A program made the position numbers and the translations under genes. The notes beneath the pieces were generated by a model that ran no database searches, had not been told where the DNA came from, and worked only from the letters and a program-made list of their open reading frames with translations. From Brevinematales bacterium (GTDB taxonomy: Bacteria; Spirochaetota; Brevinematia; Brevinematales; JAOACQ01), in the NCBI GenBank assembly GCA_020052515.1, contig JAGVOW010000067.1, forward strand, positions 1 through 34,420: a stretch of 34,420 nt of DNA, given 5' to 3'. Below, in pieces: positions 1 through 34,420 of the stretch; the stretch's first letter is position 1, and every line of letters starts with the position of its first letter.

Positions 1-45
1 CCCCTCTCCAGTCTTGGAGAGGGGTGGCCGAAGGCCGGGGTGAGG
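1..45. repeat. Edge of an intergenic palindromic repeat
   Basis: Positions 1-10 (CCCCTCTCCA) and 15-24 (TGGAGAGGGG) form a perfect 10-bp hairpin with loop GTCT. A second small hairpin, GGCC-GAA-GGCC, follows at 26-36, and then GGGGTGAGG at 37-45. The element is probably cut by the window edge, because a matching C-rich arm would be expected to the left. The core CCGAAGG also occurs in the loop of the large inverted repeat at 30438-30501, which suggests the same repeat family. It ends about 15 bases before the Shine-Dalgarno sequence of trpC. Confidence 0.6.
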
Positions 46-69
46 CGGCTGAGTTCTCAAGGAGCCTTT

Positions 70-876
70 ATGACCAAGTTAGAAGAAATTCTGGAAAACA
101 AAAAGCTTGAAGTGACGGAACTAAAAAATGTTCATGGAGAACATATTTTCTCCGGGAATACACCCAGACCTTCTTTCAGCAAAGCGCTATTACTGCCTGA
201 TGAACTCTCTATTATCGCGGAAGTGAAGCGGATTTCTCCTTCGCGCGGGGTACTGAATCTGAATGAATCTCCTCTTGAGATAGCCCGGAGTTACGCGGAG
301 AATGGCGCGAACGCTATCTCTGTATTGACAGACAGGAAGTTTTTTGGGGGTAGTTTTGAGTTTCTGAAAGAAATAGCTGAAAATGTTTCTACACCTCTGC
401 TCTGCAAGGATTTTGTGATTGACCTCATTCAAATTGATCTGGCGAAGCTTTCGGGCGCGAGCGCTGTGCTTTTGATCACGGATATTCTGGATGATAAAAC
501 CTTGCTGAATCTGTTTGAATACGCTCATTCGGCTGGCCTTGAAGCGCTACTTGAGGCACACGATCCTCAAAATATAAAGCGCGCGGGAGAAATTGGTGCA
601 AAGATTGTCGGCATTAATAACCGCAACCTCTTTACTTTTGAAGAAGACTTGAACCATTCAATAAAAAATATTGGTTTGATCCCCAATGGAGCGGCACGGC
701 TTTCTCTTTCTTCCATAAATTCAAAGGAAGACGCATTAAAAATGGCCGATGCCGGGTTTGACGGCGTATTGATAGGCTCGGCATTAATGAAAGCAAAAAA
801 CAGGAATAAAGCTCTCCAGGATTTCAAGGGAATCAATCGGGTGAGAAATAGACAGATAGTTCAAAAAGTAGTATAA
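70..876 (+). CDS. trpC: Indole-3-glycerol-phosphate synthase TrpC
   Basis: This is a 268-residue (beta/alpha)8-barrel enzyme of tryptophan synthesis that closes the indole ring of carboxyphenylamino-deoxyribulose phosphate. Visible signatures are IIAEVKRISPSRG (family signature), PLLCKDFVID with the catalytic lysine, LLEAHD with the active-site glutamate, GINNRNL, and the phosphate-binding C-terminal GVLIGSALM. The start at 70 is chosen over an in-frame ATG at 40 because AAGGAG lies 5 bases upstream of it and the family's N-terminus matches there. One oddity is that the usual VSESGI segment reads LSLSSI, so the conserved glutamate and glycine next to the phosphate-binding serine are replaced. 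The gene stands apart from other trp genes; trpB2 is about 12 kb away. Its neighbours downstream are a PHP phosphatase and cca. Confidence 0.95.
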   Translation: MTKLEEILENKKLEVTELKNVHGEHIFSGNTPRPSFSKALLLPDELSIIAEVKRISPSRGVLNLNESPLEIARSYAENGANAISVLTDRKFFGGSFEFLKEIAENVSTPLLCKDFVIDLIQIDLAKLSGASAVLLITDILDDKTLLNLFEYAHSAGLEALLEAHDPQNIKRAGEIGAKIVGINNRNLFTFEEDLNHSIKNIGLIPNGAARLSLSSINSKEDALKMADAGFDGVLIGSALMKAKNRNKALQDFKGINRVRNRQIVQKVV

Positions 877-886
877 TTTATTAAAT

Positions 887-914
887 CCCCCTGACCCCCT
901 TTGAAAAGGGGGAA
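887..914. repeat. C/G-run palindromic intergenic repeat
   Basis: The element has the form CCCCCT-GA-CCCCCTTT-GA-AAAGGGGGAA. The inner part pairs as CCCCCTTT/AAAGGGGG (895-902 and 905-912). It matches the arm unit of the large inverted repeat at 30438-30501. It sits between trpC and the PHP gene, ending about 8 bases before that gene's Shine-Dalgarno sequence. It could act as a weak terminator or an mRNA stability element, but it has no T-run after the stem. Confidence 0.6.
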
Positions 915-933
915 TTCTTAGAAAGAGGATCAG

Positions 934-1587
934 ATGATTGACCTGCACACGCACACGCTATTAAGCGATGGAGAACTGACTCCCGCGGAACATATTCGCA
1001 GGGCGGCCGTAGCCGGATACAGAGCCATTGCCATTACCGACCATGCCGACTCATCCAGCATCCAGTTTTTATGCAAAGAAATCTCCGCTTTCGCTAAAAA
1101 AATGAACCGGCTCCAAACGGACATTGCTGTGATTGCTGGCATAGAATTAACCCATGTCCTTCCAGAAGAAATAAAAGAATTAACCGAGTACGCCCGGGGC
1201 AACGGCGCGGGCATTGTGCTGGTACACGGAGAAACTATTGTCGAACCGGTCAGGGCCGGGACAAACCGCGCCGCTATACTGGCAAAAGTCGACATCCTGG
1301 CGCATCCGGGCCTTATTACTCCAGAAGAAGGAAAATTGGCCCTGGAAAATGGCGTATTCCTGGAAATCACGTCTAAAAAGGGGCATTCATTGACCAATGG
1401 GCATGTGGCAAAGATCGCGGCCGCTTTCGGCACGAGAATGGTTGTCGACACGGATAGCCACAGCCACAATGATTTTATCAGCAAAAGCCTGGCGGAAAAG
1501 GTCCTTCTGGGCGCGGGAATTTTGGAGAAAGAAACAAACGGAGTTTTCCAGAATTCGAAAGAAATAGTAAAACGGGTTCTGGGATAA
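934..1587 (+). CDS. PHP-domain phosphoesterase (histidinol-phosphatase-like)
   Basis: This is a 217-residue single-domain PHP protein. The metal-binding motifs appear in order: DLHTHT at the N-terminus, SDGE, ITDHAD, GIELTH, VHGET, LAHPGL and DTDSHS near the C-terminus. This is the full set expected for a trinuclear-metal PHP phosphoesterase such as histidinol-phosphate phosphatase or a YcdX-like enzyme. The substrate cannot be fixed from sequence, and no other his genes are present. An AAAGAGG ribosome-binding site lies at 922-928. The stop codon overlaps the ATG of the next gene (TAATG), so translation of the CCA-adding enzyme is probably coupled to it. The same neighbourhood could point to a tRNA 3'-end phosphatase role, but that is speculation. 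Confidence 0.85.
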   Translation: MIDLHTHTLLSDGELTPAEHIRRAAVAGYRAIAITDHADSSSIQFLCKEISAFAKKMNRLQTDIAVIAGIELTHVLPEEIKELTEYARGNGAGIVLVHGETIVEPVRAGTNRAAILAKVDILAHPGLITPEEGKLALENGVFLEITSKKGHSLTNGHVAKIAAAFGTRMVVDTDSHSHNDFISKSLAEKVLLGAGILEKETNGVFQNSKEIVKRVLG

Positions 1588-3068
1588 TGAAGCTCACTCA
1601 AATCGATTTATTTAAAAATGGTTTACCGGAAGACATTTGCGCTATAGCAAAAAAGATGAAAGAAAACGATTTTGAAATTTATCTTGTCGGCGGCGCTGTG
1701 AGGAATTTGATTTTATCGGATAAACGCCCCAAAGGTTTTTTTCGTAATTTTGATTTTGATTTTACCACTAATGCCCGCCCGGAAGAAGTGATATCCTTAT
1801 TCAAGGAAAAAGGAAAGTCCTCTATTTTCACAGTTCCTACCGGATTGGCCCATGGCACCGTAACGGTGGTAATAGAAAAAGACGGCGTTTTCCACCACTA
1901 TGAAATCACCACTTACCGTTTGGAAAGCCAATATGAAGACGGCCGGCATCCGGAAAAAATCTCTTTTTCAAATTCGCTGGAAGAAGACCTCTCGCGCCGT
2001 GATTTTACTATTAATGCTTTGGCTTATGATGTTTTTGAAAAAACGCTTTTTGATCCGTTCGATGGCCTGGGGGATCTCGAAAAAGAATTGATCCGCACTG
2101 TAGGCAATCCCCTTGAACGTTTTCGCGAGGATGGGCTCAGGCCAATCCGGGCATGCCGTTTCGCGGCCATGCTGGATTTTCAGATAGAAGAAGAAACCCT
2201 GAAATCAATCAGAGCTTCTTTTGACACAGTTACAAAAGTATCTTTAGAAAGGGTTCATGATGAGCTCTTAAAATTGATGAAATCGGAAAAACCCTCCATC
2301 GGCATCGAATATCTCCGGATCACCGGGTTGCTGGAACTTTTTATTCCAGAGCTCATGGAAGGCTATCAGGTTTATCAAAATGAATTTCACAAACATGACA
2401 TTTATTATCACAATCTCTACACATGCGACGCGGTTTTTAAGGAAAAGCCTTTAATTAGATTGGCCGGCTTGTTTCACGATATCGGCAAGGCAAGAGCCAA
2501 GAGCTATGCCCTGGCAAGTGGAAACGGCAATGTGTTTTATAACCATGAGATCATCGGTGAAAGAATGGCCGATAAAATTATGAAGCGGCTGAAGTTCAGC
2601 AATCAGGATATCCGCTATGTCAAAAACCTGGTCAAACTGCATATGTTTTATTATACAGAGGAATGGACAGACGGCGCTGTCAGACGGTTTTTAAAAAAAA
2701 TGGAAGGCGACAGCGGTTTTTTGAAAGATTTATTTGAGTTGCGGAAGGCGGACCGAATCGGAAGCGGCATGAAATCAGGTGAAGCGGAAATTTTAGAAAA
2801 ATTTAAGAGAAGAATCAATGTTGTAACAGAAGCGGACAGCGCGTTGAAGGTAACAGATTTAAACATAAACGGCTACGATATTATGCAGAAATTCAATTTA
2901 AAACCTTCCCGGATGATTGGGGAAATGCTGGAATTTATGCTCGAGAGGATTCTGGACCAGCCGGAATTGAACAACCAGGAAAGCCTTTTTGAACTGGGCG
3001 AAGAATTCTTGAGGCAATCTCATACAAAATCTGATAAGAACGAGGAAGAAGAAGCAATTTTGATATAA
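1587..3068 (+). CDS. cca: CCA tRNA nucleotidyltransferase with HD domain
   Basis: This is a class II nucleotidyltransferase of 493 residues that adds or repairs the 3' CCA of tRNA. The N-terminal catalytic head shows LVGGAVRN, the metal-binding DFDF, RRDFTINALAYD, and the nucleotide-recognition helix EDGLRPIRACRFAA. The EDxxR form favours a CCA-adding enzyme over a poly(A) polymerase. A C-terminal HD phosphohydrolase domain follows, with GLFHDIGKA, the NHEIIGERMA histidine and KLHMFYY. The protein ends in an acidic tail rich in glutamate. The start overlaps the PHP stop codon by one base. The HD domain suggests additional phosphatase or phosphodiesterase activity, as in E. coli Cca. Confidence 0.92.
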   Translation: MKLTQIDLFKNGLPEDICAIAKKMKENDFEIYLVGGAVRNLILSDKRPKGFFRNFDFDFTTNARPEEVISLFKEKGKSSIFTVPTGLAHGTVTVVIEKDGVFHHYEITTYRLESQYEDGRHPEKISFSNSLEEDLSRRDFTINALAYDVFEKTLFDPFDGLGDLEKELIRTVGNPLERFREDGLRPIRACRFAAMLDFQIEEETLKSIRASFDTVTKVSLERVHDELLKLMKSEKPSIGIEYLRITGLLELFIPELMEGYQVYQNEFHKHDIYYHNLYTCDAVFKEKPLIRLAGLFHDIGKARAKSYALASGNGNVFYNHEIIGERMADKIMKRLKFSNQDIRYVKNLVKLHMFYYTEEWTDGAVRRFLKKMEGDSGFLKDLFELRKADRIGSGMKSGEAEILEKFKRRINVVTEADSALKVTDLNINGYDIMQKFNLKPSRMIGEMLEFMLERILDQPELNNQESLFELGEEFLRQSHTKSDKNEEEEAILI

Positions 3069-3175
3069 TAATAAGATGAATTTATGAAAAAAGCCTTCTG
3101 TGTTTATCTATTTTGATAAATGATGAAAGATACAAAGAAGCGAAACTTCAAAAAAAATTGAGCAATGTAAATAAA

Positions 3176-3215
3176 AGACTTATAGGCGCGGTTAATTAAC
3201 CGCGCCTATAAGTCT
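3176..3215. repeat. 40-bp perfect palindrome
   Basis: The sequence from 3176 to 3215 equals its own reverse complement with no mismatch and no loop. Each half is AGACTTATAGGCGCGGTTAA or its complement, and the centre is GTTAA|TTAAC. The symmetry breaks immediately outside (A at 3175, G at 3216). No T-run follows, so it is not a typical rho-independent terminator. It lies about 60 bases upstream of a good promoter for the TPR/kinase/regulator operon. It could be an operator for a dimeric or tetrameric regulator, a cruciform, or a site for a recombinase. Function is unknown. Confidence 0.9.
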
Positions 3216-3274
3216 GTAGATGAACTTCTGTCTTTCACTATTTCGTCATCATTTCATAACAAATCAAAAATCTA

Positions 3275-3302
3275 TTGTAAAAATTTTTACTTATCTTATA
3301 AT
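3275..3302 (+). promoter_or_regulatory. Sigma-70-type promoter for the TPR-kinase-regulator operon
   Basis: TTGTAA (3275-3280), a 16-base spacer and a perfect TATAAT (3297-3302). The predicted transcript start is near 3309, about 15 bases before the ATG at 3324. A run of six G (3315-3320) is the only Shine-Dalgarno candidate in this short leader. Confidence 0.55.
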
Positions 3303-3323
3303 AATCTCTGGAATGGGGGGCAA

Positions 3324-4676
3324 ATGCAGGACTCATTGCCGGGGGGCGATTTTCTCCTTCTTATTATTATACTCGTTTTTGGGTGTATTGCGGGCATTAC
3401 TTTTCTCATTTTTAATAACTGGGTAAAAAAAGGATATTTGTTTACCAATATCGAAAACGCTTTAAAGGTAAAGAACCATAAAATGGTGGTTGATCTTTGC
3501 TTGCGCTATCTAAAAAGCAAACCTCCCCATGCGTTGGTTTATTATTACATGGCAAAGGGTTATGAAGGGCTGGGGCAATTTATACCGGCCATCGCGAATT
3601 ATGAAAAGGCTCTTGTCCAGATAGAAGAGTGGGAAAAACAGGGACTAAGGGTGGAAATATTCTTAAAGCTGGGAACCCTGTATTCGGAACAAAAGAAGCT
3701 GGAACAGGCTATTGGATATTATCGAATGATCCTCCAAAAGCTGCCCAGCCACAAAGAAGCGATCTGGAGAATTACGGAGATTTATTTCGAAGCGAAAAAA
3801 TTTTCGCAGGCCAGAACCAATCTCGAGAAACTGGTTTCTTTAGACCCTTCTTTAGCAAAAGCCCATCTGCTTTTATCAAAAGTATACCACATTATGGGTG
3901 ATTTTCAGAAATCCATACTTCAATTGGAGAAGTTCTTTGATTTCACTGAAACGGTTTCTCTCGCGGTTAATAAAGAAATTTCCCTTCTTCTGGCGGATAA
4001 TTATCTGGCTCTTAAAAAATATAAAGAGGCCTTCAACGCTTTGAAACCCCTTTTAAGTGAAAAAGATTTATCCGGGACTGTGCTCTTAAAATGCGCCTCT
4101 GCTTTATTAAAAAGCGGTGAGTTTTATCAGGCCTTGAATTTAACAGATGATTTTTTATATCGGATACCTGTAGAACAGCGTTCCGGAGTCCTTTATAACA
4201 TCGGCCACATCTGTAAAACGGAGGGGGAGATTTTCCGGGCGCTGGAGACCTGGAAAACCGCTTCCTCTATCAATCCAAAATACCTGGACCTGGCGGAAAT
4301 CCTTGAAAATTATAGAGTTCTTATAGAAAATCCATGGCTGGAAAACATCTTTACTTCGGAAGAGGAAATCTTCGAAAAATATGTCCGGAAGAAATTCAAT
4401 TTAACCCTTGACAAAGACGTTGTTGAAAAGAGGAACGAGTTCTGGCTTTTTAAGCGCGAACTGCTTATGTTAATTGTGTTTCGCCTTTCCTCTGTAATAG
4501 ATACCAAAGCGCTGGATGAAATAGAAAATACTCTAAAAGAACAGAACATGATTCATTTTTCCATTATTCTTTACGCGCTTTTTGGCGTAGATGAAAATGC
4601 TTCAAAAAGTCCTTTTTTCAGAAAAATAAAAGAAGTGTCCGGCAAAGAATTTATAACATTTTTCAGCCAGCCTTAA
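3324..4676 (+). CDS. Membrane-anchored TPR protein
   Basis: This protein has 450 residues. A single hydrophobic segment (about residues 10-30) is followed by a basic stretch, so the body is predicted to be cytoplasmic. The rest is helical with several tetratricopeptide repeats, for example KSKPPHALVYYYMAKGYEG, an NYEKAL segment and LAKAHLLLSKVYHIMGDF. Two less regular helical segments make up the last 150 residues. TPR arrays act as protein-binding scaffolds; no enzymatic motif is visible. The layout resembles LapB-type membrane TPR proteins but lacks the C-terminal rubredoxin-like Cys motif, so that name is not used. Only 14 bases separate it from the histidine kinase, so it probably belongs to the signalling operon. 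Confidence 0.75.
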   Translation: MQDSLPGGDFLLLIIILVFGCIAGITFLIFNNWVKKGYLFTNIENALKVKNHKMVVDLCLRYLKSKPPHALVYYYMAKGYEGLGQFIPAIANYEKALVQIEEWEKQGLRVEIFLKLGTLYSEQKKLEQAIGYYRMILQKLPSHKEAIWRITEIYFEAKKFSQARTNLEKLVSLDPSLAKAHLLLSKVYHIMGDFQKSILQLEKFFDFTETVSLAVNKEISLLLADNYLALKKYKEAFNALKPLLSEKDLSGTVLLKCASALLKSGEFYQALNLTDDFLYRIPVEQRSGVLYNIGHICKTEGEIFRALETWKTASSINPKYLDLAEILENYRVLIENPWLENIFTSEEEIFEKYVRKKFNLTLDKDVVEKRNEFWLFKRELLMLIVFRLSSVIDTKALDEIENTLKEQNMIHFSIILYALFGVDENASKSPFFRKIKEVSGKEFITFFSQP

Positions 4677-4690
4677 TAAAAGGAGCGTGA

Positions 4691-6448
4691 ATGACCATTC
4701 GTAAAAAAATGATCTTTGCTTTAGCGCCTGTTTTCTTAGGCGGCTTGTCAATTTTGGCTTTATTTCACATTTTCTTTTTGAAGAATTCTTCTCTTAATAA
4801 GGAAGGATTGAGTTTTTATTTTATTCTGGCATTCATCCTTTATAGTGCTCTATACTTTTTTATTAATATTTTTATTTTAGACGTTTTATTTATCCGCCCA
4901 ATCAGAAAACTGGGAAACGAAATCTCTAAACTGGCAAAGCAGGGAAATATTTTCAAAAGAATAGAGATGATAGTCTGCGACGAAGTATCGATGATCGCGG
5001 GGGAGATTAATTTTATTCTGGAAAGAATGGAGGATTTCTACCGGGAAAAAGATAAAAATCAATTGATGTATTTTTCAGTTTTTTACAATAAATCCACCAT
5101 TATGCTTCTTATCGATCTGGAAAAAGGCTTCATAGTGGACGCAAATACCGCCGCCGTAAATTTCTACGGTTACAATCCGGATAAGCTGAAGGAAATGAAA
5201 ATAGGAGATATCAATCTTCACACTGATTGGGAATGGATAAAAGACACCTGTAAATCCGCCGGGCCAGAGCAAAAAACAAGGCTTTTGTTCCAGCAGAAAA
5301 ACAAAAATGGCAAGATAATGGATGTTGAAGTATTCTGCAATTTTCTGGAGGTAGATGAGAAAAAACTTTTGTTCTGGATAGTGAATGATATCACAGAATA
5401 CAAAAAAGCGCGGGAAGCCCTCTACGAAAGCGAGGAAAAAATCCACAAATTTATTGAATCCTCACCTGATGGAATTGTTTTAGCGGATGAAGATGGAAAG
5501 ATAGTGGAATGGAATAAAGGTCAGGAAATAATAAGCGGCATCAAAAAAGAAGAGGCTCTGGATCAATTTTTATGGGATATCCAATTCGAGGCCACTATTG
5601 AAGAAAATAAAACGCCGGAAAACTATGAGCGTTTAAAACAATCTATGCTAATGATATTTCAAACCGGTTTTTCACCTATGCTCAATCACGTAATGGAAAC
5701 AAAAACGCTTAGCGGCGATAAACAGAAGAAAGTCATCCAGACAGTGGCTTTCGTCATTCCCACGAAAAAGGGGTATATAGCATGTTCAATCAACCGGGAC
5801 ATTACCAGCCAAAAACTCTTAGAATCTCAAGTGAAAGCTTCTCTTGAGGAAAAAGAAGTTTTACTTAAAGAAATACACCACCGTGTAAAAAACAATCTGC
5901 AGGTAATTTCCAGCCTGCTCTATCTTCAATCGGATTACATTAAGGACCAGGAAGCGCTGAAGGTTTTTCAAGAAATGCAAAGCCGGGTTAGGTCTATGGC
6001 CATAATCCATGAAAAATTATACCAATCTAAAAACCTTTCTAATATTAATTTTGCCGAATACATTTCGGATTTAATGAAATATTTATTTGAAAGCTACCGG
6101 GCTTTATCTTCCGATATCCGCCTTTCAACAGAATTGGAGGAAGTTTATCTTAACATTAATATAGCTGTACCTTGCGGCTTGATCATCAATGAACTGGCGG
6201 TAAATTCACTTAAATACGCTTTTCCGAATAACAAAGGGGAACTGTTTATTGGTTTTTATAAAACTTCCTCTGACAAAGTAAAACTAATAGTCAAAGATAA
6301 CGGCATAGGAATGAATAAAAACATAAATAACTCGGACTCTTTTGGCCTTGGCTTAATCAGAGATCTTGCTATGCAGTTGAATGGGCAGATAGATATAAAC
6401 ACAGAAAACGGTACTAAAACGGAAATAGAGTTTCCAATCACGAATTAG
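4691..6448 (+). CDS. Membrane sensor histidine kinase (HAMP-PAS-PAS-HisKA_2)
   Basis: This protein has 585 residues. Two transmembrane helices (about 8-30 and 41-67) are separated by only a very short loop, so there is no real periplasmic sensor domain and sensing is likely intramembrane or cytosolic. A HAMP-like linker follows (to about 118), then two PAS domains (about 122-240 and 246-375). Next is a HisKA_2 dimerisation domain with EIHHRVKNNLQ (His 396/397), and then an HATPase domain with ELAVNSLKYAF, DNGIGM and FGLGLI. HisKA_2 kinases often phosphorylate response regulators encoded next to them, and one starts 15 bases downstream. The Shine-Dalgarno AAAGGAG is clear. The ligand is unknown. 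Confidence 0.93.
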   Translation: MTIRKKMIFALAPVFLGGLSILALFHIFFLKNSSLNKEGLSFYFILAFILYSALYFFINIFILDVLFIRPIRKLGNEISKLAKQGNIFKRIEMIVCDEVSMIAGEINFILERMEDFYREKDKNQLMYFSVFYNKSTIMLLIDLEKGFIVDANTAAVNFYGYNPDKLKEMKIGDINLHTDWEWIKDTCKSAGPEQKTRLLFQQKNKNGKIMDVEVFCNFLEVDEKKLLFWIVNDITEYKKAREALYESEEKIHKFIESSPDGIVLADEDGKIVEWNKGQEIISGIKKEEALDQFLWDIQFEATIEENKTPENYERLKQSMLMIFQTGFSPMLNHVMETKTLSGDKQKKVIQTVAFVIPTKKGYIACSINRDITSQKLLESQVKASLEEKEVLLKEIHHRVKNNLQVISSLLYLQSDYIKDQEALKVFQEMQSRVRSMAIIHEKLYQSKNLSNINFAEYISDLMKYLFESYRALSSDIRLSTELEEVYLNINIAVPCGLIINELAVNSLKYAFPNNKGELFIGFYKTSSDKVKLIVKDNGIGMNKNINNSDSFGLGLIRDLAMQLNGQIDINTENGTKTEIEFPITN

Positions 6449-6462
6449 GAAAGGAGGACAAT

Positions 6463-7149
6463 ATGGTTACCCGGAATATTCTGGTAGTAGAAGATGAAAT
6501 CATCATCGCGAGAGAAATCCAAAAACGACTGGAAATGCTTGGTTATCAAGCTTCTATAGTTTCTTCTGGAGAGGAGGCTTTAAAGGAAATTCAAAAAGGC
6601 GATATAGATTTAATTGTAATGGATGTTATGCTGAAAGGTAAAATTGACGGAATAGAAACAGCGAATGAAATTTTGGCAAAGCACGATATCCCGATTGTAT
6701 TCTCAACAGCACACTCCGATGAGAATACGATTGAAAGAGCAAAGCTCGCGGAACCTTATGGCTATGTTCTGAAGCCAGTTCAGGCAAAAGAGTTTCAAAT
6801 CACCATTGAAATGGCTCTTTACAAGCATGCCGCTCAAAAAGTTTTCAATGAAGAAAAAGAGTGGTTTTCCGCTATGTTAAATAGTTTTGAACAAGGTTTA
6901 ATTGCTGTGGATAGAAGTGATAGGATTCAATTTATGAACAAGACCGCGGAAAAATTGTCCGGCTGGGAAAGAAAAGAAGCAACCGGAAAAGCGGCGGAGG
7001 AAATCTTAATTCTGAGATTAGCTCATAAAGAAGCGCCTCGACTCATTAAAAAAGATAAAAAAGAAGTCAGTATTTCCTACCAGATTAAAGATATAACCAA
7101 TTCTAAAAAAGAAAAAATCGGCAGTTTGATTGTTTTTACTCCCAGTTAA
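6463..7149 (+). CDS. Response regulator with C-terminal PAS domain
   Basis: This protein has 228 residues. A receiver domain (1-120) carries the full active site: acidic residues 10-12, phospho-acceptor D54 in VMDVML, STAH (81-84) and K104 in LKP. Residues about 131-228 form a PAS-like domain (WFSAMLNSFEQGLIAVDRSDR, then an FMNKTAEKLSGWERKE stretch). There is no DNA-binding or catalytic output domain, so it probably signals by protein contact or works as a phosphorelay intermediate with the upstream kinase. AAAGGAGG precedes the ATG. Its 3' end overlaps the convergent MBL hydrolase gene by 14 bases. Confidence 0.92.
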   Translation: MVTRNILVVEDEIIIAREIQKRLEMLGYQASIVSSGEEALKEIQKGDIDLIVMDVMLKGKIDGIETANEILAKHDIPIVFSTAHSDENTIERAKLAEPYGYVLKPVQAKEFQITIEMALYKHAAQKVFNEEKEWFSAMLNSFEQGLIAVDRSDRIQFMNKTAEKLSGWERKEATGKAAEEILILRLAHKEAPRLIKKDKKEVSISYQIKDITNSKKEKIGSLIVFTPS

Positions 7150-7903
7150 TAGAAAGCCCGTCGTAAGCAAAGGCAATATTAGAGGGAAGTTTCACACTAT
7201 CTCTTTGATAAAGAAAAGTATGAGTCAGGTGTGTCAGATAAGCCTTTTGAGGAGAAATCCTTTCAATTATTTTCAAAGCTTCCGCGAGGCTAAAATGAGT
7301 GGGATGCGGCTCTAAACGTAGCGCGTTAATAATCAAAGTTTTAATCCCGTTTAAAAGTTTAAGACTTTCTTCCGAAATAAAACTCGCGTCAGTAATGTAG
7401 GCAAGACTGCCTAAGCGATAACCATTTATCGATATTTGACCATGCATTACAGGTATGGGAACAATCTTTTGTTCTTTGATTCTCAGATCTCCTTCCACCA
7501 AACAAAGCTCAAGCCGCGGCTTCCCGCCGCCCCACTGGGTGGGTTTAAAAATATAATCAAAACGGCTCTGAATTTCCCGCAAAGTAGTTTCTGTCCCATA
7601 AATTTCAATAGATTTTTTCATAATAAAGTTAATCTGCCGAAGTTCATCTATCCCGCCAATATGGTCCTGATGAGAATGAGAAACCAGAATGCCATCCAGC
7701 CAATGTATACGGTGATAGAGTGCCTGATTTCTAAAATCCGGGCCAACGTCAATTAAGATTTTTGTTCCCAGGTTTGTTTCCAAAAAAACACTGCTTCTCA
7801 TCCGCTGATCACGCGGATCTTTAGACCGGCAAGTTTCACAGTCGCAGCCAATAACTGGAACACCGTTTGAGGTTCCCGTCCCCAGAAAAGTAAGCTTTGC
7901 CAT
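7136..7903 (-). CDS. PhnP-family MBL-fold phosphodiesterase
   Basis: This is a metallo-beta-lactamase-fold hydrolase of 255 residues. The dinuclear metal motif VSHSHQDHIGG (H76, H78, D80, H81) is intact, with VMHG and LTHLTH further along supplying later ligands. The N-terminal GCDCETC (C20, C22, C25) matches the extra structural zinc site known from E. coli PhnP, a phosphoribosyl cyclic phosphodiesterase. No phosphonate (phn) genes are nearby, so the physiological substrate may be another cyclic phosphate or phosphodiester. The gene has its own well-formed promoter at 7954-7982. It converges on the response regulator with a 14-base overlap of the stop regions. Confidence 0.88.
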   Translation of the reverse strand: MAKLTFLGTGTSNGVPVIGCDCETCRSKDPRDQRMRSSVFLETNLGTKILIDVGPDFRNQALYHRIHWLDGILVSHSHQDHIGGIDELRQINFIMKKSIEIYGTETTLREIQSRFDYIFKPTQWGGGKPRLELCLVEGDLRIKEQKIVPIPVMHGQISINGYRLGSLAYITDASFISEESLKLLNGIKTLIINALRLEPHPTHFSLAEALKIIERISPQKAYLTHLTHTFLYQRDSVKLPSNIAFAYDGLSINWE

Positions 7904-7934
7904 AATACCTAACTCACAGAAATAGAAATTATTC

Positions 7935-7963
7935 TTGCGTTCATTGCAGAATTATTATATCAT
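7935..7963 (+). promoter_or_regulatory. Possible promoter for the exported TPR protein
   Basis: TTGCGT (7935-7940), a 17-base spacer and TATCAT (7958-7963). The -35 is weak. Its -10 overlaps the minus-strand -10 of the divergent gene, so the two promoters would compete. Confidence 0.35.
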
Positions 7964-7982
7964 GTATTGACATTTATTTCAA
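7954..7982 (-). promoter_or_regulatory. Promoter for the MBL hydrolase gene
   Basis: Read on the minus strand: TTGAAA (7982-7977), exactly 17 bases, then TATAAT (7959-7954). This is close to the sigma-70 consensus and points at the ATG at 7903, with a leader of about 45 bases. It overlaps a possible plus-strand promoter at 7935-7963. Confidence 0.65.
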
Positions 7983-7994
7983 ATGAGGAACGAA

Positions 7995-9911
7995 ATGCTT
8001 CATCTCAAACGATCCGCCGTTTTGCTTTTTTTTGTGCTTATCAACGCTTCCGTTATCGCTGATGAAAACGTAAATAACGCCAAATTGTTTCTGGATGAAG
8101 GTATCACACTTTTCAAGGAAGAAAAGTATTTTGAAGCGATTGATTCTCTCAGAAACGCGCTGGAAATCAATCCTTTTTATGGAGACGCTTACAAGTACCT
8201 CGCCAGCGTCTATTTTTCTCTGGGCGAATACAGAGTGAGTCTGGCTAATGCGCTTCCGGCATTAAAGTACGCCAACAATGACCCGGATGCCCTGTTGATC
8301 GTCGCCAATTCTTACCGGGAATTGGGTAATTACCAGCAGTCGGAAGAGTATTACAAAAATATCGTTGAGAAATTCCCCTCTTATGTGGAAGTTTATCGAA
8401 ATCTGGGCGAATTGTATTTAAAAATGAACCGCCTCTCGCCTGCTTTAGAAATGCTGGGCAAAGCAGACCGGATCAACAAAAATTATTGGCGTAATTACAT
8501 TTCCTTCGGAAATTACTACTTGAAGGTCGGATCTCTTTCCAAAGCCGAAGAGTATTTTAAAAAAGCTTTCAATCTAAACCCTACAGAACGGCAAGTTTAT
8601 GTTGCATTATCAGATTTCTACCGTTCAACGGATAATTATGACAGGGCCATTGAGCTTTTAGAAAATGGGGAAAAAATCTTTGACAATTTTTATTCCGGCA
8701 TCTTGATTCTAGCCGATTCTTATCTGGCTACCGCGCCGAATAAAAATGAGAATTACCAGAAAGCAATCAATAAATACATGTGGATTAATCAAGCTGGTGT
8801 TAAGAAAGACAATGATTTCAAGGGTTGGCTTTTTTACAAGATTGGCCTGGCTTATGAAAAAATGGACAAAGAAAAGGCTGTAAAAAGTTATTTTGAAGCC
8901 CTCTCATTTCAACCCAAAAATGAACTGATACTTTACTCCCTTGAGAACTTTGCTCTTTTAAATTTTAAAATAGACTCCTCTATCAGAAAACAGCTTTCCT
9001 TAATTCATCTGAACAACGCAAACTCCGCTTACAGCGAGGGAGAGTCCAAAGCTTATTTGCTACAGCTTAAACGCGCGGTAACATTATACCCATTCCTTCT
9101 GGAAGCCCGAAAAAAAATCACGGCATATTTTGAGATGCAGGGTGATTATTTCCATGCTTATGAAGAACTAAAATCTGCTTCTAAATTAAACCCTGATTTC
9201 CGAATGAAAGACAAACTGGAAAACTATGAATGGAAGATAAAAAATAAAAAAATTCCATTAGATAAAACTCAGTTTTATTATTACAAAGGCGTTTTTCTGG
9301 CTGACGCGAATTTTTATAATTTTTCTAAAATTTATCCGGGCCTTTTTTTATACGATTCTCAATATTATGATAAATTTAAGTTTTCCGTTATGGATTACCG
9401 AAAAAAACAAGGTATCAATTATATTTTACAGTATTTGAGAGAAAACGATATAGACTTTTTCGTGGTTTCCAGTTTGGATCAAAATCAGAAAACGCTGAAG
9501 TTTTTCCTGTTTGATAAAACCGGTAAAGTAATGGATGAGTTAGCCATAAATTTTAGTGTCGAAGTGATTAATAAATCCGCGGTTACTTTTCTAGACTGGA
9601 TGGACAAGGCCTTTCCTTCTATCTGGGCTATCGGGGAAGAGATTTCCCCTCAGAAATATGCCCTTTTCGCGGGGGAAAAAGAAGGGTTAAAAGCAAAGGA
9701 TGAAATAACCGCTATTGATCTATTTAACAGGGAAATAAGAACTATTTCTCTGCTGAAATTAGAAAAACTAAATACTTTTTCCTCAATAGTTTTCGTGGTG
9801 TCTAACTACAGAAAAGGCGAACAGGAAAGCCTCAAAGACAAATTTGCGGTAAAAAAAGACGTTTTAACTCAAAACTCATTGACAAAATTAAAAAGAATAT
9901 TAGGATATTAA
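7995..9911 (+). CDS. Exported TPR protein with a C-terminal domain of unknown function
   Basis: This protein has 638 residues from the chosen start. The ATG at 7995 is preferred over the one at 7983 because GAGGA (7985-7989) sits 5 bases upstream, whereas 7983 has no ribosome-binding site. The N-terminus is a signal peptide (LKRSAVLLFFVLINASVIA, then DE), so the protein is periplasmic. Residues about 25-410 hold a long TPR array (for example YFEAIDSLRNALEINPFYG, NYQQSEEYYKNI, SKAEEYFKKAFNLNP). The last ~220 residues form a separate alpha/beta-looking domain that I do not recognise. It heads a tightly spaced run including the SpoIIE phosphatase and STAS genes, so it may feed an envelope signal to that switch; this is inference. 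Confidence 0.75.
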   Translation: MLHLKRSAVLLFFVLINASVIADENVNNAKLFLDEGITLFKEEKYFEAIDSLRNALEINPFYGDAYKYLASVYFSLGEYRVSLANALPALKYANNDPDALLIVANSYRELGNYQQSEEYYKNIVEKFPSYVEVYRNLGELYLKMNRLSPALEMLGKADRINKNYWRNYISFGNYYLKVGSLSKAEEYFKKAFNLNPTERQVYVALSDFYRSTDNYDRAIELLENGEKIFDNFYSGILILADSYLATAPNKNENYQKAINKYMWINQAGVKKDNDFKGWLFYKIGLAYEKMDKEKAVKSYFEALSFQPKNELILYSLENFALLNFKIDSSIRKQLSLIHLNNANSAYSEGESKAYLLQLKRAVTLYPFLLEARKKITAYFEMQGDYFHAYEELKSASKLNPDFRMKDKLENYEWKIKNKKIPLDKTQFYYYKGVFLADANFYNFSKIYPGLFLYDSQYYDKFKFSVMDYRKKQGINYILQYLRENDIDFFVVSSLDQNQKTLKFFLFDKTGKVMDELAINFSVEVINKSAVTFLDWMDKAFPSIWAIGEEISPQKYALFAGEKEGLKAKDEITAIDLFNREIRTISLLKLEKLNTFSSIVFVVSNYRKGEQESLKDKFAVKKDVLTQNSLTKLKRILGY

Positions 9912-9937
9912 GATGATTCTAAGAAAAGGAGGACTGG

Positions 9938-12025
9938 ATGAATAGCGAAGCTTACTTGTGGGCGCAAGCCGTTGTTGCGGTTTTCTTAGGATTATTAATG
10001 ATTGCAAATTATTTTAGATACAAACAAAAAATGTTTAAATACCTTTTTTTAGTATTTTGCCTCATCATTATTAAATCATTTGTTTATAATGAAATCCATC
10101 TGACTGACGTGAAATGGGTAGAGGAAATAAGGGAAGGAAATGTATATAGGCTTTTGGATCCTTCTTTAAGGCCGCTTTATGAATTCAAATATTTTATTTT
10201 CCAATGTTTGGAAATCCTATTTGCAATTTTATTAGCCTATTCTTTTATCTTGATTGTGAAAAAGGCGGAAAACAAAAAAACTAACGGTGTAAAAACGTTC
10301 GGGGCGCTACAGGCAGGGCTTGTTTTAATTTTGCTTGGCCTGGTGTGCGCGATTTCAGTTCAATACGGAGATAAAACGACTTTCAAAACAGATGTTTCTT
10401 TTGTAGAATTTCTAAAAGGCTCCGGGATATTTATTTTTGTATTCTGGAAAATAATTGTTTTATGCATGGCCTGGGTTTCCATTGCGAAAGGCTTAAACAG
10501 CTATTTTTTGAATGAAATCAGGATCATCAAGAAATACAAAATGCTGGTCTATTTCTTCTTGTTGATAGAGATTTTATTTGCTCTATTTTCCCTGCCTGGA
10601 AGCTATTACACTCATCCTACATGGTTTATTGTCCAGGTGTTTTCTCTTATCCTGTTGTCTTTCTTTGCGTTCGGCAATCAAACCGGCTTTATCGAATCAA
10701 TCCAGGAAAAGATTGTAGAACTGACAAAAGAAAAAAACACCATTATATCTTTTATGAAAGAAATCAGTACTCTGGTGGGTTCCGGTGATTTCGACCTGGA
10801 CACGGTTGTAGCGGCTATTGTGAATGACTCCGTAAAAGGAACTAATGCCAGAGGCGGGGCGGCTTTATTAAAAGATCCCCTGACCAACAAGCTTCTGGTG
10901 AAGTATGTTTCTGGTTTTTACCCTCCCACAAAGCCGGTAAAATCTTCCCCCGGAATAGTCATGACGGAAACTATGATAGTCGATAAATTTAAAGCAGAAA
11001 GAATCGGCATTGGAGAAGGCCTTTTGGGAACTGTTGTAGAAAAAGGCCAGGCAATTTATATTCCCGATGCAATGCAGGATGAAAAATTTGTTCAGACTGT
11101 ACCCGATGTTCTACGAGTAAGCTCTTTTCTCGCCGTACCGCTCCGAACCAAGGACGATGTGTTTGGAGTTCTGAGTGTCGTCGATGACTCGAAAATGTTT
11201 CTGGAAGGTGACTTGAGCTTCTTAGAAACACTGGGAGAACAGGCGGCTATTACGATTAAACAAATCCAGATGTACCAGGAAATACTCGAAAAGAAACAGG
11301 CAGAAAAGGAAATAGGAGTCGCGGGAGAAATTCAAAACTCACTTATTCCACATACTTTCCCGGATACCAACAAATATGAAATTTATGGCTTTTCCATACC
11401 CGCAAAAGGCGTAGGCGGAGATTATTATGACTATATTGATTTTGGGGACAATAAAATCGCGATGACTATGTTTGACGTTTCTGGAAAAGGTGTACCCGCT
11501 TCTCTGATTATGGTCATGATCCGCACAACTTTGAGAGCCATAGCTTCTCTGAATCAGGACACTAAAGATGTCTTATATAAACTGAACAACACAATTGCCG
11601 AAGAAATTTTTGAAGACCGCTATGCCACAGGATTTTATTTGCTTTTTGACGCGGAAAAAGGTATAATGAGTTATTCCAATGCCGGACACGGGCCAATGAT
11701 GGTTTACCGAACAGCAACGGATACTTTTGAATTTATGGACACTGAAGGGATGCCAGTGGGAATTATGTCCAATATTGAATACGGCCAAAATTATTCTATC
11801 TTAGAAAGAGGAGATATTGGAATACTTTACACTGATGGCATAACAGAAGCGATGAACCTGGCACACGAAGAATTTGGAATGGACCGCTTCAAAGAAATAG
11901 TTAAAAAGAACAAAAGAGAAAGTTCAAAAGAAATCGCGAATAAAGTATTGGAAGCAGTGACAAGGTTTATGGGCACCGCTCCGCAGCATGATGATGAAAC
12001 GCTTTTGGTCTTAAAATTTAAATAG
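9938..12025 (+). CDS. Membrane GAF-SpoIIE (PP2C) serine phosphatase, RsbU-like
   Basis: This protein has 695 residues. About seven transmembrane helices occupy residues 1-245, followed by a short coiled-coil and a GAF domain (about 270-435, containing GEGLLGTVVEKGQAIYIPDA). The C-terminus is a SpoIIE-type PP2C phosphatase domain (about 460-695). Metal-binding and core motifs are visible: GGDYYDYIDFGDNK, FDVSGKGVPASLIM, YSNAGHGPM, LYTDGITEAMN and HDDETLLVLK. Such phosphatases dephosphorylate a STAS anti-sigma-factor antagonist, and one is encoded 32 bases downstream. This makes a partner-switching module likely, although no HPK-type anti-sigma kinase gene is present here. AAAGGAGG precedes the ATG. 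Confidence 0.93.
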   Translation: MNSEAYLWAQAVVAVFLGLLMIANYFRYKQKMFKYLFLVFCLIIIKSFVYNEIHLTDVKWVEEIREGNVYRLLDPSLRPLYEFKYFIFQCLEILFAILLAYSFILIVKKAENKKTNGVKTFGALQAGLVLILLGLVCAISVQYGDKTTFKTDVSFVEFLKGSGIFIFVFWKIIVLCMAWVSIAKGLNSYFLNEIRIIKKYKMLVYFFLLIEILFALFSLPGSYYTHPTWFIVQVFSLILLSFFAFGNQTGFIESIQEKIVELTKEKNTIISFMKEISTLVGSGDFDLDTVVAAIVNDSVKGTNARGGAALLKDPLTNKLLVKYVSGFYPPTKPVKSSPGIVMTETMIVDKFKAERIGIGEGLLGTVVEKGQAIYIPDAMQDEKFVQTVPDVLRVSSFLAVPLRTKDDVFGVLSVVDDSKMFLEGDLSFLETLGEQAAITIKQIQMYQEILEKKQAEKEIGVAGEIQNSLIPHTFPDTNKYEIYGFSIPAKGVGGDYYDYIDFGDNKIAMTMFDVSGKGVPASLIMVMIRTTLRAIASLNQDTKDVLYKLNNTIAEEIFEDRYATGFYLLFDAEKGIMSYSNAGHGPMMVYRTATDTFEFMDTEGMPVGIMSNIEYGQNYSILERGDIGILYTDGITEAMNLAHEEFGMDRFKEIVKKNKRESSKEIANKVLEAVTRFMGTAPQHDDETLLVLKFK

Positions 12026-12057
12026 TCTAAATTAATTGCCAATCTGAGGAGGTTTTT

Positions 12058-12393
12058 ATGGAGATAAACAGAAGAGAATTAGGCGAAGTGATTGTTTTCG
12101 ACATCAACGGGGAAATTGATCTTTATAACGCCCCGGAAATTAAGGAAAAAATTAAGGAAGAGATGAATAAAAACAAGGTAAATATAATTATTAATCTGGA
12201 CAAAGTAAGCTATATTGATAGCTCTGGTATCGGTGTGCTGATATCCAGCCTCTCCAACCTGAAGAAAGTAGGCGGTGCGTTAAAACTGATCAATGTTTAC
12301 GCTTCGGTCCGGAAGGTATTTGAACTCACAAAATTGACCAGCTTTTTTGACATCTATGATAGTGAGTCCGATGCGCTGCAGGCTTTCAAATAA
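12058..12393 (+). CDS. STAS-domain anti-sigma-factor antagonist
   Basis: This protein of 111 residues is a complete STAS domain. The motif YIDSSGIGVLIS (D54, S55, S56) is the conserved phosphorylation loop of RsbV/SpoIIAA-type antagonists. In this family the unphosphorylated form binds and sequesters an anti-sigma factor, and phosphorylation by that kinase releases it. The upstream membrane SpoIIE phosphatase is the natural partner that would reactivate it. GAGGAGG lies just upstream of the ATG. The controlled sigma factor or downstream target is not in this window. Confidence 0.92.
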   Translation: MEINRRELGEVIVFDINGEIDLYNAPEIKEKIKEEMNKNKVNIIINLDKVSYIDSSGIGVLISSLSNLKKVGGALKLINVYASVRKVFELTKLTSFFDIYDSESDALQAFK

Positions 12394-12440
12394 AAACTTA
12401 ATTCTGTTGTTCTGAATAAATAAAAAAAACGGAGTTTTTT

Positions 12441-13802
12441 ATGGAGATTCAGAAAATTGATTTACAGCAAAAAGAGATGCCCCGAGAATGGTATAACATT
12501 CAGGCGGATCTTCCAAAACCTCTTGATCCACCGTTAGCTCCGGATGGAAAACCCATTACTCCCTCTCAAATGGAAGTAATCTTTCCGAAAGCTTTAATCG
12601 AACAGGAAATGACACAGCAAAGATGGATAAAAATTCCGGAAGAGGTTCTGGATGTCTATTGCCGCTGGAGGCCTTCCCCTATATTTAGAGCCATTCATCT
12701 GGAAAAAGCCTTACAAACACCGGCGAAAATTTACTACAAATATGAGGGTTGCTCGCCGGCTGGTTCACATAAACCAAACACTTCTATAGCCCAAGCTTAT
12801 TACAACAAAAAAGAAGGCATAAAACGCCTGACTACAGAAACCGGCGCAGGCCAATGGGGAAGCGCTTTAGCTCTCGCGGGAAGCCTCTTTGGAATAGAAG
12901 TAAGAGTCTTTATGGTAAAAGCCAGCTACAACATGAAGCCGGCCCGCAAGCAAATTATGGCTATTTGGGGCGCGGAATGTATCGCCAGCCCCAGTCAGGA
13001 AACAGAATTCGGCAGAAAACTTTTAGCGCAGGACCCGGAAAACCCAGGAAGCCTGGGGATTGCTATCAGCGAAGCGGTGGAAGAAGCCGCTTCCAGGAAA
13101 GACACCAATTACGCGTTGGGAAGCGTGTTAAACCATGTGATGCTGCATCAGACTATTATTGGACAGGAAGCTAAACAACAGCTCAAATCGATTGGGGAAT
13201 ACCCTGACATAGTAATCGGCTGTATCGGCGGTGGAAGTAATTTTGCCGGCATTTCATTCCCTTTTGCGATGGATAAAATTCAGAAAAATAAAAAGATTAA
13301 GATCATTGCCGTAGAACCAAAGGCTTGCCCCTCCATTACGAAAGGCGCCTATGATTATGACTACGGCGATACTGCCGGTATGACGCCTATCCTAAAAATG
13401 TTTACACTTGGCCATACTTTTATGCCGCCTGCGATCCATGCCGGCGGATTGCGCTACCATGGAATGTCTCCATTAGTCAGCGCTTTAGTAAATCAAAATA
13501 TTGTTGAAGCCCGCTCTTATCATCAGACGGAAGTTTTTGACGCGGGATTGCTTTTTGCCAGAACAGAAGGGCTGGTTCCCGCTCCTGAAACCACTCACGC
13601 TATACGCGGCGCTATAGAAGAAGCTATAAAAGCGAAAGAAGAAGGGAAAGAAAAAACTATTCTCTTTAATTTTAGCGGCCATGGATTTTTTGACCTATCT
13701 TCCTATCAGCTTTATATGGAAGGCAAGCTGGAAGATTTTGATTACCATGAAGACGAAGTAAAAAAAGCTTTGAAAGATTTGCCATTCTGCAAGGGCAATT
13801 AG
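12441..13802 (+). CDS. trpB: TrpB2-type tryptophan synthase beta chain
   Basis: This PLP enzyme has 453 residues and belongs to the long TrpB2 class. The class is shown by the N-terminal extension beginning [17 protein letters not shown] is bound by K111 in [11 protein letters not shown], and the phosphate cradle is [10 protein letters not shown]. The core also contains [14 protein letters not shown]. TrpB2 proteins make tryptophan from indole and serine and often lack a TrpA partner; none is seen here. A weak ribosome-binding site (CGGAG) lies 6 bases before the ATG. It follows the STAS gene by 47 bases and precedes the fusion gene by 33 bases, so it may be cotranscribed with signalling genes. 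trpC is about 12 kb upstream. Confidence 0.93.
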
Positions 13803-13835
13803 ACTTTCCACCAAGGGGAGAGAGGGGAGGGGAAA

Positions 13836-16091
13836 ATGGAAAATCTAAAAGGCAAGGTTGTCGCTATTATCGGCGGCGGGCTTTTGCAGCTTCCTGTCAT
13901 AACAGCCGCTAAAAATTCCGGAGTAGAAGCAGTCGTAGTAGATATGAATCCAAAAGCCGCCGGTGTAAAAGAGGCTGATTATTTTATCAATTCGAGCACA
14001 CAGGACGCGGAAAACACTTCTTTTTTATTAGAAAAATTCAATCTGGAAACAAAAAAAATCAACGGGGTTTTAACCGTCGGCACAGATGCTTCATACACAG
14101 TAGCTGTCTGCGCGAAAAAATTGGGATTGCCTGGAATAGAGCCAGAAGCCGCGCTTGCCGCGAGTGATAAATTTCTAATGAGAAAAGCCCTCAGACAGGC
14201 TAAAGTTGCAGTTCCTGATTTTGAGATGGTTGACACCTACCCTAAAGCCATAGAAATTTTGGAACGATTCGGAAGTGATTGTGTAATCAAACCTACCCGC
14301 AACATGGGCGCGCGCGGCGTACGAAGGGTTTTTAATCTGGAAGATTTAAAAGAAGGTTTTGAATTAGCCCTGCATTATGCCGATAACGGCAAAGTCATTG
14401 TTGAGCAATACATTGACGCGCCGGAGCTTTCTATAGACGCGCTGATTTACGATGATAAAATTTTCATTACCGGGATAGCGGACAGAATCATTGAATACGA
14501 TCCTTTCTTTGTGGAAACAGGCCACATTATGCCTTCCCGTTTATCTGAAGACCTGATCAATTACGCGGTAGATACTTTCAAAAAAGGAATCAAAGCGCTG
14601 GGAATTTCTATCGGCGCCGCAAAAGGGGATATCAAGGTATCCTCCAGCGGCTGTTACATTGGGGAAATTGCCGCGAGGCTTTCCGGCGGATTTATGTCCA
14701 CTTACACTTACCCCTACTCTTCCGGCGTAGACCTGATGACTAACATGGTTCGAATCTCTATGGGTTTTTCCCCGCTTGATCTGGAACCCAAACAAAATTG
14801 GGTTTCCATTGAACGGTCTATCATTGCCGCGCCAGGAATGATTAAAGAAATCAAAGGGATAGAAGAGGCAAAGAAAATAAAGCAAGTGAAAAATATTTTC
14901 TTTGATTCCAGGGTTGGAGATAAAATCAAAGCCCCTTTAAACAATCTGGACAAATCGGGGCATATTATAGTCGCGGCGCCGACATTCCAGGAGGCCCTGA
15001 AAGCTTCCCATCAGGCAATGCGCGCTATCCATATTAAAACAGTGGAAGATGACGACCAGCTTATTCCGGAGAACACTGTTAATGAGAAAGCGCGCCTCAA
15101 ATTCAACGGCCGCTGTTTTGTCTGCCCGGACTGTGATGGGATCAAGTGCAGAGGAATGATGCCCGGTGTGGGCGGGATCGCTACCGGGAATGGTTTTGTC
15201 AACGCTATCAATCAAATCAGAAAGATAGATTTAGTGCCCAGTTATATTAACACCACGAAGTTTGTAAATACTGAAACAGATTTTTTTGGCATACCCATCC
15301 AGTTTCCTATTCTTCCAGGCCCATTAACCGGTTCTATCACCAATTTGGGGGGAGCGATCAGCGAGATTGACCTGGCCAGGGCCATTGTCAAAGGCGCAAA
15401 CCATGCCGGAACTATTGGATTTGTAGGCGATGGAGCAACTCCAACCAAATATAGGATTGGACTGCGTGTAGTGATGGAAAACTTTGGTTTGGCTGTACCG
15501 ATTTTTAAGCCCCGCTACGACAACAAGCTCATATTAGAACGGATTGAAGGAGCAAAAGAGGCCGGCGCTATCGCTGTAGGAATTGACATTGATGGGGCAT
15601 CTTTTCTCACTATGGAAATGAAAGGCCAGAGCACCAGTACTAAAACATTTGAGGAGCTCAAGGAATTGGTTGACTGCGCTGGAATTCCATTTATTTTAAA
15701 GGGAATCTTGTCCCCCAGAGACGCTGATACAGCTTTGAAAGCTGGAGTAAAAGCTCTCATTGTGTCCAACCATGGCGGGAGGGTAAATGACGCGTTGGCA
15801 GCGCCGATAGACGCACTGAAAGCCGTTAAGAAAGCGGTTGGAAATGACGCGCTGATTATTTTAGACGGCGGAGTCAGAAGCGGAAGCGATGTAGTGAAGT
15901 GTTTAGGCATGGGCGCTGACCTGGTGATGATCGGCAGGCCGGCTATGATAGCCGCTGTAGGCGCTGGAATACAAGGCGTCCGTCAATATTTCAACAAGAT
16001 CAATAATGAACTAAAAAAAGCGATGGCTTTTCTGGGTGTAGACAATATTAAAGATTTAAAAAACAATGATATATTCTTTTATTACAGATAA
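13836..16091 (+). CDS. Fusion of ATP-grasp ligase and FMN-dependent alpha-hydroxy-acid oxidoreductase
   Basis: This is a 751-residue two-part protein. Residues 1-400 form an ATP-grasp ligase: a Rossmann-like N-terminal lobe (VVAIIGGGLLQLPVITAAK), VIKPTRNMGARGV for nucleotide binding, VEQYIDAPE, and IGEIAARLSGGFM. Residues about 420-751 form a TIM-barrel FMN domain of the glycolate/lactate oxidase family: FILKGIL with the FMN-contacting lysine, SNHGGR (644-649) with the catalytic histidine, and DGGVRSG. A Cys cluster (C427, C430, C433, C438; pattern CxxCxxCxxxxC) joins the two parts and could bind metal. Each half is recognisable, but the combined reaction is unknown. A polypurine tract (GGGGAGAGAGGGGAGGGG) serves as the ribosome-binding region. 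It lies 6 bases before the GluRS-like gene. Confidence 0.88.
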   Translation: MENLKGKVVAIIGGGLLQLPVITAAKNSGVEAVVVDMNPKAAGVKEADYFINSSTQDAENTSFLLEKFNLETKKINGVLTVGTDASYTVAVCAKKLGLPGIEPEAALAASDKFLMRKALRQAKVAVPDFEMVDTYPKAIEILERFGSDCVIKPTRNMGARGVRRVFNLEDLKEGFELALHYADNGKVIVEQYIDAPELSIDALIYDDKIFITGIADRIIEYDPFFVETGHIMPSRLSEDLINYAVDTFKKGIKALGISIGAAKGDIKVSSSGCYIGEIAARLSGGFMSTYTYPYSSGVDLMTNMVRISMGFSPLDLEPKQNWVSIERSIIAAPGMIKEIKGIEEAKKIKQVKNIFFDSRVGDKIKAPLNNLDKSGHIIVAAPTFQEALKASHQAMRAIHIKTVEDDDQLIPENTVNEKARLKFNGRCFVCPDCDGIKCRGMMPGVGGIATGNGFVNAINQIRKIDLVPSYINTTKFVNTETDFFGIPIQFPILPGPLTGSITNLGGAISEIDLARAIVKGANHAGTIGFVGDGATPTKYRIGLRVVMENFGLAVPIFKPRYDNKLILERIEGAKEAGAIAVGIDIDGASFLTMEMKGQSTSTKTFEELKELVDCAGIPFILKGILSPRDADTALKAGVKALIVSNHGGRVNDALAAPIDALKAVKKAVGNDALIILDGGVRSGSDVVKCLGMGADLVMIGRPAMIAAVGAGIQGVRQYFNKINNELKKAMAFLGVDNIKDLKNNDIFFYYR

Positions 16092-16097
16092 ATAAAG

Positions 16098-17486
16098 ATG
16101 ATAAAAACTCGATTCGCGCCTTCTCCTAAAGAAAAACTTAATATAGACAATGTCAGAACAGCCCTTTTTGCCTGCCTTTACGCAAAACACACCGATGGAA
16201 AGTTTGTCCTTCGGATAGAAGATACTAATCAGGAACAATCGCTCCCCGAATACACGGAAAAGCTGATGAAAGATTTGTTATGGCTCGGATTAGATTGGGA
16301 TGAAGGACCAAAAAAGGGCGGACCGGCAGGTCCCTATCTGCAAAGCGAGCGGCTTCCTGTTTATCAAGAATACGCTAAAAAACTTATAGATGAAGGCCGA
16401 GCTTATCACTGCTACTGCACACCGGAAGAAATTGAAGCGGGAAAAGCCTCTCTGACTCTAAAAGGCAAAACACCCCATTACAACGGTCATTGCCGCCATT
16501 TGACAGAAACTCAAAAAAAGCAGTTTGAGAAGGAGGGAAGAAAACCCTCAGTCCGTTTTATGGCCGATGAGGGAGATTTTGTGATTCTCCGCGCAAACGG
16601 AATGCCGGTTTACAATTTTGCCGCAGTAATAGATGACGCTTTGATGGAGATCACTCATGTCCTCAGCGCTGATGAACCTTTATCCAATACAGCACGGCAA
16701 TCGTCGATTTATAAGGCTTTTGGCTTTACAGTGCCTGTGTTTGGCCACATAGCATTTGTGTATGGAAAAGACCATCAGAAACTCTCAAAAAGGCATGACG
16801 TAGTCAGTGTCGATGAATTGAGAAGCATGGGATATTTGCCCGATGCCGTGGTCAATTATTTATCGCTTCTCGGCTGGTCCAGCCCTGACGGAAGGGAAAT
16901 TCTTTCCCGTGAAGATTTAGTCAAACTTTTTGACATAGACCGGCTATCCGCAAGCCCGGCCCTATTTGATAATGCGAAGCTGGATTGGATCGGCAAACAT
17001 AAGATCATCAATGAGAAAAGTGATGCCATTTTTCAGCTGGCTCTTCCCTTCATTCAGGAAACCGGACTTTTAGATAAAGATTTTCACTTAACGAAAAAAA
17101 ATGAAGCCTTCTTGAAAGGCCTGGTGGAACTGACCAAAGGCTATTGCTCTCATTTATCGGAAATTAAGTCCCACATCATCTATTTCTTAACGGATGATTT
17201 TCCACTTGAAGAGGAAGCCAGAAAAATCTTAGAAAGGGAAGATTCTAAAAAAATCATTCAAAAGTTTTACTCCGCTATCCAATCTGAAAACCGCTCCTTT
17301 ACGGAAGAGGTTTTTAGCAAGATCTTCTCTCAAATCATGAAAGAAACCGGAATAAAAGGTAAGAATCTTTTTTTACCCTTACGAGCAGCCCTCACAGGAA
17401 GAATCCAGGGGCCTGAAATTTACTATCTGATCCCTGTTATCGGTAAAGAGAGAACCCTCAAGAGATTGGTTAAAGTAATGAATTGA
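16098..17486 (+). CDS. gltX: Deviant glutamyl-tRNA synthetase (GltX-like)
   Basis: A 462-residue class I synthetase of the GluRS type. It keeps RFAPSP, LRIEDTNQE, LDWDEGP, the SNTARQ helix, the KMSKS-equivalent KLSKR (228-232) and the C-terminal anticodon-binding region. Three core elements differ. The HIGH motif reads NIDN (15-18), the usual T-G before it reads K-E, and the RGEDH-type motif reads SADEP (190-194). In addition, about 20 residues normally found between the VRF and YNF segments (the D-IRG-...-LDD part of the acceptor-binding insertion) are missing near residues 158-168. It may be a GluRS paralogue with altered or lost aminoacylation. There is no clear Shine-Dalgarno; the ATG is 6 bases after the fusion gene's stop, so coupled translation is likely. 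Whether a standard gltX exists elsewhere cannot be seen. Confidence 0.8.
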   Translation: MIKTRFAPSPKEKLNIDNVRTALFACLYAKHTDGKFVLRIEDTNQEQSLPEYTEKLMKDLLWLGLDWDEGPKKGGPAGPYLQSERLPVYQEYAKKLIDEGRAYHCYCTPEEIEAGKASLTLKGKTPHYNGHCRHLTETQKKQFEKEGRKPSVRFMADEGDFVILRANGMPVYNFAAVIDDALMEITHVLSADEPLSNTARQSSIYKAFGFTVPVFGHIAFVYGKDHQKLSKRHDVVSVDELRSMGYLPDAVVNYLSLLGWSSPDGREILSREDLVKLFDIDRLSASPALFDNAKLDWIGKHKIINEKSDAIFQLALPFIQETGLLDKDFHLTKKNEAFLKGLVELTKGYCSHLSEIKSHIIYFLTDDFPLEEEARKILEREDSKKIIQKFYSAIQSENRSFTEEVFSKIFSQIMKETGIKGKNLFLPLRAALTGRIQGPEIYYLIPVIGKERTLKRLVKVMN

Positions 17487-17698
17487 CTTTTTATCTCTTT
17501 GAGATTAATATTATTCTGTATGAAACAACACTTATGTTTAAAGCAAAATATAGTGGAATAAATTACTTTGGCAGAATTTATGACATCAAAGAAGAGCTAA
17601 AAAAGAAATTTCATAAAGAAGTAGATATAGCTGACAAGAATGCTTTGAATAAAATCGGTAAAAAATATATATTGCCAGGGGGGGTTAAATATGTTTAA
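17483..17698 (+). pseudogene. C-terminal remnant of an MNT-type nucleotidyltransferase
   Basis: The 71-codon frame opens at a TTG overlapping the gltX stop; an internal ATG lies at 17534. The last ~45 residues (IKEELKKKFHKEVDIADKNA, then ALNKIGKKYIL...VKYV) match the usual C-terminal pattern of minimal nucleotidyltransferases (MntA antitoxins): a helix, (K)VDLV, an AL...IL segment and a final V-x-YV. The catalytic GSxARG...DxD half is absent, so the gene is truncated. These proteins normally pair with a HEPN toxin, and the short frame that overlaps the end may be what is left of one. The identification is from pattern memory only. Confidence 0.45.
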
Positions 17699-17792
17699 TG
17701 AAACCACACTGGCAAAGCTTGAGTTTGCCCTTATGCTGAAATTGAAAACAATCATTATTCGATTATTGGAGCAGTCTCAAAATTCAATCTAA
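17691..17792 (+). pseudogene. 33-codon frame, possible HEPN remnant
   Basis: The ATG at 17691 overlaps the stop of the MNT-like remnant by 8 bases and follows a run of seven G. The frame encodes a short, Leu/Lys-rich helical peptide (TTLAKLEFALMLKLKTIIIR) and stops after 33 residues. In MNT-HEPN modules the HEPN gene usually overlaps or follows the nucleotidyltransferase, so this could be its truncated N-terminus. It is far too short for a HEPN protein (about 110-140 residues), and the similarity is not clear. Confidence 0.25.
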
Positions 17793-17803
17793 TATTCGCA
17801 GCA

Positions 17804-17832
17804 TTGACATTTTCCTTTCTATTGTGTATTAT
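17804..17832 (+). promoter_or_regulatory. Strong promoter for uvrC
   Basis: TTGACA (17804-17809, perfect), 17 bases, then TATTAT (17827-17832). Transcription should start about 17838-17841, at or just before the uvrC ATG at 17841. The mRNA would be leaderless or nearly so. Confidence 0.7.
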
Positions 17833-17840
17833 AAAAAAGC

Positions 17841-19652
17841 ATGAATCAACCTTTCAATGAAAACAAAGGCTATTTTCTTCCTACTGAAGTGCTGTCTATC
17901 CCTGAAAACCCGGGCGTTTATCTTATGAAAGATAAAGATGGGAAAGTCATCTATGTCGGAAAAGCCAAGAATTTAAAAAAAAGGGTTTCCTCCTATTTTA
18001 CTCAGAAAGCAGATGAATTCACAAAAACACGTTTTTTGGTAGACCATATCGCTTTGATAGACACGATAAGCGTCTCTAACGAATCAGAAGCCCTGATTCT
18101 GGAAGCTAATTTAATAAAAGAATTTATGCCGAAATACAATGTGAATTTTAAGGACAATAAATTTTATCCCTTTGTGAAAGTAACCATAAAAGAAGATTTC
18201 CCGAGAATTGTTTTCAGCCGCGAGCAGAAAAGAGACGGCGCTCTCTACTTTGGCCCCTTCACCAGCGCCCGCTCTGTCCGCCAATACATTGACATAGTCC
18301 AGCGGCTTTTTCTGATCCGCACCTGCGTTGAGATGCCGAAAAAAGAATGCCTCAATTATCATATAAAGCGATGCAGCGGGCCCTGTATTCATAGGATTTC
18401 CAGAGAAGACTACGCGGTGCAGCTAAAAGGCGCAATCAAGCTCCTGACCGGTAATCTTGATAAACTCGTTCTGGAATTTGAAAAAGAAATGCAGGAAGCC
18501 TCGAAAAATCTTCTTTTTGAAAAGGCACAGATTTTTAAAGAAAAAATGCGGTCGGTACAGTTTTTTCAGGAAAGCCAGAGCGTCTTCCTCCCCGAAAATA
18601 TTAACGCCGACTTTATCGGTTGTTTCTCGAAATGGGGAAAAGCCGTGTTTGTTGTCTCTATTCTGAGAGGGGGAAGGATGGTTGGGAAAAGAAGCTTTTC
18701 CGCTACGCTATCGATGCAGGAAGAACTATTGGAAATTTTTCCTAACTTTATTATTCAATACGCTGAAAAATCGGATAAAAAAGAAGATTGGATTGTGATC
18801 AGCGAGGATTTTTCTTCTGTGACTTCGAGTGTAAACGCTTATTTTCAAAAAATGCAATGGCAAATCCAGCTCTCAACTCCGCGGAATAATAGACAAAAGG
18901 CCCTCATTGATATGGCCAATGAAAACGCCAGTCTGCATCTTTCTCAACTTTTGAGCAAAGTGGAAACATCCGAAAGCCTAAATCTTCTCCAGAAAGTTTT
19001 AAATCTGGATACTTTACCCATGCGCATTGAGGGTTTTGATATAGCCAATATTCTAGGGGAAAACTCAGTCGCGTCTCTGGTTTCTTTTTACGCTGGAAAA
19101 CCGGATAAAGCAAATTACCGGCATTTTAAGATGAAAAGCAAGTCTACCCAGGATGACTTCGCGATGATTTACGAGGCCGTTTATCGGCGTTACAAGAGAT
19201 TGAAAGAAGAGAATCAAGATTTTCCAGATTTAATCCTGGTTGACGGCGGGAAAGGCCAACTCAATTCCGCTCTGGAGGCCCTGTCTAGCCTGAATCTAAC
19301 TCTTAACGTAGTTTCTTTAGCCAAGAAGAATGAAGAAATCTACCAACCTTATGACAGTAAACCGCTTATCCTGCCCAAGAATTCTCCCGCACTTCATATT
19401 CTTCAGCAGGTCCGTGATGAAACTCACCGGTTTGCCAATAGTTTTTATAACAAATTGAAAAGAAAAAATTTGACCGCCTCTTTATTAGACGATATTTCTG
19501 GAATTGGAGAAAAAAGAAAGCAAAAGATAGTGGAAAAAATTTTAAAGTATGATATAATTAAAAGTCTAAAAGTAGAAGATTTAATCCAGGAAGGAATACC
19601 GGAAAAAACGGCGCGGATTGTTCTGGAAAAGCTAAAACAGAACATTGATTAA
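17841..19652 (+). CDS. uvrC: UvrABC excinuclease subunit C
   Basis: This 603-residue protein is the nucleotide-excision-repair nuclease that cuts on both sides of the lesion after UvrB loading. A GIY-YIG domain (about 20-97: GVYLMKDKDGKVIYVGKAKN) is followed by the HIKRCSGPC Cys motif and a UVR domain (about 205-240). Next come the RNase H-like nuclease domain with FDIANILGENSVASLVSF and LILVDGGKGQLN, and C-terminal helix-hairpin-helix repeats (DDISGIGEKRKQKIVE). Length and motif order are normal. No Shine-Dalgarno precedes the ATG, and a consensus promoter ends 8 bases before it, which suggests leaderless translation. The next possible ATG falls inside the GIY-YIG motif, so the start is secure. 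Confidence 0.96.
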   Translation: MNQPFNENKGYFLPTEVLSIPENPGVYLMKDKDGKVIYVGKAKNLKKRVSSYFTQKADEFTKTRFLVDHIALIDTISVSNESEALILEANLIKEFMPKYNVNFKDNKFYPFVKVTIKEDFPRIVFSREQKRDGALYFGPFTSARSVRQYIDIVQRLFLIRTCVEMPKKECLNYHIKRCSGPCIHRISREDYAVQLKGAIKLLTGNLDKLVLEFEKEMQEASKNLLFEKAQIFKEKMRSVQFFQESQSVFLPENINADFIGCFSKWGKAVFVVSILRGGRMVGKRSFSATLSMQEELLEIFPNFIIQYAEKSDKKEDWIVISEDFSSVTSSVNAYFQKMQWQIQLSTPRNNRQKALIDMANENASLHLSQLLSKVETSESLNLLQKVLNLDTLPMRIEGFDIANILGENSVASLVSFYAGKPDKANYRHFKMKSKSTQDDFAMIYEAVYRRYKRLKEENQDFPDLILVDGGKGQLNSALEALSSLNLTLNVVSLAKKNEEIYQPYDSKPLILPKNSPALHILQQVRDETHRFANSFYNKLKRKNLTASLLDDISGIGEKRKQKIVEKILKYDIIKSLKVEDLIQEGIPEKTARIVLEKLKQNID

Positions 19653-19677
19653 TACTAATTTGATTGCAAATTAGTAT
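19652..19677. promoter_or_regulatory. Operator-like hairpin overlapping a -10 box
   Basis: ATACTAATTTG (19652-19662) and CAAATTAGTAT (19667-19677) form a perfect 11-bp inverted repeat with loop ATTG. The left arm begins on the last base of the uvrC stop codon. The right arm overlaps a perfect TATAAT at 19675-19680, the likely -10 of the REC-PilZ gene. No good -35 is seen, so the promoter may need an activator or be repressed through this site. It is not followed by a T-run, so terminator function is unlikely. Confidence 0.5.
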
Positions 19678-19695
19678 AATGGGGGGCTGATAAAA

Positions 19696-20529
19696 ATGAA
19701 TGTGCTCATTTACACTCAATCCTACTACGCGAGAAATACTTTTGTGAACGCGTTGATCCCGAAAGGGATTACTTTGTATCATATTGAGCATTCGGAAGAC
19801 GTGATTAAAAAAATCTCGGCTGATAAACCTGAGATTATTGTTTTAGATGTCATTCAGGAAGATTATGCATCTACTTTTGAGCTGATAAAAGAAATAAAAA
19901 GCAACCCTTCGGAGGAGATGAAAAAAATACCGGTCATCCTGCTGATAGGTGGAATAGACAAGCAGTCTATCACGGCGGCAATCCAGGTAGGCGTAGTGGG
20001 ATTTATAAAAAGCAACGCTACAGAGGAATTTGTCTCAAATTACATATCTGAAATTTATCAAAAGATGAAAGGAATTCCACCCGAAAGAAAGTTTGTACGA
20101 ATTTCTATGGATTCCAATGATCCCAGCCGAAGAGTAGGAATCAAATTCCGTTCATCGGTAAATTCACAGCTCATTATCGGGGTAATGAAAGACATTAGCT
20201 TTGGAGGAATCGCCGCGGAATTGGTCGGCACATATCCCCCTGAGTCGATTGCCGTAGGGCAGGAAATAAAAAACATTCAGTTTATCCTCGATGGCCGGGA
20301 CCTTTATGTCGACGCCGTGGTGGTTGCCTACAAAGATAATAAATTTTGTGCTTTCCGGTTTTCTGACATGCCCAACGCGGTAAAAGAAACCATCAGCCAT
20401 TTTATTTTTGACCGGGTTACAGCCGCTTCCTCCATAAAGGAAGCGTCCAGGGAAGAAAAACAATCTGAAAAAAGCGGTTCACCCGCTCCTGAGGAAGCTA
20501 AAAATGCGGCTCCTGAACAAAAGAAGTAA
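19696..20529 (+). CDS. Degenerate receiver domain fused to PilZ (c-di-GMP effector)
   Basis: This protein has 277 residues. Residues 1-120 have a response-regulator fold with D51 (VLDVI) and K105 (FIK). The acidic residues expected after the first strand are missing (IYTQSY), so phosphorylation may be lost or altered. Residues about 128-240 form a PilZ domain with the c-di-GMP signature RKFVR (R131, R135) and DISFGG (D166, S168, G170). The C-terminal 30 residues are a disordered charged and Ala/Pro tail. It is probably a c-di-GMP sensor acting by protein interaction. The ATG follows a run of six G. The Shine-Dalgarno and the ATG of nadC lie inside its 3' end. Confidence 0.88.
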   Translation: MNVLIYTQSYYARNTFVNALIPKGITLYHIEHSEDVIKKISADKPEIIVLDVIQEDYASTFELIKEIKSNPSEEMKKIPVILLIGGIDKQSITAAIQVGVVGFIKSNATEEFVSNYISEIYQKMKGIPPERKFVRISMDSNDPSRRVGIKFRSSVNSQLIIGVMKDISFGGIAAELVGTYPPESIAVGQEIKNIQFILDGRDLYVDAVVVAYKDNKFCAFRFSDMPNAVKETISHFIFDRVTAASSIKEASREEKQSEKSGSPAPEEAKNAAPEQKK

Positions 20530-21406
20530 AATTGACTTTCCAAAACAATGTAAGAAGATTTCTCCTTCCGCCGCGCGGCGAATGATTGACGCCGCTCTCA
20601 AAGAAGACCTGGGTTCAAAGGGAGATATTACCAGTATTGCCCTATTATCCTCTATTCAGAAAAAAACCCGCGCGAAAGTCATCGCAAAAGAGGCTGGCAT
20701 CCTTTGCGGAATAGATCTCTTCCGGGAAACTTTTTTTTCTATTGACAGGAAAGTAAAAATAAAAATCTTCAAGAAAGATGGCGAGCCTGTCAAAAAGGGT
20801 GAGACTTTGTTAGAATTAACCGGAAACCCTTCCTCTCTCCTTACCGGCGAGAGAACCGCCCTGAATTTTTTGGGCCTCCTTTCCGGCATCGCGACAAAAG
20901 CTTATAAACTATCCAGCCTCATAAAAGATTACCCTACTCGCCTTTTGGATACCCGTAAAACTTTTCCGGGATTGCGCGAGCTCGAGAAATACGCTGTTTA
21001 TCAGGGGGGAGGGGCGAATCACCGCATTGGTCTTTACGATATGATCCTGATAAAGGAAAACCATATTGCCGCTATTGGCGGCCTTTCAAAGGCGGTAATG
21101 CTCGCGAAAAGGAAATTTCCAAAAATGGTCATCGAAGTAGAATGCGCTGATTTAGGCCTTGTAAATGAAGCATTATCGGCTTCAGCGGACATTATTATGC
21201 TGGACAATATGGACAACCGGCTGGTCAGGCAGGCGCTGAAAATCGTAAACGGCCGCAAATACACCGAAGTTTCCGGCAACATTGATGAGAAGCGGCTGGT
21301 GACTTTAGCGAAAATGGGAGTTGATTTTATCTCGATGGGCGCATTAACCCACACAGTAAAGCCGCTGGATATTTCGATGCTGATTAAAGGGTCTATTCCT
21401 TTGTGA
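20504..21406 (+). CDS. nadC: Quinolinate phosphoribosyltransferase NadC
   Basis: This 300-residue enzyme of NAD synthesis converts quinolinate and PRPP to nicotinate mononucleotide. Diagnostic segments are KEDLGSKGDITS, GERTALNFLGLLSGIAT, LLDTRKTFPGLRELEKYAV, GGGANHRIGLYDMILIKENH, IEVEC, DIIMLDNMD and EVSGNI. The start at 20504 overlaps the preceding gene by 26 bases and is supported by GAGGA at 20491-20495, 8 bases upstream. A shorter start at the ATG before IDAALKEDLG is possible but would remove the usual N-terminal helix. The gene converges on the OmpA-domain gene, overlapping it by 14 bases. No nadA or nadB is nearby. Confidence 0.95.
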   Translation: MRLLNKRSKIDFPKQCKKISPSAARRMIDAALKEDLGSKGDITSIALLSSIQKKTRAKVIAKEAGILCGIDLFRETFFSIDRKVKIKIFKKDGEPVKKGETLLELTGNPSSLLTGERTALNFLGLLSGIATKAYKLSSLIKDYPTRLLDTRKTFPGLRELEKYAVYQGGGANHRIGLYDMILIKENHIAAIGGLSKAVMLAKRKFPKMVIEVECADLGLVNEALSASADIIMLDNMDNRLVRQALKIVNGRKYTEVSGNIDEKRLVTLAKMGVDFISMGALTHTVKPLDISMLIKGSIPL

Positions 21407-22577
21407 TAATTTTTATCTCAACACGGCGGTTCAGAGTACGGCCGCTCGCGGTGGAATTATCAGCGATGGGTTTTGTAGGGCCATAACCCATATAAGAAAT
21501 CCTGGTTTTTACCACCCCTTTTGATACCAGATAATCGGTAATTGCCATTGCCCTGTTCTCCGAAAGTATTGTGTTGTAAGGACTTGTCCCGGTATTATCC
21601 GTATGCCCCGAAACAACGATATCGAGAGCGGGATGTTGATTGAGAATCGCGGCCAGCTTATCCAGCTTTTCTTCAAATTCTTTTTTGATATTATAAAAAT
21701 TGATATCAAATAAGATATTCCCCAGATTAACGATGATCCCATCGATTGCCTCCCTGATATTAATCCCATTTGAGGGAGAACTGACCTGGCTGCTGATCTC
21801 CTTCATCAGGTTTGCTTTTTCAACATTGGTAACATCCGAAATTTCTTCCATAATACTGGCGGAATTTCCCTTGTAAAGAATCGCGTCCCCATTCCGGGAG
21901 GTATAGAGCAGATTGATTTCCTCACTATAAAAATAGGGCGCGGAACTTTCAATGTCCCAGTAGAATAAATTGTGGGTAAAACCGTATATTGAAGCGAGCG
22001 CCGGATCATCCTCCGGATTATATAGGATATCGTATTCCAGCGATATCACCGCAAGGGTTTTATTTGTAATAATGAGATTACTGAGATAGCGATATTTCAC
22101 ATCCACATCAATCTTAAAAACACCATTCTTATCGAAAATATTTTTCAGGACTTCCTCTCCCCGGGCATTCCAGTTATCACCTATATTAATCGAATTGGTT
22201 GGAAAAGTAGGGACGCTTCTGGTTGATGGAATAATATCACGCGGACTGACAAACATTTTCCCCCTTTCGTCCTGGGAATAAGTACCGGAGTAAACATTCA
22301 TTAATCGATAGGATTCATTAGTGCCTTTATGGCCATAATTGAAATACTTGCCGTTGTAAACGCCAATCCCGTTGGAAACAGCGGTAATCTCAAGAACTGC
22401 TTTATTCATCTGGTCATCGCTTTCTTGATAAATTTTATTCTGGTAAATATCAAAGATCACCTGGTTCTTGAAACGGAGTTTTCTGCCAACCTTCTGGTCA
22501 TATTTAAAGTCTAATGAAAAGGACAATTCGAAAATCAGTAATAATTGAATGAATAACAGGAAAGATATTTTATTCAT
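21393..22577 (-). CDS. OmpA-domain envelope protein
   Basis: This protein has 394 residues. A signal peptide (ISFLLFIQLLLIFELSFS) is followed by a ~245-residue beta-rich region that I do not recognise. The C-terminal ~110 residues form an OmpA peptidoglycan-binding domain: VVSGHTDNTG with the diaminopimelate-contacting Asp, LSENRAMAITDYLV, ISYMGYGPTKPIA, and NRRVEI with its arginine. The protein probably links the outer membrane or periplasm to peptidoglycan. The ribosome-binding site AAGGAGG lies 5 bases before the ATG. The esterase-like lipoprotein gene ends 24 bases upstream in the same direction, so the two may share a transcript. Confidence 0.9.
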   Translation of the reverse strand: MNKISFLLFIQLLLIFELSFSLDFKYDQKVGRKLRFKNQVIFDIYQNKIYQESDDQMNKAVLEITAVSNGIGVYNGKYFNYGHKGTNESYRLMNVYSGTYSQDERGKMFVSPRDIIPSTRSVPTFPTNSINIGDNWNARGEEVLKNIFDKNGVFKIDVDVKYRYLSNLIITNKTLAVISLEYDILYNPEDDPALASIYGFTHNLFYWDIESSAPYFYSEEINLLYTSRNGDAILYKGNSASIMEEISDVTNVEKANLMKEISSQVSSPSNGINIREAIDGIIVNLGNILFDINFYNIKKEFEEKLDKLAAILNQHPALDIVVSGHTDNTGTSPYNTILSENRAMAITDYLVSKGVVKTRISYMGYGPTKPIADNSTASGRTLNRRVEIKIITKE

Positions 22578-22601
22578 TGCGGCCTCCTTCTTTAAACATT
22601 T

Positions 22602-23480
22602 TTAACTGCTTGCGCTCTGAATTAACGCAACAATCTGATTTATAATATTATTTCGGGCCGGATGGCTATCAAATAAACCAAGCGAAACTAAATAAGCTAC
22701 ATATGGAAAATAGATTGATCCAGCAATAATTTCATCTCCCAAAGTTGTAAATTCATGCCAGAAAAAACAGTTTTTTATATCCCGAACATTAGAAATTCCA
22801 TCATCGACCCTTACATCATGAACGTTAGGCGCAGACGGAATTTTACCAAAAAGAGATCCTGAAATCAAATCACCATTTGCCCAGAAATTATAAAAGACTC
22901 TAGTATGGGGATAACTGGTTCCAAGAATAGCAAATGACATTTCAACAAGTTTTGCGTCGGTATAATCGCGAACCGTTTTCTCAGCAGAATCAGGCAGCCC
23001 GGAAGAAGTTCCCAGAGGAGAGCTCAGTGTTATATAAAGGTCACATTTAATCTGAGGTTCCAGAGAAAGTGCCAGATAGGTCAAGAGAGTTCCCCAGCTG
23101 TGGGAAATTACAATGAACGCTTTTTTAGTATTTTTAGCTTCTTTATAATTATTGCGCAAAAACTCACGAAGACTGCCGCCACCAGAGGGTTCTAGAATAG
23201 CAGTAGTATCTGCCGCGTCACCACTCCAATGAAAAGGCCTTATTGATTCAGAATTTATAATCTTTTTGAGATTTCCTTGAAGATAGTCATTCCTTTTTTC
23301 TATAGTAATTCTTGCAATTGTATTTACAAATGAAAGCCCATCAACAGTAACAATTATAGCCTTTATATTATCTATAGGTTTATGATTTGCCTGACCGCAT
23401 CCGGTTATAAAGAACAATAAAGTAAGAATAATTATCCTATAAATAATATTTGCAAGTACAGTATTGCTTTTTTTAATCAT
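22602..23480 (-). CDS. Alpha/beta-hydrolase-like lipoprotein
   Basis: This protein has 292 residues from the chosen start at 23480, which has AAGGA 7 bases upstream; in-frame ATGs at 23549 and 23498 lack this. The N-terminal hydrophobic stretch ends in the lipobox FITGC, so it is a lipoprotein. The segment VISHSWGTLLTYLAL has the SxSxG form of a hydrolase nucleophile elbow preceded by strands. FWHEF and DLISG could supply the rest of a catalytic triad, but the acid and His cannot be fixed. The role may be an esterase or lipase at the cell surface. It lies upstream of the OmpA gene and divergent from the TolC-family gene, with an operator-like palindrome in between. Confidence 0.7.
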   Translation of the reverse strand: MIKKSNTVLANIIYRIIILTLLFFITGCGQANHKPIDNIKAIIVTVDGLSFVNTIARITIEKRNDYLQGNLKKIINSESIRPFHWSGDAADTTAILEPSGGGSLREFLRNNYKEAKNTKKAFIVISHSWGTLLTYLALSLEPQIKCDLYITLSSPLGTSSGLPDSAEKTVRDYTDAKLVEMSFAILGTSYPHTRVFYNFWANGDLISGSLFGKIPSAPNVHDVRVDDGISNVRDIKNCFFWHEFTTLGDEIIAGSIYFPYVAYLVSLGLFDSHPARNNIINQIVALIQSASS

Positions 23481-23522
23481 ATAATTTTCCTTTTTCATTA
23501 TTAATTGTAAGTTAGTCACTAT

Positions 23523-23537
23523 TTGACTATTAGTCAA
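23523..23537. promoter_or_regulatory. Operator-like palindrome between divergent genes
   Basis: TTGACTA-T-TAGTCAA is a perfect 7-bp inverted repeat with a one-base centre. A further half-site TTAGTCA occurs at 23512-23518, 18 bases from the copy at 23530-23536. The site lies between the starts of the lipoprotein gene (23480, minus) and the TolC-family gene (23608, plus). TetR- and MarR-family regulators of efflux genes often bind sites of this shape; no regulator gene is present here. Confidence 0.5.
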
Positions 23538-23607
23538 GAAATAAATCATGAATACTCATTTGCTCTTTTTGGGTATGTTTATTATATTTAGAAAAAAGGA
23601 GAATAAA

Positions 23608-24972
23608 ATGAGAAATTATATCCTACTCTGTCTATTATTCATTCCTGCTATAGTCTATGCAGGCGAGACCCGCACTCTCACAATTAGCAACGCTTTAGGC
23701 CTCGCGCTTATGAACAATCTCCAGTTGCGGCAATATGAAAAAGATGTTAAAATCGCTGAGGCTCAATTCGGAGAAAGCTTTGCGGATTTCTTGATGCCGG
23801 GTATTTCTTTGACCGGAAACTACTCTTTGTCAGATCCTCTCACAGTCAGCAACAACATCACGAAATCGCCGTCCAGTTATATCTTTGACGGAAGCACGCT
23901 CATCCCAAACGAATTTACCACATTAACGAATGTCTATCCCGATACTTATTCTGCCGGTGTAACCGTTTCCAAGACGCTCTTTATGGGTTTTATACTTTGT
24001 AATTCACTTGAAATAAAAAAAATTGCGCTGGAACTGGCACGAAAGAAATATGACGAAAAAAAACGCGAGATTGTTTGTAATACTGAGCTATCCGCATACA
24101 ATCTCGCTGTCTTAAGGGAAAACATCAATCTATCGGAAGAATTAAACAGGCAGCTTTCAAATCAGCTCCGATTTTCTGTCAACAACTTTAAAAATGGCTT
24201 GGTTTCAGAATACGATAAAATCCGCGTGGAAGTACTCTATAAAAACAATCTGCCGAAACTTCTCTTAGTTCGCAGTGCGTACATCCTTGCGGCAGCATCT
24301 TTTTATCTCTCTATTGGGGTAAAAGATTATGACAATATTGAGCTTCTTGTCGACCTGATGGATTACACCAACCTGACTATGACAAATACCGATGAAGCGT
24401 TGGTTTTGCCGAAAGCCATATCCAACAGCATTGAATTGATCAGTATTGAGTATACAAATAAAACATTAGAGCTTACAAAGAGAATGAATGAAGGGAATTT
24501 GTACCCTTCTGTTTCAGCCGCTTTTAATTACCAATATAATTACCGAAGATATTTTTCCGATAAAGATAGAAATTGGTGGCCAAGCTGGTATGCCGGCCTT
24601 CAATTGTCATGGGCTTTAGACAGCTGGATTCCGGCATCCAGAACATGGAAAACCTCTGAGGAATTGCAGCAAACTATATTAAAAAACGATTTCGGCCGTC
24701 AATTGGCGTTAGACAACCTCAAAATTCAGGTAAAAACTTTGTTATTGCAGCAGGCCGTATCCGCTCAAAATATCTTGAGCCAGCAAGATTGCCTTAAACA
24801 AGCCAAAATGGGGATCAAAATGGCTAATGACAAATATATGGCGGGAACTGCATCCAGTATTGATCTTTCGGAAACCGAAATTTCCTACAACCAGGCACAG
24901 GCAAATTATCTCCAGGCAATTTATGACTATTATTCCAGCACTTTAAAGCTGAAAAAAATGATTGGTGAATAG
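23608..24972 (+). CDS. TolC-family outer-membrane efflux channel
   Basis: This protein has 454 residues from the ATG at 23608, which follows AAAGGAG; the upstream in-frame ATG at 23548 has no ribosome-binding site. A signal peptide (YILLCLLFIPAIVYA) is present. Two long helical, alanine/leucine-rich halves are separated by beta-strand segments. Typical TolC features are ISNALGLALMNNLQLRQYEK near the start, LMPGISLTGNYS, LYPSVSAAFNYQYNY in the second half, and a closing YNQAQANYLQAIYDYYSS segment. Such channels work with HlyD-type adaptors and RND, MFS or ABC pumps. None follows here, so it is an orphan; the nearest adaptor is the HlyD-like gene of the alginate locus 4 kb away. Confidence 0.9.
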   Translation: MRNYILLCLLFIPAIVYAGETRTLTISNALGLALMNNLQLRQYEKDVKIAEAQFGESFADFLMPGISLTGNYSLSDPLTVSNNITKSPSSYIFDGSTLIPNEFTTLTNVYPDTYSAGVTVSKTLFMGFILCNSLEIKKIALELARKKYDEKKREIVCNTELSAYNLAVLRENINLSEELNRQLSNQLRFSVNNFKNGLVSEYDKIRVEVLYKNNLPKLLLVRSAYILAAASFYLSIGVKDYDNIELLVDLMDYTNLTMTNTDEALVLPKAISNSIELISIEYTNKTLELTKRMNEGNLYPSVSAAFNYQYNYRRYFSDKDRNWWPSWYAGLQLSWALDSWIPASRTWKTSEELQQTILKNDFGRQLALDNLKIQVKTLLLQQAVSAQNILSQQDCLKQAKMGIKMANDKYMAGTASSIDLSETEISYNQAQANYLQAIYDYYSSTLKLKKMIGE

Positions 24973-25125
24973 TTTGCCTTTTTTTCAAGAATTGCCGAAA
25001 CTATTTATGTAGTGGAAATATCTAACGCATTATAATGAAAAAAAATCGATCAACTTGTGTTTAGTTATTTTGACATAAATATTTGCTATTTTTATTCTCA
25101 TACTGCATAATTCTCATAATAGACA

Positions 25126-25252
25126 TTCAAATCATATTTAATAAACCTGTCTTAACTTAAAAATTTATCCCTTTGCTTGAATATAGTTCTTTTAATAGTT
25201 TTTTCAAATCATTATTTAATAAACCCATCTTAATTTAAAAATCTATCCTTTT
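25126..25252. repeat. Pair of imperfect 49-bp direct repeats
   Basis: Copy 1 is 25126-25174 and copy 2 is 25203-25252. Both begin TTCAAATCAT and share TTTAATAAACC and CTTAA.TTAAAAAT.TATCC. They differ by about five substitutions and one inserted T, and their starts are 77 bases apart. The repeats are too long, too few and too unequal for CRISPR. They may be protein-binding sites or the result of a local duplication. Confidence 0.7.
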
Positions 25253-25278
25253 TTTCCTTTTTGTGTTTGCACACACCC

Positions 25279-25304
25279 ATTTCTTGCGCCTATGCGCGAG
25301 AAAT
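25279..25304. promoter_or_regulatory. Stem-loop in the lipoprotein leader region
   Basis: ATTTCTTGCGC (25279-25289) and GCGCGAGAAAT (25294-25304) pair over 11 positions with one G-U wobble around loop CTAT. It stands out as a GC-rich core in AT-rich surroundings. No T-run follows, so it is more likely an operator or RNA structure than a terminator. Confidence 0.45.
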
Positions 25305-25443
25305 ATTGCTTAACCGTATTTCTTTTCTATTTAGTTCTTTCTGAAACCTCTACAATATGCTTTTATGGAGGGAAACTATTGTATAGTTCTGAAAGGATCA
25401 ATCTATTTGATGCTAAACACAAAAAAACAAGGAGTGTAGGTAT

Positions 25444-26385
25444 ATGAAAGATCTTTTAACGGTAAATAACTTCAAATTGGCTGGCAAAACTCTTCCAGCG
25501 CTTCTATTGCAGCTAAGCATGCTGCTATTTGTTTCTTGCGCTGGCACTGGCATAGAAAATTCTGACATGCAAACTTCTGGTACTCTCGACAATAATCCGA
25601 ATGTGTCAAATTCCAGCACGAGTAATAATAATTCAGGGATTATTTTTCAACAAAATTTTAACAATGAAGCACTTGGCCTCTGTGATTCCGCACGAATTAA
25701 AGAAATGTGGGGAAATGTAAGCCTGACTAAAGCCTGTATAGACGGCGGCAGAGTGTCTATAACCAGTGAAAGTTCTAAACATAGTAATACTCTGAGAGTC
25801 TTATATCCGTTGACGAATTATGAGTCGGCATTAAGCGGCGCACAATGGAAAGTGAACCTGACTAATTCCCACGAAGAATTATACTGCAGCTACGATGTTA
25901 AATTTCAAAGCGGATTCGAATTTAATAATGGGGGCAAATTGCCAGGCTTAGCGGGTGGAACCGCGAATTCAGGAGGAGAAGTACCCACAGGCTACGATGG
26001 GTGGAGCGCTCGGATGATGTGGCGCACAAATTCCGCGATGATATTTTATGTGTATCATGTTGGACAGGCTGATACATATGGAGATTTGTTGTGGTGGAAA
26101 AGCAATGGGCTAAAGGAGACTTTTGTACCGGGGCAATGGTATCACCTGGCCCATAGAGTAGTTTTAAACACTGTAGGAAAAAAGAACGGGATTCTGGAAG
26201 GCTGGGTAAATGGAACAAATGTCTATTCCATTACTAATATAGAATTCAGAAAAACCAATGCATTAAAAATAAACATATTTTATTTCAGCACCTTTTTTGG
26301 GGGGAATTCCCCTGATTGGGGCAGCCCTAAAAAACAATACTCATATTTTGATAATTTCGTGATTTCTACCAGGCCACTGAAGTAA
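25444..26385 (+). CDS. PL14-like polysaccharide lyase lipoprotein
   Basis: This protein has 313 residues. A long signal sequence ends in the lipobox FVSC (C32). A ~30-residue Ser/Asn-rich linker follows, then a ~245-residue beta-jelly-roll-like domain. The domain carries the pattern of PL14 alginate/glucuronan lyases: GGKLPGL with K165, WSARMMW with S188 and R190, and FYVYH with Y202, Y204 and H205, plus FFGG and YFDNFVIS near the end. The 14-residue spacing between the S-x-R and Y-x-Y pairs equals that recalled for Chlorella virus vAL-1. The likely role is surface cleavage of a uronic-acid polymer, fitting the alginate-type operon 1.5 kb downstream. AAGGAG lies 9 bases before the ATG. Substrate is inferred. 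Confidence 0.7.
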   Translation: MKDLLTVNNFKLAGKTLPALLLQLSMLLFVSCAGTGIENSDMQTSGTLDNNPNVSNSSTSNNNSGIIFQQNFNNEALGLCDSARIKEMWGNVSLTKACIDGGRVSITSESSKHSNTLRVLYPLTNYESALSGAQWKVNLTNSHEELYCSYDVKFQSGFEFNNGGKLPGLAGGTANSGGEVPTGYDGWSARMMWRTNSAMIFYVYHVGQADTYGDLLWWKSNGLKETFVPGQWYHLAHRVVLNTVGKKNGILEGWVNGTNVYSITNIEFRKTNALKINIFYFSTFFGGNSPDWGSPKKQYSYFDNFVISTRPLK

Positions 26386-26394
26386 TAAAAATCG

Positions 26395-26428
26395 AAAAAC
26401 CCCCCGCTGTTTCAAGCGGGGGGTTTTT
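26395..26428. terminator. Bidirectional rho-independent terminator
   Basis: A perfect 14-bp stem: A5-C6-GCT (26395-26408), loop GTTTCA, AGC-G6-T5 (26415-26428). The A-run on one side and T-run on the other make it work on both strands. It serves the convergent lyase lipoprotein (plus) and CBM-like lipoprotein (minus) genes. Confidence 0.93.
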
Positions 26429-26444
26429 AATAGTTCTTTACAGG

Positions 26445-27428
26445 TTAATTCGTCGCATAAGTCAATACTATACCTGGGAATGGGTCAATGTGATATTTTC
26501 TGCACCTATTTCTATCGCTCCAGGAAGAAGTATTACTTCCGTTTGATTTATAAAAAGAGATAAACTGAATGCTCGTAGTGGTACTGGGAAGAATTAAGTT
26601 GAATTCCCAGTTTTCCATAGTCCTGTTATAACCATTGGGATAAAATGTATTTGTCGTTTTTACGGCGTAAAATTTTGGAAATGTCCGTTCATCAGGACGG
26701 TTCCATTCCATTGTATTTGTTTTATATATTATCTTGATATATTTTCCAGTGTCATTCAGGGTCTCATTCTTTACTTGAAAATGCCCATGTAAACGATAAC
26801 CGGTTAGTTCTCCGTTAGTATTAACTATTGGCGTTGCTTTTGCGCATTCAAATAAAAAATGCTTGCCCGTCGGTATAGCCTGGCCGACTACTCCACTGGG
26901 AAGGTTGGTATCAGGCATGGGGCATGTTTGATAAGCCCGGCCATATTCCGAAAAGTAGGAAACACCATTTTTAACATATTCTACTTTAAGATATAAGAGA
27001 GGGTGACTATTTATCGCGGTATCAAGAGCGACAAGCGGCGTACAGTAAAAAAACTGTCTGTATTTTCTATCATCCGTCTTGTTCGAACTTTTAACATTAA
27101 AATTCGACCAGTTAATCCCATCAGATGAATAATGTATCTTCACAGTCTGTGACTTGTTTGTTGTTAATTCGGTTTTACATTCGCCGTATATGCTACAATA
27201 CGCTATTAAACCTTCCATACGGACAACTTCAGACCGGCCCCAAGTTAATTTCACAATCGCATCATTCGCGCCTAAAACTTCCGAACTGATTCCATCACCG
27301 TCATCATCGCCAATATCAGCCGAATCGTCTCCAGATAACAAAGGATCATTTGCACCTAAGCTGTTATTACAACCTGCCATCCATAAAACACTTGTCAACA
27401 TAATGAGAAATAACACTGCCTTTTTCAT
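26445..27428 (-). CDS. Lipoprotein with two CBM21/53-like beta-sandwich domains (tentative)
   Basis: This protein has 327 residues from the ATG at 27428, which has GGAGG just upstream; the in-frame ATG at 27479 lacks one. The signal sequence ends in the lipobox WMAGC. An acidic linker (GDDSADIGDDDGDG), flanked by two LGAND motifs, follows. The remainder looks like two related ~120-residue beta domains. The first has VKIHYSSDGINWSNF and the second has ENWEFNLILPSTTTSIQFIS and FYKSNGSNTSSWSD, patterns reminiscent of CBM21/CBM53 starch-binding modules. The assignment is from pattern only. It is convergent with the PL14-like lyase gene and divergent from algD, so it may be a surface polysaccharide-binding protein. 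Confidence 0.5.
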   Translation of the reverse strand: MKKAVLFLIMLTSVLWMAGCNNSLGANDPLLSGDDSADIGDDDGDGISSEVLGANDAIVKLTWGRSEVVRMEGLIAYCSIYGECKTELTTNKSQTVKIHYSSDGINWSNFNVKSSNKTDDRKYRQFFYCTPLVALDTAINSHPLLYLKVEYVKNGVSYFSEYGRAYQTCPMPDTNLPSGVVGQAIPTGKHFLFECAKATPIVNTNGELTGYRLHGHFQVKNETLNDTGKYIKIIYKTNTMEWNRPDERTFPKFYAVKTTNTFYPNGYNRTMENWEFNLILPSTTTSIQFISFYKSNGSNTSSWSDRNRCRKYHIDPFPGIVLTYATN

Positions 27429-27915
27429 AATAGACCTCCATAAATTTCTAATTTTAACACCTTTAATATTCACTTCCACAACTGAACCTTTTCAAATTAT
27501 CCTGTATTCATATCATACCCCCTTCTAGAGACTATCAAGAGCTGATAGAATGAAAATTTAGGTTCTCAAAAAAAGTCGACGTTAACCAAACCTTATAAAG
27601 AACAATCTAAGCAATTAGTTCAAAATCGTCAAGTAAATATTTCTTGTCTACTTCACCCCCGCCTCATTTGGTTTAGCACGGTAAGACTAAAAAAACAAAC
27701 TTGACGAACATTCAGATTATGATTAATATCGAATTTGTTGGCTAGATTAGCTGAAGCTAAGAAGGAGGTAGAATATCGCATAAAAATTGAAAAGCTTTTG
27801 CATTAGCGAGCGCAAACATCTAAAAACATTATACATTCCGTTTTGAACCTTTTTTTTAAGTAAGAGTTAATAATTAGACCGTTTTAAATATGATAAATAT
27901 TAGGAGGAATGTAAA
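27429..27915. other. Divergent intergenic region before algD
   Basis: These 487 bases hold no full gene. A candidate plus-strand promoter, TTGACG-17-TAATAT, lies at 27701-27729 and would give algD a leader of about 180 bases. Between it and algD is a short open stretch (about 27724-27807) ending in a stop, which reads like the helical C-terminus of a lost gene (ARLAEAKKEVEYRIKIEKLL). A small inverted repeat CTATCA-5-TGATAG is at 27532-27548. No riboswitch could be recognised. Confidence 0.5.
27701..27729 (+). promoter_or_regulatory. Candidate promoter for the algD operon
   Basis: TTGACG (27701-27706, 5 of 6 consensus bases), a 17-base spacer and TAATAT (27724-27729, 4 of 6). It is the best-matching promoter I found upstream of algD, but the resulting leader is long. 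Confidence 0.35.
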
Positions 27916-29244
27916 ATGTCAAAGAGGATTAGTATTTTTGGAGCCGGTTATGTCGGCAGCGTATCCGGGGGTTGTCTCGCTAAACTCGGACATAGTGTTG
28001 TTTTGGTTGATATTGATAAAGTAAAAACAGACATTATCAATTCAGGGAAATCACCCATTATTGAGCCTGGCCTGGATGATTTATTATCCAATGGCGTCAG
28101 TAAAGGCCTGATTGAAGCCACTCAATCTACTGAGTACGCGATACTCAATACCGATATTTCGTTTGTTTGCGTGGGTACGCCATGCACCAAACATGGATGC
28201 CTGGACTTAAGCAATATTTACGCGGTAGTAAATCAAATAGCCAAAGCCATTTCGAAGAAAAAGGATTATCATGTCATTACGATCCGTTCCACGGTCCTTC
28301 CAGGAACTATTGATGCCTGTATTGGTATAATTGAAAAAGAAACGGGTAAGAAAAATGGAGTGGATTTTAGTTTTTGCTCTAATCCAGAGTTTTTAAGGGA
28401 AGGTACTGCGATCCACGATTATTTTAACCCGCCTTACACACTTATTGGAAACAATGATGAAAAGTCATTAGAAATCATGAAAAGCGTTTACCAGGATATT
28501 GAGGCGCCTATCTATAATACGGAAATAAAGATAGCCGAAATATTGAAATATATCAACAATTCTTTCCATGCCTTGAAGGTAGCTTTCGGCAATGAAGTGG
28601 GGTTGATCGCGAAGGATCTTGGAATTGACAGCCACAAGTTGATCGAAATCTTTATCAAAGATACAAAGCTTAATATTTCACCCTATTATCTAAAGTCTGG
28701 TTTTGCTTTCGGAGGCTCATGTCTGCCGAAAGATTTGAAAGCTCTTTGTTATTACGCTAAGGCCCAGAATATTAATATCCCGGTTTTGAGCCATGTTATG
28801 GCAAGCAACAACAATCACATCAACGCCGGAATTGACATGATCCTTTCCACTAATAAAAAGAAAATCGGAATTGTTGGACTGAGTTTCAAATCGGGAACGG
28901 ATGACCTGCGAGAAAGTCCGATGGTATTGATGGCAGAAACTTTGTTGGGAAAGGGCTTTGATATCCGGATTTATGATAAAAATGTATCTTTAGCCAGGCT
29001 TCATGGCGCGAACAAATCATTTCTTGAGTTTCACATTCCGCATATCTCAAAATTGATCGTAGACACTGATAAATTTGATGAAATGATTAATTTTTCTGAA
29101 GTAATTATTGTTGGAAATAAAGAGCCGGATCTGGTTGAGAGAATAAAGAAGGCCGTTAAAGAGGAAAACAAAATTGTAATCGATTTAGTAAGAATCGACC
29201 CGTTGTTGGTGACAAATAATAATTATCATGGTATATGCTGGTAG
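27916..29244 (+). CDS. algD: GDP-mannose 6-dehydrogenase AlgD
   Basis: This 442-residue NAD-dependent dehydrogenase oxidises GDP-mannose to GDP-mannuronate, the precursor of alginate. The Rossmann motif is GAGYVG (9-14), and the catalytic cysteine is C269 in FAFGGSCLPKD. Many stretches match Pseudomonas AlgD rather than UDP-glucose dehydrogenase, including GKSPIIEPGLDDLL, VRSTVLPGT-like IRSTVLPGT, NPEFLREGTAI, GLSFKSGTDDLRESPMV and the C-terminal HGICW. AGGAGG lies 8 bases before the ATG. It heads a run with an Alg44-like and an Alg8-like gene, which supports the GDP-mannose assignment. Confidence 0.92.
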   Translation: MSKRISIFGAGYVGSVSGGCLAKLGHSVVLVDIDKVKTDIINSGKSPIIEPGLDDLLSNGVSKGLIEATQSTEYAILNTDISFVCVGTPCTKHGCLDLSNIYAVVNQIAKAISKKKDYHVITIRSTVLPGTIDACIGIIEKETGKKNGVDFSFCSNPEFLREGTAIHDYFNPPYTLIGNNDEKSLEIMKSVYQDIEAPIYNTEIKIAEILKYINNSFHALKVAFGNEVGLIAKDLGIDSHKLIEIFIKDTKLNISPYYLKSGFAFGGSCLPKDLKALCYYAKAQNINIPVLSHVMASNNNHINAGIDMILSTNKKKIGIVGLSFKSGTDDLRESPMVLMAETLLGKGFDIRIYDKNVSLARLHGANKSFLEFHIPHISKLIVDTDKFDEMINFSEVIIVGNKEPDLVERIKKAVKEENKIVIDLVRIDPLLVTNNNYHGICW

Positions 29245-29257
29245 CGGAAATCAGAAG

Positions 29258-29291
29258 GCCCCCTACCCCCCATTAAAGGGGGGCAGGGGGC
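29258..29291. repeat. C/G-run palindromic intergenic repeat
   Basis: GCCCCCTACCCCCC (29258-29271) pairs with GGGGGGCAGGGGGC (29278-29291) with one A-C mismatch around loop ATTAAA. It lies between algD and the HlyD-like gene. The base right after it starts the stretch ATAGGAGGG, which is the Shine-Dalgarno of the next gene. Confidence 0.8.
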
Positions 29292-29305
29292 ATAGGAGGG
29301 TAAAT

Positions 29306-30433
29306 ATGAAAAAGATAATCCCAATAACCATCGCGCTTGTTTCCATTGCCGCCGGCACTGTGATGCTGATTTATCTCTATGGTTTTATTCAGCTCAATAC
29401 GCATTACTTTAAGGTGAAGAATGCCTATAAATCGGGAACTATGATATTCATCGGTTCCCAGATTTCTTCCAGGGTTGAGTCTATTGTCAAAGAAATCGGA
29501 TCGGAAGTAAAAAGCGGCGATGTACTGATCAAACTTGACCCGGTGGATATTGAAAAAAATGTGGATAAGCTCAAAGACGACCTGGCAACTCTCGAGAACT
29601 CATTGAAAGAAAAACGGGTTTTTTACGAAGAGTCTATGACCATGCTGAAATATTTGAAGAAGCGGAATGGTTATCTTTCGCGAATAAAAGAAAAAGATGT
29701 TGAAACTTACAATAATATGACCAGGAACGCGGAAGACATTTTAAAAATGAGCGAGGAATCCCATAAGACCGGGACTATTTCTGATATGGAAATGAAAAAA
29801 GCGGAAGATGACTATAATAATACCAGGAATAAGTATGAGGCCGGAAAGTTGGATATGGAACTATTTAAAAATGTTCATATCAACGCCGCCGAAGAGGGTA
29901 TTATTTTTGATAATGACAAGGTTTTGTTCAGCAAACGGGATCTGGAAAATCAAATCGAAATTCTAAACAGTCAAATCGAGCTGGACAGGGAAAAAATTCA
30001 GCGGGAAATGAAAGATTATGAAAAGTCATTGTTAAAGTCTCCTGTAGATGGCGTTGTGAATGAAATTATGATTAATCCAGGAGAGGTAGTTCAGCCCGGA
30101 CAAAAACTGATGACAATCACTCCCCCCGGAAAAGAATGGGTGGATGCTTATATCAATGAAAGAGATATCAAGCATATTCACCTGGGAGCAAAAACAAAAG
30201 TGGTCTTTAAGTCATTGCCCAATAAAGTATTCGGCGGCATTGTCAGCTACATTAGTTCCAGTATTCAGCCTGAAAATCTTGAAACAACTACTTATGGAAT
30301 GAAAATTAAGAACAATTCGGTTGGGTATGAGACAGAAACGGATAAGTTTCTGAAGATTCGGGTAGATTTCAACAATGAAGGTATTCAACTGCCGAATGGA
30401 GTTTCAGCGACAGTCTTGATCGCTGAAAAATAG
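29306..30433 (+). CDS. HlyD-type membrane-fusion protein (Alg44-like, without PilZ)
   Basis: This protein has 375 residues from the ATG at 29306, which has AGGAGGG 5 bases upstream; an in-frame ATG at 29228 inside algD would translate the repeat and is rejected. One N-terminal transmembrane helix (about 5-28) is followed by a biotinyl-lipoyl half-motif (IGSEVKSGDVLIKLD). Next come a ~150-residue coiled-coil hairpin, the second lipoyl half (LLKSPVDGVVNEIMINPGEV) and a beta-barrel. This is the layout of HlyD/EmrA adaptors and of the periplasmic part of Alg44. Pseudomonas Alg44 carries an N-terminal PilZ domain that binds c-di-GMP; here it is missing. It sits between algD and the Alg8-like synthase, so it is probably the synthase partner spanning the periplasm. 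Confidence 0.82.
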   Translation: MKKIIPITIALVSIAAGTVMLIYLYGFIQLNTHYFKVKNAYKSGTMIFIGSQISSRVESIVKEIGSEVKSGDVLIKLDPVDIEKNVDKLKDDLATLENSLKEKRVFYEESMTMLKYLKKRNGYLSRIKEKDVETYNNMTRNAEDILKMSEESHKTGTISDMEMKKAEDDYNNTRNKYEAGKLDMELFKNVHINAAEEGIIFDNDKVLFSKRDLENQIEILNSQIELDREKIQREMKDYEKSLLKSPVDGVVNEIMINPGEVVQPGQKLMTITPPGKEWVDAYINERDIKHIHLGAKTKVVFKSLPNKVFGGIVSYISSSIQPENLETTTYGMKIKNNSVGYETETDKFLKIRVDFNNEGIQLPNGVSATVLIAEK

Positions 30434-30437
30434 AAAA

Positions 30438-30501
30438 GGCCCCCTGGCCCCCTTAAAGGGGGAACCGAAGGCTTTTCCCCCTTTAAGGGGGCCAGGGGGC
30501 C
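30438..30501. repeat. 27-bp perfect inverted repeat with nested palindromes
   Basis: Arms 30438-30464 and 30475-30501 are exact reverse complements over 27 bases, with a 10-base loop CCGAAGGCTT. Each arm contains its own palindrome (CCCCCTTAAAGGGGG on the left). The arm unit GGCCCCCTGGCCCCCTT recurs in shorter form at 887-914 and 29258-29291. The right arm runs directly into AGGAG, the Shine-Dalgarno of the Alg8-like gene. The structure resembles a REP/MITE-type mobile repeat. Confidence 0.9.
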
Positions 30502-30513
30502 AGGAGAAATGCT

Positions 30514-32115
30514 ATGGAATTTTCTAAAGAATCGACCATTTATCTGGAGAAAATAAATAAGATTCTTTCTCCTCAGAAAAAGGAAGGTTTAAAAAATATT
30601 ATCATCATAATGCTCTATTCTATCGCGATCCTGTCATTGATATACCTGTTGTATGAGATCACTCGTAGATACTGGTATTATGATTCAATCAAGTTAGTTA
30701 TCGCCATTGGTATCTTAGGCGGTATCAGGCTCTTCATCCGGTTTCTTCATATCGCTCGCGTGATAATCTATAAAATAATCCTATTTCCTCGCCTCAAGAG
30801 GGAGGCGAGCACATCGTTTTCCAATATTAAAAATTTGTTTGTGATCGTTCCAACTTATATGGAGAAAGACTGGATTACCTATTCTGTATTCAAGTCGATC
30901 ATTTTAGAATCCGCGAAAGTCCTGATCCATGTTACGGTTGTGGTCTGCACGAATGACCCTGGTGATAGAAAAAACATCCACGATATTCTGGAAGAATTTC
31001 CACTTGCGGACAATACGGACATGCATATTATCAATCAAACAAAGACGGGCAAGAGAAACGCTCTGGCTGATTCACTCTGCTTTATTCGGACAATTGCTAA
31101 GGAACCGGAAAGATCTCTCATCGCGTTGATGGATGGCGATGCCATCTGGGGCAAGAATTTATTACTGAAGACCCTTCCCTATTTCGAAGTCAATCCACGA
31201 TTGGCCGGAGTGACAACCAATGAGGAGATTATCAGTTTTGGATCGGATTTTTATGAGCATTGGTTTGATTTCAGGCTTTCCATAAGAGATTATTACATGA
31301 GCAGTCATTCCTTTAGTAAAAAGATACTCTGTCTGACAGGAAGGTTTTCTGTTATTCGCGGAGATATCGGTGTTCGAGACGATTTCATTGAAATCGTTGG
31401 AAATGACAGTATGAATCATTGGCTCTGGGGATATGTGAAATTTTTGGGCGGTGATGACAAGAGCACGTGGTTTTGGATTTATAAAAACGGCCATCTGATC
31501 AATAAAAATGAATTTATGTACATTCCGGACGCCACTGCATACACCATTGAATGTATTAATGAAAACGGCGTTATGCGCACCTTGAAGAATCTGAAGCGCT
31601 GGTTTACGAATACAGCCAGAAATAACACGAGAAGCCTGCTTATTCCGCCGTTTGTCCGGACTCCTTTTTTTATCTGGTTCTGCATTTTGAGTCAACGCCT
31701 CACTATGTTTACGAACTTTATTGGAGTCATTACAGCGATTACGCTCAGCATCTTTGTCAATATTATATTTTTGCCGGCGTTTCTTTATGTTTTTTTACTG
31801 GGAAGTTTCTTTATCAATATAGTTATTTCTATTAGCCGTAAACGGATGCTCTACCATGGAATTTATATCCGTTTTTTCGATCAATTTGTAGGCACGGTTG
31901 TCAAACTCTGGGCGTTTTCGCATATGGCCCAGCAAAAATGGCTACACCGGGGTGGACAGAAGATGGAAGTAAAAGGGGGGTCTTTGTCGAATTTGCTGCG
32001 TTTGACATACGGCAAGTATGAGTTTGGAATTAAGATAGTCTTAATTGTTTTTCTGGTTATGCTGGTTACTGGAATTCTGAATTTCAACACATTGCGGTTA
32101 ATGTGGTCAAGATAA
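30514..32115 (+). CDS. alg8: Alg8-like GT2 polymannuronate synthase
   Basis: This membrane glycosyltransferase has 533 residues. Two N-terminal helices (about 27-47 and 57-77) precede a GT2 catalytic domain with FVIVPTY, the donor-binding MDGD, and TGRFSVIRGDI, NDSMNHWLWG, GGDDKSTWFW and RWFTNTARNN. About four transmembrane helices follow (from about 385). Several of these strings closely follow Pseudomonas Alg8 (TGRFSV, DDKSSWF, RWYGNTLRNN). Alg8 polymerises GDP-mannuronate and moves the chain through the inner membrane together with Alg44. Gene order here (algD, Alg44-like, alg8) is swapped relative to Pseudomonas (algD-alg8-alg44). The ribosome-binding site AGGAG is donated by the edge of the preceding inverted repeat. 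Confidence 0.88.
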   Translation: MEFSKESTIYLEKINKILSPQKKEGLKNIIIIMLYSIAILSLIYLLYEITRRYWYYDSIKLVIAIGILGGIRLFIRFLHIARVIIYKIILFPRLKREASTSFSNIKNLFVIVPTYMEKDWITYSVFKSIILESAKVLIHVTVVVCTNDPGDRKNIHDILEEFPLADNTDMHIINQTKTGKRNALADSLCFIRTIAKEPERSLIALMDGDAIWGKNLLLKTLPYFEVNPRLAGVTTNEEIISFGSDFYEHWFDFRLSIRDYYMSSHSFSKKILCLTGRFSVIRGDIGVRDDFIEIVGNDSMNHWLWGYVKFLGGDDKSTWFWIYKNGHLINKNEFMYIPDATAYTIECINENGVMRTLKNLKRWFTNTARNNTRSLLIPPFVRTPFFIWFCILSQRLTMFTNFIGVITAITLSIFVNIIFLPAFLYVFLLGSFFINIVISISRKRMLYHGIYIRFFDQFVGTVVKLWAFSHMAQQKWLHRGGQKMEVKGGSLSNLLRLTYGKYEFGIKIVLIVFLVMLVTGILNFNTLRLMWSR

Positions 32116-32140
32116 GAAAAATTTAATAAGGAGGACTATT

Positions 32141-33079
32141 ATGGGAAGAAGAACAATCGACCAAATGGAAAAGAGGTTTTCAGTCAATCTGGATGAGGAG
32201 AGGTTTTATGAGGATATTTTTCTCAGGACAAATCTTCTGCTGAAAAAGAAGGACCAAGAGAGGCTGAGAAATTCATCTGTGGCAACTATTGGATTGGGCG
32301 GGATCGGCGGAATGTCCGCGGAAATGATCGTCCGCTGCGGGATCGGAACTGTGGGACTTGCCGACATTGATTTCTTTGAACCCACCAATCTGAACAGACA
32401 GCTTTACTCTGACTTTTCGAATGCCTATGGCCCAAATCATCGTAGCCTAGACAAGAAAGGCCATGTCGCGGAAGCGCGGATGAAGCAGATCAATCCATTC
32501 TGTAAAGTTGAAGTAATCGCCAACGGCATCAACAACCAGAATGTCGAGGATTTCTGTAAAAAACAGGATGTCATTATCGCGCAGCCGGACCGGGAATCCA
32601 TAAAAGTATTGATTCACAGGATCGCCAAAAAGCATTCGATCCCGGTTGTTACTTCTTCACGTGTGAACTGCAATGGAAATCGCTGGACAATCGCGGCAAA
32701 GGTCTGGGATTATAAAAACAATCCGGGTTTAAAAACATTTGAGGAGACCAATCATCCGGCTCTCTTGAAATATTCTCTGGAAGAACTGACTTCGGATGTT
32801 TTAGGCGAATATGACAAACAAGATAAGGCAAAGGTCCGGAATAGATGGAAGGAGATCATTGAAAACCAGGAAAGTGAAAAATATGGGCTGAACTGTCATG
32901 AAAACTCCATGGAAGTTCTGAATAAATACCCGGATACCTTCCATAAATGCCATATCATCGCGCCGATAGCAAATATCGCCGGAGCGATGGGAAGTATTAA
33001 CGCTATTAAATTATTGCTGGATCAGCCTATTTACAACTTTGCTTTCGATTTCTGGAATGGCAACGCATTAGAAATATAA
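32141..33079 (+). CDS. ThiF/MoeB/E1-like adenylyltransferase in the alginate-type operon
   Basis: This protein has 312 residues. A Rossmann-type ATP-binding core shows GLGGIGG (51-57), ADID (74-77), NLNRQLY with the arginine finger R86, and K105/K106 in the expected position. The later Asp is in AQPDRES (D150), where MoeB has an Asp-rich loop. CxxC zinc pairs are absent, and no thioester cysteine can be assigned with confidence. The residues after about 180 do not match standard MoeB. The family activates a carboxyl group by adenylation, usually the C-terminus of a ubiquitin-like protein; no such partner is visible. It lies 25 bases after alg8 and 16 bases before the beta-helix gene, so it is cotranscribed. 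A role in polymer synthesis would be new. Confidence 0.85.
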   Translation: MGRRTIDQMEKRFSVNLDEERFYEDIFLRTNLLLKKKDQERLRNSSVATIGLGGIGGMSAEMIVRCGIGTVGLADIDFFEPTNLNRQLYSDFSNAYGPNHRSLDKKGHVAEARMKQINPFCKVEVIANGINNQNVEDFCKKQDVIIAQPDRESIKVLIHRIAKKHSIPVVTSSRVNCNGNRWTIAAKVWDYKNNPGLKTFEETNHPALLKYSLEELTSDVLGEYDKQDKAKVRNRWKEIIENQESEKYGLNCHENSMEVLNKYPDTFHKCHIIAPIANIAGAMGSINAIKLLLDQPIYNFAFDFWNGNALEI

Positions 33080-33095
33080 AAAAAGGGAGGACAGT

Positions 33096-34420
33096 ATGTT
33101 GAAAAGCTGGATTTTATTAGTTTCAATCATCGCTATTTCGCCTGGTGTAGCCGCCGCACAAAATCAGATAGACCCACAATCGAGGACAATGTTCCAGATT
33201 AATATCACTGAAGAGATAGAATCTAAAGATCATAAGATTATGGATATTAGACAATCTGGCGCTGTCGGCGATGGCGCAACTGACGACACGAGAGCTATCC
33301 AGAGCACGATTGATAGAGCAGAACCCGGAAGCGAAATTCAATTTCCCGAGGGGAATTATCTCATTACCAGCCCTATTCTGGTTCAGAAATCAAGACTGAC
33401 TTTAAAGGGAAAAAACGCGGTTATCATTTTCAAACCCTCTTTCGGCCATGAAATGAAATTAATCGGCATTAAAAACGGGAAATCTTCAGGATATAAAGCT
33501 TCACCCGCCGCTTTTATGGTAATCGGAGAACTAGAATCAAAGTATGGCTATGCTATCGAAAGCGTCATTGCGGGAAGCCAGAATGTTCTGTTGAAGGAAG
33601 ATTCCTCGGGCCTGGCGGAGGGAGATCTGATTGTAATCGCGGGCGGGGATTCCGGCAAGGTTTTGAACAGGAAAAAAAGTGGTTTATTGTACTATAGAGA
33701 ACAAAACTTTATGACTAAGATTGAAAAAAAATCTGGAAATATTCTGGGTGTTTCAGACACGATTTCCATTGCCTTTGATTCCATAAACATGCCCAGAATC
33801 TTCAAATTGAAACCGGTCAGAAATGTTCGCATCGAGGGTTTCCAGATAAATATCGCTGATAATTCTTCGCCGACATCCGGCGTGTTTTTTGCTTTTGCGA
33901 AAGATTCTGTTGTTCGAAATGTATCCATTAAAAACACATCCAGATCCGGTATCAGTATTTATTATTGCTATCATTGCAAAATTTCTGATAATACGGTGAT
34001 CGATTCTACTGTGTTTGAAGGCGGCGAGGGATATGGTATTGGGTTGGAACGTTCTCACTTTTGCGTGGCCAAGAACAACATTTTATCAAACCATCGTCAC
34101 GGTATTGTTTTAGACCATGGGAATGGTAATTGTCTGGTTGAGGGAAATCAGGTCAATTACTGCAGTACCAGCGCATCTATTGACATCCACGGTGAATATA
34201 ATTATTTCAACACGGTCAGGGGAAACACGATCAATGTCGGAAAAACAGGAATTGTCGTCGGCGGGGGCGGTGATGTTCACTACAACGATGGTCCCTATAA
34301 CACAATCATCGATAACAACATCAATAACTGCGATGTAGGGATCGAAATCCGTAATGAATCCGTTCTCACAATTATAGGAAAGAATAATTTTATCAATATT
34401 AAAAGGAAGAATATAGAATA
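33096..34420 (+). CDS. Secreted parallel beta-helix protein, 3' end beyond the window
   Basis: The reading frame is open from the ATG at 33096 (GGGAGG 5 bases upstream) to the window edge, 441 codons so far. A signal peptide (WILLVSIIAISPGVAAA) is followed by the start of a pectate-lyase-3-type right-handed beta-helix: VGDGATDDTRAIQSTI and IQFPEGNYLITSPI. Many short helix turns follow (VRIEGFQINI, CKISDNTVID, CLVEGNQVNY, NTIIDNNINNC). In alginate operons the equivalent protein is a mannuronan C5-epimerase (AlgG/AlgE), and HGIVLDH and SIDIHGEYN are similar in style. However, the DPHD active-site motif of those enzymes is not seen in the visible part. Epimerase or lyase are both possible. Confidence 0.8.
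   Translation, partial: MLKSWILLVSIIAISPGVAAAQNQIDPQSRTMFQINITEEIESKDHKIMDIRQSGAVGDGATDDTRAIQSTIDRAEPGSEIQFPEGNYLITSPILVQKSRLTLKGKNAVIIFKPSFGHEMKLIGIKNGKSSGYKASPAAFMVIGELESKYGYAIESVIAGSQNVLLKEDSSGLAEGDLIVIAGGDSGKVLNRKKSGLLYYREQNFMTKIEKKSGNILGVSDTISIAFDSINMPRIFKLKPVRNVRIEGFQINIADNSSPTSGVFFAFAKDSVVRNVSIKNTSRSGISIYYCYHCKISDNTVIDSTVFEGGEGYGIGLERSHFCVAKNNILSNHRHGIVLDHGNGNCLVEGNQVNYCSTSASIDIHGEYNYFNTVRGNTINVGKTGIVVGGGGDVHYNDGPYNTIIDNNINNCDVGIEIRNESVLTIIGKNNFINIKRKNIE

Follow-up and report, generated by a model that had tools for sequence, protein, structure and literature searches.

The Locus and Its Genes

The window, by which we mean the whole stretch of DNA analyzed (34,420 nucleotides of contig JAGVOW010000067.1 from the Brevinematales assembly GCA_020052515.1), carries an intact open reading frame with no internal stops whose 462-residue product is a full-length homologue of the bacterial GluRS, as judged from its tRNA-synt_1c and Anticodon_2 domains and from a score of 459 bits on the TIGR00464 model (cut-off 290). 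The GluRS of this order form two lineages, A and B, and the window protein belongs to A (Table 1).

Table 1. Features of the window discussed in the text.
Feature	Position	Strand	Remark
SpoIIE-type phosphatase and STAS anti-sigma antagonist pair	9938-12393		
TrpB-like PLP enzyme	12441-13802		NF009057/TIGR01415
ATP-grasp (L-amino-acid-ligase type)/FMN-dehydrogenase fusion	13836-16091	+	Upstream neighbor; unlinked to gltX in relatives
Start region of the GluRS-like gene	16086-16097	+	6 nt past the stop of the upstream gene; without Shine-Dalgarno
GluRS-A-like gene, putative pseudo-synthetase	16098-17486	+	462 aa, intact frame
ATP-phosphate loop, PTG to PKE	16128-16133	+	T11K, G12E
HIGH-type motif, HxGN to NIDN	16140-16151	+	H15N, G17D
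RIEDTDxxR to RIEDTNQEQ	16212-16238	+	D44N, R47Q
Zinc-type motif CxC-x20-Y-x3-C, kept	16410-16493	+	Acceptor-binding domain, residues 105-132; definition from PMC4381286
Junction of in-frame beta-hairpin loss (~20 residues)	16569-16574	+	Orthologues have the hairpin
Tth Asn191 position	16623-16625	+	V176A
R(A/G)(D/E)(E/D)H to SADEP	16665-16679	+	R190S (Tth Arg205), H194P
KLSKRHG to KLSKRHD	16779-16799	+	KMSKS motif intact, next Gly lost
Anticodon-binding domain, kept	17034-17474	+	Tyr at Tth Arg358 position, likewise in several A orthologues
Non-coding gap	17487-17840		
Standalone ThiF/E1-like protein	32141-33079		

The initial annotation had proposed that the GluRS-like gene shares an undescribed pathway with the ATP-grasp/FMN fusion upstream of it, and the genomes of relatives lend this no support, as the two genes are not adjacent in those checked. 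The fusion is widespread in the phylum, with near-complete copies in about 30 of 41 genomes, and in family f3 (L078, L080) its partner is the TrpB-like gene, which in the window is found directly upstream of it, and not gltX. The A copy of gltX in relatives sits near uvrD, prfB or galU, the location in the window being private, and the fusion was not beside gltX at the loci examined, so that an operon of the two, not seen in these relatives, was rejected. If an undescribed pathway is to be sought here, the fusion is a stronger candidate for it than the GluRS-like gene. The phosphatase/antagonist pair has a parallel in family f2 (L082), where such a pair is found directly upstream of the ATP-grasp/FMN gene.

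The gap that follows the GluRS-like gene contains broken short reading frames (e.g., MFKAKYSGINYFGRIYDIKEELKKKFHKEVDIADK...) and is perhaps a gene remnant. It has no significant Pfam match, and a nucleotidyltransferase as its source was a guess that Pfam did not support. The ThiF/E1-like protein matches the E1 part of the PADLOC E1-E2 models. PADLOC recognizes none of the GluRS-like, ATP-grasp/FMN and TrpB-like proteins, and a defense system was accordingly set aside; no RNA element was matched by Rfam within the window.

Losses in the Substrate Pocket and the Acceptor-Binding Domain

The diagnostic stretches of the window protein read APSPKEKLNIDNVRT, RIEDTNQEQ, VLSADEPLSNT and KLSKRHD, and their equivalents in the A orthologues, as aligned, read APSPTGxxH(V/I)GN(V/I)R(T/S), RIEDTDxxR, R(A/G)(D/E)(E/D)HLSNT and KLSKRHG. 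Absent are thus the HIGH-type motif together with the T-G loop (PKEKLNIDN in their place) and the RGEDH motif with the glutamate-binding Arg205 (SADEP, R190S), and the KMSKS-type motif is present as KLSKR. Compared to the orthologues, there are ten substitutions, T11K, G12E, H15N, G17D, D44N, R47Q, V176A, R190S, H194P and G234D, which correspond to positions 11, 12, 15, 17, 44, 47, 191, 205, 209 and 249 of the T. thermophilus (Tth) enzyme (numbering checked against the sequence of PDB 1j09), each of them a single-base step. The alignment therefore bears out what had been noticed from the sequence alone, the replacement of the HIGH, T-G and RGEDH motifs next to an intact KLSKR, and adds D44N, R47Q, V176A and G234D to the list.

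The missing segment of about 20 residues, also noticed initially, lies between VRFMADE and GDFVIL (Tth 151 and 154-173) and leaves the acceptor-binding (CP) domain incomplete. When the AlphaFold model of this protein (pLDDT 91, pTM 0.85) is set against that of its sister from the same family, G001_A (pLDDT 93.5), the gap turns out to be exactly one beta-hairpin, formed in G001_A by strands 161-165 and 169-173. The best structural match of the window model is the GluRS 2o5r (T. maritima GluRS1; TM 0.87, 42% identity). An assembly or sequencing error is an unlikely source of these features, with ten separate codons changed, a structural element lost in frame, and the frame open. Codon usage of the gene is ordinary and uninformative. 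A Shine-Dalgarno sequence is present in the nine A orthologues inspected and in the B copy of this same genome, and the window A copy is without one.

Two GluRS, GlnRS, and GatCAB

The genome (2.6 Mb, 99.63% complete) encodes one other GluRS, of lineage B, on contig C90, and this one is canonical at every motif (HLGSAR, RGEDH, PLSKR). Of the two options in the initial annotation, a paralogue or an unusual sole GluRS, the first one stands and the second is ruled out by this canonical enzyme, found where a second gltX had been suggested to be sought. Also encoded are a GlnRS (contig C97, 753 bits), both GatB and GatA, and tRNA genes for Gln (TTG, CTG) and Glu (TTC, CTC), making the A copy redundant. 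Across the 13 genomes of the order no AsnRS reached the cut-off, and GatCAB is thus probably still needed for Asn-tRNA.

The inventory of these enzymes varies with the family. Families f2 and f3 possess canonical A and B, and family f4 possesses A only, with GlnRS not found in any of the three; family f1, made up of the window's genome and G001, possesses A, B and GlnRS. The two GlnRS of f1 are sisters in the tree (100/98), and window A is sister to the canonical G001_A (93/82), with which it shares 63% identity, inside the A clade (100/99). All 11 complete A orthologues in the order, this sister included, keep both the motifs and the hairpin, and so no close homologue was found with the combination that would mark an ordinary lineage variant, the altered motifs in the only GluRS of a genome. 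The A copy without the motifs is seen in this genome only, among 13 genomes of the order and 18 of the class, the genus being represented by this species alone. A scan of genome contigs returned only 8 distant GluRS.

A is probably a non-discriminating or tRNA-Gln-charging form, and B is probably the enzyme for tRNA-Glu. The position of Tth Arg358 is occupied by Y, N or S in the A clade and by R in B. In T. thermophilus this arginine is of the discriminating type, but the same mutation was without effect in H. pylori (PMC3927822). The single GluRS of family f5 (L021-L024, L026) has Arg at this position, and in this family GatB was found and GlnRS was not, which makes it an exception to the Arg358 discrimination rule; for the same reason, Arg358 is not proof of the specificities of A and B.

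Where the Conserved Positions Were Lost

The window protein violates 8 of 51 GluRS positions conserved at 97% or more, versus 0-4 in other GluRS, with the exception of the distant outgroup T. thermophilus (10 of 54). Over the 74 columns conserved at 90% or more among 38 other GluRS, its violations are found in the substrate pocket (10 of 29) and not elsewhere (0 of 45; Fisher p=2.8e-5, a somewhat optimistic value, as the pocket motifs were drawn from general knowledge of the Tth GluRS contacts and fixed after the first list of violations). With only the fully invariant columns considered, the respective figures are 6 of 19 and 0 of 20 (p=0.008).

A comparison restricted to lineage A points to the same distribution. 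Of the positions that do not vary among the 11 other A proteins, 4 of 46 have changed in the stem-contact and anticodon domains, all conservatively (F-L, E-D, L-V, V-I), with 6 of 44 changed in the first Rossmann half, 9 of 39 in the second, and 8 of 34 in the CP domain, all of the latter by deletion. Private changes outside the motifs number 28 in window A to 19 in G001_A, not clearly different and indicative of a nearly normal rate, and all private changes number 40 to 21, a modest excess. Uniform relaxation that had hit 10 of 74 conserved codons would be expected to produce about 4.4 stops, and none is observed (P(0)=0.013). The dN/dS ratio is uninformative here, with saturated synonymous sites, one genome, and no close species. 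With violations confined to the pocket and no stops, constraint appears to have been lifted on catalysis and to persist on the rest of the protein, the pattern of a pseudo-enzyme; with catalytic residues lost and with the fold and the tRNA-binding parts constrained, the protein in this respect agrees with an aaRS pseudoenzyme, and it does so in one species only.

Interpretation

We consider it most probable, at about 55%, that window A is a pseudo-synthetase devoid of catalysis, which may have been retained for binding tRNA. It would be a degenerate member of an old GluRS gene pair of this order, in which A would once have fed GatCAB as the non-discriminating or tRNA-Gln-charging enzyme, with B serving tRNA-Glu. 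The presence of GlnRS in family f1 would have made A redundant, and the window copy would then have lost the adenylate chemistry, with the ATP loop, HIGH, and the Arg that binds glutamate, as well as one hairpin in the domain responsible for placing the CCA end. As both the adenylate residues and this hairpin are lost, the protein should be unable to activate glutamate or charge tRNA, and its inactivity is very likely. Since G001, also of family f1, still has a canonical A, GlnRS was probably already present in this family when catalysis was lost, and that GlnRS was the cause is likely. As the fold, the zinc motif, and the stem-contact and anticodon domains are conserved, window A has most likely survived as a folded pseudo-synthetase, which could still bind tRNA-Gln or tRNA-Glu, its role being non-catalytic, in binding or regulation; for a tRNA-binding role having been retained we see even odds.

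The main rival, to which we assign a substantial if lesser probability, is that A, redundant after GlnRS, has lost its function and is drifting, a young relic whose frame is intact only through recency. Occurrence in one genome only counts against a pseudo-synthetase. Other facts that do so would be natural for such a relic: the missing Shine-Dalgarno, a location peculiar to this genome, with another gene ending 6 nt before the start, and pocket changes that are all single-base steps, to which the modest excess of private changes and the redundant enzyme set may be added. However, even drift should not restrict violations of conserved columns to the pocket, nor would it be expected to remove exactly one hairpin cleanly, and an evenly relaxed gene with as many conserved-site changes should by now carry about four stops.

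Two further possibilities would leave the protein active. In one, the remodeled pocket would still use KLSKR and ATP to activate a different substrate, sharing a pathway with the two genes directly upstream, TrpB-like and ATP-grasp/FMN; the clustering of the changes in one pocket agrees with this, as do the intact KLSKR and the position immediately behind those genes. The equivalents of T11, G12, H15 and G17 are the transition-state residues of class I synthetases on the ATP side, and all four are gone. With the linkage also absent in relatives, most of which carry the fusion without an adjoining gltX, such an enzyme is improbable. The loss of these residues together with the Arg205 equivalent on the glutamate side likewise makes unlikely the initial suggestion that glutamate or another substrate is activated without normal charging. 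In the other, the protein would be an ordinary variant of its lineage, odd in its motifs but still active as a GluRS, as its score above the TIGR00464 cut-off and its high-confidence GluRS fold might imply. This we regard as very improbable, such motifs having been found in no other GluRS examined, the sister species included, with a canonical GluRS also present and with the hairpin on the CCA side gone.

Relation to Known Systems and Significance

The degenerate A copy shares with bacterial GluRS of the TIGR00464 type (non-discriminating or GluRS2 type; of the relatives with a solved structure, T. maritima GluRS1, 2o5r, is the closest) the full-length architecture, the zinc motif, the stem-contact and anticodon domains, and KLSKR, but differs from them in the loss of the HIGH-type motif, the PTG loop, the Asp and Arg of RIEDTD, Arg205, and the CP hairpin, and is best read as inactive. 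Like GluQ-RS (YadB), it is a GluRS paralogue beside a normal GluRS; however, GluQ-RS is catalytic without an anticodon domain, and the window protein is the reverse. With Anticodon_2 present and with 192.7 bits on the best NCBIfam GluQRS model (cut-off 250), identity with GluQ-RS was rejected. Paralogues of aaRS that lack adenylation, HisZ among them, likewise keep the synthetase fold (PMC9437257), but HisZ belongs to class II as a paralogue of HisRS and has HisG as its known partner, whereas the window protein keeps a tRNA-binding domain and has no conserved partner known. The enzyme inventory of the genome is identical to that of the 2|+|+ class (two GluRS, GlnRS, GatCAB) reported for epsilon- and alpha-proteobacteria, and a destroyed active site is not described in the part of the report devoted to this class (PMC3927822). 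T. maritima GluRS2 is mentioned there as inactive (PMC3927822), and the PDB entry 3afh names GluRS2 non-discriminating. For GluRS, YadB/GluQ-RS is the only paralogue with another function named in a review table (PMC9437257). The pseudo-aaRS are thus already known as a kind, and the window protein is a full-length pseudo-GluRS from one genome. That a full-length GluRS has turned into a dedicated non-catalytic binder of tRNA-Gln/Glu after GlnRS took over, for example, shielding tRNA-Gln from mischarging or regulating the working GluRS or GatCAB, is a tentative proposal.

Overall, the order presents stages in the replacement of the indirect route to Gln-tRNA: A and B without GlnRS, A alone, A and B with GlnRS and a still canonical A (the sister), and A and B with GlnRS and a very probably dead A, as in the window's genome. 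The window A copy represents one such stage, showing a possible fate of a GluRS once GlnRS makes it unnecessary, and it makes testable whether a GluRS that has lost its chemistry may have its body preserved for binding tRNA.

Follow-up and report, generated by a model that had tools for sequence, protein, structure and literature searches.

The targets that E1-like enzymes are chiefly known to activate are small proteins, peptides, tRNA, and N-acyl amino acids. TcdA, a tRNA t6A dehydratase that works without needing a ubiquitin-like protein, acts on a small carboxylate of tRNA, and to our knowledge no E1-like enzyme acts on a nucleotide sugar. Small-molecule adenylation by ThiF-type proteins has precedents in TyzB and TrzS, which act on a small-molecule carboxylate (PMC10404671, PMC12856293); Asp217 of TrzS is described as conserved in the ThiF adenylation motif, and cyclization is abolished when it is mutated (PMC12856293). 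Alginate synthase operons (algD-alg8-alg44-...) encode a GDP-mannose dehydrogenase, an Alg8-type synthase, an HlyD component, and a beta-helix protein, with a lyase nearby, and the Pseudomonas-type Alg44 protein combines PilZ and HlyD (PMC4594306). The operon described here shares the dehydrogenase, the synthase, the HlyD component, the beta-helix protein, and the nearby lyase. Unlike the alginate synthase operon, it includes an additional ThiF gene, an HlyD protein without PilZ, a beta-helix protein without the DPHD motif, and, upstream, a TolC-type channel and a family 14 polysaccharide lyase (PL14). It combines two known kinds of part, an E1-like enzyme and a synthase-dependent polyuronate operon.

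The window, which is the whole stretch of DNA analyzed, is a complete contig of 34420 bp (C70) from a 2.6-Mb genome in 114 contigs. The ThiF/E1-like adenylyltransferase gene (32141 to 33079, + strand; 312-aa product, P0001) was assigned from the Pfam ThiF profile, alignment, and predicted structure. It lies 25 bp after the end of alg8 (32115) and 16 bp before the ATG of the beta-helix gene (33096), in agreement with the spacing given in the earlier note, and the GLGGIGG, ADID, and NLNRQ motifs on which that note had based its identification are all found in the product. The starts of thiF and of the beta-helix gene are each preceded by a Shine-Dalgarno-like GGAGG. P0001 matches Pfam ThiF (PF00899) with 123.2 bits (E=1.3e-35), above the curated cut-off of 28.1, and scores 122.8 bits for ThiF in the whole-genome search. 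Because the contig stops at 34420, within the beta-helix gene, the remainder of that gene and anything beyond it are missing.

The gene at 27916 to 29244 (+) encodes a GDP-mannose 6-dehydrogenase (AlgD), which matches Pseudomonas aeruginosa AlgD (1mfz) over its full length with 461 bits; the name UDP-glucose dehydrogenase, suggested by NCBIfam, was rejected, as the best enzyme of that kind scored 235 bits. The HlyD-type membrane-fusion protein that follows in the place of Alg44 (29306 to 30433, +) was identified by domain search; its longest open reading frame starts at 29228, but the likely start is 29306. A domain scan found no PilZ domain in this protein or in its counterpart in the second genome discussed below. 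The 533-aa family 2 glycosyltransferase at 30514 to 32115 (+) is an Alg8-type polyuronate synthase, judged by alignment and motifs, and retains the GKR, DGD, LTGR, GDDKS, and RWF motifs that are invariant in seven aligned alphaproteobacterial Alg8 proteins. Beyond thiF, domain search identified a secreted right-handed beta-helix protein of the carbohydrate-active type (33096 to 34420, +), which carries a signal peptide and is cut by the contig end. Neither this protein, which lacks a few C-terminal residues, nor its counterpart on contig L046 of the second genome contains the DPHD motif of the AlgG C5-epimerase; it is therefore not called an epimerase here, and its activity may be that of a lyase or of another type of epimerase. 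Where AlgG has DPHD, the two proteins (33096 to 34418 in the window and L046:2136-3530) share conserved D[IV]HGEYN and VHYNDGP motifs.

Upstream of algD are genes for a TolC-type outer-membrane channel (23548 to 24972, +; domain and NCBIfam profile matches), possibly the export partner of HlyD, and a PL14 lipoprotein (25444 to 26385, +; PF21294, E=5e-44). These are followed on the opposite strand by a gene for a putative secreted lipoprotein (26445 to 27479, -), which has a weak homologue near the L046 locus (L046:8234-9292; 23% identity, E=3e-8 in a single comparison). The L046 lipoprotein has a sub-threshold CBM_21 match, and the lipoproteins near both loci may bind polymer. No AlgI/J/F, AlgX, AlgK, or AlgE was found among the genes before the contig end at 34420 or on the short contigs L046 and L130 of the second genome, and a search by way of the L046 tetratricopeptide repeat (TPR) protein did not find a continuation of the operon past 34420. 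The earlier description of the operon as alginate-type holds for the precursor enzyme and the synthase, since the locus has a true AlgD and the Alg8 motifs, but not for the PilZ-less HlyD protein or the DPHD-less beta-helix protein. Taken together, the features of the locus indicate that the polymer is probably a mannuronate-based polyuronate made by a system other than textbook alginate synthesis.

Two other features of the window were observed in passing. G+C-rich palindromes at 29257 to 29291 and 30438 to 30501 bracket hlyD and share CCCCC..TTAAAGGGGG; the latter forms a perfect inverted repeat of 27 bp around a 10-nt loop. The palindrome core has 9 matches against 0.4 expected from shuffles; this is possibly a dispersed REP/MITE-like repeat. 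At 13836 to 16091, adjoining a gene for a TrpB-like pyridoxal phosphate enzyme, is a gene for a 751-aa fusion of unusual architecture, in which one half resembles ATP-grasp/L-amino-acid ligases and the other is an FMN-dependent dehydrogenase.

When the Alg8 alignment was searched against 84,980 species genomes, at least 80 loci were recovered, and the best among the matches listed was L046 (JANQHU010000355.1), from a metagenome-assembled genome (MAG) labelled Bacillota, a phylum label that depends on the binning of the MAG. L046 opens inside alg8 and continues with genes for a 312-aa ThiF protein, a beta-helix protein, and the TPR protein. Another contig of the same MAG, L130, carries algD, hlyD, and the first part of alg8 up to its end. 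Joined, the two contigs would give the order algD-hlyD-alg8-thiF-beta-helix found in the window, with about 17 Alg8 residues missing between them. The earlier note had held that absence of the gene from related alginate loci would indicate a chance insertion; instead, alg8-thiF-beta-helix recurs on L046 and algD-hlyD-alg8 on L130. An in-frame TGA near base 4356 of the L130 alg8, close to the contig end, stands where the window has Trp. Recoding was rejected; TGA terminates algD, hlyD, thiF, and the TPR gene in that MAG, and the codon therefore likely reflects faulty assembly or sequence at the edge of the contig.

Between the window and the second MAG, protein identity is 59% for AlgD, 54 to 55% for Alg8, 56% for ThiF, 38% for the beta-helix protein, and 30 to 32% for HlyD. 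ThiF is thus conserved at the level of AlgD and Alg8 and above that of HlyD or the beta-helix protein. Fourfold-degenerate sites in thiF are saturated (15 of 63 identical), and this combination fits a role beside the precursor enzyme and the synthase.

The statement in the earlier note that standard alginate operons do not include an E1-like enzyme agrees with the survey: among the alg8 loci listed, none of the 86 others (67 of which have flanks of 2 kb or more on each side) has ThiF by tblastn or by the ThiF profile on six frames. About 1,460 sampled genomes from four phyla (393 from the phylum of the window, 348 plus 29 around the L046 MAG, 343 from the planctomycete phylum, and 338 from the verrucomicrobial phylum) and 50 genomes with other alg8 loci yielded generic ThiF domains only and no ortholog of P0001, with the limit that two of the ortholog searches, which gave no match whatever, had no positive control. 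Viral contigs, plasmids, and phages likewise gave nothing or generic ThiF domains only, and no alg8 relative turned up in a further 295 genomes from the phylum of the window. The ThiF protein searched by itself against genome contigs gave no match, and the recurrence emerged only through the Alg8 alignment, for which there may be further loci beyond those listed. In 5.39 million open full-text papers (subscription papers being outside the scope), none named alg8 together with ThiF, or a GDP-mannose dehydrogenase together with ThiF and a polysaccharide. The gene is thus a rare yet repeated component of a distinct operon type, one that has probably spread horizontally.

The P0001 protein retains the ATP site of the superfamily. 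In alignments with Escherichia coli MoeB, ThiF, and TcdA, the ATP-site residues G51/G53/G56, D75, N83/R86/Q87, K106, and D150 are present. In these and in an alignment with 27 other E1-like proteins, none of the superfamily-invariant residues (G51/G53/G56, N83, R86, Q87, K106, and D150) is missing and D75 is likewise retained; the latter alignment also places R29 opposite the family's N-terminal arginine. D150 is probably the counterpart of TrzS Asp217. Over residues 18 to 312, the AlphaFold model (pLDDT 84.8, pTM 0.84) resembles ThiF with a Z of 25.7 and MoeB with a Z of 25.0, and P0001 is predicted from these residues and the modeled fold to be competent for adenylation. No signal peptide or transmembrane segment was found, which points to a cytosolic protein whose substrate should therefore also be cytosolic.

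In its placement the protein stands apart from the described families. With the E. coli sulfur-carrier adenylyltransferases ThiF and MoeB it shares the fold and D75, R86, K106, and D150 of the ATP site; unlike them, it has no C-terminal zinc-binding CxxC pairs, no crossover-loop cysteine, and no nearby ThiS/MoaD, and it contains an extra conserved, family-specific segment at about residues 190 to 262 (FEETNH..LLKY). TcdA is the best match by sequence in the PDB (E=1e-14), but P0001 lies in a separate clade and lacks a tRNA-modification context. The TyzB/OxzB/TrzS cyclases and PRK14851/PRK14852/PRK08223 likewise contain a ThiF protein of about 300 aa, either standing alone or fused; unlike these, P0001 has no acyltransferase or nitroreductase partner in its operon and scores far under the cut-offs. 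The RiPP ThiF-like adenylyltransferases MccB and PaaA share the E1-like adenylation core (Z 21 to 22) but have an N-terminal RRE of about 90 residues, which is absent from P0001 and for which there is no room, because the E1 core begins near residue 18 to 36; no RiPP precursor-peptide gene was seen with P0001. P0001 is far under every NCBIfam equivalog cut-off, including those of ThiF TIGR02356 (89.1 bits against 275.25), MoeB TIGR02355 (71.8 against 376.55), and TcdA PRK15116 (61.2 against 304). In a maximum-likelihood tree, P0001 and the L046 ThiF protein form a separate deep branch apart from the MoeB/ThiF and TcdA groups, and P0001 does not group with TyzB, OxzB, TrzS, PRK14851, PRK14852, or PRK08223 (weak support).

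P0001 is probably a working part of the polymer pathway with a chemistry that has not been described. The intact ATP site, the lack of sulfur or ubiquitin machinery, the predicted cytosolic location, and conservation at the level of AlgD and Alg8 favor the adenylation of a small-molecule carboxylate from which the synthase is supplied. We tentatively suggest, as a reading that is possible rather than probable, that P0001 is an operon-specific cytosolic E1-like adenylyltransferase for such a carboxylate, with GDP-mannuronate as the leading candidate. In this mechanism P0001 would bind Mg-ATP and form an acyl-adenylate on a small-molecule carboxylate rather than on a ubiquitin-like protein; AMP would then be displaced by a nucleophile (an amine, a hydroxyl, or an intramolecular one), and the modified building block would be supplied to Alg8. 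GDP-mannuronate is the obvious carboxylate because it is the product of the neighboring AlgD, and the reaction would turn its uronate carboxyl into an amide, ester, or lactone group; alternatively, the substrate would be a small acid that donates a substituent. Both catalytic activity and a small-molecule substrate are predictions, and a uronate substrate is a guess. The narrower proposal, that P0001 adenylates GDP-mannuronate or another uronate precursor so that Alg8 makes a polyuronate with amide, ester, or lactone groups, is rather unlikely. Uronamide formation has a precedent in a different polysaccharide, where uronic acid is converted by an AsnB-type amidotransferase (PMC7468200). Counting against the preferred reading, no amine- or acyl-transferring partner was seen in the operon, where the window contig ends inside the gene after thiF, and only two members (P0001 and the L046 protein) are known among the matches listed; it is also possible that a protein substrate is encoded elsewhere in the genome. 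If the GDP-mannuronate proposal is true, P0001 would be the first E1-like enzyme with a nucleotide sugar as substrate, and would set apart a class of chemically modified alginates. The conservation of a dedicated E1-like enzyme in an operon for polyuronate synthesis suggests that exopolysaccharide synthesis can include a step not yet described, which may yield a charge-neutralized or amidated alginate whose modification is made before polymerization.

The earlier note had proposed that the enzyme could adenylate a carboxyl group of a uronic acid, a small protein, or a substituent donor. Judged by its fold and conserved ATP site, carboxyl adenylation remains the leading guess. The small-protein option is weakened. 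An E1-like fold nearest to ThiF and MoeB, together with a ThiS-like protein ending in GGG on contig C31, would suit an enzyme that activates a ubiquitin-like or sulfur-carrier protein, for instance the one on C31. Such an enzyme would thereby transfer sulfur or modify a protein of the operon such as Alg8 or HlyD. However, the C31 protein sits near its own ThiF, the only other ThiF-family gene found in the genome, and with this separate pair P0001 is unneeded to explain thiamine synthesis. Moreover, no open reading frame of 30 to 130 aa with a Gly-Gly tail was found in window positions 22000 to 34420, L046, or L130, and no E2, JAB, or rhodanese domain was found among the operon-region proteins scanned in the (truncated) window contig and the second MAG. 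This, with the missing zinc and crossover cysteines, makes a protein substrate less likely, and we consider the idea quite unlikely. Activation of a small acid (acetate-like, amino acid, or keto acid) as the donor of a polymer substituent, replacing O-acetylation by AlgI/J/F, is unlikely as well: the part of the operon seen has no MBOAT or AlgF gene, unlike alphaproteobacterial loci, but AlgI could sit beyond the truncated contig, and no acyltransferase partner was seen.

With HlyD lacking PilZ in both loci, unlike the Pseudomonas-type Alg44 (PMC4594306), and with thiF directly 3' of alg8, P0001 might act as a nucleotide-sensing regulator of the synthase in place of the missing c-di-GMP sensor; this is very unlikely, as the complete catalytic set would be needless for a pure sensor and a PilZ protein is encoded in the window at 19696 to 20529. 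Equally improbable is that P0001 makes an unrelated small molecule, such as an N-acyl amino acid oxazolone like those of TyzB/OxzB, and that its position is incidental. E1-like domains of the FeeM-ThiF-nitroreductase type do occur in other exopolysaccharide/PEP-CTERM loci, and residues 18 to 176 of P0001 give a significant profile match to this type of domain, but a scan of proteins in and around the operon found no FeeM-type acyltransferase or nitroreductase, and the slot is conserved in two distant genomes. Conservation of position and orientation in the second MAG, where the protein is 56% identical and fourfold sites are saturated, makes chance insertion of a ThiF paralogue with no role in the pathway extremely unlikely, despite the absence of thiF from the 86 other alg8 loci listed and from relatives.

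The searches also brought up several neighborhoods of separate interest. On a Nitratidesulfovibrio plasmid, L149:5098-8067 encodes a 989-aa FeeM-ThiF-nitroreductase fusion (PRK14852) in a PEP-CTERM/exopolysaccharide neighborhood. Among the matches listed, PL14 lyase genes adjoin Alg8-like synthases at 19 loci in cyanobacteria, planctomycetes, and Salinicola/Halomonas (L047-L049, L051, L052, L055, L059-L061, L064, L066, L076, L077, L080, L088, L089, L096, L097, and L123). In the gammaproteobacterial PL14 loci the dehydrogenase shares only about 33% of its residues with AlgD, which suggests that they may make a different polyuronate, for example, glucuronan. Finally, a Deinococcus aetherius plasmid (L041) carries a GDP-mannose-dehydrogenase-like gene beside genes for an alginate-lyase-family protein and an AsnB-type amidotransferase, a neighborhood hinting at an amidated uronate polymer.
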